Shown one piece after another: positions 1 to 42,095 of a stretch of 42,095 nt of DNA. Position 1 is the first letter of the stretch, and every line of letters starts with the position of its first letter. Source of the stretch: Deltaproteobacteria bacterium. Lineage in GTDB: Bacteria > Myxococcota_A > Polyangia > JAAYKL01. The notes beneath the pieces are model-generated. The model was not told where the DNA came from and did not search any database. It saw only the letters and a list, made by a program, of their open reading frames with translations. The position numbers and the translations under genes were made by a program. Location of the stretch: positions 1-42,095 of the forward strand of contig JAFGQN010000103.1 in assembly GCA_016935665.1 (NCBI GenBank). The letters run 5' to 3'.

Positions 1-1
1 G

Positions 2-178
2 AGATTTTTCTCTCTTGAAAAAAAACTGCGAATCAATGCAATACGTCGTTACAAATATTTTGTCTCACAGTACTGGGATGCGTTGAAACGGTGGAAAGAA
101 GGGGATCGGAATACCATGTTTCCGGCGGGCACTTATGTCATGCGTATTCATTCGGGCGTATCGGTGTCTTCAGCATAA
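2..178 (+). CDS. transposase, C-terminal fragment (cut by window edge)
   Basis: An open frame enters from the left edge and stops with TAA at 176-178. The 58 visible residues have the pattern of the C-terminus of the IS200-like/REP-associated (Y1) transposases common in myxobacteria: a basic helix (EKKLRINAIRRYK), an aromatic stretch ending YWDALKRWKEGDR, and the terminal signature FPAGTYVMRIHSG. A second, broken copy of the same end lies at 40041-40330. No start or catalytic part is visible, so I cannot tell whether the full gene is intact. The family assignment is from memory of the C-terminal pattern, not from a search. Confidence 0.5.
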   Translation, partial: RFFSLEKKLRINAIRRYKYFVSQYWDALKRWKEGDRNTMFPAGTYVMRIHSGVSVSSA

Positions 179-478
179 ACGAAGTTGGGCCTGGAAAAAG
201 AATTTGATGGTAGTACACACTCGCATGTTTTGCACTCCTGCATCTTCTGTTGGAAACTGAGGTGTATAACCTTGGCTCGATGTATCGATGAACTCAGTTA
301 TTCTTACAGAATATTCGAAATTAATCACCACATTTAACTCGCTGAAGAAAATTGAGGATTTTCCTGTTGCATGGGAATTTAATAACCGGGGCGGGGCGAT
401 GACCATTATTTCCCGCATGCTTTAAAAACTTTTAAAAAACCGTTGCCAAACGCCACCTGTCTGTGAAAAAAAAACCTC
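179..478. other. intergenic region, no gene recognised
   Basis: About 300 bases between the transposase tail and the cyclophilin gene. A minus-strand open frame of 82 codons exists here, but it has no family resemblance and no clear ribosome binding site. I see no terminator or RNA gene. Confidence 0.4.
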
Positions 479-1135
479 ATGATGAAAACAAAACTGATTT
501 ACCTCATTGCAATTATCCCATTGCTTTTGTCCTGCAAAGGCAATCCCCAGAAAACAGACGCCGCCGACACACCCAAAGCGGCCGCTGCGTTTCCAAAGGA
601 GTGCCCAGGCACCTACACGGTGAAACTGGAAACCACCAAAGGCGACATTTTAATTGATGTCACCAAAGCGTGGGCGCCCCTGGGCGCGCAGCGGTTCTGG
701 GAGCTGGTCACCACCGGCTACTACACCGACGTGGCCTTTTTCAGAGTTATCGAGGACTTCATCGCCCAGGCGGGCATCCACGGCAATCCCGACATGAACA
801 AACTGTGGCGCGAGAAAAAGATACAGGACGATCCCGTCAAGCAGGGCAACGAACCCGGCACCGTGGTGTTTGCCATGGGCGGGCCCAACACCCGCACCAC
901 CCAGTTTTTTATCAACTTTAAAAACAACAGCCAACTGGACGGCATGGGCTTTGCCGCCTTTGGCAAAGTGCGCGACATGAGCGTGGTCAAAAAAATCTAC
1001 AGCGGCTACGGCGAAGGCGCCCCCAGAGGCCGCGGCCCCTCCCAGATGCTCATGCAGACCAAAGGCAACGACTACTTAAAATCCAGCTTCCCCCAGCTCG
1101 ATTACATCAAATCCGCCGTCATCGTTACCCAATAA
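479..1135 (+). CDS. cyclophilin-type peptidyl-prolyl isomerase, lipoprotein
   Basis: A 218-residue protein that should isomerise prolyl peptide bonds during protein folding in the envelope. Residues 1-19 are a lipoprotein signal ending in the lipobox LLSC (Cys19), so the enzyme is probably anchored to a membrane facing the periplasm. Residues about 45-200 are a cyclophilin domain: VKLETTKGDILIDV, FFRVIEDFIAQAG (usual FHRVI..F..QGG with His replaced by Phe), then PGTVVFAMGGPNTRTTQFFI and the LDG turn. The His-to-Phe change near the active site is worth noting, but the catalytic Arg and the Q/F residues are present. The start is one of two adjacent ATGs. No strong Shine-Dalgarno is visible. It appears monocistronic. 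Confidence 0.88.
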   Translation: MMKTKLIYLIAIIPLLLSCKGNPQKTDAADTPKAAAAFPKECPGTYTVKLETTKGDILIDVTKAWAPLGAQRFWELVTTGYYTDVAFFRVIEDFIAQAGIHGNPDMNKLWREKKIQDDPVKQGNEPGTVVFAMGGPNTRTTQFFINFKNNSQLDGMGFAAFGKVRDMSVVKKIYSGYGEGAPRGRGPSQMLMQTKGNDYLKSSFPQLDYIKSAVIVTQ

Positions 1136-1242
1136 ATCTCCGTCGCTGCTCTGCCACGCCCCTTGACACCATCTTACCCATCTGATTAATCTGTCTGCAA
1201 CGATACCAATACACAGGTTGCAGCCATTTTCAGGAGAGGGAT

Positions 1243-2052
1243 ATGAGTTTGGCAGAAAACAACGAGGCCTATCGCCGATGTTACGATGCATTTATGGCTC
1301 TTGATGCTTCGCGTATTGTGCACTGCAATATTCCGCCGGAAGTTGTGGTCCATGAGACCAGCGCGTTGGTGCGGGTGGCATCGGAGGATCGGGACGCGCT
1401 GCTGTTAACGGGCATCGACCCTGAATATGTGGATAGTCTGGCGGAACGGGCGGCGGCGTTTAAATTCGCTGTAGAGGAGAATTCCATAACCCTCAACGGG
1501 CGCCCGGCATTTGACCGCCACTGGAAAGAGGCGGTGGCCAAAGGATTTGAATTGCGTCGCTACCTGCTCAAACACATGCGATTTGCCTATCGCCATATGC
1601 CACAATTGCAGTTGGCGCTGGGGGGGATTCGCGAAGGCCGTCGCCATCACGACATGGTCATTGATTTGCTGGCGCTGTGGATGCTCTATCAGGCAAACCC
1701 AGACCCTTTGAATGCGCTCACATTATTTGACAAAACAGCTGCGGCCGAAGCCAAAGTACTCCACGAAACCCTCAACCGGCTCATGGCGGAATCCCGCATC
1801 CAACCGAGTGACGGCGCCCAAACCAAAAACATTATGCATCGCGCATGGACCTGGTACAAAATAGCCGCCGACGAGGTGAAATCCCATGGTCAGTTTCTGT
1901 TTGAAGGCACGGACCGCTACCAGGCATACATCAGCCCCTGGCGCAAACAGCAGGGAAAAAAAGGCGGAAAGGTCTCCCCAACCGCCGCTAAAGCGGCCAC
2001 CGAGGCCTCGCAAACACGCCCGTCCAACGAAAAAATATCTTCACTGCCCTGA
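1243..2052 (+). CDS. uncharacterised helical protein
   Basis: A 269-residue protein of unknown function. The start is supported by AGGAGAGGG a few bases upstream of ATG. It has no signal peptide or membrane segment, so it is probably cytoplasmic. The sequence is rich in Ala, Leu, Arg and His with helix-forming runs such as YLLKHMRFAYRHMPQLQLAL and RRHHDMVIDLLALWMLYQ. The last 40 residues are Lys/Ala/Thr/Ser-rich and look disordered. I recognise no catalytic motif. It stands alone, about 110 bases after the cyclophilin gene and 440 bases before deaD. Confidence 0.75.
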   Translation: MSLAENNEAYRRCYDAFMALDASRIVHCNIPPEVVVHETSALVRVASEDRDALLLTGIDPEYVDSLAERAAAFKFAVEENSITLNGRPAFDRHWKEAVAKGFELRRYLLKHMRFAYRHMPQLQLALGGIREGRRHHDMVIDLLALWMLYQANPDPLNALTLFDKTAAAEAKVLHETLNRLMAESRIQPSDGAQTKNIMHRAWTWYKIAADEVKSHGQFLFEGTDRYQAYISPWRKQQGKKGGKVSPTAAKAATEASQTRPSNEKISSLP

Positions 2053-2494
2053 CATCCAAACAGCATATCATTCACATCAGTCAGATTGATTAAACAAGCA
2101 ATGCAGTATTTAACTCCTATTTTACGAAAATCGGATTAATCATTCATATTAGCAATTTAACAAGCCAATAATTTTATTTTTATATTTCATCAGTTGTTTA
2201 AATTCAAAACGAATATCATTATTATTCAAATAAGCATGTCTTATCTAATTAAACAGATGCTTGATAAGATTTTAAAAATGCTCAAAGGTAAATAGTATAT
2301 GGTTAACATGTCTTTTAGAATGTTTGCGCAATACAATTGAACACGATTCATCATCCCCCTCGCGGTAGGCGCTTTTAAACACACCGCTGTGCAAAAAAAC
2401 TGGAATTTTTCATGGAAATCGATTAAGGTGCCGCTCTGATTCGCTGGCCAGCCCGAAGTATCTGAGCCTGCTTCTACAGGAAAGGTATTTCAAT
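2053..2494 (+). other. long AT-rich intergenic region / probable deaD leader
   Basis: About 440 bases without a gene. Roughly 2090-2330 is strongly AT-rich. It contains nested inverted repeats (AAGCAT...ATGCTT and CTTATC...GATAAG around 2234-2275) and, nearer the gene, the perfect 10-base palindrome GCTGGCCAGC at 2443-2452. A Shine-Dalgarno (AGGAAAGG) sits at about 2479-2486. Cold-shock helicase genes of this family often have long regulated leaders; that this is one is inference. Confidence 0.35.
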
Positions 2495-4453
2495 ATGAGT
2501 TCCACTGATCATACTAATTCATCTGATATCACATCGTTTGCGTCCCTGGCGCTGCCCGAACCCATTTTGCATGCGGTTGCGGATGCCGGCTATACCATGC
2601 CCACGCCCATTCAAACCCGGACCATCCCGGCGCTGCTCACGGGCCGGGATTTAATCGCCCAGGCACAGACGGGAACCGGTAAAACCGCCGCATTTGCGTT
2701 GCCCCTCTTATCGGGCATCGACATCAGCAATCGCCGACCGCAGGTGCTGGTACTGGCCCCAACTCGGGAACTGGCCAACCAGGTGGCTGACGGTTTTACC
2801 AGTTATTCCAGACATTTAAAGGGACTAAGCGTCTTGCCTGTCTATGGCGGCAGCGATTACGACGTTCAGCTGCGGGGCCTGAGGCGCGGGGCGCACATCG
2901 TGGTGGGCACCCCCGGACGCGTCATGGATCACATGCGGCGCGGCACCCTTTTGCTCGATGGTCTTTCCACCATGGTGCTCGATGAGGCCGATGAAATGCT
3001 GCGCATGGGATTTATCGATGATGTGGAATGGATTCTGGGACACTTGCCGGAAAAAAGACAAATCGCTCTGTTTTCAGCCACCATGCCCAAACCCATACGC
3101 GCCATTGCCAACCGCCACCTCAATGAACCGGAGGAAATCCTCATCGAATCGCGAACCTCGGCGGCCGAAGCTATCCGGCAGCGCTATGTGGTTGTCCCTG
3201 GCGCCCAAAAGGCGGACGCGCTCATTCGCATTCTGGAGATGGAATCCCACGACGGCGTGATGGTGTTTGTAAAAACCAAAACCGCTACCGTGGAAGTGAC
3301 CGAACGCCTTTGTGCCCACGGTCTTTCGGCCTGCGCACTCAATGGGGACTTGTCCCAGGCGCTCCGGGAGCGCACGGTGTCGCAACTCAAGCGGGGCAAG
3401 CTCAATATTATTGTGGCCACCGATGTGGCGGCACGGGGACTGGATGTGGACCGCATCAGTCACGTATTTAACTTTGATGTGCCCAACGACGCCGAAACCT
3501 ATGTGCATCGCATTGGTCGTACCGGTCGTGCGGGTCGGCAGGGAGAGGCGATTCTCTTTTTGACGCCGTCCGACAAACGCATTCTCAAAGCCATCGAGAC
3601 CACCACCCGGCAGCCCATTGAGGGGATGACCATTCCTTCCATCCGCGCCATCAACGAAAGACGCATTGAGCGGTTTAACGAGCAGATCACAAAAACACTG
3701 GAAACCGCCAACACTCAATTTTTCGAAGATCTGATTCATAATTATTTTATCTCCAACGATGTGGATCCCCTGAAAGTATCGGCAGCCATCGCCCACATTC
3801 TGCAGGGCGACCGGCCCATTTTGCTACCGGAAACGGCCGCTAAAAAATTTGGCAGCGCACAGTTCAGCGAAGAACGCGCCGATGGCAGAAGACGTCGCCC
3901 TGGCCGGGACGACCGAGACCGGCAGGGCCGGGACAATTACCGGGGCAGGGACGACCGACACGAGCGGAAACCACGCGCGGAACATGACAGACGACCGGAG
4001 CGGGCGGAATATGATAGACCACCCGCGCGGGTGGAACACAGACCGGCTATCAAACTGGATTTCGAGCCATCCGTTTTGCACATGCAGGCCTTCAAGCTGG
4101 AAGTGGGCGATGTCCACGGCGTCACCCCGTCCAATATTGTGGGCGCCATTGCCAACGAATCGGGCCTCAGCAGCCAACACATTGGTCGTATTCATGTGCA
4201 GGACAAATTCAGCTTTGTGGAGCTGCCCGCCAATATTCCCAGAAAACTGTGGCGGTCGTTAAAAACCGTCCAGGTGTGCAACCGCCCACTGAACATTTCC
4301 AAGCTGGCCGAAGAAGAACCGCGCTTTAAAAACAAAAAGGCATCAAAACCCAAACGCACCCCCAAAGCCGTTTCGGGACAACGCCAGCGGAACTCCGGTA
4401 AAGGGCCCGCCAAAGTGAACAAGTCTTCCCGAAAAGCCCGTCGCGCGGCATAG
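2495..4453 (+). CDS. deaD: DEAD-box ATP-dependent RNA helicase, DeaD/CsdA family
   Basis: A 652-residue RNA helicase that uses ATP to unwind RNA duplexes, in this family for ribosome assembly and mRNA turnover, especially in the cold. All core motifs are visible: Q motif near residue 36-39, motif I AQTGTGKT (56-63), PTRELA, TPGR, DEAD (163-166), SATM (about 193), and HRIGRTGR (338-345). Residues about 460-520 form an Arg/Asp/Gly-rich linker. A DbpA-type RNA-binding domain follows (FKLEVGDVHGVTPSNIVGAI ... DKFSFVELP, about 530-600), then a Lys/Arg-rich tail. Length and architecture match DeaD rather than the shorter RhlE/RhlB. The start has AGGAAAGG upstream. It is monocistronic and convergent with pfp. 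Confidence 0.93.
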   Translation: MSSTDHTNSSDITSFASLALPEPILHAVADAGYTMPTPIQTRTIPALLTGRDLIAQAQTGTGKTAAFALPLLSGIDISNRRPQVLVLAPTRELANQVADGFTSYSRHLKGLSVLPVYGGSDYDVQLRGLRRGAHIVVGTPGRVMDHMRRGTLLLDGLSTMVLDEADEMLRMGFIDDVEWILGHLPEKRQIALFSATMPKPIRAIANRHLNEPEEILIESRTSAAEAIRQRYVVVPGAQKADALIRILEMESHDGVMVFVKTKTATVEVTERLCAHGLSACALNGDLSQALRERTVSQLKRGKLNIIVATDVAARGLDVDRISHVFNFDVPNDAETYVHRIGRTGRAGRQGEAILFLTPSDKRILKAIETTTRQPIEGMTIPSIRAINERRIERFNEQITKTLETANTQFFEDLIHNYFISNDVDPLKVSAAIAHILQGDRPILLPETAAKKFGSAQFSEERADGRRRRPGRDDRDRQGRDNYRGRDDRHERKPRAEHDRRPERAEYDRPPARVEHRPAIKLDFEPSVLHMQAFKLEVGDVHGVTPSNIVGAIANESGLSSQHIGRIHVQDKFSFVELPANIPRKLWRSLKTVQVCNRPLNISKLAEEEPRFKNKKASKPKRTPKAVSGQRQRNSGKGPAKVNKSSRKARRAA

Positions 4454-4761
4454 ATACTTTTTCATCATAACATCTGGTCGGAACCTGCGAGGACAGGGCA
4501 GACACATGGGTCTGATCATTGATTACAGTTTGCAATGTATACCCCAAATGTAGGGTCCGGGGGGTATCCCTGAAGATCCATCACAGATCCAGATGTATTC
4601 GGTAACTGTCCATGATGTCAGCCCGAAATTCACCTGCGTGTGCGCTCAGAGGAAACACGTTGCACAAAAATAAACACCTGGCGGTCCCGAGTGTGCGCAA
4701 CGGAAATGCAACACGCTTTGTCTAAGGATAAACGAAAAGTCGCAGGTGGAATCCTAAAAAA
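4454..4761. other. intergenic region between convergent genes
   Basis: About 308 bases separate the ends of deaD and pfp. I see no gene and no convincing hairpin-plus-T-run terminator for either gene. A short imperfect duplication (GTGTGCGC...GTTGCAC, then GTGTGCGCAAC...GCAACAC) lies at about 4638-4720. Confidence 0.35.
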
Positions 4762-6411
4762 TCAGGCGCCCAGTTTGAGGGTTTCGGTGATGGCGTCGCA
4801 GATTTCGGAGGGTCCGAAGTACTGGATGGCGCCCGGATAGAGATAGGCCTCTTCCATGGCCCATTTTTCTCTGTTTTCGGCGAATTTTTTAAACGCGGGG
4901 CCTTCCAAATCCACCAGTGCTTTTTGAATCACGGGTTTGTCTTCACCGTGACGGCGTTCGATATTCATGAGCATGGATGTGGGAATACCACCGGCGACCC
5001 AGTTTTCCACACCGGCTTTCAGATTGCTCACCGCAGAAATGTAACCGGTCATTTTGTTCTGCGCCAGCACAGCCGCAGAGAAGCCAAGGGCATATGCGTA
5101 GTCCGCATCAAAGTTGGACGGATGGGCGCAGCGACCCTCGTATCCAAAGAAGTGGTTCAGCGCTTTGAATTTGCCGCTGTATCCCTCGCGATTTTCAAGC
5201 TCTTTGGCCACCATTTCGATGAGCAGTTTTTCGGTTTCGATGAGGGACACCTGTACGTTCCCATGGGGATCGCGGTCCAGCAGCAGCTGCAACTGAATAC
5301 CGGCGGGCAGGTCCGAAAGGACAGCGGCACTCTGGGCGGTGAGGTGTTTGGAGACGATTTCCACTTTGTCTTCGATTTTGGCGGCTTTTTCCACTTCGGC
5401 TTCACAGCCCACCAGGGCGTCGTTCAACTCACGGATGAGGGTTTTCATTTCGGGAATGAATTCCACCAAGCCTTCCGGAATCAGCGCGATACCAAATTTC
5501 TTGCCGTTTTTGGCGCGGGCCTCGACCACGTCGGTGATTTCGGATACCACCTGCGCCAGCGTCATTTGTTTGGCTTCCACTTCCTCGGAAATCAGGCAAA
5601 CATTGGGCTGGGTTTGCAGGGCGCATTCCAAACCAATGTGAGTGGCGCTGCGGCCCATCAATTTGATGAAGTGCCAGTATTTTTTGGCGGAGTTGGCATC
5701 GCGGGCGATGTTGCCAATAAGCGCCGCATAGGTTTTAGCTGCGGTATCGAATCCAAAAGGCGTTTCGATGTACTTATTTTTAAGGTCGCCGTCGATGGTT
5801 TTGGGACATCCCACCACCGAGCATACCACATTGTTGGCTTTGAAATACTCGGCCAGCACTGCGGCATTGGTGTTGGAGTCGTCGCCACCAATAATGACGA
5901 TGGCGTCCAGATTGTTGGTTTTCGCCACTTCGATGCAGGCTTTGAACTGGTCTTCGTCTTCCAGCTTGGTGCGGCCGGAACCGATAATGTCAAAACCGCC
6001 GGAGTTGCGATAGTTGTCCATGATGTCGTCGTCGATTTCGATGAACTTGCCATCCACCAATCCACCGGGACCGCCTAAGAATCCCAGCACACGGCTGTCC
6101 TGGCTGGCGGACTTCACTCCATCGTAAATCCCCGAAATCACGTTGTGACCACCAGGCGCCTGACCGCCGGAAAGCACGACGCCAACGTTAAGGGGACGGA
6201 CGTCTTTCGCTTCGCCCACTTTGAATTTGGCCACCGGCGCCCCATATGTGCTGGGGAAAAGCGCCTTGATTTTGTCCTGATCCGCAATGGACTCCGTAGG
6301 TTCGCCGGCTTCAACCACGACTTTGGCCAATCCCTCTCTCAGGGAAACAGGCAGTTTGGGCTGATAATCTGTGGCGCGGGAATGACACAGTTTTGAACGA
6401 GTTTGAGACAT
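4762..6411 (-). CDS. pfp: diphosphate--fructose-6-phosphate 1-phosphotransferase
   Basis: A 549-residue PPi-dependent phosphofructokinase of the long (plant beta-subunit-like) class. It catalyses the reversible transfer between fructose 6-phosphate plus PPi and fructose 1,6-bisphosphate plus Pi, working in both glycolysis and gluconeogenesis. Visible motifs are GGQAPGGHNVISG near residue 82, GGDDSN (175-180), PKTIDGDL (203-210) and MGRSATH (from 252). The second Asp of GGDDSN and the Lys of PKTIDGDL are the residues known to favour PPi over ATP. Shine-Dalgarno GAAGGAG precedes ATG. It is divergent from the DUF72 gene and monocistronic. In an anaerobe or fermenter it would save ATP; that role is inferred. 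Confidence 0.94.
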   Translation of the reverse strand: MSQTRSKLCHSRATDYQPKLPVSLREGLAKVVVEAGEPTESIADQDKIKALFPSTYGAPVAKFKVGEAKDVRPLNVGVVLSGGQAPGGHNVISGIYDGVKSASQDSRVLGFLGGPGGLVDGKFIEIDDDIMDNYRNSGGFDIIGSGRTKLEDEDQFKACIEVAKTNNLDAIVIIGGDDSNTNAAVLAEYFKANNVVCSVVGCPKTIDGDLKNKYIETPFGFDTAAKTYAALIGNIARDANSAKKYWHFIKLMGRSATHIGLECALQTQPNVCLISEEVEAKQMTLAQVVSEITDVVEARAKNGKKFGIALIPEGLVEFIPEMKTLIRELNDALVGCEAEVEKAAKIEDKVEIVSKHLTAQSAAVLSDLPAGIQLQLLLDRDPHGNVQVSLIETEKLLIEMVAKELENREGYSGKFKALNHFFGYEGRCAHPSNFDADYAYALGFSAAVLAQNKMTGYISAVSNLKAGVENWVAGGIPTSMLMNIERRHGEDKPVIQKALVDLEGPAFKKFAENREKWAMEEAYLYPGAIQYFGPSEICDAITETLKLGA

Positions 6412-6712
6412 CGTAATTCTCCTTCAAATAAACGACTTGGTCGTCAGGTTGTTCTGCGTGCAGAAAATATTATTGCATATCCGATAAAACGTTCGGAAGC
6501 TGTCTTTGTTTTCGCGTGGCTACTGTAAAACAATGCGTTCGAATTTCAACCGTAAAAAGGCATACTGTCCATCTAAAAAACCAATCTGAGGTCCCGTTTT
6601 CTCGCTACTTTACAAATATGGTGCAGTGACATGCCACACGGTTGTGTTTTCCAGTATCGCTCCTTTAGGCTCACCCTTGTTTTCAAATCGAATTGGTAGT
6701 ATCAGAAGAGCC

Positions 6713-7504
6713 ATGATTCACATTGGGACAAGTGGATACTCCTATACGGACTGGAAAGGTTATTTCTATCCGGAATCGCTGCAAAGCGACGCTTTTCTGT
6801 CTTACTACGCCAAATATTTCAGCGCCGTGGAATTGAACTTCAGTTACTACCGCATGCCTACTGCCAAACAAATGGAAACAATGGTGCAAAAAAGCGACGG
6901 CAAACTGCTGTTCGCGGTCAAGGCCCATCAGATGTTCACCCATCAGCGCACGCCGGTAACTGCTGATTTTAAACAGTTTTCTCAAGCACTCGCTCCCCTT
7001 TTAGAGGCGAACTGTCTGGGGGGCGTGCTGCTGCAATTCCCCAATTCCTTTTTGCAAAATGAATTGAACCGCAAGTATTTGAGGGATGTGTCCAAACGAT
7101 TTTCATTTCCACTGGTGGCAGAGTTTCGAAACGGTGAATGGGCAGCGGACGCCATATACAAATGGCTGTCCAAACTGGGAATTGGCTTTTGCTGCGTGGA
7201 TGAACCCCAATTGCCCGGACTGCTCCCCAGACTCCATGTGTGCACCTCCAACATCGCATATGTGCGATTTCATGGCCGAAACCGACAAAAATGGTATCAG
7301 CACAATCATGCGTATGAGCGATACGATTATAAATACACTGCAGCGGAATTAAGCGAATGGGTAAGCCCCATCCAGCAGCTGGACAGGCAGGCCGAGCGCA
7401 CAATGGTGTTTTTTAACAATCACTTTCAGGCAAAGGCGGTTGACAGCGCCCGTCAATTATCCAATATGCTCCATCTATGCATGGACCAACAACGGAAGGA
7501 ATAG
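6713..7504 (+). CDS. DUF72 family protein (YecE-like)
   Basis: A 263-residue TIM-barrel-type protein of the DUF72/YecE family, biochemical role unknown. The N-terminus MIHIGTSGYSYTDWKGYFYP is the family hallmark and fixes the start at 6713; an in-frame upstream ATG at 6626 would add an unrelated leader. Further family features are VELNFSYYRMPT, LLFAVKAHQMFTH, GGVLLQFP, VAEFRNGEW, YVRFHGR and the C-terminal VFFNNHF. It is probably cytoplasmic. The next gene begins six bases after its stop, so the two are likely co-transcribed. Confidence 0.88.
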   Translation: MIHIGTSGYSYTDWKGYFYPESLQSDAFLSYYAKYFSAVELNFSYYRMPTAKQMETMVQKSDGKLLFAVKAHQMFTHQRTPVTADFKQFSQALAPLLEANCLGGVLLQFPNSFLQNELNRKYLRDVSKRFSFPLVAEFRNGEWAADAIYKWLSKLGIGFCCVDEPQLPGLLPRLHVCTSNIAYVRFHGRNRQKWYQHNHAYERYDYKYTAAELSEWVSPIQQLDRQAERTMVFFNNHFQAKAVDSARQLSNMLHLCMDQQRKE

Positions 7505-7510
7505 ACGCAC

Positions 7511-8059
7511 ATGGATACTAAATGTGGACCACAAAACACAGAAGCAACCTTGAAGCAGGCATTCGACTACGCAGTGAATCAGAACCTGTCAACGGTTGTT
7601 GTTGCTTCCACCAGTGGCGAAACCGGGGTTTTGGCCTGCAACCTCCGCCCCAAAAGTGTATCCAATCTCATTATCGTTTCCCACAATACCGGCTTTCGCT
7701 CCAACGGCGTTCAGCAAATGGCGCCGGAACTGCGCCAGGAAATAAAATCCGCCGGCGCCACCATCCACACCGGTACGCTGGTGCTGCGAGGAATCGGTTC
7801 TGCGATTCGCAATAAGCTGCATTACAGCGAAGAACAATTGGTTGCCGAGACCCTGCGCCTGTTTGGTCAGGGAATAAAAGTTTGCGCCGAAATGGCGGCC
7901 ATGACCAGCGACGCCGGTCTCATTGGCAACAAGGACTGTGTGTTTATTGCCGGTACGTCCAGAGGCGCCGACACCGCCGTGCATATTTCTCCTGCGCCCT
8001 CCAATGATTTTTTTAAACTGAAAATTCGCCATATCATTTGTAAACCGTTTGCGTTTTAG
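7511..8059 (+). CDS. stand-alone pyruvate kinase C-terminal-domain-like protein
   Basis: A 182-residue protein resembling only the C-terminal alpha/beta (PK_C) domain of pyruvate kinase, without the catalytic barrel. Typical stretches are STVVVASTSGETGVLACNL near residues 28-46, LIIVSHNTGFRSNG, and MTSDAGLI...VFIAGTSRGADTA. Such free-standing domains are known in archaea and some bacteria; their ligand and function are not established to my knowledge. It begins six bases after the DUF72 stop, with AAGGAA upstream, and probably shares its transcript. Confidence 0.78.
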   Translation: MDTKCGPQNTEATLKQAFDYAVNQNLSTVVVASTSGETGVLACNLRPKSVSNLIIVSHNTGFRSNGVQQMAPELRQEIKSAGATIHTGTLVLRGIGSAIRNKLHYSEEQLVAETLRLFGQGIKVCAEMAAMTSDAGLIGNKDCVFIAGTSRGADTAVHISPAPSNDFFKLKIRHIICKPFAF

Positions 8060-8060
8060 C

Positions 8061-8090
8061 CGGCAGCAACGATTGCGGTTGCGGCGTTTC
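8061..8090 (+). terminator. possible weak terminator after the DUF72/PK_C pair
   Basis: GCAAC at 8066-8070 pairs with GTTGC at 8078-8082, and the stem can be extended by C-G pairs past one mismatch. A short T-rich stretch follows. The stem is short and the T-run is interrupted, so this is weak. Confidence 0.25.
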
Positions 8091-8113
8091 CATTTCTCAC
8101 ACGGGGAGGACCG

Positions 8114-8368
8114 ATGTTCCTGAAATCGTCAGAAATCCAACGGTATTTTGCGTTTTTCTGGGGGGGCGTCATTTGCCTTTCGATAAGTGGTTGCACGTAT
8201 CAGAAAATGACAGTGTCAAGCGAATGTGAAGCACAGATAAATCACTGCCTGGCAACGTGTATCCACGCTCCAGCTGAAACAGAACAAACAGACACCCAAA
8301 GGGACGCCGGTCTTCCCACGAGCGGTCGCAGCCGCTGTGAAAATCAATGCGTTTCAATTTGCAGTTAG
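8114..8368 (+). CDS. small Cys-rich lipoprotein, unknown
   Basis: An 84-residue protein preceded by a good Shine-Dalgarno (GGGGAGGA). The hydrophobic segment FAFFWGGVICLSISGC ends in a lipobox, so it is probably a lipoprotein. The mature part has six further cysteines in a spaced pattern (C...C...C, then C..C...C at the end: SRCENQCVSICS), suggesting disulfide bonds in the periplasm or on the surface. No family is recognised. Confidence 0.65.
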   Translation: MFLKSSEIQRYFAFFWGGVICLSISGCTYQKMTVSSECEAQINHCLATCIHAPAETEQTDTQRDAGLPTSGRSRCENQCVSICS

Positions 8369-8452
8369 CTCCGATTCAACAAAATCCCACAGGCGCATAT
8401 TGACTCTCGACACAGGCATCCCCATAATTATCGAAGTTGATTTCAGGTTATT

Positions 8453-8689
8453 ATGAAAGCCGCACACCACATATTGCTGATACTGACATTGATTATGAGT
8501 CCAATTATACTCACATCCTGCAGCACCACTCAGGTAAGGCAAACGATGAAGGAATACCGGCTGATTATCAAACCCGGAAAAAATCTTAGGCCGCGCACTT
8601 ATGAAACCGGCGAAGGCGATACCCAGTATCTGGAAACGGAACCCGGCGAAGGCGATACGTTGATGATTATTATCCGAGGCCGAATGTAG
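8453..8689 (+). CDS. small lipoprotein with a duplicated GEGDT motif, unknown
   Basis: A 78-residue protein. Residues 1-23 are a lipoprotein signal ending LTSC, so the product is probably membrane-anchored and periplasmic. The mature part contains a duplicated motif (ETGEGDTQYL then EPGEGDTLMI) and ends in a short basic tail. No family is recognised. It sits between another small lipoprotein and bcp on the same strand and may belong to their transcript. Confidence 0.62.
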   Translation: MKAAHHILLILTLIMSPIILTSCSTTQVRQTMKEYRLIIKPGKNLRPRTYETGEGDTQYLETEPGEGDTLMIIIRGRM

Positions 8690-8738
8690 CCATCAAACGA
8701 AACTATTCAACGCAACAAAAAGGAAAGAGACTCGCACG

Positions 8739-9215
8739 ATGAATTCATCCGACTTGATAAAAAAAAAGGCGCCCGCCTTTAAACTTCACAACCAGAACGA
8801 TGAATTGCGTACCAACAGGGACTATATCGGCCAATGGCTGGTGCTCTATTTTTATCCCAAAGACAACACTCCCGGATGCTCAACGGAAGCAATGGAATTT
8901 ACACAATTAAAGAAACAATTCTTTCAAAAAGGCGCTGTCATTGTGGGTGTGAGTCCCGATTCTGTTGCCTCCCATCAGAAGTTCATTGAAAAAAAGGACC
9001 TCGATATTGAGCTGCTCAGCGACGAAAAAAAAACAGCCGCAAGCGCCTTTGGTGTCTGGCAATTGAAAAAAATGGCCGGCAAAGAATACATGGGTGTGGT
9101 CCGCACCACATTTTTAATTGATCCCCAAGGCACCATCCAACAGGTATGGCAAAAGGTTCGCGTTAAGGGGCACGTGGATGCCGTCATGGCAGAGCTGTGC
9201 GATTTCACCCAATAG
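8739..9215 (+). CDS. bcp: peroxiredoxin, Bcp/PrxQ family
   Basis: A 158-residue thiol peroxidase that would reduce hydrogen peroxide and organic hydroperoxides. Shine-Dalgarno AAGGAAAGAG is upstream. The PrxQ core is clear: APAFKL near residue 11, LYFYPKDNTPGCSTEA with the peroxidatic Cys47, VIVGVSPDS, FLIDPQG. The resolving Cys usually found five residues after the peroxidatic one is absent (Met52); the only other cysteine is near the C-terminus (ELCDF). It may act as a 1-Cys enzyme or use an external thiol. Typical family length. Confidence 0.9.
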   Translation: MNSSDLIKKKAPAFKLHNQNDELRTNRDYIGQWLVLYFYPKDNTPGCSTEAMEFTQLKKQFFQKGAVIVGVSPDSVASHQKFIEKKDLDIELLSDEKKTAASAFGVWQLKKMAGKEYMGVVRTTFLIDPQGTIQQVWQKVRVKGHVDAVMAELCDFTQ

Positions 9216-9284
9216 ACCGGCGCCTGTCGGAATTGCGTAAATCCAATTTCAGGAAAAGTAAGGCAATAGGTAGGACGAAAAGCA

Positions 9285-9680
9285 TTGAAAAGATTATCTG
9301 ATGCAAAAACGGGTCTAGACACGCCTCGTGGCATTGCGATTGGCATTGCTGTACTGTCCAGTCTGATTTCATTCTGGCTTGTTTGGAACGAGATGACCGC
9401 TCCGCCCTTTTGTCCCCGATTACTTCATGTTCCCGCATGCGTGCCGGTATTCGTGGCATACGTACTCGTCACATTTGCCATTGTCTTCAAAAAGCTGCCC
9501 GCGCGCCGCTATATCTATTGGGGCGGCACCATTATCGGTCTTGCAATTGCCATTTGGTTTTCCACCAGACAACTTCTTGGCCTTGCCAGATGCCCAACAC
9601 TTCCAGGAATTCCCATTCCTCTGTGCTTCGCTTCATTACTGGCGTTCACATTGCTAATGGGCCTGCGCCCAAAACAATGA
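9285..9680 (+). CDS. small multi-pass membrane protein, unknown
   Basis: A 131-residue protein with a TTG start, the best in-frame option; AGGTAGGA lies about ten bases upstream. About four hydrophobic segments are visible: GIAIGIAVLSSLISFWLVW, VPVFVAYVLVTFAIVF, IYWGGTIIGLAIAIWF and LCFASLLAFTLLMGL. Cysteines sit at segment edges (FCPRLLHVPAC and ARCPTLPGIPIPLC). Paired cysteines in a small four-helix protein recall thiol-oxidoreductase membrane families such as VKOR, but I cannot see the diagnostic CXXC, so no function is assigned. It is convergent with the export lipoprotein gene. Confidence 0.6.
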   Translation: MKRLSDAKTGLDTPRGIAIGIAVLSSLISFWLVWNEMTAPPFCPRLLHVPACVPVFVAYVLVTFAIVFKKLPARRYIYWGGTIIGLAIAIWFSTRQLLGLARCPTLPGIPIPLCFASLLAFTLLMGLRPKQ

Positions 9681-9702
9681 GTCCTAAAACCGTGAGGGAG
9701 AA

Positions 9703-10365
9703 TTAAAACACGCGCTCCGGAACAAATATAATATCCCCTGGCTTCAGGCTGAAATCGGTGGTCTTGCCCTCCCCAATATCTTCAACTGAAACAACGTAGT
9801 TCTCCTTTTTACCGTTCACGACACGTGTCACCATGGTATTTTCAGTGCGTGCCATGGGGGTAAACCCGCCCGCAATGGATATGGCTGCCACCACCCCCAT
9901 GCCTTCCTGCCAGGGAAACGTTCCAGGCTTGTTGACCTGGCCAAACACGGACACTTTTTTACTGGTATATTCCTTTACCAGAATGGAAACCTGAGGCCTT
10001 TTTAAAAAGTCGCCGGCCACCAGTTCAGTTTCGATGCGCTTTTTAGTTTCGGCAGGCGTTAAACCGCCAACAACAATGCTTCCAATCAAGGGAAAGTCAA
10101 TAGTCCCATCGGAGGCAACTCTGTATGAAGAGCTTAATTCCTTTTCGCCAAAAACCCGCACATCGAACACGTCACCTGGGCCCAGGGTGGTATCTTCCAC
10201 TGGCATCGTTGTCGTTGCGCCAGGACCACCGACAGGGGGATTCGTATTTCCGCCTCGCAACGCCGGGGTACACCCTGCGAGGAATAAAGTCACCATCGCC
10301 AACATTGCTGCCCAAACACAATGAACGATAAACTCCATCAATCCATTTTTGATGATTCTAATCAA
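9703..10365 (-). CDS. outer-membrane polysaccharide export (OPX/Wza-like) lipoprotein
   Basis: A 220-residue lipoprotein (lipobox LAGC, Cys32) with a polysaccharide-export domain followed by one SLBB domain. The export domain starts at LGPGDVFDVRVFGEKELS and includes VASDGTIDFPLIGSI and LTPAETKKRIE. The SLBB region holds VFGQVNKPGTFPW, ISIAGGF and the terminal SLKPGDIIFVP. It ends there, without the extra domains and C-terminal amphipathic helix by which full Wza spans the outer membrane, so it probably needs a partner pore. The preceding gene encodes a beta-barrel and stops ten bases upstream. The start is TTG with AAGGGTAGG upstream; an ATG lies nine codons downstream. Last gene of the cluster. 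Confidence 0.88.
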   Translation of the reverse strand: MIRIIKNGLMEFIVHCVWAAMLAMVTLFLAGCTPALRGGNTNPPVGGPGATTTMPVEDTTLGPGDVFDVRVFGEKELSSSYRVASDGTIDFPLIGSIVVGGLTPAETKKRIETELVAGDFLKRPQVSILVKEYTSKKVSVFGQVNKPGTFPWQEGMGVVAAISIAGGFTPMARTENTMVTRVVNGKKENYVVSVEDIGEGKTTDFSLKPGDIIFVPERVF

Positions 10366-10374
10366 ACCTACCCT

Positions 10375-11718
10375 TTAGTAATGCGCTCGGGCGCCAAGGA
10401 AAATTTCGACTCTCGAAAACGATGCGTCTTCATGTTCCGTGGGCAGCGGATTACGTGATGTATCCTTTATGGTTGAACTAAAGTCTGTCACATCTTTTAA
10501 AAATCGCAACGACATATGGAAGGATAACCAGTCAGAAGCGCGAAGCTCCGAAAGGATTTTGAATGCAATCCAGACATCATCTCTTTCAAACTGATCCGGT
10601 GTCACGCTGGTATCATTTTCGCGCTGCACAGTTCTATCGAAGTACGCATATTTCCTTTTGTACACACTCCCATCAAACGAAAGCAGCAATCGTCCGGCAA
10701 AAATGCGCTGATAATTCGCGTATCCGCCAGTCATCACATAATAATTGGCGTAAAACGAATCCATGAAATCTCTTTTTATGCCCACAGTGAGTTTGGCGCC
10801 TCTACTAAAATAAAACATCACGGCGCCGTCCCCAATAATACCTTCAAAATCCGAATCCTGTTCGTAAAACCCTACCCCATATCCCAGAAGCGCTCTAAAG
10901 CCAAAACGCTCGAGGAGCAATCCCTGGGCGCCAAACCAGCTTCGCAACGGATACGAATCCACGTTTTGTGCGTGGTCGCCAAAATACACAGTAGGTCGGA
11001 AAATCACGTTCGAAATCAGAGCCGTCTTGGGAAAAATTTTCCAATTGGTCAACAAACTGGCTTCGTGTGAAAAACGATTGTAGTCGATCCCCACCCGTTT
11101 GTCGTCAAACACGAGTAAATCCAAACGATATTTGGGTTCTATTGTCAGAGTGCCGCCACCTGGTTTAATCTTGAAACCTAACATTGGGACTATGTGATGC
11201 TTGTTCTGAGCATCAGATGACGATTCGTAAGGTTCCAGCGTTTTTATATACGTCACACCTCCCAGCAGAGATACTTTTCGCTCAGGATAAACAGTAAAAT
11301 TCAAATGACTGTCCACACCGAATGGATTTGTTTTACTATTGAATTTTTCTACGCGGTCCTTTTCACTGGCAAAATATCTGTCGTAAAAAGCGGCAACACC
11401 AAACCGAAACAACGCCTTCGGCAACGCACTGTCCACAGCACCGTCAATTTTTTCAGTTCTTTCTCCAGAGCGGGTAGAAATGTCCACGTATGGCGTCACA
11501 CGAAGTCTTGCAGCACGAACAGCATCGTTGTCATAAGTGGCATTGGAATCGAATCCCACTTCTGTTCCGAGCCCCAGATGCAGTACGAGCGAACTGCTCA
11601 GTTTGATCCCTGGTCCTTCCGAACTATCTCTGTCTTCAAGCCACGCCTGAGCTTTGGAACTCTTTGGTACCGAAATGATGAAAAGCAATGTAAGGAAAAA
11701 GAGAAAGAAGACTCTCAT
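10375..11718 (-). CDS. outer-membrane beta-barrel protein, probable exporter partner
   Basis: A 447-residue protein with a cleavable signal peptide (cut probably after SSKA) and alternating hydrophobic/polar strands with aromatic girdles to the end, finishing in Tyr (FLGARAHY), as outer-membrane barrels do. I count roughly fourteen to eighteen likely strands by eye. Its place directly before a short export lipoprotein gene suggests that it forms the outer-membrane pore for that protein, as reported for Wzp-type barrels in Myxococcus; this is inferred from context. A barrel is also expected as an Nfs/Glt-type component, so either or both roles are possible. Confidence 0.8.
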   Translation of the reverse strand: MRVFFLFFLTLLFIISVPKSSKAQAWLEDRDSSEGPGIKLSSSLVLHLGLGTEVGFDSNATYDNDAVRAARLRVTPYVDISTRSGERTEKIDGAVDSALPKALFRFGVAAFYDRYFASEKDRVEKFNSKTNPFGVDSHLNFTVYPERKVSLLGGVTYIKTLEPYESSSDAQNKHHIVPMLGFKIKPGGGTLTIEPKYRLDLLVFDDKRVGIDYNRFSHEASLLTNWKIFPKTALISNVIFRPTVYFGDHAQNVDSYPLRSWFGAQGLLLERFGFRALLGYGVGFYEQDSDFEGIIGDGAVMFYFSRGAKLTVGIKRDFMDSFYANYYVMTGGYANYQRIFAGRLLLSFDGSVYKRKYAYFDRTVQRENDTSVTPDQFERDDVWIAFKILSELRASDWLSFHMSLRFLKDVTDFSSTIKDTSRNPLPTEHEDASFSRVEIFLGARAHY

Positions 11719-11782
11719 AAAATTGATTTCTGGTTAAATCGCCTGGCATCCCTCCCCATCAGCAGGTAAACCAAACAACCGC

Positions 11783-12364
11783 CTATCGGAATCCACTGGC
11801 CACAGTTGGACGAACAGTGGGTTCCGGTGTAAATATTTCCTGTTCCGGTGTCGTTGCTTCTTCAGTGGTAATCTCTTCGCTTACCTTTACCTCAGATTCA
11901 GATGCACCTACTATTATGTCGCTGTTTCCCACGCAAGTATCGGCCTGTGTACGCAACCCGTTCAATTTGTTAAAACTAACCTGCAAAATAACGAACTGGT
12001 GTTTCGCCGTCCCCGAATCTTTGGCATTAATGGCCAACTCAAGCGTATTTACGCGTTTCTGTATCCCTTGCAATAGCGTCTGAATCTTCGTCAACTTATC
12101 GTCAATGCACAAAATTCTAACCGTATCCTTCTCTTTTCGTGCATTATCAATCATATTACGAACAAACATTTCTATATGTAATGAATTTTCCAGTTGTGTC
12201 TGAACATAACCGATCATTTCCGACTCGGCAATATCCTCCGCAACGTTATCGTCTGGATTCATTTTTCCCTGATTCTCAGCACCAGCTACCATCGCACTAA
12301 TCAGGAACAACCCTATAACTGTAGTAGCAGTCCACAACTGTCTAACTTCTGCAAAAAGTCTCAT
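11783..12364 (-). CDS. small secreted coiled-coil protein, unknown
   Basis: A 193-residue protein when started at the ATG at 12364, which has GAGG six bases upstream; a TTG four codons earlier also opens the frame. A signal peptide (LFLISAMVAGA) suggests periplasmic location. The mature part is helical, with RILCIDDKLTKIQTLLQGIQ, FVILQVSFNKLNGLRTQAD and a TCVG motif, then an acidic Thr/Glu/Pro tail. The pattern of a Cys-Asp-Lys helix and a closing L..A..CVG recalls conserved but uncharacterised myxobacterial proteins. The two cysteines could form a disulfide. It heads the three-gene block with the barrel and export lipoprotein. Confidence 0.7.
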   Translation of the reverse strand: MRLFAEVRQLWTATTVIGLFLISAMVAGAENQGKMNPDDNVAEDIAESEMIGYVQTQLENSLHIEMFVRNMIDNARKEKDTVRILCIDDKLTKIQTLLQGIQKRVNTLELAINAKDSGTAKHQFVILQVSFNKLNGLRTQADTCVGNSDIIVGASESEVKVSEEITTEEATTPEQEIFTPEPTVRPTVASGFR

Positions 12365-12751
12365 TTTTTTCCTCAAACAAATGTTTCACATAATGGCAAG
12401 AAAATCAAATTACAAATTCTTTGCCGTGAAGCGCCTTCGCATGCATTATCGCACGCATGTATCCGCTTTAAATTTTAATGTTAAACTGATGTCATCGCAA
12501 TGTATAGTTCCAGCAAATCAACATTTTTAAAAAAATAGTCAAACCGACGCATTCCCTTAAACCGTTATGATCAGCCATACATGGTCGTATCGATGATAAA
12601 TATCGCGACGCCAATTAATTTGTTCATGTTTTAAACAACTCTCAAATTTCACCCTGGTCAAAAAGCAAAATCTACAATCAGCCTGTTTTGATCGATTTTA
12701 AATAATCACCGAACGCAAAATCAGCCAATTTCAAAGGACACTTTTTTTATT
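12365..12751. other. 387-base intergenic region inside the cluster
   Basis: AT-rich spacer between the end of the FHA/TonB-like gene and the small secreted-protein gene. It contains a terminator-like hairpin at 12722-12762 and a candidate ECF-type promoter at 12486-12511, so it probably divides the cluster into two transcription units. No gene is recognised. Confidence 0.5.
12486..12511 (-). promoter_or_regulatory. candidate ECF-sigma promoter upstream of the export block
   Basis: On the minus strand GGAACT (12511-12506) is followed after 16 bases by TCAG (12489-12486). This matches the general layout of extracytoplasmic-function sigma promoters (GGAAC-type -35, short TC-containing -10). The ATG of the secreted-protein gene is about 120 bases downstream. 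The sigma factor encoded at 25121-25714 is an obvious candidate to read it. Short motifs like this occur by chance. Confidence 0.3.
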
Positions 12752-12762
12752 CTAATTGGCTG
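12722..12762 (-). terminator. hairpin at the 3' end of the motor operon
   Basis: Read on the minus strand, CAGCCAATT (12762-12754) and AATTGGCTG (12730-12722) form a perfect nine-base inverted repeat with a 23-base loop. The first arm contains most of the stop codon of the FHA/TonB-like gene. A short ATTTTG follows. The long loop and weak T-run mean it may be an attenuator or mRNA-stabilising hairpin rather than a strong terminator. Confidence 0.4.
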
Positions 12763-14251
12763 GCGTGAATAGAAAGGGATACTCGAAAGTAACGGTGCCA
12801 CCCTCTGGAGGGGGAAATCGGAATCGCAAAAATGCACTGGTAATACAGTCTCCGACTTCACCATTCAGTTGATTTAAAGTTGGTCTCGCGGTGGTGACTT
12901 TACCGCTGCCTGAAATAGTGAAGCGAATTGTAATCTTTCCTGTTAAGGAAGGATCTCGCTTTAACCCACGTTCGTAACAGCCTTTTATCGCTCCAATTCG
13001 CCGATTTACGACTGAGGCCACGTCTCCTGAGCTCATCATTCCGGTTCCACCGGATGCCATGGGAGCTTTCTTCTTGACGGTACCTCTGATTTGCTTCTCT
13101 GGTCCTGGCCCCCTCGTTTTTACATCTTTGTCGCCCTCAGAAGATTTAATCTGTTCCACATCCGCGGCAGTCTCACCGCCCTTACCTCCCGCTGGTCCGC
13201 TCAATTTACCTTTTCCATCGCCCTGTTGCACCCCCACCCCGTTCACCTGACTCAGAAGTTCATCCTGATCCGCCGCAACATCACCACCACTTAATACGTC
13301 TATCACTGCTCCTTCACCAGCCCCCCCCAGACTTGCGAGGATTTTATTTATCCCCTGTTGCGCCATTTGCTCCGCGAGTTCAGCTCTCTTCCGGGCTCTT
13401 TCTTTGGCTGCTTCTTCAGAATCCTTCGGCGGCGTATTCTGAAGATTTGCTTTCGGTGTTTCGACCTTTGGTTTCGTTTTTTCTTTCGCTTCTTCCTTTT
13501 CTTTCTCCAGTTCCTTATCCCCTTTGCTGTCCTTTAAATCGCTGTCTTTTATTTTCTCTTTTTCGAATGTGGCTTCACTGGCATTCAATAACGCCTGCAA
13601 ATCTCTATATTTTTCTTCCAGCGTTTTTTCAGGCCAGTCATTTAGTTCAAAATATAAAATGATCGCCGAATGAAAGGACAAGGAAATGATGAAACATAAT
13701 GTAATTATCAACTCCAATCCCTGGAACAGAGAACCTTTCACGGCAGCCGGCAACTGTGGTCTGGGTTGAATGGGGGGCGGCGAAACAAATTGAAACAAAA
13801 TCGTTGTATTTCCTAAAACAACTTTGCCGCGTGAATCGTCGTTTAAAAGCAGCTGGTACACGTCACCTTTTTTCCGAACGACCTTCAGACCAACAGTTTC
13901 GCTTAGCTCATACAACTTGCCCTTAATCGAAACTTTGCCCAGAGTATTGCTCGAAAAATTCAAAACATAGGGAGCATTACCCCCCCTGGATTCAAACAAA
14001 CAAAATCTAGAAATTTTAACGTCTTCCTGCGAAATGACAAAATGATTCTTTTCAGAAGGCCCTATAAAGACACTTTCCCTTTTACGAATAATTCGCTCTT
14101 CAACAATTTTGCCATTGTTGACGATTCCAATGCGCAGTACGCGAAGGGCGTTCTTCTTTGGTCGCCCCTGCGTTTTCCCAAGACTGGAATTCCAAGTTCC
14201 TTGTTTATTTCCGGATGAAGTCGTACGTGATTTCGAGTTGGTATCGGCCAT
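12752..14251 (-). CDS. FHA-like / TonB-like coupling protein (AgmX/PglI C-terminal family, GltG-type)
   Basis: A 499-residue inner-membrane protein. Residues about 36-155 form an FHA-like cytoplasmic domain (LRIGIVNNGKIVEERIIRKR, RGKVVLGNTTILFQFV), residues 179-201 a single membrane helix, residues about 205-290 a Lys/Glu-rich helical periplasmic stalk, and the last 95 residues the AgmX/PglI-type TonB-like domain (VNRRIGAIKGCYERGL, LTGKITIRFTI, FRFPPPEGG). Family knowledge: such proteins link a proton-driven motor in the inner membrane to envelope partners, as in myxobacterial gliding and Nfs systems. Canonical FHA residues are missing: GR is GP and SR-x-H is SRFC, so phosphothreonine binding is doubtful. 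It lies last in the motor operon. AGGAAAG precedes the ATG. Confidence 0.87.
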   Translation of the reverse strand: MADTNSKSRTTSSGNKQGTWNSSLGKTQGRPKKNALRVLRIGIVNNGKIVEERIIRKRESVFIGPSEKNHFVISQEDVKISRFCLFESRGGNAPYVLNFSSNTLGKVSIKGKLYELSETVGLKVVRKKGDVYQLLLNDDSRGKVVLGNTTILFQFVSPPPIQPRPQLPAAVKGSLFQGLELIITLCFIISLSFHSAIILYFELNDWPEKTLEEKYRDLQALLNASEATFEKEKIKDSDLKDSKGDKELEKEKEEAKEKTKPKVETPKANLQNTPPKDSEEAAKERARKRAELAEQMAQQGINKILASLGGAGEGAVIDVLSGGDVAADQDELLSQVNGVGVQQGDGKGKLSGPAGGKGGETAADVEQIKSSEGDKDVKTRGPGPEKQIRGTVKKKAPMASGGTGMMSSGDVASVVNRRIGAIKGCYERGLKRDPSLTGKITIRFTISGSGKVTTARPTLNQLNGEVGDCITSAFLRFRFPPPEGGTVTFEYPFLFTPAN

Positions 14252-14354
14252 CGATTAACTTTCCTGTATTTCAGAGAAGCTAGACGACCTATTGATGCGG
14301 ACAAATGGTCCCCTATCCCCCTACATAAGACGGACCGTATAAGAAAAATCCAAA

Positions 14355-14933
14355 CTATTCAATATTATAATTCGCGCCTTCAGCCGCGACAAATTTGAAT
14401 TTTTCGAATTCGGCCTGCCCAGCGGTATAGAGAACCTCAGTCACCAGGCGGTAACTGGTTTTACTATCCGCGACCACCAATGCCATTCCTTCAAATGGTC
14501 TACTTGTGCGAGCCGCCAGCATCTTCAAGTGCTGCACACGCTCCTTCAACGCATCCAATAGTGGATTAATCAAAAGCCCATCCTGACCGTCGCGTTTCAA
14601 ACTCTCGTCCACCACGCCGTCTCGAAGGTCAGCAACCTTGTTGTCCTGGACCATAATTGCCCGTTTGGAAATCGCGATCACAATCGCGTCTTCCAAGCCT
14701 TTTTGTTCTTCACTGGTGCGCGGAAGCATAAGCTCATCAGATTGTCGGATCTGAACAGGATCGGAGCCGAAACTCTTCATGAGGAAGCACAGGATGATAG
14801 TAAAAGCATCCATGAGAGAGTTGATCAGCAACTTCTCTTTCTCGACCTTACGGCGTCTGCGAGCTTCTTTCTTTGCTTTTTGCTTTTCTGCCCATATCGC
14901 ATCAATATCGACAGCGCTTTGTCCTTGAGCCAT
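14355..14933 (-). CDS. ExbD/TolR-family motor subunit (AglQ/AglS-like), Asp-containing
   Basis: A 192-residue protein with a highly basic cytoplasmic N-terminus (residues 18-34), one membrane helix (about 35-55) and a periplasmic domain. The helix segment NSLMDAFTIILCFL places Asp42 where ExbD and TolR carry the essential proton-binding Asp. With the ExbB-like and second ExbD-like genes it should form an ion channel that turns proton flow into mechanical work. Shine-Dalgarno AGGGAGGA is upstream of ATG. The gene lies about 70 bases after the other ExbD-like gene, the order TolQ-TolR-TolR matching the Myxococcus Agl motor. Confidence 0.88.
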   Translation of the reverse strand: MAQGQSAVDIDAIWAEKQKAKKEARRRRKVEKEKLLINSLMDAFTIILCFLMKSFGSDPVQIRQSDELMLPRTSEEQKGLEDAIVIAISKRAIMVQDNKVADLRDGVVDESLKRDGQDGLLINPLLDALKERVQHLKMLAARTSRPFEGMALVVADSKTSYRLVTEVLYTAGQAEFEKFKFVAAEGANYNIE

Positions 14934-15006
14934 GGAATTCCTCCCTAAAATCCGATAACCGGATGGAATATGCTATATCTAATAACTTCCTGGTCCTTAC
15001 AATAAA

Positions 15007-15522
15007 TCAGACCACACCGCGAGTCAGCGTAACAACAGGGAAAAGCTGACTTTCCGGCTCTGATCCACCACGAGAGAAGTCCATAGCCTTAATCAGCACC
15101 TCGTATGGAATATCGTCTTCCGCACCAAGAATGATATTCACCTCTTCACGATGCAAATCCTTCAATTCCTTTAACTTCCGATTGAATTCAGCAAAATCCC
15201 AGTCATCGTCTTTTTTAGGAATATCCGGGCCAGCGGAAGCAGTTTCCGTTGCCTGCGACATCCATGGCAGTCGATGAATCGGATTTACTTTAAAATGAAA
15301 ACCCTGATCAGTGATCATCACAGTCAAATTTAACGCTTTGTTTTCATCCTGCGGTTGTTGCGCTGGCGCCTGAGCGATTTTGGGCGCATTCACATCCAAA
15401 GTCATGAAGCGCACAAACACTGCACCATACAGCAACAAAGGAATCAACATACACACAAGGTTGAGAATAGGAATTAGAGGATCGCCCTCATATCCTTCTT
15501 CTTCTCTTCTTGGCTTTCCCAT
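15007..15522 (-). CDS. ExbD/TolR-family motor subunit with Asn in place of the proton-carrying Asp
   Basis: A 171-residue protein with a short charged N-terminus, one membrane helix (about 16-38) and a periplasmic domain with an Asp-rich loop (KKDDDWDFAEF). Aligning PILNLVCMLIPLLL by eye to the ExbD helix puts Asn21 at the position of the essential Asp; no other acid lies within the helix (Asp14 is just before it). The protein should still assemble with the ExbB-like subunit but may be unable to carry protons itself. The start has AGGAAGG upstream. It lies 113 bases downstream of the ExbB-like gene. Confidence 0.83.
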   Translation of the reverse strand: MGKPRREEEGYEGDPLIPILNLVCMLIPLLLYGAVFVRFMTLDVNAPKIAQAPAQQPQDENKALNLTVMITDQGFHFKVNPIHRLPWMSQATETASAGPDIPKKDDDWDFAEFNRKLKELKDLHREEVNIILGAEDDIPYEVLIKAMDFSRGGSEPESQLFPVVTLTRGVV

Positions 15523-15635
15523 AACCTGTTGTCCTTCCTACAAAATCTCAGAATATTAGTACTCAGGGAGGTTTCTCTCAATCTGTGGAGGAATCCCTCC
15601 CCTGATGAGCACTTTTCAACAACGAGCCTTAACTA

Positions 15636-16274
15636 CTAAGCACCACCGGCACGATAACGAGAAACAAGCAGGTTCTCCAGTTTCACTGAATACTGATCAA
15701 TCTCGTTCAGAATTTTAGTGGTAACTGCCTGCAGGAACATCTGCGCGGTCATACAGGGAATCGCCACGATAAGACCAAAAGCGGTGGTATTCATAGCGAC
15801 AGAAATACCTTTCGCGAGAGCGGCAGCTCGTTGGTCAGGAGCCGCTGATTCGAGAGCGGAGAACGCTTGAATCAGACCCACAATCGTACCAAGAAGACCG
15901 AGAAGTGTTGCAACGTTCGCAACACCACCCAGAGTAGGGGTTCTTTTCTGCACGATAGGAACAACTTCCAAAGTGGCTTCTTCGATTGCATTCGCAATCT
16001 CCATTTCGCCCTTGTTAGCTCTAGTCAAACCTGCCTTGATCACTTTGGGCAAAGCAGCGTTAGGTGCTGCGTTGCAAAGCTTGATAGCGCGATCAATGTT
16101 GTTCGCCATAACCAGCTTCTGAATCTGCCCCATGAACGCATTGGCATTAATGTTGTACTTGAAAAAGAGGAAAATAAATCGCTCTACAATGATTCCAAGA
16201 CCAACAACTGACGTGAAAGCAATAACATACATCCAGCCACCGCCACTATCAAACGCTTCTGCAATAGCCTGCAT
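15636..16274 (-). CDS. MotA/TolQ/ExbB-family motor subunit (AglR-like)
   Basis: A 212-residue inner-membrane protein with three membrane helices (about 14-37, 118-138, 160-182). The conserved channel-lining regions are present: PTLGGVANVATLLGLLGTIV in helix 2 and AMNTTAFGLIVAIP in helix 3, including the Thr residues that face the ion path in ExbB. It should form the pentameric ring around the TolR-like subunits. It has a near-perfect Shine-Dalgarno (AAGGAGG) and is the first gene of the four-gene motor operon; a promoter candidate lies at 16388-16417. Confidence 0.93.
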   Translation of the reverse strand: MQAIAEAFDSGGGWMYVIAFTSVVGLGIIVERFIFLFFKYNINANAFMGQIQKLVMANNIDRAIKLCNAAPNAALPKVIKAGLTRANKGEMEIANAIEEATLEVVPIVQKRTPTLGGVANVATLLGLLGTIVGLIQAFSALESAAPDQRAAALAKGISVAMNTTAFGLIVAIPCMTAQMFLQAVTTKILNEIDQYSVKLENLLVSRYRAGGA

Positions 16275-16354
16275 CCTAAATCCTCCTTAGAGTAATGCCC
16301 TCGTTGGGGCTGTAATTAAAACCCTGCTTTGATTGTTCAACTCACAAAATATCT

Positions 16355-16382
16355 GCGCTCAACTACAGTATTTGTTAAGCGC
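16355..16382. promoter_or_regulatory. inverted repeat at the expected motor-operon start site
   Basis: GCGCTCAAC (16355-16363) and GTTAAGCGC (16374-16382) are inverted repeats matching at eight of nine pairs, with a 10-base spacer. They lie just downstream of the candidate -10 box, so a protein bound here would cover the transcription start; a 5'-leader hairpin is the alternative. Confidence 0.3.
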
Positions 16383-16387
16383 ATTGG

Positions 16388-16417
16388 AGAATAGCACATG
16401 CTTTTTCCTTTCAACAA
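16388..16417 (-). promoter_or_regulatory. candidate sigma-70-type promoter of the motor operon
   Basis: On the minus strand TTGTTG (16417-16412) and TATTCT (16393-16388) are separated by 18 bases, in the 276-base gap before the ExbB-like gene. The match to consensus is partial. Confidence 0.3.
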
Positions 16418-16550
16418 GAGAAATTTCGCCTCTTTTGGGGTTTTGAGAAAAAAAAGAAACATATTATTCTACCGAAACAGAAAAATTACTAAGGTACTTA
16501 AATGAAAAAGGAATATGGGGAAGAGGAAGAATTGGGTTCACGGAAATGCC

Positions 16551-17945
16551 CTATTCCCAGCCATCATCTTCGGCTTTCTCCAAGTCATTACCTGGCTTCG
16601 ATTGGGCACCCGCTGCTTCATTGGATTTCTTCGCTTGCTGACGTTCTTTGGCTTTCGCAGCGGCCTCACGCTCTCGCTGTAATCGCACTTGTTCTCGTTC
16701 CAAAAGAACATCCAGCTCTTTGATATATTTGAAAGATTCATCGCTTTTTGAAAGTGATGCGCCTTTCTCCGCTTTATATCGTGCAAAAAGATCTCTCGAT
16801 TTTTTTAGTCGCGCCATCCGGCTCATTCCGCCCAATCCATCGGCTGCATAATATAATACAGCCATATTGAATGTGATAGCAGGAGTAGTAGGTAACATTT
16901 TTCTGGCTTTGCTCAGAGCCGACAGGGCTTGTTTCCAGCGTCCCGCTCCTCGAAGAGCATTTCCGTAATTCAAATACAATACCCCCCACGACGGCGTAAT
17001 TTGAATAGCGCGTTCCAACATCTCTATCGCGTCTTCGTAATTTCCAGCCAGCATGTACTCAATGGCCAGATTGTTCAGGGCTTCCGGATAAAACGGATTT
17101 ATTTCAATCGCTTTTTCAAACTTTCTGATAGCCAGAACATTAAATCCTTTTCGTAATTCCAACATGCCTTGCAGAAAAAAAACCTCAGAAATCTTGTCAT
17201 TAATACTTACAACCTGATTGAAAACGGATTCGGCCAATTCAATTCGACCCATTTTCAAATTTGCTTTACCAATTTGCAACATCGCCATCGCGCTTCGCTC
17301 GTCAATTCGCAGCGCTCGTTTTGCCATACGAATAGCATCGTCATATCTCTGTGCGGAAACGAGAACATCCGAATACAAAATTAACAGCTTTATGTTTCCA
17401 GGAGATTTGGAACTGGCACTATGTACTGTTTGAACCGCCTGCTCCGCTTTCCCATAACGAAGCAAAATTTTGGCAGCTGCACTCACTGCTGGAAGATAAT
17501 CGCCTTTTTTTTCTATCGATATCTGATAATAATTCAATGCTTTCAAATCTGCGCCTTTGCGTTCATACACAACACCCAGATTATACAGCGGCTGAGGCGC
17601 AGCAGGATCGCTTTGAATTGCCTGGCGAAATGACTGCTCCGCCTCCTTTAACCTGCCACTGGCTCCGGCCATAACGCCGGTGTCAAAATATTGTTTTCCT
17701 GTGGGTGATAACTCGAGTGGACTTTTTCTGGATCCGGCGGCGCCTGTGACCGCCTTTCCCTGCCCATCCCGTTGTCGTGTGGCAGGTCCTGTTCCATCCC
17801 CCAGTTCAGATCCAGGGCGCGAAGTCCTTGCGGCGCCACACGCCATCACGAAGAATGTTAAACACACCATTAAGGCACCATGCGCTATTTGAAGGCGCCG
17901 AATGCACCTATTCAAACCCCGTTTCATATTCCAAACAGACCTCAT
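16551..17945 (-). CDS. TPR lipoprotein (AglT/GltE-like)
   Basis: A 464-residue lipoprotein with a signal ending VMAC (Cys36) and about eight tetratricopeptide repeats between residues 80 and 370, for example PLYNLGVVYERKGADLKALN and ALNNLAIEYMLAGNYEDAIE. A charged helical tail rich in Lys, Glu and Ala follows. TPRs scaffold protein complexes, here probably in the periplasm under a membrane. The start at 17945 is set by GGGAGG upstream and by a four-base ATGA overlap with the stop of the preceding TPR gene, which implies translational coupling. Myxobacterial gliding and Nfs machines contain a similar TPR lipoprotein; that equivalence is inferred. Confidence 0.84.
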   Translation of the reverse strand: MRSVWNMKRGLNRCIRRLQIAHGALMVCLTFFVMACGAARTSRPGSELGDGTGPATRQRDGQGKAVTGAAGSRKSPLELSPTGKQYFDTGVMAGASGRLKEAEQSFRQAIQSDPAAPQPLYNLGVVYERKGADLKALNYYQISIEKKGDYLPAVSAAAKILLRYGKAEQAVQTVHSASSKSPGNIKLLILYSDVLVSAQRYDDAIRMAKRALRIDERSAMAMLQIGKANLKMGRIELAESVFNQVVSINDKISEVFFLQGMLELRKGFNVLAIRKFEKAIEINPFYPEALNNLAIEYMLAGNYEDAIEMLERAIQITPSWGVLYLNYGNALRGAGRWKQALSALSKARKMLPTTPAITFNMAVLYYAADGLGGMSRMARLKKSRDLFARYKAEKGASLSKSDESFKYIKELDVLLEREQVRLQREREAAAKAKERQQAKKSNEAAGAQSKPGNDLEKAEDDGWE

Positions 17946-20900
17946 TGGGCGCCTCCCGCCGCCCATGGGGGAACTGTCAGAGAATCGGTGCCCATCTGCA
18001 TCAGGCCATTATGCTGTCGCGGAAAATTTTCGGGGTCGTACGCATTCATTCTCTCCAACGCAAGTAAACTCCATTTATTGCTCAAATTCCCGGCGCGTGC
18101 CATTTTTATTGCGATTTTGTATTCAGACACCGCACGCTGTTCCATTTTGCTCACGTGTTGTTCCATTGCCATTCGGAATTTGTCTTCGTATTCCATCATT
18201 ACCAGATCCCTGTCTTCCGGTGGCAACATTCTCAATTGTTTCTGTAAAGCCGCATCCAAAGGTGGTGGCGGAATATTAAGAATCGCCTTTGCAAGCACTT
18301 CGTAGGCATATCCTACTCTATACGCGGCCGCCAACGACCACACAGGACGTCTAAATTTCTGAACTTCTTTATATTGAGTCTCAAATTCCCTTACCTTTTT
18401 GGCGCCTTCTGCGATTTGTTTTTCAATTTGTTTCAAAGTGCCCGAAATGGCGAAACTCTCGAATTTCTTCATATCTTCTTCTATTCGCAGAAATCGACTT
18501 TCCGCCGCGTATTCCGCAGACATAGAGCCGGGGGACGGATCATACTCATTGTAGTACTGTATGACTTTTTCTTCTGCATTGCGTTCATCACGTAATTTCC
18601 TGCGGGCACGATGGCATTGCACAATTCGATACGCCGCTTTCACTATAAAGGGTCCAGCCTTGTCGTTATTTTTGAAATTTTTCACGAAATATTCAAACGA
18701 ATCAATGGCCTTGCGATACTCTTTTGCCCTGAACTTCATATCGGCAGCATTGAACGCCGCTTCCACTCTCATTTCGGAATTATCGGTTAACCCCGAATAT
18801 TGATTCCAATAATTGGCTGCCCGTGTGTAGTCCTGCAAATTAGTCAAAATAAGCGCCGTATTCAGCACTGCATCATTTCGATACTCCGACTGCTCGAACC
18901 GCGACTCATCCGCCAGTATTTTATAAGTGCGAAGCGCTTGATCGTACTCAAAAAAGGCATTCGCTGAATATGCCTGCTTAAAAAGACACTTATCCATCCA
19001 CTGGCTCTGGGGATATTCATCAACAATCCGACCATATAACTCCATTGCTGTTTTATTTCGTTGTGCGTTTTCATATGCCAACGCCGCATTGTGAAGAGCG
19101 GCATCCGCACCGGGGTGATTGGGGGCTCGTCCCACAGCAGCAACCAACTGCTCGCCGGCACTGGTGCATACTTCAGAGTCCTTCCCGGAGATACACGACT
19201 TAAATTCATTCATTGCCCGCTGCATGGCCACATCGCCCAGCAAACTGTCCAGAGCCAATCCTTCGTCATCCTGCAGATTCAGGCCCGCGCCACATTTCTT
19301 CTCCTGCTCCATCAATGCCAGTTGCTCTTTGAAATCCAAATCCAGCTGCTCCGACGCCATATTCAATAATGTCTTCCAACTGAAGACAGCTATTTCATCC
19401 TTTTGGCAATACTTGTCATAAATTTCAAAGTATCGTTTTTTGGCTTCATCCCAATGACCATATCGATAAAAATTCTGTGCACTCTGATATTCGAAGGTGC
19501 CCGCATCCGTGGATGTGGCTTCCGAGTCCGTAAATGCTTCACGTTCCCGCATCAGTTCCATCACAATGGCTGGAAGAGGAATACTGGGGGGAGCAGGTGG
19601 ATCACCGACCAATTCGGGGGGCTTATCCCTGAGCACCAAACGACCACTCCTGATTTCCTCATCGATTAGCCGCTCCAAAGAAATTATCACCATTCGGGAC
19701 GCATCCTCACGGTAACGATCATCGAGGTTGGAATCGCGAACGCGTCTGTACTCTTCTCTGGCCTGTGCATACTGCCCCGACCAGAACAGTGCGTCGGCCA
19801 ATTGATACATTAAATCGTACGCATCGGCCACGTCGGGATTCTGTTCCAGATATTTTCGATACGCATCTGCAGCCAGCCCGTATTCTTCAAGTGCAAACTG
19901 CATCACTTCATCGTCGCCCGCCGCTTTCGCCTGGGATTTCAACGCCTGCGCCTGCTGATGATGCAACAATGCTGCGTTGCTAAGCGCCTCTTTGGCCATG
20001 TCCTCCACCTTCGCCTGAATTTCGGGACTGTCCATATTGGCGTTCCACCACTGGGTCCCCCGCCCGAACTCGTCCAGTTTCCCTCGCTCAACCAACTCTT
20101 TGTCGAATTTTCGTTGAATCCGATATGAATTGGCTATCTTGTCCCGAACAAATGGCGCGTCTTTGTCCAATGGCCAGCGCTGCAGAACCAGCTCCCAAAT
20201 CTGTATCGCCTCGTCATGTTTTTCGTTATCCGCAAAAATATCACCAAGGCGAGTATATACTTCCTTTACCCACGGCCTGTCCTGCGGCATTAATTCCGGA
20301 TCTTGAATTCGCTCCAGGGCAGTCTGAGAATCCGGCTGGGAATTCATATCCCAATCATCGGTAAAAAAGCATACTGCCAGATATTGAATGGCTTCCGGAC
20401 GCATGCTGGAATTTCGAATATTATTTTTGTCTGAATAATCCACCACTTTTGAAAAAGTGGCAATGGCTTCGGGATATTTGTCCGCCTTGTAATAGCTCCA
20501 TGCCAGCTTATACAATCCTTTGTCATAAAACTTGTGGGACTCATCCAATGCCAGCTTTTCGTATGCCGCAATTGCCGTTTCAACACCCCACTTTGAAATA
20601 TCAAAATCAAAATGATAGTTGCCAATGAGCCACCAGCTCTCAAAAAAGAATCGGCTATTGGTTACCACTGGTTTACAGTCCACGAATGGATTTACAAACC
20701 CGTCGGTGTCCGTATCAACGCTTTCAAGCATCAGCGAGGAGGCGGGGCTGCTCATATCGGTGTGCTTATTTTTTTTGCTTTGCGCAATCTCCGCCGCATC
20801 ATAAGTGAATTTATTTGGACAAACAAGATTCAACCACGCCAACCGAGCGTCATTGTCACGCCCCATTTCCTTTAAACAGTATCCCAGCAAATAGTAGGCG

Positions 20901-21670
20901 CCGTCGATATTTTCATAATTGGAATATCGTTTAACCAAATCCTGAAACAGCTTAATTGAACGGGAGAAATCCTTTTCGGGCAACGCCATGTTTTGTGCCA
21001 TTCCCCTGTCCGCGGCCTCTCCGTATTTATCCAGATAATCGATGTAAGCCAGATAGGAGTCATCGTAATACAATTCCGCAAGTCTAAACATGGCATCCGG
21101 AGTATAGGGCGGCGAATCCGGATACTTCTTTAGAAACCGCTCAAAATACGCAATGGCATTTTTCAACGCTTTCTCTTCCAGCTCCTCTTCTCGTTTGATG
21201 CGTCCCTCATACTGCTGCTCTATATTTTTACGACGAATTTCATACAGCCGCGTTGCCGTAGACCGGATAGACTCGCGAAACTCCTGTGCCCGACGTTCAT
21301 ACAGTTCCCAATCCACTTTTCGTTGCTCCTCCAGCAACATCATCTGATTTGCTGTTGGCGCGTTTTTTATGTTCAATACCGTTGTGGAAATATGATTGGG
21401 AATGCTCTCTTCCGAATGAACCGTTTCCGTACTCTCTGATTGAGTATTTCTCCCTGACTCCGACAAATTCACGGAATTATCCGGTTCATCGCCCACTGGT
21501 TTTGAGGGAACATCCGCATCGGAAACCGCCGACACATCAGGCGACTCCTGCTGCGCGACCAAACGCAAAGGAACGGCAAAAATTAGCAGCGAAAGCAACA
21601 TCGGGCCCATCCCTGCCACTCGTTCGTTTACGCAATGCCCACTTAACACATATGTTGTTCGATTACGCAC
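17942..21670 (-). CDS. large periplasmic TPR protein (AgmK/GltI-like)
   Basis: About 1,242 residues from the GTG at 21670, which has GGGGAG upstream and follows the previous stop by seven bases. The frame stays open to an ATG at 21736 inside the previous gene, and an ATG at 21610 is also possible. A hydrophobic segment (LLSLLIFAVPLRLVA) acts as signal peptide. The rest carries many degenerate TPRs, with family-typical stretches such as YDKGLYKLAWSYYKADKYPE, LALDESHKF and AYRVGYAYEVLAKAIL, and aromatic-rich repeats. It should be a long helical solenoid scaffold in the periplasm. Large TPR proteins of this kind (AgmK/GltI) are part of the myxobacterial gliding complex. Function here is inferred from context. 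Confidence 0.83.
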   Translation of the reverse strand: MRNRTTYVLSGHCVNERVAGMGPMLLSLLIFAVPLRLVAQQESPDVSAVSDADVPSKPVGDEPDNSVNLSESGRNTQSESTETVHSEESIPNHISTTVLNIKNAPTANQMMLLEEQRKVDWELYERRAQEFRESIRSTATRLYEIRRKNIEQQYEGRIKREEELEEKALKNAIAYFERFLKKYPDSPPYTPDAMFRLAELYYDDSYLAYIDYLDKYGEAADRGMAQNMALPEKDFSRSIKLFQDLVKRYSNYENIDGAYYLLGYCLKEMGRDNDARLAWLNLVCPNKFTYDAAEIAQSKKNKHTDMSSPASSLMLESVDTDTDGFVNPFVDCKPVVTNSRFFFESWWLIGNYHFDFDISKWGVETAIAAYEKLALDESHKFYDKGLYKLAWSYYKADKYPEAIATFSKVVDYSDKNNIRNSSMRPEAIQYLAVCFFTDDWDMNSQPDSQTALERIQDPELMPQDRPWVKEVYTRLGDIFADNEKHDEAIQIWELVLQRWPLDKDAPFVRDKIANSYRIQRKFDKELVERGKLDEFGRGTQWWNANMDSPEIQAKVEDMAKEALSNAALLHHQQAQALKSQAKAAGDDEVMQFALEEYGLAADAYRKYLEQNPDVADAYDLMYQLADALFWSGQYAQAREEYRRVRDSNLDDRYREDASRMVIISLERLIDEEIRSGRLVLRDKPPELVGDPPAPPSIPLPAIVMELMREREAFTDSEATSTDAGTFEYQSAQNFYRYGHWDEAKKRYFEIYDKYCQKDEIAVFSWKTLLNMASEQLDLDFKEQLALMEQEKKCGAGLNLQDDEGLALDSLLGDVAMQRAMNEFKSCISGKDSEVCTSAGEQLVAAVGRAPNHPGADAALHNAALAYENAQRNKTAMELYGRIVDEYPQSQWMDKCLFKQAYSANAFFEYDQALRTYKILADESRFEQSEYRNDAVLNTALILTNLQDYTRAANYWNQYSGLTDNSEMRVEAAFNAADMKFRAKEYRKAIDSFEYFVKNFKNNDKAGPFIVKAAYRIVQCHRARRKLRDERNAEEKVIQYYNEYDPSPGSMSAEYAAESRFLRIEEDMKKFESFAISGTLKQIEKQIAEGAKKVREFETQYKEVQKFRRPVWSLAAAYRVGYAYEVLAKAILNIPPPPLDAALQKQLRMLPPEDRDLVMMEYEDKFRMAMEQHVSKMEQRAVSEYKIAIKMARAGNLSNKWSLLALERMNAYDPENFPRQHNGLMQMGTDSLTVPPWAAGGAQ

Positions 21671-21677
21671 CGATTTG

Positions 21678-23984
21678 CTACTCCCCTGTTTCGGTCGACT
21701 TCCCGCCAAACCCATCCGCCTCTTCGAATTCGTCATCCAGCCACTGTATTTCGTTGGTGCGATTCCGGCTTAATTGAACCGCGCGAGATTTATGTTCTTC
21801 CTTTTTCATCCACGCAATATCGATGATGCCCACATCTGCCTTGATCATCAATTCTTCGAAACGCTTACGAATGCCACTGAAATTTTCTCGTGCCACCCCG
21901 TTTACAACTTCACGCGCTTCCGTATTCAACGCCTCCAGCTGAATCTGATATTGCCGCAGTTTTGCCTCCTCGGACGCCAGTTCAGTGCGGATTTTCGCAA
22001 CCTCATCTGTCGCGGCTACTTCAATATCCTGGGAAAGTCGATCAACCACCAAAATGGTTTTTAACAGGGTCGCAAGTGCTGACTTGTAGCGACTTGCTTT
22101 TCGACCGGAATGGCGCGTCATCTGTGAATATTCTTCAGTCAGCGCGAACAGCATTTCTACGACCGCTGTATCTCGCTGGTCTTCCTCTCCGCCAATTCCG
22201 GCCTGATAGCGCGCCTTTTCAATATCCAGTTTCACCGAAGCCATCTCGTCGCGAATATTCTTCACCACCGAGTTGTACCTCGCCAACTGAGACCAGTACC
22301 CATCCAACACGCTTTTAGAAACCTGTGAGCGATAGTCCGGTTTTTCAATATATGTCTCCAGCCCAACAATCACTGCCTGCAACTTGTCGAGCATCACCTC
22401 GTATCTGGCCAGTTCCTGTCTCAATGCGGTGTACTTTTCTCGCGCGTCTCGTTCCCTGGTCTTAAACGCCTTGTCGTCAATAGGCAAATCAGAAACAGCC
22501 GCTTCCAGGCGCGCCCGCTGCGATGCCAATTTCGCCACAAGGGACGGGGGCACGTCATCCTCAAGTTCCCTTAAAAAACGGACTGTCAATCTCGCCAACT
22601 GATTCCGGTATTGCTGGTTGCGCCGCATCCCCGAACGCAGTAACGGAATGGCGTTTACCGGATTGGTGCCATTAACGACAGCACCAATCAATTCCGCCAA
22701 TCGTTTTGATTCACTGGTGAACTCCTGCGCCTTTGCCAGATCATCTGTAACCAGAAACGCTCTTTTTACCTCCGGTTCCTCTCCGGCCCAGATAACGACT
22801 TCTCTTGGAACCAGACTTTGCACATTCAACGTGTCCACACTGCGGGCCATCAGCAAATCGAAAAATTCACCGGTATCACCGCTTTGCGCAAGGGCCTTAT
22901 CCATCATTTCCTCCACCGGCGAGAATTCCTCAATGGTTTGCCCAAATACAGTTTCCGCCTCTTCATACCTGCCCGCGCTGGCCAGCAGTTGCCCGCGCAA
23001 CAATTTTGCTCTAGGAATATATCGGCTATCGGGTATGGAAACCGTCAGCACCTCCAGAATCCGCTCGGCTCCAATGGTATTGCCCGCGCGCATGTTCACT
23101 GCTGCAGATTCATACAACGCCGCATCGTAATACGGTGAAAACTTATCGATATGCCCGTAGGCGGACATGGCATTTTCCACATCATCCATTTCATAGAGTA
23201 CGCGGCCATATCCCAAAAACAGCAAATCCTGCAGTTGACGATACGATGGCCGAACTTCGGGATACTTTTCAACGGCCTGCTGGAATGCCGCCACCGCATC
23301 TTCGAGACGCGCCTCTTTAATAAGGGTGGCGCCAATAAAGTACGCCGCTTTCAGCTGCAGTTCCTCGTTATCTTTTACATGAGCAAATTCCGCTCGCGCT
23401 TTCTCGTAATCCCCCTGAAAATAATAATACTTTCCGGTGATATATCGCGCAGTTGCATCTGATTTCTGTTCCAACAGTTCAATATAATCGCCGACTTGAT
23501 GAAAATCGTCGAGATGAACGGCAACTTCAACCAGTCTGGAAATGGCAGCCGGACGAAACAACAGGAATCCGTTTTTTTCCCCTTCATTGAGAAATCGCTG
23601 AAATTCAGTTCGCGCTCCATAATAATCACGGGCCAGAAAGAGGGAATCCGCGTAATAAAACAATGCTTCGGGAAACACGGCGTGACCGGGAAAATTCTCA
23701 ACCACATCCAACAGGATAATGGACGCGCGCTGATAATCTTTCAAATCGTAATGATTCACTCCGTCCACAAGCCGGGACTCTGCGTAATGCACGCCGCGAT
23801 ACCCATGCACATCCAGATGCTGACTGCGCAACTTGTTGACGCTGGCCTGCAGTTGCCGCATGGATGTTGTCATATCGTCGATGTCGTCCGCAATAGCCGG
23901 GCGCAAAGCGCCCACTGTGAACAAAAACGCGGACAGAAGCGTAAATCCGTAACGCAATAACCCCAATCGTTTACAGCTAGTCAT
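21678..23984 (-). CDS. periplasmic TPR / coiled-coil protein
   Basis: A 768-residue protein with a cleavable signal peptide (cut near AIA-DD, residue 32). Residues about 60-360 hold TPRs (ALFYYADSLFLARDYYGART, YYFQGDYEKARAEFAHVK, LLASAGRYEEAETVFGQ). The C-terminal half is long coiled-coil (about 470-720), with a closing ADVGIIDIAWMKKEEHKS motif and an acidic tail. The same closing motif occurs, in my recollection, in uncharacterised TPR proteins encoded in deltaproteobacterial gliding-like clusters. It starts six bases after the stop of the preceding gene, in one operon with the next two TPR genes. Confidence 0.82.
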   Translation of the reverse strand: MTSCKRLGLLRYGFTLLSAFLFTVGALRPAIADDIDDMTTSMRQLQASVNKLRSQHLDVHGYRGVHYAESRLVDGVNHYDLKDYQRASIILLDVVENFPGHAVFPEALFYYADSLFLARDYYGARTEFQRFLNEGEKNGFLLFRPAAISRLVEVAVHLDDFHQVGDYIELLEQKSDATARYITGKYYYFQGDYEKARAEFAHVKDNEELQLKAAYFIGATLIKEARLEDAVAAFQQAVEKYPEVRPSYRQLQDLLFLGYGRVLYEMDDVENAMSAYGHIDKFSPYYDAALYESAAVNMRAGNTIGAERILEVLTVSIPDSRYIPRAKLLRGQLLASAGRYEEAETVFGQTIEEFSPVEEMMDKALAQSGDTGEFFDLLMARSVDTLNVQSLVPREVVIWAGEEPEVKRAFLVTDDLAKAQEFTSESKRLAELIGAVVNGTNPVNAIPLLRSGMRRNQQYRNQLARLTVRFLRELEDDVPPSLVAKLASQRARLEAAVSDLPIDDKAFKTRERDAREKYTALRQELARYEVMLDKLQAVIVGLETYIEKPDYRSQVSKSVLDGYWSQLARYNSVVKNIRDEMASVKLDIEKARYQAGIGGEEDQRDTAVVEMLFALTEEYSQMTRHSGRKASRYKSALATLLKTILVVDRLSQDIEVAATDEVAKIRTELASEEAKLRQYQIQLEALNTEAREVVNGVARENFSGIRKRFEELMIKADVGIIDIAWMKKEEHKSRAVQLSRNRTNEIQWLDDEFEEADGFGGKSTETGE

Positions 23985-23990
23985 GAACGG

Positions 23991-24809
23991 CTACTTTTCT
24001 GATTTCTCAAGCGCACTTTTTCCATCGAGCACATCGTATTCTGAAAATTCTTCCACGTATCGAACCGCTGGACGCTCCTCCAGAGGCGTTGTTGGTCCAC
24101 CTTTTTCAAATCCAATTACCTGCAATTTAATGGATTTTCCCTCATCCACGGTAAATGTGTAATTGGATTTTATTTTAAACGTGTAGCCTTTGAGGTATGA
24201 AAAAATGCCATATCCGTGCCCCCGATACTGCAAAACCACCTCCAGCGTATGATCTCCTGGTGACACTGGGCCTTCGAACAGCTCGATATGCTGCCGTTTG
24301 GCAAGGCTGCCAGATTCATCGGTTTCCTGAAAAATCGGCCCGCCATCCAGCAGCAGAGACGCTTTGTACAGACGGAATGAGCCGCCCATTTCGTTCCGGA
24401 AGGAAAGACTGGCCTGCGCACCGGCAATCTTCTTTTCGAGAACTGTCTCCGCCAATAGACTTAGTCTGGCCTTGGAACGAAATATCTGCTCCTTTAGCCG
24501 ATTCACGCGATCCTCCAAATCCCGCAACCGGACTGTATATGTCCCCTTTTCGGGCTCCGTTGAAGATGCATTTGCCGAAGGCGGTGGCAGAGGCGGTGGC
24601 GTGTCACCATCATCTGCCTGCCCACCTTTTTTGTTTTTTTTATTTTGTTTAGCGGAGTTGCCGTCTTTTTTTGTCTTATTGGAGGCGGCTTTTTTTGAAG
24701 AACTCGCCTGCGTGTCACTTTTGGCGGCGGAATTCTGTGCCACACACCAGCCGCAAGTTAATAACATCCAGATACCAACGATTATCGCCCCTGTTTTTGG
24801 TCGAACCAT
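23991..24809 (-). CDS. conserved envelope protein of Glt/Nfs-like clusters
   Basis: A 272-residue protein with a signal peptide, a Lys/Ala/Pro-rich linker (residues 28-85), a short coiled coil (YTVRLRDLEDRVNRLKEQIF) and a beta-rich C-terminal domain (SFRLYKASLLLDG, PVSPGDHTLEVVLQYRGHG, GIFSYLKGYTFK, PTTPLEERPAVRY). Closely similar myxobacterial proteins exist and are often mislabelled dihydrolipoamide acetyltransferase because of the Ala/Pro linker; there is no lipoyl or acyltransferase motif. It heads the cluster (AAGAGG before the ATG) and is divergent from the ECF sigma gene. Role unknown; probably a structural part of the envelope machine. Confidence 0.78.
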   Translation of the reverse strand: MVRPKTGAIIVGIWMLLTCGWCVAQNSAAKSDTQASSSKKAASNKTKKDGNSAKQNKKNKKGGQADDGDTPPPLPPPSANASSTEPEKGTYTVRLRDLEDRVNRLKEQIFRSKARLSLLAETVLEKKIAGAQASLSFRNEMGGSFRLYKASLLLDGGPIFQETDESGSLAKRQHIELFEGPVSPGDHTLEVVLQYRGHGYGIFSYLKGYTFKIKSNYTFTVDEGKSIKLQVIGFEKGGPTTPLEERPAVRYVEEFSEYDVLDGKSALEKSEK

Positions 24810-24863
24810 TTTCAGCCTCTTGGGTCCACGTTAAAAATTTATTGCAAAGCAAAATTACGTTTT

Positions 24864-24909
24864 AACTGTGTATATCATTAAACAATATTACGAAAAACAG
24901 TTAATATTG
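24864..24909. promoter_or_regulatory. overlapping inverted repeats in the divergent region
   Basis: CAATATTA (24883-24890) and TAATATTG (24902-24909) form a perfect eight-base inverted repeat with an 11-base spacer. AACTGT (24864-24869) and ACAGTT (24897-24902) form a second, wider one. They lie between the divergent cluster and sigma-factor genes, where an operator would be expected. The repeats are AT-rich, so chance is possible. Confidence 0.3.
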
Positions 24910-25120
24910 CGCACATGGCGACGCACAGACGCGATATCGCCCAACTCAGCAATGAAATTCCTGTGCGACTGAAAAAAGTTGATATTCTCCCATGGTCAGT
25001 TAATAACGGAGAGTTCTTTGAAGAAAGTGGTCATCAATATATACAAGATCTTTATCCAGGGATGTGCGTCAGACTCGAAAGGAACACGATCCCTGGATGC
25101 TGCAAAAGGGCACCCTGTAT

Positions 25121-25714
25121 ATGGTTCGTAAAACTGACGAGGAATTGATTGCGATGTTTCAAACCGGAGACGCGGCTGCCTTCGAAGCGCTTTTTGATAA
25201 ATACAAGGCACCCATCTATGTGTTTCTGGTCAGGCAATGCGGGAACCGTGAAATTGCGGCGGATTTAACCCAGGACGTTTTTACCAAGTTACTGAACCGC
25301 GCCGATACATTTCGCCATCAATCTAAATTCTCCACCTGGATTTACACCATTGCCCGAAACACAGCCATGGATCACGCCAGAAAATCGAAACATCGCAATC
25401 ACGCGTCGCTGGATGCGGCCGCGGGGGATGACGGACCGGCGCTGATTGAAAAAGTCTCTGGAAACGCACCCACCCCTGAGCGAAGTTCGGGCGCCGGGGA
25501 ACTTCAAAAGGCGTTGGCCAGAGCAATCGATCAGTTGCCACAGGACCAACGGGAGGTCTTTATTTTGCGGGAATATCACGGGATGCCGTTTGCTGAAATT
25601 GCAGACGTGGTCGATGCTAAAATCGGCACCGTGAAAAGTCGTATGCGGTACGCCCTGGAAGCGCTTCGTCTGGAGTTGCACCAGTATGAGGAATATGCAA
25701 AGGAGCTGTCATGA
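25121..25714 (+). CDS. ECF-type RNA polymerase sigma factor
   Basis: A 197-residue sigma-70-family factor with regions 2 and 4 only. Region 2 begins DEELIAMFQTGDAAAFEALF and includes AADLTQDVFTKLL and FSTWIYTIARNTAMDHARK; region 4 is LPQDQREVFILREYHGMPFA followed by the helix-turn-helix IADVVDAKIGTVKSRMRYAL. It would direct RNA polymerase to a small regulon. The start at 25121 has AAAAGGG upstream; in-frame ATGs at 25097 and 25064 would add a leader unlike the family. Its stop overlaps the anti-sigma start by four bases (ATGA), so the pair is translationally coupled. It is divergent from the envelope-machine cluster, its likely target. Confidence 0.92.
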   Translation: MVRKTDEELIAMFQTGDAAAFEALFDKYKAPIYVFLVRQCGNREIAADLTQDVFTKLLNRADTFRHQSKFSTWIYTIARNTAMDHARKSKHRNHASLDAAAGDDGPALIEKVSGNAPTPERSSGAGELQKALARAIDQLPQDQREVFILREYHGMPFAEIADVVDAKIGTVKSRMRYALEALRLELHQYEEYAKELS

Positions 25715-27015
25715 GTTACAGCTGTGAAAAATTCAACGAACTGTTGCTCGACCTGGCGTACGACGAACTGGACGCGGAAACGGCCCTGGATTTGATGCGT
25801 CATAAAGACGATTGTGGTGAGTGTCAGAGGGCGTATGCAGACTTGATGGGCCTTCGCAATGTGGCAAAACACATCGAAACGCCACCGTTGCCTGCCCATT
25901 TTGGAGTTGATATTCTCAGCCTGGCCCAAAAAAAGGCCGCGTCTTTCCGGGGCGAAGAAGCCAGCACTTTCCACACCGTTCCGCCCGCGCCAGTTGTGCC
26001 AACGCCATCGATTTGGGAAAAAATTCAATCGTTTGTTTTTAGACCGGCCATCCTCGGGGCCGGTGTGGCTTTGACCGCTGTTGTTTTCGGAGTGATATCT
26101 CTTCAGCAAAAATCCCATACGACCATGTTGGAAGCTCCTGCAGGCGTTCCGTTTGAAGGTGCACAACCGGCCATCGAGCGGGAAGCGCCCCCATCTGCGC
26201 CGCTGCCCCCATCCGAAGAGTCACAGATTCAATCCGCTGACAAATCTGAAGTGCAGGCCGAGACGGCGAAAACGGTACAACGGATTCAGAAAGCCGGGCC
26301 TGGATACAAACCGCTGTATGAGGAAAAAAGCGTTGCGAAAGGCGCCATTGCATCCGAAACAGACGAGGCCGCGCCTCTGCCCCAAAGTGATGTATCCAAA
26401 TCCGCTGATGTTCAGAAAAATCCGGCCGATTTGTTACGCAGCAAATCAACTGACGCCGCTACAGGCAGTGGTGCCCCGGCCCGCAAGTCCGCTAGCCCTA
26501 AAAAGCTGGCAGAGCCCAAAGTACCTGCGAACGCCAAAAAGAAAAAATCGTCTTCACTGGAAACCATTCCGTTTCCATCTCAGGAAGCACCCTCTTCTGC
26601 AGACAAAGAAGCGCCCGCCGAAGAGTCCACGGCTGATGACGCCGCGGAAGGCAACGACACGTCGGATTTCAATGCGGGTCTGGCCGCCTACAATCGCGGA
26701 GACTGCAGTACGGCAGTACACCATTTCAGCACCTACCTGGACCACCCCTCTCAGTCGGAAGGCAGTGTCCCCGTGGCCACCCATTATATTGCCAGATGTG
26801 AAAAACGCACCGGTCGCTGCGGTAAAGCCGTCATTCATTACGAACAGCTGCTCACCAAACACCCCCGGTATAACAAACGCTCCGAAGCGCTGTATGAAGC
26901 CGCCGCCTGTCACAGCAAACTGGGGCACACCGAAAAGGCCCAAACCCTCCTGGAAGAACTATCCCTGGACCCCCAATGGCGCGCCAAAGCTCAAAAAATG
27001 TTAAAAAAGTTGTAA
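25711..27015 (+). CDS. membrane anti-sigma factor with zinc finger and periplasmic TPR tail
   Basis: A 434-residue protein. Residues 1-45 are a zinc-binding anti-sigma domain (Cys5, His31, Cys35, Cys38: HxxxCxxC), which should hold the adjacent sigma factor inactive. One membrane helix follows (about 112-132), then a long Pro/Ala/Lys/Glu-rich disordered region (135-320), and a C-terminal TPR domain (DFNAGLAAYNRGDCSTAVHH, then ALYEAAACHSKLGHTEKAQT). With the N-terminus inside, the TPR domain lies in the periplasm, where it could sense the state of envelope proteins. That it monitors the TPR-rich machine encoded next door is inference. No terminator is obvious after it. Confidence 0.87.
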   Translation: MSYSCEKFNELLLDLAYDELDAETALDLMRHKDDCGECQRAYADLMGLRNVAKHIETPPLPAHFGVDILSLAQKKAASFRGEEASTFHTVPPAPVVPTPSIWEKIQSFVFRPAILGAGVALTAVVFGVISLQQKSHTTMLEAPAGVPFEGAQPAIEREAPPSAPLPPSEESQIQSADKSEVQAETAKTVQRIQKAGPGYKPLYEEKSVAKGAIASETDEAAPLPQSDVSKSADVQKNPADLLRSKSTDAATGSGAPARKSASPKKLAEPKVPANAKKKKSSSLETIPFPSQEAPSSADKEAPAEESTADDAAEGNDTSDFNAGLAAYNRGDCSTAVHHFSTYLDHPSQSEGSVPVATHYIARCEKRTGRCGKAVIHYEQLLTKHPRYNKRSEALYEAAACHSKLGHTEKAQTLLEELSLDPQWRAKAQKMLKKL

Positions 27016-27154
27016 AAAGCGCTAAAAAAACCTGGAGCCAAACCGCCACAATTCCCCCCGGGCAACAGAAGCATTTTTTCCATGAACGACAGTGATTTCT
27101 CCGACAACCGTCCCCAATGCAACTAAGTGCATGCCAAAAACGAATACGTCGAAG

Positions 27155-28345
27155 TTATTGAGCCATCTGTTCCGGAATCAGCGGATTCACCGCAGCGGCG
27201 GTCTCTGCAAAGCGGGATTTGAGGTCGGTGACATGTTGGGTGAGGGAGGTGCCGGAGATGGAGAGATAGGGGTCGTTTTCATAGGCGCAGCGAATCTTTT
27301 GGACCCATGTGTCCAGAGCGGCGCCCAGTACGTCGGGACTGGCCAGAGTAGCCACCTGGCGATACAGCGATTTGAACTTTGCACCATAGGGTTCTTCTTC
27401 GTGATAAAATCGGGACATCATGAAATTTCGGTCGAAAAATTCGCCATCTTCCATTGGGACAGTGCTGTAGAATGTCCTATCCAAATCCCAGGGCAATATC
27501 GTAAGGCGGTTATCGCCTTTGGTTCGTGCAAGATAAAAATTATTCACAATGCCATCGTGTCCGGCAATGTACGCTGTAATGGCCATGTATTTGAGCACGC
27601 TCTCCACATCGAGCACCTCTTCGAGTTGTGCACGATTCTGTGCACTGGGCGCCTGAATGAGCAACTGAATCATGTATTTTAAATCCACCATCTCTTTGTT
27701 GCCCACCTTGACCGAAAACTCTTCGTCCAGGTTGGCAGTATCATCCATTCTGGCAACGGAATCCTCGGCCTGATACACCGACAGCGGGACTTTTTTGCGG
27801 GCGGTAAAATACGTATCGTCTATTTTTTCCTGCCATAAAAACATGCCGGCATAGGCGTTGTTTATCCACACCGCCACCGGTTCATACATGGGCATATCGA
27901 ACCCCATTTGCTCAAATATGGTATATGCCAGCATGGCCCGGCTGGCGGACAGGTCGGTGGGCATGGCGTTGATGCGATAAATCCGTCTGCCTTTGTAAGC
28001 ATTGTCCAGTTCCACTTCGTAACTTTTTTTGTAGTCATCCACGCTGGTGGCACCGCAATACGCGATGCCGGCGGGGTACGGCTGTCCATCGATTGCGACC
28101 ATGGTGCGCACGAACGGCTTGGCGTAGGTATTGTTGCGCATGGCGGAAATATCTTCGGATGTCAGCGAAAAGGAAATAACTTTTTTTAGACCAAATGAAT
28201 CATATTCCATTTCTTCGGGGCCATGCCATGAATCGTCGCACCCACCCGCCAGGCAGACCAGCACCCACAGTATGGAAAGAGACGCGGTCATACGAACCAT
28301 CGTTGGGTGTGCGTGTGACTTAGAAAAAGTAAATAACCTGCCCAT
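27155..28345 (-). CDS. CotH-kinase family lipoprotein
   Basis: A 396-residue protein with a lipoprotein signal ending LAGGC (Cys36). CotH features are visible: KKSYEVEL, MLAYTIFEQMG, PVAVWINNAYAGMFLWQEKI and the late block GHDGIVNNFYLAR...LTILPWDLDRTF with the Asp residues expected at the ATP/metal site. In Bacillus, CotH phosphorylates spore-coat proteins; in Gram-negative bacteria CotH-like proteins are exported and mostly uncharacterised. ATG at 28345 has GGAGAAG upstream and overlaps the end of the preceding barrel gene by 26 bases, indicating coupling; ATG 28300 is an alternative. Confidence 0.85.
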   Translation of the reverse strand: MGRLFTFSKSHAHPTMVRMTASLSILWVLVCLAGGCDDSWHGPEEMEYDSFGLKKVISFSLTSEDISAMRNNTYAKPFVRTMVAIDGQPYPAGIAYCGATSVDDYKKSYEVELDNAYKGRRIYRINAMPTDLSASRAMLAYTIFEQMGFDMPMYEPVAVWINNAYAGMFLWQEKIDDTYFTARKKVPLSVYQAEDSVARMDDTANLDEEFSVKVGNKEMVDLKYMIQLLIQAPSAQNRAQLEEVLDVESVLKYMAITAYIAGHDGIVNNFYLARTKGDNRLTILPWDLDRTFYSTVPMEDGEFFDRNFMMSRFYHEEEPYGAKFKSLYRQVATLASPDVLGAALDTWVQKIRCAYENDPYLSISGTSLTQHVTDLKSRFAETAAAVNPLIPEQMAQ

Positions 28346-29324
28346 AAAAGCTTCTCCGATGAAAGTCGCGATGATTCTTTTTTGTCGGGTCTTTCACCCC
28401 AATGGCCTCCACATTGAGACCTATCCGTAGACCATGCCATTGAAACCGCGTACCAGCCGCAAACAGCAGGGAATTGTCCGCAGCGTTGTCTAAATCGTCA
28501 AACACCATCCCTGCCTGCACGAAGGGCACCAGCGCGGTTTCCTTTCCCAGCGTGATAAACTTGGCCATGTCCATTTTGGGGCAGAGAAAATGCACCGTCC
28601 TGTCTTTTTTTAAAAGGCTCAGATATTCGGTGCGAATGGCATCCACGCCGTGAATCACCTCCAGGGTCACTTTGCCGGCGTCTGTCTCGTACCACGCAGA
28701 TGCCACCTCGGCGTACACGGTCATAAAATCTTTGTCGATGCGGTGCTGCTCCAGCAGTGTCCATACTCCGACGCCCAAATCCCGGAATCGCTTTTTAATG
28801 GAGAACTGCAGATTGTAGTCCCGACTGTTGTCTCCCCCCAATGCGGCCGACAGAAACAGACGTTTCTTTTTCTTTCCCAGTTTGGCTTCCAGTCGCAGAT
28901 TAATTTGCCGCCCCACCAGCCCCAACGATTCCATTTTACGATACATTGAACTGCGATGAATAGACAATCGCGTCTGTTTACCCTGCTCATACTCCAGTCC
29001 CAGAATTTTTTTGCTGTAGCCCAGATTGATATGCAGCTTTTTAGAAAATCGGTAATCCACCAGGACGTCTTCCAGGTGCGCATCCCTGTCCACGCCAGAG
29101 GCCTTCGCCTCCACTTCGGCCTGAAGGCCAGCCGCGCGTTTGCTTTTAAACTTCAGTTCTGCCTCAACATCTACTTTGGTGTTGTTTTTGTTTTCCACAT
29201 CCACGCCCACTTCCACGTTTCCCTTCACACCCGCCCTCGCTTCGACGCAGACACAACAACATCCCAGGCACATCAACAGGCCATGTACACTCAATAACAG
29301 ATTCAAATATCGCTCGTTTTTCAT
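28320..29324 (-). CDS. outer-membrane beta-barrel protein
   Basis: A 334-residue protein with a signal peptide (cleavage near ARA-G) and repeated amphipathic strands (VEVGVDVENKNNTKVDVEAE, KLHINLGYSKKILGLEYEQG, LRIGLNVEAIGV), ending in Phe (GQVIYFF), the classic outer-membrane targeting residue. An unusual Cys cluster (CLGCCCVC) sits at the end of the signal. By general look it could be a phosphate-selective-porin-like barrel, but no specific substrate can be read. It is translationally coupled to the CotH-like gene downstream. Confidence 0.75.
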   Translation of the reverse strand: MKNERYLNLLLSVHGLLMCLGCCCVCVEARAGVKGNVEVGVDVENKNNTKVDVEAELKFKSKRAAGLQAEVEAKASGVDRDAHLEDVLVDYRFSKKLHINLGYSKKILGLEYEQGKQTRLSIHRSSMYRKMESLGLVGRQINLRLEAKLGKKKKRLFLSAALGGDNSRDYNLQFSIKKRFRDLGVGVWTLLEQHRIDKDFMTVYAEVASAWYETDAGKVTLEVIHGVDAIRTEYLSLLKKDRTVHFLCPKMDMAKFITLGKETALVPFVQAGMVFDDLDNAADNSLLFAAGTRFQWHGLRIGLNVEAIGVKDPTKKNHRDFHRRSFYGQVIYFF

Positions 29325-29350
29325 ATCGCTTCCGCCAAAAGCAACTCATG

Positions 29351-29398
29351 TGCCAAACCCCCACGCGAGGATGCCAGATGTCGGCATCCTCTGCCAAA
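29351..29398 (-). promoter_or_regulatory. perfect hairpin flanked by TGCCAAA repeats upstream of the barrel/CotH operon
   Basis: GAGGATGCC (29367-29375) and GGCATCCTC (29383-29391) are a perfect nine-base inverted repeat with a seven-base loop. Direct repeats TGCCAAA flank it at 29351-29357 and 29392-29398. It lies 43 bases upstream of the barrel start, within the likely leader or promoter. It may be an operator or an RNA hairpin; it is not followed by a T-run, so not a terminator. Confidence 0.45.
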
Positions 29399-29603
29399 AT
29401 CCATCCATTTAAAACTATCTCATTTGACACGGCATCTCTTTCCTATGGAATTGTGTGGTAAAAAAAAGACAATCTGTATGTCAATCTCGCACAGCCGTCA
29501 ATGATTGTGCCTTCTCCAAACAGTCGCTTTTAGGCGATAATGAAAAATGAAAAATTGGAGTTCCCGCTTCGATGGAGTATTCTGAGACCTACAGGAGTGA
29601 ACG

Positions 29604-30947
29604 ATGATATATTGTCCCAGCTGTAAAAAACCTTCTGCCCGAAATACTGGCAAATGTCCCCACTGTGGCTTCAATTTCGACTCAACTCCAAAGACGACGT
29701 CTCCTCGAACCGATGCTTCGGACACGGCATCCGCTCTTTCTGATCTGGGCGCAGGTGAAACCATGCCGGATGGCGATGACGCGGAGGACCTCCCACTGGA
29801 GCTGGCCATTGATGAATCGATGCCCAGGACATCAACGCACCGTGACGCCGTCGCACTTTCAAACAATGACGGCGGCGCCATTTCCATCTCCGAAGCCGAC
29901 GACCTCCCCCAAATAGCTGAAATTGCTAAATTCGGGCCGTGCGAAAATGGCATTGTGGGTACGATGAGATACGGACTTCGCGTGTACCAGCGCTTGCCGC
30001 AGCTATTGGCGGAAACCGATACTGTGCGCCGGCAAAAGGATAGCGCATGGGCCGCGCTGGTTGTGGCCAAGGCCAGACTGGGGCAGTGGGCGTACCGGCA
30101 GGGGGTGCAGCATAAATTGCTCAATTCTCCCATGGCAAAGGCTGCCAAAGCCGATAGCAGACTGGAGGAAGTGCAGCGTCAGGAAGCGGCACTGACACAC
30201 AAGTACGCACAGCAGTTCAGCGATAATGCTCAGACTCTGCGGGCCGTTCAAACGGAAATGACGCCCACGGTGGAGGAAGAGCAAATAACCCGCAACCGTT
30301 TTGAGGCCCTGACCAAAGACCGTGCGCGACTGAATGCCAAAATCAAACGAACAGAAATCGAACTGCGAAATCTGCGCGAGCTTATTGAAAAAAAACAGAT
30401 GGCTTACGCAGATTTAAAGCGCCCAAAGGAGGAGCGCGCCACACTGCTAAAGGAAATTGCCGAGGTGGACAACAAACAGCCACCCCTCCTAAACCGATTG
30501 ACGCGGGAGCAAAAGGAACTGGAGGATACCGACACGCCTTACAAGGGCGTAGCGGATCAATTGCAGCAGGTGGAAGCTGCTTTGAACGCCTACAACCAGA
30601 AAATCGGACAGATAAAAGACGCCCGGGCTGCCCTGGAATCCGAGCAGCAAGCCGAATTGGAGACAATCCACAGCAAGGCGCAGGGGGAATCCAAACACGC
30701 AAAAGAAGCCTGGGCCGCTGTGGGCGAACTGGTATACATCCATCGACTCGCACCCCAAAAAGCGCTCGATAGCGTCGCCAAAGTCGCCCGGACATTCTTT
30801 GAAGCTCAGGAGCAACTGAGACATTATGAAAAGGCCTGCCAAAGTTACAACCGAAGTGCGTATGCCCAGGCGAAAAAGTACTGGCTGGCAGCCGGGATAC
30901 TGGCTGGCGTGCTGCTCATCATTCTCGTGGCTGCCGCCGTTTTTTAG
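29604..30947 (+). CDS. zinc-ribbon, coiled-coil, tail-anchored protein of unknown function
   Basis: A 447-residue protein with a strong Shine-Dalgarno (AGGAG). Residues 4-21 are a zinc ribbon (Cys4, Cys7, Cys18, Cys21: CPSC...CPHC). An acidic disordered stretch (25-100) follows, then a long coiled coil (about 175-400; for example RARLNAKIKRTEIELRNLRE) and one C-terminal membrane helix (AAGILAGVLLIILVAAAVF) that ends the protein. There is no signal peptide, so it is tail-anchored with the rest in the cytoplasm. Zinc ribbon plus membrane anchor occurs in many unrelated bacterial proteins. It is convergent with the rubredoxin-flavoprotein gene, 18 bases apart. Confidence 0.8.
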   Translation: MIYCPSCKKPSARNTGKCPHCGFNFDSTPKTTSPRTDASDTASALSDLGAGETMPDGDDAEDLPLELAIDESMPRTSTHRDAVALSNNDGGAISISEADDLPQIAEIAKFGPCENGIVGTMRYGLRVYQRLPQLLAETDTVRRQKDSAWAALVVAKARLGQWAYRQGVQHKLLNSPMAKAAKADSRLEEVQRQEAALTHKYAQQFSDNAQTLRAVQTEMTPTVEEEQITRNRFEALTKDRARLNAKIKRTEIELRNLRELIEKKQMAYADLKRPKEERATLLKEIAEVDNKQPPLLNRLTREQKELEDTDTPYKGVADQLQQVEAALNAYNQKIGQIKDARAALESEQQAELETIHSKAQGESKHAKEAWAAVGELVYIHRLAPQKALDSVAKVARTFFEAQEQLRHYEKACQSYNRSAYAQAKKYWLAAGILAGVLLIILVAAAVF

Positions 30948-30965
30948 CGGAATATTTATAAATAT

Positions 30966-32441
30966 TTATTTGCTCTGGAGGCAGGGAAATACCGACTGCA
31001 GGGCCGGCCACGATGAAAGACGGGTCCCGGCGTCGATGGCTTCCTGGATCTGACTGGCCATAGCGGTATCGCCCACAAGTACCGCACCTGTCAGGACCCC
31101 GTCCCGAACCACCAGTCTGCGAAACACATTTCCCTGTTCATACTCGTAAACATTTGCACTGGCGTCCTGCGGATTAATGTGCCCCACACTAAATACGTCC
31201 GCATCGAGTACCTTCAATCGATTGGAGGGGGCAATCCCTTCGAATTTCTGATTTGCCCCCAACGCATTGGCAGCGGCCACAGCGCCCTGGATGTACCCGG
31301 CCGGCCAAATACCATAGGAAATGCCGCGATGCTGACAAATATCGCCAGCCGCAAAAATATGTTCATCATCCGTGCGCAATGAATCGTTCACCACCACGCC
31401 CCTGTCCACCGTCAACCCGCACTGTCTGGCCAGATAACTGTTGGCGCGCACTCCGGTGGACACAACAACCAAATCCGCGTCGATGGTTCGCCCGTCTTCC
31501 AGTAAAACGCCGCGCACCGTCTCGTCCCCCACAATTTCTTTTGTCGCCGCTTTGGTAATGACATCAATCTGTTGTTTTTGAAGCACATCAACCAGCATCT
31601 CCCCGGCGCGCTTTGGCAATTGTCTGGGCAGCAGCCAGCCATACCCTTCCAGAACGCTCACCAGGCAATCTCTGTTGCGCAGCGCTCCGGCCACCTCCAG
31701 CCCCAGTAAGCCACCACCAATAACCACTGCTTTTTTTCCAGTTTTCACCATGTCAATAATGGCATCCGCATCTTTTTGGGTTCTAAGCGTATACACCCCT
31801 TCGCGATGTGCCCCGGGAAAAGGTGGCATGAAGGAATGTGCACCGGCGGCCAGTATGAGTTTATCGTAGTCAAAGGAGGTCCCGTCTTTCATGGAAACTT
31901 TCTTTTCTGTTCTATCGATGGCCACCACATCGCCGAACACCAGCTGCACATTGTTTTGCTTAAACCACTGGCTGGATTTCATTTCCAATTCCGACGCGCT
32001 CACTTCTCCAGCAAGATACCTGGTCAAATTTAATCGAAAATACGGCATCTGCGCTTCTCTGGAAATAATAACCACTTCGGCGCCTGGAATGGCGGCAGCT
32101 GTTTCGGCGGCAGTCACTCCAGCGACCCCGGCACCAACAATCACCACTCGCTGTGCAATGACTTGTCCATCCCCACCGACACTGGGTACTTCAAGGGCTG
32201 AAAAATGCGACGCCGGCACTGAGCATACGGGGCAGCTTTCGGGCGGTGCAGCGCCTTCGTGAATGTATCCGCACACATTGCACTTCCACTTGCCTTTCGA
32301 TTCCTTCGGCTTGAACTCCTCAATAGCGGTTACCGTGAAACGATCGCTTCCCACGCCACAGACCGGGCAAATATCGGGCGCGTCTTCTCCTTTATGAATA
32401 TATCCACATACTTCACAGGTCCATCGTTTCATCTCTGCCAT
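30966..32441 (-). CDS. FAD-dependent NAD(P)H oxidoreductase with two N-terminal rubredoxin-like domains
   Basis: A 491-residue redox enzyme. Two rubredoxin-like iron sites are in tandem: Cys9/Cys12/Cys25/Cys28 and Cys54/Cys57/Cys70/Cys73, both in [16 protein letters not shown] plus CPVC form. A pyridine nucleotide-disulfide-type flavoprotein follows: FAD-binding [15 protein letters not shown] (about 98), NAD-binding [17 protein letters not shown], and the IFAAGDIC block. NADH:rubredoxin reductases of this family feed electrons to peroxide- or oxygen-reducing proteins in anaerobes. Here donor and carrier are fused. Shine-Dalgarno AGGAGG. Monocistronic. Partner enzymes such as rubrerythrin are not in the window. 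Confidence 0.9.
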
Positions 32442-32779
32442 AGTGCCTCCTCAACCCCGCAGGGTATTTCAAAATTTTCTGAATACGAATGCGCATTAAA
32501 TAGAATTTGCGACGAAATTACAACTTTCCTTACGGCGAATACCCCGGTAATCAACTACCGCAAGCCGGGTAAAAAACCATCTTAACCCAGGTCAAAAATG
32601 CGCGTTTTCCCCTTCAAACAACGGGGCAACGCTTTGAGTATCTCTAAACCTGTCGAAATTACATCCAATTGACATCGGCCAAAATTTGACCCTCAAACGG
32701 CATCAGGATTGCAGGTGTTAATCTGACACCTTCACTCCCGCGCAAACTGCCGGGCGATGCACCAAGGGGGGGCATTACT
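32442..32779. other. 338-base divergent intergenic region with alternative inverted repeats
   Basis: Lies between the start of the rubredoxin-flavoprotein gene and that of the cytidylate-kinase-like gene, so it should hold both promoters. TACCCCGG (32540-32547) can pair with CCGGGTA (32565-32571) with one bulge, while CGGTA (32545-32549) can instead pair with TACCG (32556-32560); the two hairpins exclude each other. A G-rich Shine-Dalgarno (AAGGGGGGG) precedes 32780. I recognise no named riboswitch. Confidence 0.3.
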
Positions 32780-33511
32780 ATGACACACTCCATTCAGGCT
32801 ATTGTCGAAAAACAGGTTTCCCGCTGGTACCTCGAAAAGGCGACGCTGAAAGACGGATACCTTAAGGGGCACACCCCAAAACCCGTGATCACCATTTCCA
32901 GACTATTGGGCAGTGGTGCATCGGAAATTGCAAAAGGGGTCGCCGAAGAACTGGACTGTGAACTGCTGGGCATCCGCATTATGGATGAAGTGTCCCGCCG
33001 CTCCCAGATTCGCAAAGAACTCGTGGATGCCATGGATGAGCGCATGCGCTCTCAAATCAGTGACTGGATAGACAAAATCTTCAGACGTCAAAACGCCGTG
33101 GATTCCGATGATCATTACCGCCATCTGCTTGAAGTGATGAATTACTTTATGGAGTTGGGCAATGTGGTATTGCTTGGTCGCGGCGCCGGTTTTATGCCCA
33201 AAACCCGCCCTCGCCTGGATGTGCGCATTGTCGCTCCCATGACACGCAGAGAACAGCGCGTGATGAAATTAAAGGGGTGCTCCCACGAAGAAGCTGTTTT
33301 AACCGTCAACGCGAGCGACACCCACCGCACCCAATTCATCAACTATCTCTTTGGGGAAGACTGGTGGGATTCGCGGCAGTACGATCTCACCATTAACACG
33401 GCAAACATAAATGTCGCCAGCGCGGTTGACATCATCAAATCCGCCTGGACCAGTTATGCCGAACGCCACAGAGAGGCCTGGTCCTACGAAGCCATCAGTG
33501 CGTTGTCCTGA
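32780..33511 (+). CDS. cytidylate kinase-like family protein
   Basis: A 243-residue P-loop-type protein. ISRLLGSGASEIAKGVAEEL (from residue 39) matches the nucleotide-binding start of the cytidylate-kinase-like family, where the usual Walker Lys is replaced. Further features: GIRIMDEVSRRS, NVVLLGRGAGFM, LDVRIVAPMTRREQRV and DLTINTANI. True CMP kinases have a somewhat different N-terminus, so the substrate is uncertain. It is alone on its strand and ends 26 bases from the convergent prepilin peptidase gene. Confidence 0.8.
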   Translation: MTHSIQAIVEKQVSRWYLEKATLKDGYLKGHTPKPVITISRLLGSGASEIAKGVAEELDCELLGIRIMDEVSRRSQIRKELVDAMDERMRSQISDWIDKIFRRQNAVDSDDHYRHLLEVMNYFMELGNVVLLGRGAGFMPKTRPRLDVRIVAPMTRREQRVMKLKGCSHEEAVLTVNASDTHRTQFINYLFGEDWWDSRQYDLTINTANINVASAVDIIKSAWTSYAERHREAWSYEAISALS

Positions 33512-33537
33512 TACCAAAGCCCCGACAGATATATGTT

Positions 33538-34476
33538 TTAGAACAGGTTCTGAACGTTGTACATGAAATGCCCCAGCGCCAGGGAGTAGGCGCGCAACAG
33601 ATACTCCCCAACGAAGATGTACTCCAACGCCCCAAGCGCAAGAAAGGGACCAAACGGCACTCGGGCTTTGCGAAACCGGCTGTCTGGAACCACGTTGTCG
33701 TCATCTTCGGTCTCTTCCAGCTCTTCTTCAAATATCGGTTCGTTGAGTTCCCCGTCGCGCCGACGCACAACAACCATAACCGCCCCCACAAAGGCGCCCT
33801 GCAGCGCACCTGCAAACAAGGCAAACAACACACCTTCATAACCAAGAAACGCACCGAACATGGCCAGTAATTTAGCATCACCGGCCCCCATGCCGGGCCG
33901 ACCGGTGATCAGTCGATACCCGTCAATAAACAGGAGACGAATTACCGCAAACGCAGCGCCCGCTGCGATGACCGGTTCCAGCAGTCCCAACCGCAAAATA
34001 AATGTATTGGCGAGAATCCCCACCACAATCCCCGGCAACACAATAACATCGGGAATCAGATAATGGACCAAATCGATCATGGCCACGGTAACCAGCGCCC
34101 ATACAAAGGCGAACCACACAAAATAAGCGGCCAGCCCAAAAAGAAAATCACCGCTTTGGGGCAACGTGACCTGTGCCACGCCCACGGAAAGTAGTCCGAG
34201 CATCAGTTCCACCGCTGCGTAGCGAAACGAAAAGCGGGCGCCGCAGTGACGGCACTTTCCGCGCAGAATAAAAAAGGAAAGAACCGGTATGTTGTCGTAC
34301 CAGTGAATGGGAGTCTTGCACGATAAACAGTGAGACCCAGGTCTGACCACAGAGAGTTCCATGGGCCAGCGCACGATGACCACATTGGCAAAAGATCCCC
34401 AGAGCGCACCGAAAATCCCCGCTGCCAACAGAATCTGCCATCTGGGAATCAGGCTGATAAGCTCATTTATTTCCAT
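33538..34476 (-). CDS. pilD: type IV prepilin peptidase / N-methyltransferase
   Basis: A 312-residue inner-membrane aspartic protease that cleaves the leader of type IV prepilins and pseudopilins and methylates the new N-terminus. Visible: GSFANVVIVRWP, the zinc-binding tetra-cysteine loop (Cys50, Cys53, Cys75, Cys78), and the catalytic aspartates Asp135 (MIDLVHYLIPD) and Asp200 (GAGD). About seven membrane helices are present. An acidic insert (about 245-265) precedes the final helices and is unusual, as is the additional C-terminal hydrophobic stretch. No pilin or secretion genes are nearby, so it probably serves machines encoded elsewhere. Confidence 0.92.
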   Translation of the reverse strand: MEINELISLIPRWQILLAAGIFGALWGSFANVVIVRWPMELSVVRPGSHCLSCKTPIHWYDNIPVLSFFILRGKCRHCGARFSFRYAAVELMLGLLSVGVAQVTLPQSGDFLFGLAAYFVWFAFVWALVTVAMIDLVHYLIPDVIVLPGIVVGILANTFILRLGLLEPVIAAGAAFAVIRLLFIDGYRLITGRPGMGAGDAKLLAMFGAFLGYEGVLFALFAGALQGAFVGAVMVVVRRRDGELNEPIFEEELEETEDDDNVVPDSRFRKARVPFGPFLALGALEYIFVGEYLLRAYSLALGHFMYNVQNLF

Positions 34477-34539
34477 ATACTCATTTTCGCTTTCGCTTTT
34501 CCCCTACCCTGGCAGGGGTTTTAATTGTATTGTCGCCCC

Positions 34540-34980
34540 ATGCCAAAAGTAAAAGTACATCGACTTGAAAAATATCCCATCCATCACGAATTAACCGTTC
34601 GCGTCTCAGATCTCAACTACGGCGCACATCTGGCATATGATCGCGTGCTCTCCCTGGCCCATCAGGTGCGGGTGGAACTGTTTTCAGAGTGGAACGTAAC
34701 AGAAATTGACCTGGGAGACCAGAAAACCGGTCTGGTGGTGGGCGATGTGGCGGTAAATTACCTTGGTGAGGGATTTTTAAATGACCGCCTTCGCATTGAG
34801 ACTGCGGCATTGGAGGTGGGCGCCATCGCATTTCGATTCAATCACCGCTTCGTGAATATTAAAACTGGAGGCGAAATTGCGTTGGCGGACATTGGATTTG
34901 TGGGGTTTGATTACGGTCGACGTATGCCGGGCCGATTGCCGGCAGCGTTTGTCGACCGGGTAAAAACCATCGTCGGATAA
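34540..34980 (+). CDS. acyl-CoA thioesterase-like (hot-dog fold) protein
   Basis: A 146-residue protein of the 4HBT thioesterase type. Family features are HHELTVRVSDLNYGAHLAYD (the hot-dog N-terminal strand and helix with the conserved D-x-N-Y-x-x-H), LVVGDVAVNYLGEGFLNDRL and IALADIGFVGFD. It probably hydrolyses an acyl-thioester; the substrate is unknown. The start at 34540 (MPKVKVH) is preferred over an in-frame ATG five codons upstream. The phosphodiesterase gene follows after four bases, so the two are likely one operon. Confidence 0.8.
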   Translation: MPKVKVHRLEKYPIHHELTVRVSDLNYGAHLAYDRVLSLAHQVRVELFSEWNVTEIDLGDQKTGLVVGDVAVNYLGEGFLNDRLRIETAALEVGAIAFRFNHRFVNIKTGGEIALADIGFVGFDYGRRMPGRLPAAFVDRVKTIVG

Positions 34981-34984
34981 GGTC

Positions 34985-35446
34985 ATGATAAACGCCACAA
35001 CTATTGCCATTGTTTCGGATACCCATGGTATGCTGCCGCATTTTGTGGTCAAAAAACTGCAGGAAAAATCCATCGCCCACATCATTCACGCCGGTGACAT
35101 TTGCGGTCCAAAAGTCATTTCCGAACTGCGTCGGATTGCGCCGGTTACATGTGTGCGCGGCAACATGGACGCACCAACAGCGGGCAACACCTCCGAGCTG
35201 GTCGAAGTGAACGGATTCCTTTTATATGTCCTTCATAATTTGTATGATATTGACATTGACCCGCGAAGTGCAGGCGTGCACGTGGTGATACACGGACATC
35301 TGCACCGGCCATCCATCGAATGGAAAAATGAAATTCTCTATCTGAATCCCGGCAGTTGCTCCTATCCCAGAGGACATCAGCCCCCTTCATTTGCGCTCAT
35401 CGAAACTCACGATAAGTCGCTGCAACCGGAAATTATTTATCAATAA
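34985..35446 (+). CDS. YfcE-type metallophosphoesterase
   Basis: A 153-residue calcineurin-like phosphoesterase. All metal-site blocks are visible: SDTHG (11-15), HAGD (35-38), GN (59-60), LHN (83-85), and HGHLHRP (103-109), then LNPGSCS. Members are phosphodiesterases of uncertain natural substrate. It follows the thioesterase gene by four bases (AAGG upstream of ATG) and is probably co-transcribed. Confidence 0.9.
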   Translation: MINATTIAIVSDTHGMLPHFVVKKLQEKSIAHIIHAGDICGPKVISELRRIAPVTCVRGNMDAPTAGNTSELVEVNGFLLYVLHNLYDIDIDPRSAGVHVVIHGHLHRPSIEWKNEILYLNPGSCSYPRGHQPPSFALIETHDKSLQPEIIYQ

Positions 35447-35549
35447 TAGCGTCGCTCCAGTCATCTGCCACACTCTGGTTTTCTCACTTTACTTTCATCG
35501 GGTTGCCCCATAGACTACCCGCCACACTGTGATCTTCGAGGAGAAGAAT

Positions 35550-37451
35550 ATGGCAACTCGCAACATGACGGAACACGTTAAAATTGGTCTCGCCGCCGGC
35601 GCGATGGCCCTCACTTTATTGGCATTTGTCATCGCCCGCTTGAAAGTGCGTGCTCAAAAAAACGCCGCCGCAAGGGAATTTCTGGAAAAAACGACTGTTT
35701 TAAGGATGGGAAAATACACCCTGAACGCCTTTCAGAGTTTCGTTGCCGCGCTGATTATTGTCGCTGCAGTGGGTACTCTCAATTACAATCGCTACAGCAC
35801 GGATCTTATTGAAAATGGCTACGATGAATACGACCTTTTACACTACTACATAAACGCCAAATATTTTGACGAGCTGGGATATTTCCGCCTGTTGCCGGCC
35901 CTCATTGCCGCCAGTGACGAAGCGGGTCCATGGTGCACAAAAGGGACCTCCATTTACCTGGCTCAGGATGAAGAAGACTACCAGCTCAAGCCTATCCGTG
36001 ACGCACTGGCGCAAAAGGATGCAGTGAAATCCCACTTTACCCAAACGCGTTGGGAACAGTTTGTTCACGACGCCACGTTCATTCAGCGAAAAAGCAAACG
36101 GCTTCGGTGCAACCTGTGGCAGCAGTTGCTGCAGGATCATGGTTTCAACGGATCGCCCACCTGGGTACTCATCGCCAGGCCCATTACGCAGGTGATTCCG
36201 GTTGAAAGTATCAAGATGGCCACGCTGCTGGATCTTGTTCTTATCATTGCCATGCTGGGACTGGTGCTATGGGCATTTGGCGGCCAGGCGTTTGCATTTG
36301 CCTGGCTCTTTATCACCATCAGCTACTCGTTCCGCTGGCCCACCATCACCTGGGTGCTGCTGCGCTACGACTGGTTGACCTGCATTGTGACGGGTATCTG
36401 CTTCATTAAAAAGAAAAAGCCCATCACCGCCGGCGCATTTTTCGGTTATGCCACTCTCATGCGCTACTTCCCCGCATTGTGGCTGTTTGGCATCGCCGCC
36501 AAAGGTGTTCACGCGCTCATCACCAACCGCAACATACCCTTAAGCCGATTCTGGCTGCGCGTTCCCATTCCCTATTACAAAATGGCCGCGGGATTTTTTG
36601 GAATAATGCTGTTTCTGCTTCCCATCTCCTTCGCGGTGGATGGTGTTGCGGCCCATAAAAAGAGTCTGGAGAACCTGACAGCGCATGTGGAGCCTCACAA
36701 CCTTTCCTCCATGCGGCAGGGATTGGCAGTGGCACTGACCTGGCGTGGCGAAACGGAACAGTATCGTCTCAACGAGGAGAAAAAGGATATCGTGGCCGAG
36801 TGGGAAGGACCTCTGCGAAAAATATCCATCGCGTTTCTCATTGTACTGGGGCTGTTCATGAGCCGCCTCAAGGACTGGGAGGCGGTGGGGCTGGGGGTTA
36901 TCCCCTATTTCTTCCTGACCACCTCATCGTACTACTACTATTCCATGCGACTCACCGCCGTGGTCATTCATGCCGCCGATCTCAGTAAACGGCGCAACGT
37001 GGTGGGCCTCATCATCCTGTTTGGCATAGAGCTGTTCTGTCACGCATCGGAAAATCTCGACAAGGGCAACCGTTACTTTCTCATTTCCATAATGGGGCTG
37101 ATGCTGCTGGGCTATGCACTCACCATGTACGGTTTCCTGGGCTATGAATGGTGGACCACTCGAAAAAAACTGAAGTCCGACACTGACAACGCACAACGCG
37201 AGGCATTACCTGCATCCCCCGATAGCGCGCCCGAGACGAAAGAAGATTCCGAAGCCGATATCGTCAACACCGAAGAAGTCGCCGCCGTTGCCGGCAAAGT
37301 CATTCGTGCCAGTGAGCCAGCCCCCAAAGACACCAAAGCCGCCACCACAGAATCCGCATCAACAGAAGCTGCCCAAAAAAACACTGCCCCAAAAAAGGGG
37401 AGCACACCTGCGAACAAAAAGAAAAAATCGAAAAAGAAAAAGCGCAAGTAG
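35550..37451 (+). CDS. multi-pass membrane protein, GT-C glycosyltransferase-like
   Basis: A 633-residue protein from the ATG with GAGGAGAAG upstream (an in-frame ATG at 35529 is weaker). About ten membrane helices lie between residues 10 and 535. The loop after the second helix, NGYDEYDLLHYYINAKYFDE, resembles the first periplasmic loop of GT-C transferases that use lipid-linked sugars, with acidic residues placed for catalysis. Aromatic helices such as LLRYDWLTCIVTGICFIKKK follow. The last 90 residues are Ala/Glu/Lys-rich and end in a poly-Lys tail, probably cytoplasmic. Substrate unknown; it could serve cell-surface glycans. Confidence 0.68.
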   Translation: MATRNMTEHVKIGLAAGAMALTLLAFVIARLKVRAQKNAAAREFLEKTTVLRMGKYTLNAFQSFVAALIIVAAVGTLNYNRYSTDLIENGYDEYDLLHYYINAKYFDELGYFRLLPALIAASDEAGPWCTKGTSIYLAQDEEDYQLKPIRDALAQKDAVKSHFTQTRWEQFVHDATFIQRKSKRLRCNLWQQLLQDHGFNGSPTWVLIARPITQVIPVESIKMATLLDLVLIIAMLGLVLWAFGGQAFAFAWLFITISYSFRWPTITWVLLRYDWLTCIVTGICFIKKKKPITAGAFFGYATLMRYFPALWLFGIAAKGVHALITNRNIPLSRFWLRVPIPYYKMAAGFFGIMLFLLPISFAVDGVAAHKKSLENLTAHVEPHNLSSMRQGLAVALTWRGETEQYRLNEEKKDIVAEWEGPLRKISIAFLIVLGLFMSRLKDWEAVGLGVIPYFFLTTSSYYYYSMRLTAVVIHAADLSKRRNVVGLIILFGIELFCHASENLDKGNRYFLISIMGLMLLGYALTMYGFLGYEWWTTRKKLKSDTDNAQREALPASPDSAPETKEDSEADIVNTEEVAAVAGKVIRASEPAPKDTKAATTESASTEAAQKNTAPKKGSTPANKKKKSKKKKRK

Positions 37452-37515
37452 ACAGCGTCAATCATCTGCAACTGTTTCAATCCGGAATTGTGATGGGAAA
37501 ATGGTTGGAGACGGG

Positions 37516-38826
37516 TTATTTATTGAGGGTGAGCAGCCCAATTCTGTACGGTATCAGACCATAGTCCCCGGAATACGGTGGGCTATACCCCTGAAATAAC
37601 ATTCGCATGTCACACGAATTGATTTCCATCTTTTCATCGTAACCAGAGCGAATCAACTCACCGTGACTGATATCTTCTGACCATTGTCCCGCGGACCAGG
37701 TGACATTTCGCTCATCCGCAAACGGGTTTTGCGCCGACGCCGCCAAATCCTGCCAGGGGCCGTCGGGGCTGTCTGCGGTCCATGCTTTGAACCAGCGCCG
37801 CCAATTGGTGTGGCATTCCACCATCAGCAGGTATTTGTCTGTGCCCTGAATCCTGTAAACATTGCTGGCTTCAAACAAATCACCGTCGTTGGGAAATGAA
37901 AGGACCGTTTTGTATTCCTGTGGAAATTTGGGGAAATCCGCCACCGGCGTTTTTGAATAGTACAGCCGGCCGTTGTCCTTGGAGAAATACAGCCAGCAAT
38001 AGTCGTCATCGCAAATCACCCAGTAATCCAGCGCGCCAATATCTCCAGGCTCCCGACCGTTGACATAACTTTCATTAAAGAACTTACTGGAATCACCCGC
38101 CACCCAGCCATCGGGATCATTAATGTCATCATTGGTATAATACCGCGCACTCCACTGGGTGAACAAATACCATTTGCTGTGGGGTCTGAAGTAAAACACC
38201 TGCGGTGCAACCGTGTTTTTTCCATCGGATGTCAACTGGGTCATAGGGGTCTGCGGTGCGTTTTTCGCTTCATCAAAGTCATCAAAATTGAAGTGAAGAG
38301 ACGCCCAGTCATTGGGATTGTGGGTTGTTGCAAAAATATGGTACGTGCCTTCGTACTGCACAATGGTTGGATCTTTCAAGGAAGCATCCCCCTGATTTTT
38401 GGGGCTGACCAGCACACCCGTCGATGTCCATTTAAACGGCGGAGATAAATCGCACACCTCAATAGGCCCGGTATCGGACTCGGATTCCGTATCGGACTCG
38501 GATTCTGTATCGCTGTCGCTATCTGTGTCACCATCACTGTCCGTATCTCCATCCGTGTCGCCATCACTATCCGTGTCACCATCGGTGTCCGTGTCACCGT
38601 CAGAATCCGAATCCCCATCTGTATCACTATCACCATCGCTATCCGTATCACCATCGGCATCCGAATCCCCATCGCCGTCTGTATCACTGTCACCGTCACT
38701 GTCACCATCCGTATCGCCATCTCCATCCGTAAATGAATTCCCCCCTGAATCATCACCGGAACACGCAATCAACGTTCCCATCATCAGAATCGTCAACAAT
38801 AAAAAAAATAAGTGTCTACCCGTCAT
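37516..38826 (-). CDS. GH62-type alpha-L-arabinofuranosidase lipoprotein
   Basis: A 436-residue surface or periplasmic lipoprotein (lipobox LIAC, Cys22). Residues 34-119 are an Asp-Gly/Ser/Thr linker. Residues about 128-436 match glycoside hydrolase family 62: [32 protein letters not shown] with the probable catalytic base Asp152, [40 protein letters not shown], and [14 protein letters not shown] with the probable acid Glu390. GH62 enzymes remove arabinose side chains from arabinoxylan. The organism is therefore likely to use plant cell-wall material. Monocistronic. No transporter or other xylan genes are adjacent apart from a broken carbohydrate-binding fragment. Confidence 0.9.
38470..38727 (-). 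repeat. low-complexity tandem repeat encoding an Asp-X linker
   Basis: About 86 codons, almost all Asp followed by Gly, Ser or Thr (a few Glu-Ser near the end). At DNA level it is a degenerate six-base repeat. It encodes an extended acidic linker between the lipid anchor and the GH62 domain, and its length could vary by slippage. Confidence 0.85.
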
Positions 38827-39203
38827 TATTCACTCCTGTGTTCTGTCCCATGAAGGATTGGCGCCCTTCGCATGACCTGTTTTCTTCGCCGTAATTAAAA
38901 GTTCTGGCCGTCTTGCTCCTTGTGTCGTCTTCAACATCAACCAGATGAGACATTTGCCGCAGAACGATTGAAATAGTTTGCTCCAAATACTGCCGTTTCA
39001 CAATTTCAGTATGCTGTCCGGCGCAGCCCCCTGCTTCTGCTGTGCCCGTGAAATTGTTTTTCGGAGAATTTTTTTTGAGTTTTTCTCACGTAGTTTCAAT
39101 TATCCAAAGACCTCAGGATTAATCATTGGGCAATGAATCAGCGACAGCTTTCAGATTTAGACAGTGCGCTTCGGTTTCCAGCAAATTGTTTCCAATTGGG
39201 GAT
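38827..39203. other. 377-base intergenic region
   Basis: Upstream of the GH62 gene and downstream of a broken gene. No gene, RNA or clear hairpin recognised. It should contain the GH62 promoter. Confidence 0.35.
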
Positions 39204-39746
39204 CTACCGATACAGCACCACGTTATCAATCCACAAATCGATGGGCTGCGCGGAAGAAGTACCGAACTGAAATTGAAACATTTTCGCGTGGGTTAGAACA
39301 GTCTCCAAATCAAGGGGTTTGGCTACCGATAAATCTTTCCTGAAGTGAATGGTAATCTCTGTCCAATCCGGTGTTAATTGGGCGGAAAAATCGTATGAGT
39401 AGTCAACCCACCCCGATAGCGAACTGGGCATCTGTGTGTCGCTGCTGCCGATGGGCGCACAATTGAAGTTCTCTTTTCCATCCTGAAAATGGGGAATCAC
39501 AAAATTCAGTTTTCCATCTCCAACATTCCCTTTGGCCATAAAACGAATTCCCTTGTAATTGTGGACACCAAATTCTGCGGGCATTGCCTCTGGACACATT
39601 GTATTGGGCCCCAGAATAAGTGCAAGCCCCACAAAATCAGGCGCCTGCTTCCGTGGGCAACGCCTGAACAAAAGACGCCTCAACCGGTACAGCCTCCAAA
39701 TAAATTCAGACTCACACCACCAGTCCCACCAGTTTTGCGTAATCAA
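39204..39746 (-). pseudogene. C-terminal fragment of a secreted carbohydrate-binding protein
   Basis: From about 39638 downstream the frame encodes a jelly-roll-like domain: YKGIRFMAKGN, LNFVIPHFQDG, DWTEITIHFRKDLS, FQFQFG and the closing IDLWIDNVVLYR. This matches the CBM11/CIA30-like carbohydrate-binding modules at the ends of cellulases and related enzymes. The first 36 codons (Trp/Arg-rich) do not fit, there is no signal peptide, and the upstream part of the domain and any catalytic module are missing. It overlaps the end of another small gene. I infer a truncated remnant left by rearrangement. Confidence 0.65.
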
Positions 39747-39951
39747 CTATTTTTTCCACTTCATCTTCTGAAATGGCGGCTTCGTTGGCGGCGTCCTGAA
39801 ATGAGATGTCGTCGTGCACCAGTTTAAACGCAAACAGCAGTTCTTCGCTGGCGGGATAGATGTGAACTCTGAACGTCCTGGGATGGCGAAATACAAAGGC
39901 GGTTTCCTCAATTGGATTGGATGTACATTTAGCGTCAATTTTTGTTGGCAT
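39712..39951 (-). CDS. small protein with winged-helix/PqqD-like C-terminus, unknown
   Basis: A 79-residue protein from the ATG at 39951; a TTG at 40002 would add 17 residues. Residues about 20-40 are basic and aromatic (AFVFRHPRTFRVHIYPAS). The rest fits a winged-helix or PqqD-like fold (ELLFAFKLVHDDISFQDAAN, then SEDEVEKIVDYAKLVGLVV). No strong Shine-Dalgarno is visible. Codon patterns look genuine, but it may be the tail of a larger gene cut by the rearrangement that left the transposase remnant just upstream. Confidence 0.45.
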   Translation of the reverse strand: MPTKIDAKCTSNPIEETAFVFRHPRTFRVHIYPASEELLFAFKLVHDDISFQDAANEAAISEDEVEKIVDYAKLVGLVV

Positions 39952-40040
39952 TGCAGAATCAGGACGGGAAGAAGATGTTCGTTTTTGTGGGTCAATTAAC
40001 AACCGTCCCAGGGCGGTGCATAAACTGTTTAAGAAAGTTG

Positions 40041-40330
40041 CAGAAAAATTACACGCATCGTGATGTGTGCTACGAGGCGGGAGCTTGCGGATATCAGCGC
40101 TTTATGGGTATGGACGCTGTGATGCTGCAGTCATGCAAAGAAAAACCCCGATCAACTGAAGCACGCCGAGGGATCAATCCCAAATTTTTCGCCACCGACA
40201 AATGGCTGCGAATTGACGCAATTAAACGTTGCAAACAGTTTGTTTCAAATATTGGGAAGCGTTGAAGCAATGGAAAAGGGGAACCCGAGATGTCGCGTTC
40301 CAGCCGGGACCTGTGACATGCGGATACACT
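40041..40330 (+). pseudogene. decayed transposase remnant (same family as 2-178)
   Basis: Reads RFMGMDAVMLQSCKEKPRST, ARRGINPKFFATDKWLRIDA, IKRCKQFVSN and then hits a stop at 40263-40265. The rest of the C-terminus continues in another frame as VEAMEKGNPRCRVPAGTCDM, ending RIHSG and TAA. Compared with the first copy, one base is missing near 40245 and two near 40275. The N-terminal catalytic part is absent. Clearly dead. Confidence 0.6.
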
Positions 40331-40588
40331 CGGGTTAATGTCTCTCCAGGATAACAGGGGTGCTGCCGACAATGCGAGATATCAAGTAATACCTCCGCAT
40401 TTGGGATACCCTCATCTATCGCCATTATTTTTGAAGATTTCGCCCTTCACAGCGCCCTGATTCACCTAAAAAGATTACGAAAACATGCCAGTTGAATCCG
40501 CTGAATCATGTTAAATAATCGAAATTTTGCTTTGGAATAAGGTCGAAAAATTGTTGAGAAATTATAACCGGGATTGGGGCTGGGGACC

Positions 40589-41008
40589 CTAAAGCTCCCA
40601 CGGATTGATGAGTGGAACTCCGGTGTGGGCGAAATCTGATGTATTGCGTGTGACCAGTGTCATGCTGTGGCTGCGTGCGATGGCAGCGATAATGGAATCG
40701 AAAGCAGAAAGGGGAAAACCGGATGCTTCGGCCTCAACGCACATTCTCGCCCATTCGTTTGCGCACCGTTGGTCAAAGGAGAGGACTCTGTTTTCAAATT
40801 GGATTTCCACTGCGTCCATCCACAGCAAGAGAGATGCCTGCTTTTTGCCCACAGTTAATTTCTGAATACCCCGTTGTATTTCACCAACGGTCATTGCAGA
40901 AATAAACAGTTTCACCTCATCCTGGCCGGCAATAAAGGAGGTTACTGTCTGGTTGGGATGCGGCTATACGAACTCTGAAATAACACAGGTGTCCAGAAGG
41001 TAGCTCAA
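40589..41008 (-). pseudogene. PIN-domain (VapC/FitB-like) toxin interrupted by an in-frame amber codon
   Basis: A 139-codon frame starting at TTG 41008, overlapping the antitoxin stop (TTGA). It encodes SYLLDTCVISEFV, then TAG at 40964-40966, then PHPNQTVTSFIAGQDEVKLF and a normal PIN domain to the end: TVGEIQRGI, SAFDSIIAAIA, TRNTSDFAHTGV. All the acidic metal-binding residues are kept, one of them (in LLDT) before the stop. The codon position normally carries Lys or a similar residue, so one base change explains it. Active toxin would be a ribonuclease. An ATG at 40915 could start a 108-residue product lacking the first catalytic Asp. Confidence 0.85.
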
Positions 41009-41247
41009 AATGAAATCTCCCTGACTTTTTCTTTAGAGCGTTCAATGGGCAGCTCGGCAGCAGGCGCGGCCAATAAAACATCAACCAGTTTTTTTTTTCT
41101 TTGTATTAATCTCTGATATTCCTCAAAGGAAAGCACCACAACGGCTTCAATACCGTGTTTGGTCACCACTTGAGGCCCATCCTTTTTTGCCTGGGCCACC
41201 AACCGGCTGAATCCGTTTTTTGCATCCTGTAATTGCCATGTTTCCAT
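41005..41247 (-). CDS. Phd/YefM-family antitoxin
   Basis: An 80-residue antitoxin. The N-terminal DNA-binding region is typical: METWQLQDAKNGFSRLVAQA, then GPQVVTKHGIEAVVVLSFEEY. The C-terminal tail (ELPIERSKEKVREISF) would bind and neutralise the PIN toxin. Shine-Dalgarno AAAGGTG is upstream of ATG, and the stop overlaps the toxin start. Members repress their own operon; the palindromes at 41278-41316 are the likely operator. Confidence 0.9.
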   Translation of the reverse strand: METWQLQDAKNGFSRLVAQAKKDGPQVVTKHGIEAVVVLSFEEYQRLIQRKKKLVDVLLAAPAAELPIERSKEKVREISF

Positions 41248-41277
41248 CTGATTTCACCTTTCTTGCCCAGGATTCGC

Positions 41278-41316
41278 TCTAGACTGTCTAGATTATTTTA
41301 TCTCATGATAAAATAA
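41278..41316 (-). promoter_or_regulatory. operator-like palindromes of the toxin-antitoxin operon
   Basis: Two copies of the palindrome TCTAGA (41278-41283 and 41287-41292) abut a perfect 10-base inverted repeat, TTATTTTATC (41293-41302) and GATAAAATAA (41307-41316) with a four-base loop. They lie 30-70 bases upstream of the antitoxin start, where the promoter should be. Autoregulation by the antitoxin is the family norm. Confidence 0.55.
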
Positions 41317-41456
41317 AAACAAGCCATCTGTTCGCCTTCTGATTCACCACTTTTTCGAGTTGATGATGGCCCCAAAGGTCATCTTCTGAGGCGCAGTGAA
41401 GTAAATGAGGTTGTCGCCAATTTCTATACATAGCGACAGCAATTCAGCGCAATTTT

Positions 41457-42095
41457 TCAAAGTTGGATAACTGCATTTTGGGTTTGATAATTATGTCGAG
41501 TGTAAACACCTGACCAAAGTTCATATGCGGATGCTACTGAATTGATTTTTTCATAAGGCACAATAATGGAACGGCCTTTGCCGTCGACGACGGAGGTGGA
41601 CGTGTATACCTTAAAGGAATTGAAAGTCCATGGTTTGTCTTTGCACGTCCAGCGTTTTTCATAGCCCGACGCCGGGTCAAAGCTAATGATATCGTTTTTT
41701 CGTGTGGTAGCGGGAACACAGTGCGCCTCAAAAGACGTATGCAATAAAGAGTAGAATTCAAGCGAAATAGTGGGTTTTGTCTTGGCCCAGACTTCGTTGA
41801 TTTCGGCCACGTCAAATCGAACCTCTGGTGCCCCGGTCCACAGTCCCCACAAAAAAATCAACCAGTCGAGTTCACTGCCAAGATAAGGATATTTGGAAGG
41901 CGGCTGACAGAATTTGTCTGTAAATTGCGGTAAATCGCCATTTGCATCGGGATTCAGGTCCATTGCGGTGTTCGATGGGATTTTTATGGTATTTCCCTGA
42001 CTGTCGAGTGTATAGCGTTTTGAACTGACAACAAAAACACCATTGTTTGCAGAGCGTTTGTTTTGGGCGGCAGCTGCGATAAAATGGGCGAATCC
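41457..42095 (-). CDS. C-terminal part of a large secreted protein, possibly metallopeptidase-related (5' cut by window)
   Basis: The frame is open to the right edge and stops at 41457, giving 212 visible residues. It begins GFAHFIAAAAQNKRSANNGV and includes PYLGSELDWLIFLWGLWTG and FDVAEINEVW, then an aromatic C-terminal region. In my recollection the segment H-F-x-A-A-x-x-N-x-R followed by S/T-E-L-D-W-x-x-F-x-W occurs in large secreted myxobacterial proteins annotated as metalloproteases, where the zinc motif lies further upstream, here outside the window. No catalytic motif is visible, so the function is uncertain. Confidence 0.5.
   Translation of the reverse strand, partial: GFAHFIAAAAQNKRSANNGVFVVSSKRYTLDSQGNTIKIPSNTAMDLNPDANGDLPQFTDKFCQPPSKYPYLGSELDWLIFLWGLWTGAPEVRFDVAEINEVWAKTKPTISLEFYSLLHTSFEAHCVPATTRKNDIISFDPASGYEKRWTCKDKPWTFNSFKVYTSTSVVDGKGRSIIVPYEKINSVASAYELWSGVYTRHNYQTQNAVIQL

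Follow-up and report, generated by a model that had tools for sequence, protein, structure and literature searches.

A conserved gene run of Myxococcota places Glt-like scaffold and motor genes beside a predicted OPX/barrel polysaccharide exit

Introduction

Do genes for a proton motor, an envelope scaffold and a polysaccharide exit that lie together in one genome encode a single machine, and on what would it act? The question is raised by the window, i.e., the whole stretch of 42,095 nucleotides analysed here, which makes up the entire contig C160 in a deltaproteobacterial draft genome of 8.2 Mb. The initial annotation of this DNA had claimed eleven same-strand genes at 9703–24809 and had read them as a self-contained Agl/Glt/Nfs-type machine combined with its own export pair. 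The reading favoured here, with rather better than even confidence, is that a transducer of the Group B Glt-core kind, a G4-type paralogue, is built together with an OPX/barrel exit of the BPS class for a Wzx/Wzy polysaccharide.

Results and Discussion

Gene Organization of the Locus

ORF analysis and HMM searches bore out the eleven genes, all of which were found on the − strand, running from 24809 to 9703 in the order g272-GltC-GltD-GltE-TolQ-TolR-TolR-GltG-sec-barrel-OPX. The HMM searches named the OPX, two ExbD/TolR proteins, a TolQ/ExbB protein, a GltG/TonB-type coupler, and GltC- and GltE-like TPR proteins. By spacing, the genes fall into three blocks, namely, g272-GltC-GltD-GltE, whose members overlap or are 6 bp apart; TolQ-TolR-TolR-GltG, with a gap of 276 bp upstream; and sec-barrel-OPX, with a gap of 375 bp upstream. 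Owing to these gaps, a single transcript is unsupported and separate transcripts are possible. Scans of the locus for promoters and terminators gave no signal above chance, and no polymer synthesis genes were found near the locus within the window. The possibility of three transcripts and the absence of synthesis genes nearby both count against the reading favoured here.

Scaffold Proteins

The first gene of the cluster, g272 (23991–24809, − strand), is the best conserved among the scaffold genes and is located upstream of GltC in most loci of the clade. It encodes a secreted protein with a coiled coil (residues 88–123) and an eight-stranded beta-sandwich (131–257). The protein matched no Pfam or NCBIfam family; its AlphaFold2 model had a pLDDT of 78, mostly above 90 in the domain, and a fold search returned only middling transthyretin/Ig-like matches (Z up to 8.8). 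The GltC-like TPR protein (21678–23984, − strand; 768 aa) matched TPR families as well as the GltC model NF033756, the latter with 57 bits over residues 54–379 against a cut-off of 450 bits. The large GltD-like TPR protein (17942–21736, − strand; 1264 aa) contains TPR_6 and YbgF-like repeats and showed 53–79% identity within the window's family and 24–36% identity to proteins at the same place in other families. It was assigned to GltD by size, TPR content and gene position, no NCBIfam GltD model having been matched. The GltE-like TPR lipoprotein (16551–17966, − strand; 471 aa) scored 85 bits against the GltE model NF033758 (cut-off, 225 bits) and carries a putative lipobox, VMAC, where its signal helix ends.

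The GltG/TonB-Like Coupler

The coupler (12752–14251, − strand; 499 aa) is composed of a cytoplasmic N-terminal domain, a transmembrane region (about residues 171–203), a periplasmic linker and a TonB-like C-terminal domain. It matched the GltG model NF033760 with 117 bits (cut-off, 650 bits) and, by its tail, NF033768 with 84.6 bits, which is above the cut-off of that model; its profile also matched TonB structures (E 5e-5). The protein had been described as FHA-like, which was not upheld. The HMM searches matched no FHA family in it, and its match to the GltG model starts at model position 217, so that the N-terminal FHA domain, present in the same genome's other GltG (L055), is missing.

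A tree built from 98 GltG proteins set the locus type apart from full-length GltG as a single group (support 84), within which three other paralogues are nested. Glt orthology was ruled out by this tree and by the scores of the GltG, GltE and GltC matches (117/650, 85/225 and 57/450 bits, respectively). A closer GltC/GltG set lies at C3 in the same genome (GltG, 396 bits; GltC, 279 bits), also below the cut-offs, and no GltG above the cut-off was found in the phylum samples searched. As judged by scores and tree, the locus proteins are paralogues, not orthologues, of Glt. The description of an Agl/Glt/Nfs-type machine with an export pair thus stands as to the linkage, which is conserved, and falls as to Glt membership.

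Motor Subunits and the Asp Asymmetry

The TolQ/ExbB/AglR-type motor subunit (15636–16274, − strand; 212 aa) matched PF01618 (MotA/TolQ/ExbB) with 87 bits and is 85–98% identical within the window's family. Two ExbD/TolR-type proteins accompany it. TolR1 (15007–15522, − strand; PF02472, 36 bits) has Asn21 at the position expected of the proton-binding Asp, and TolR2 (14355–14933, − strand; PF02472, 34 bits) retains Asp42. The same asymmetry was seen in the 41 motors embedded in such loci: the membrane Asp of TolR2 is retained in all 41, and TolR1 lacks the proton-binding Asp in 40 of them (38 Asn, one Ser and one Ala), L228 being the sole exception. Asn was also found in TolR1 of the motor at C242 in the window's own genome and of the split f8 and f19 clusters, and Asp was found in TolR1 of free-standing and divergent-pair motors in 10 of the 10 examined. 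A TolR1 homodimer devoid of the Asp would be unable to conduct protons by the usual route, and the asymmetry would most simply be read as a TolR1–TolR2 heterodimer in which one subunit carries protons. Both AglQ and AglS are reported to have the Asp, and it is an open question whether the two pair with each other or each with itself (PMC9389320); the loss of the Asp from TolR1 bears on it.

In a tree of the TolQ proteins, the free-standing motors of motor-less families grouped among the embedded ones, beside L228 (96 SH-aLRT); the rooting of this tree is uncertain, its branches are long, and the placement of L122 and L054 is unsure. The grouping suggests that, within the locus clade, the embedded motor is probably older than the free-standing one.

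The Export Exit

The small secreted protein sec197 (11783–12376, − strand) has conserved Cys90 and Cys148, and alignment revealed D84, C90, C148 and G150 as invariant. Its gene accompanies the barrel and OPX genes, moving with them in Myxococcia loci. The next gene (10375–11718, − strand; 447 aa) encodes a predicted outer-membrane barrel of the EpsX/ExoB/WzpB type of polysaccharide porin. The AlphaFold2 model of the barrel, obtained with 32 orthologues, showed 18 long strands (pLDDT 86.2, pTM 0.82), and among solved structures it was best matched by AlgE, which exports alginate (Z 20.1, rmsd 4.5, 311 aligned residues). Occ porins followed within one Z unit of AlgE, so that the comparison shows the barrel fold and not the function. 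AlgE is likewise the nearest structural homologue of EpsX according to Schwabe et al. (PMC9601211). Neither the barrel nor sec197 matched an NCBIfam or Pfam family, and parts of the GltA, B, F, H, I, J and K types could escape a sequence search.

The last gene of the run (9703–10365, − strand; 220 aa), 9 bp from the barrel gene, encodes a short OPX lipoprotein of the D1D2 type with the lipobox LAGC. It consists of PF02563 (81 bits; residues 57–130) and an SLBB domain (136–215) extending to the protein end, and it matched PDB 9n9a with E 3e-50 and E. coli-type Wza with E about 1e-13. The OPX of a composite translocon was defined by Schwabe et al. in 2022 as a protein of at most 280 aa with Poly_export and SLBB only and no outer-membrane helix, next to an AlgE-like 18-stranded barrel, and both features are present in the window. 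The neighbouring genes that served there as a search filter, not as a mechanistic requirement, were not found near the locus in the window and are present in many relatives. Against the EpsY family model NF041843 (cut-off, 320 bits), the window's OPX scored 88 bits, and the OPX at C58 of the same genome came closer with 137 bits. The OPX of PDB 9n9a also scored 88 bits, far below the cut-off, and is nearest to the Myxococcia members of the locus, with 62–66% identity to those of L227, L251 and L257.

Conservation Across Myxococcota

Relatives were compared over stretches of 20 kb with tblastn and profile HMMs, which gave 111 distinct loci after removal of duplicates, 70 of them with DNA on both sides. 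The same order and strand, g272-GltC-D-E-(TolQRR)-GltG-sec-barrel-OPX, was found in dozens of genomes from many families and several classes of Myxococcota, a conservation far beyond chance. Carriers among the best 80 loci include Sorangium, Sandaracinus and Anaeromyxobacter. Among the 83 loci that extend downstream of GltG by 4 kb or more, the barrel was present in 74 and the OPX in 68, always with the barrel. Paralogous GltG loci have neither barrel nor OPX; the exception among the low-scoring GltG loci is a set of three divergent members of the same locus, from family f7, that fall below the score line. A curiosity of the window only was ruled out by the conservation in relatives.

The motor is less constant than the exit. 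Motor and export genes occur together in 23 of the 70 two-sided loci, so the pairing is not peculiar to this genome; export genes without motor were found in 36, motor without export genes in two, and neither in three, with six further combinations, chiefly a barrel without OPX. The motor is thus in cis in about a third of these loci, and since export without motor (36) outnumbers export with motor (23), the scaffold–export link is firmer than the motor link. The 36 loci also speak against the reading favoured here, as they indicate that a motor is not strictly required in cis. Within the window's class, the motor-bearing form was seen in the family of the window itself and in f5, f7, f18 and f21, and it also occurs in other classes, Lujinxingiaceae included; the Bradymonadaceae locus L213 has motor and sec, and its sequence ends before the barrel. 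The cultured species Sorangium cellulosum and Anaeromyxobacter oryzae carry the locus without a motor in cis, and a free-standing TolQRR was found in four genomes whose export locus has no motor. In L049, L050 and L235, the scaffold is retained without barrel and OPX.

Under parsimony on the GltG tree, rooted on full-length GltG, the cluster is reconstructed as already having motor and barrel where the locus clade begins (five changes, against seven if the motor was absent). The suggestion that the window shows an ancestral form can be kept for the locus clade, and nothing sure follows for Glt and Nfs themselves.

Link to a Polysaccharide Pathway

Downstream of the OPX gene and on the same strand, relatives carry genes for Wzc/PCP (L212 and L219; near in L210), Wzy (L171, L208, L216 and L228) or Wzx (L217), as well as glycosyltransferase and nucleotide-sugar genes. 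The window genome has three OPX genes, i.e., the window's own, one at C58 accompanied by a barrel, a PCP and a Wzy of its own, and one at C180 beside an apparent ABC-transporter-dependent pathway. A pair of Wzc (768 aa) and Wzy (844 aa) genes without an adjacent OPX is located on contig C192. This Wzc is 35–40% identical over about 700 aa to the Wzc found beside this OPX in relatives (434–519 bits), and the C192 Wzy is related to their Wzy (108–171 bits); the C58 PCP is unlike the OPX-linked PCPs of relatives (31 bits). In eight relatives outside the family, the contig with the export locus also holds the best match to the C192 Wzc; for one of the eight (G037), the locus was called from the GltG match only. 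This homology and the same-contig matches point to the C192 pathway as the one most likely served by the window's export pair, the machine being split over two places in the genome. The locus is not self-contained, as had been proposed: it holds no synthesis genes, and the matching Wzc/Wzy pair lies on C192.

Comparison With Known Systems and the Myxococcus Counterpart

The Group B core of Luciano et al. (2011; PMC3169522), from which these authors derived gliding, comprises clustered homologues of gltC, gltD, gltE and gltG and of aglR, aglQ and aglS. The same seven gene kinds occur in one run in the window, which differs in adding g272, sec197, the 18-stranded barrel and the short OPX. The function of cluster G4 of M. 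xanthus was then unknown, and polar mutation of its gltD homologue, MXAN_1922, left motility unaffected (PMC3169522); unlike in the window, the motors are encoded at other loci. The Agl–Glt gliding machine resembles the window in its motor, TonB-like coupler and TPR scaffold; however, the window's GltG lacks the N-terminal FHA region, its scores are far below the Glt cut-offs, and an export pair is present. ExbBD–TonB and TolQR–Pal likewise combine a proton motor of the 5:2 kind with a TonB-like coupler, whereas the window has two unlike TolR, one without the Asp, and a polysaccharide exit in place of an import receptor.

The nearest example that has been worked out is that of M. xanthus spores, in which AglRQS powers Nfs, a complex paralogous to Glt, and moves the Exo polymer; Agl–Nfs acts after export, is not co-localised with the export site, and Exo is still exported without Agl (PMC3858216). 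With ExoA/ExoB, this system resembles the locus in having a proton motor and a Glt-like scaffold that act on a Wzx/Wzy polymer, together with a short OPX/barrel exit, but its parts are encoded at three separate loci in M. xanthus and the corresponding ones in one gene run in the window. The nfsA–H genes are homologues of gltA–H, and Nfs is reported to be nearest to Glt, while the locus clade stands apart from full-length GltG. The precedent cuts both ways: a motor moving a polymer favours the reading adopted here, and the separate action of Agl–Nfs means that neighbourhood need not imply one particle (PMC3858216).

The BPS exporter of M. xanthus consists of the 'orphan' OPX WzaB (MXAN_1915) and the barrel WzpB (MXAN_1916) (PMC7310880, PMC9603273, PMC9601211), and BPS is reported not to remain on the surface (PMC7310880). 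Compared by description and locus tags, this pair is similar to that of the window in that a short D1D2 OPX adjoins an 18-stranded barrel and the OPX lies apart from the Wzc/Wzy cluster; it differs in being described as an orphan pair without an attached machine. By locus tag, wzaB is some seven genes away from the gltD homologue of G4, and in the Myxococcia-type loci L227, L249, L251 and L257, GltG and sec are separated by one or two genes. As the MXAN gene counts fit the Myxococcia-type order, the locus tags and the loci L227, L251 and L257 point to the G4 cluster plus wzaB/wzpB as, probably, the Myxococcus counterpart. The statement that the corresponding parts are at separate loci in Myxococcus is hence probably only partly true, MXAN_1922 being near MXAN_1915/1916 by tag. 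A literature search of article text found no published link between Glt or G4 and wzaB/wzpB. The G4 cluster and the 'orphan' exporter would gain a shared, testable explanation, and the conserved neighbourhood connects polysaccharide export with the Glt core, for which a role besides gliding and sporulation had been left open in 2011.

Proposed Mechanism and Alternatives

The association of the genes is observed, and the locus most likely encodes a motor-driven device that exports a Wzx/Wzy polymer or works on it at the exit. Wzc and Wzy encoded at C192 would polymerise the chain, which the short OPX beneath the outer membrane would hand to the 18-stranded barrel. TolQ and a TolR1–TolR2 heterodimer would convert the proton gradient into movement of the TonB-like coupler; through the GltD/GltC/GltE/g272 scaffold, the coupler would exert force at the exit, whereby the emerging polymer may be released, moved or arranged on the surface. 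A physical complex of these parts, the direction of the force and the identity of the polymer belong to the proposal. Force at the exit itself is made possible by the location of the exit genes in the same run as motor and scaffold.

Two narrower forms of this mechanism can be distinguished. The first, to which we give a little less than an even chance, is that the polymer leaves passively through OPX and barrel and is then carried along the surface by the scaffold. Exo is moved in this way after secretion and is exported even without Agl (PMC3858216), and the three loci that keep the scaffold without barrel and OPX fit as well. However, 68 of 83 loci have the exit genes as part of the run, as against the separate Nfs and Exo loci of M. 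xanthus, which suggests closer coupling, and M. xanthus BPS reportedly does not stay on the surface (PMC7310880). The second form, in which the coupler opens the exit or pulls the chain and the motor powers export, appears rather unlikely: the majority of export loci lack a motor in cis, and the literature covered describes no motor requirement for the related EPS exit of M. xanthus, although the coupler ends in a TonB-like domain, the linkage to the exit genes is tight, and neither barrel nor OPX has an evident energy supply by itself. Unlikely, too, is the boldest version, in which an obligate TolR1–TolR2 heterodimer with one proton carrier directly energises export or release of the Wzx/Wzy polymer through OPX and barrel, and the free-standing AglRQS-type motors moved out from the embedded form.

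That the genes are unrelated envelope genes joined by co-regulation, e.g., through the adjacent ECF sigma factor, with no single machine, is considered quite unlikely. The three gapped blocks and the many loci without a motor would agree with it, but order and strand are strict over many families, the export genes are missing from the paralogous GltG loci, and an adjacent ECF gene was observed at just 14 of 125 loci, although the sequence of many stops short of that position. A gliding machine that also needs slime is very unlikely, for although gliding was derived by Luciano et al. from the Group B core whose homologues are found here (PMC3169522), the polar MXAN_1922 mutation spared motility, a closer GltC/GltG set lies at C3, and barrel and OPX resemble an export pair.

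Neighbouring Regulatory Genes

The ECF sigma factor gene (25064–25714, + strand; PF04542/PF08281) is divergent from the locus and adjoins g272 in several families. It is accompanied by a gene for an anti-sigma-like protein (25711–27015, + strand; weak zf-HC2 and TPR matches), and both products are candidate regulators.

The first gene of the locus, g272, which encodes a secreted protein with a coiled coil and a beta-sandwich, is adjoined by a divergent pair of genes (25064-27015, + strand) encoding an ECF sigma factor and a zf-HC2/TPR anti-sigma-like protein. A pair of this type also adjoins g272 in several other families (loci L040, L047, L051, L052, L063-L066, L068, L070, L071, and L080). 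In the window, the pair is adjoined by genes for a CotH-like kinase (PF08757, 121 bits) and a weakly porin-like protein (27155-29324, - strand), which may constitute a second surface or coat system. A lipoprotein-like gene at 37516-38826 (- strand) harbors a long repeat of Asp, Ser, Gly, and Thr residues preceding the C-terminal part.

The same genome contains a closer Glt-type cluster, L055 (G000:C3:5000-24900), with an FHA domain-containing GltG (396 bits) and a GltC (279 bits); a search for TolQRR in 20 kb of L055 found none.

In two related loci, a giant secreted FG-GAP beta-propeller protein is positioned between GltG and the small secreted protein sec197 (L228, 12911-16753; L260, 12794-18505). 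The family f3 loci L049 and L050 lack the barrel and OPX, and one giant open frame carries GltC/GltD/GltE-like sequence.

In L176 (9340-11940), TolQ is followed by tandem TolR1-TolR2-TolR1-TolR2, and in the motor-less families f13, f17, and f14 (L182-L184), TolQ-TolR operons are organized as divergent pairs, one member of each clustering with the free-standing motors.
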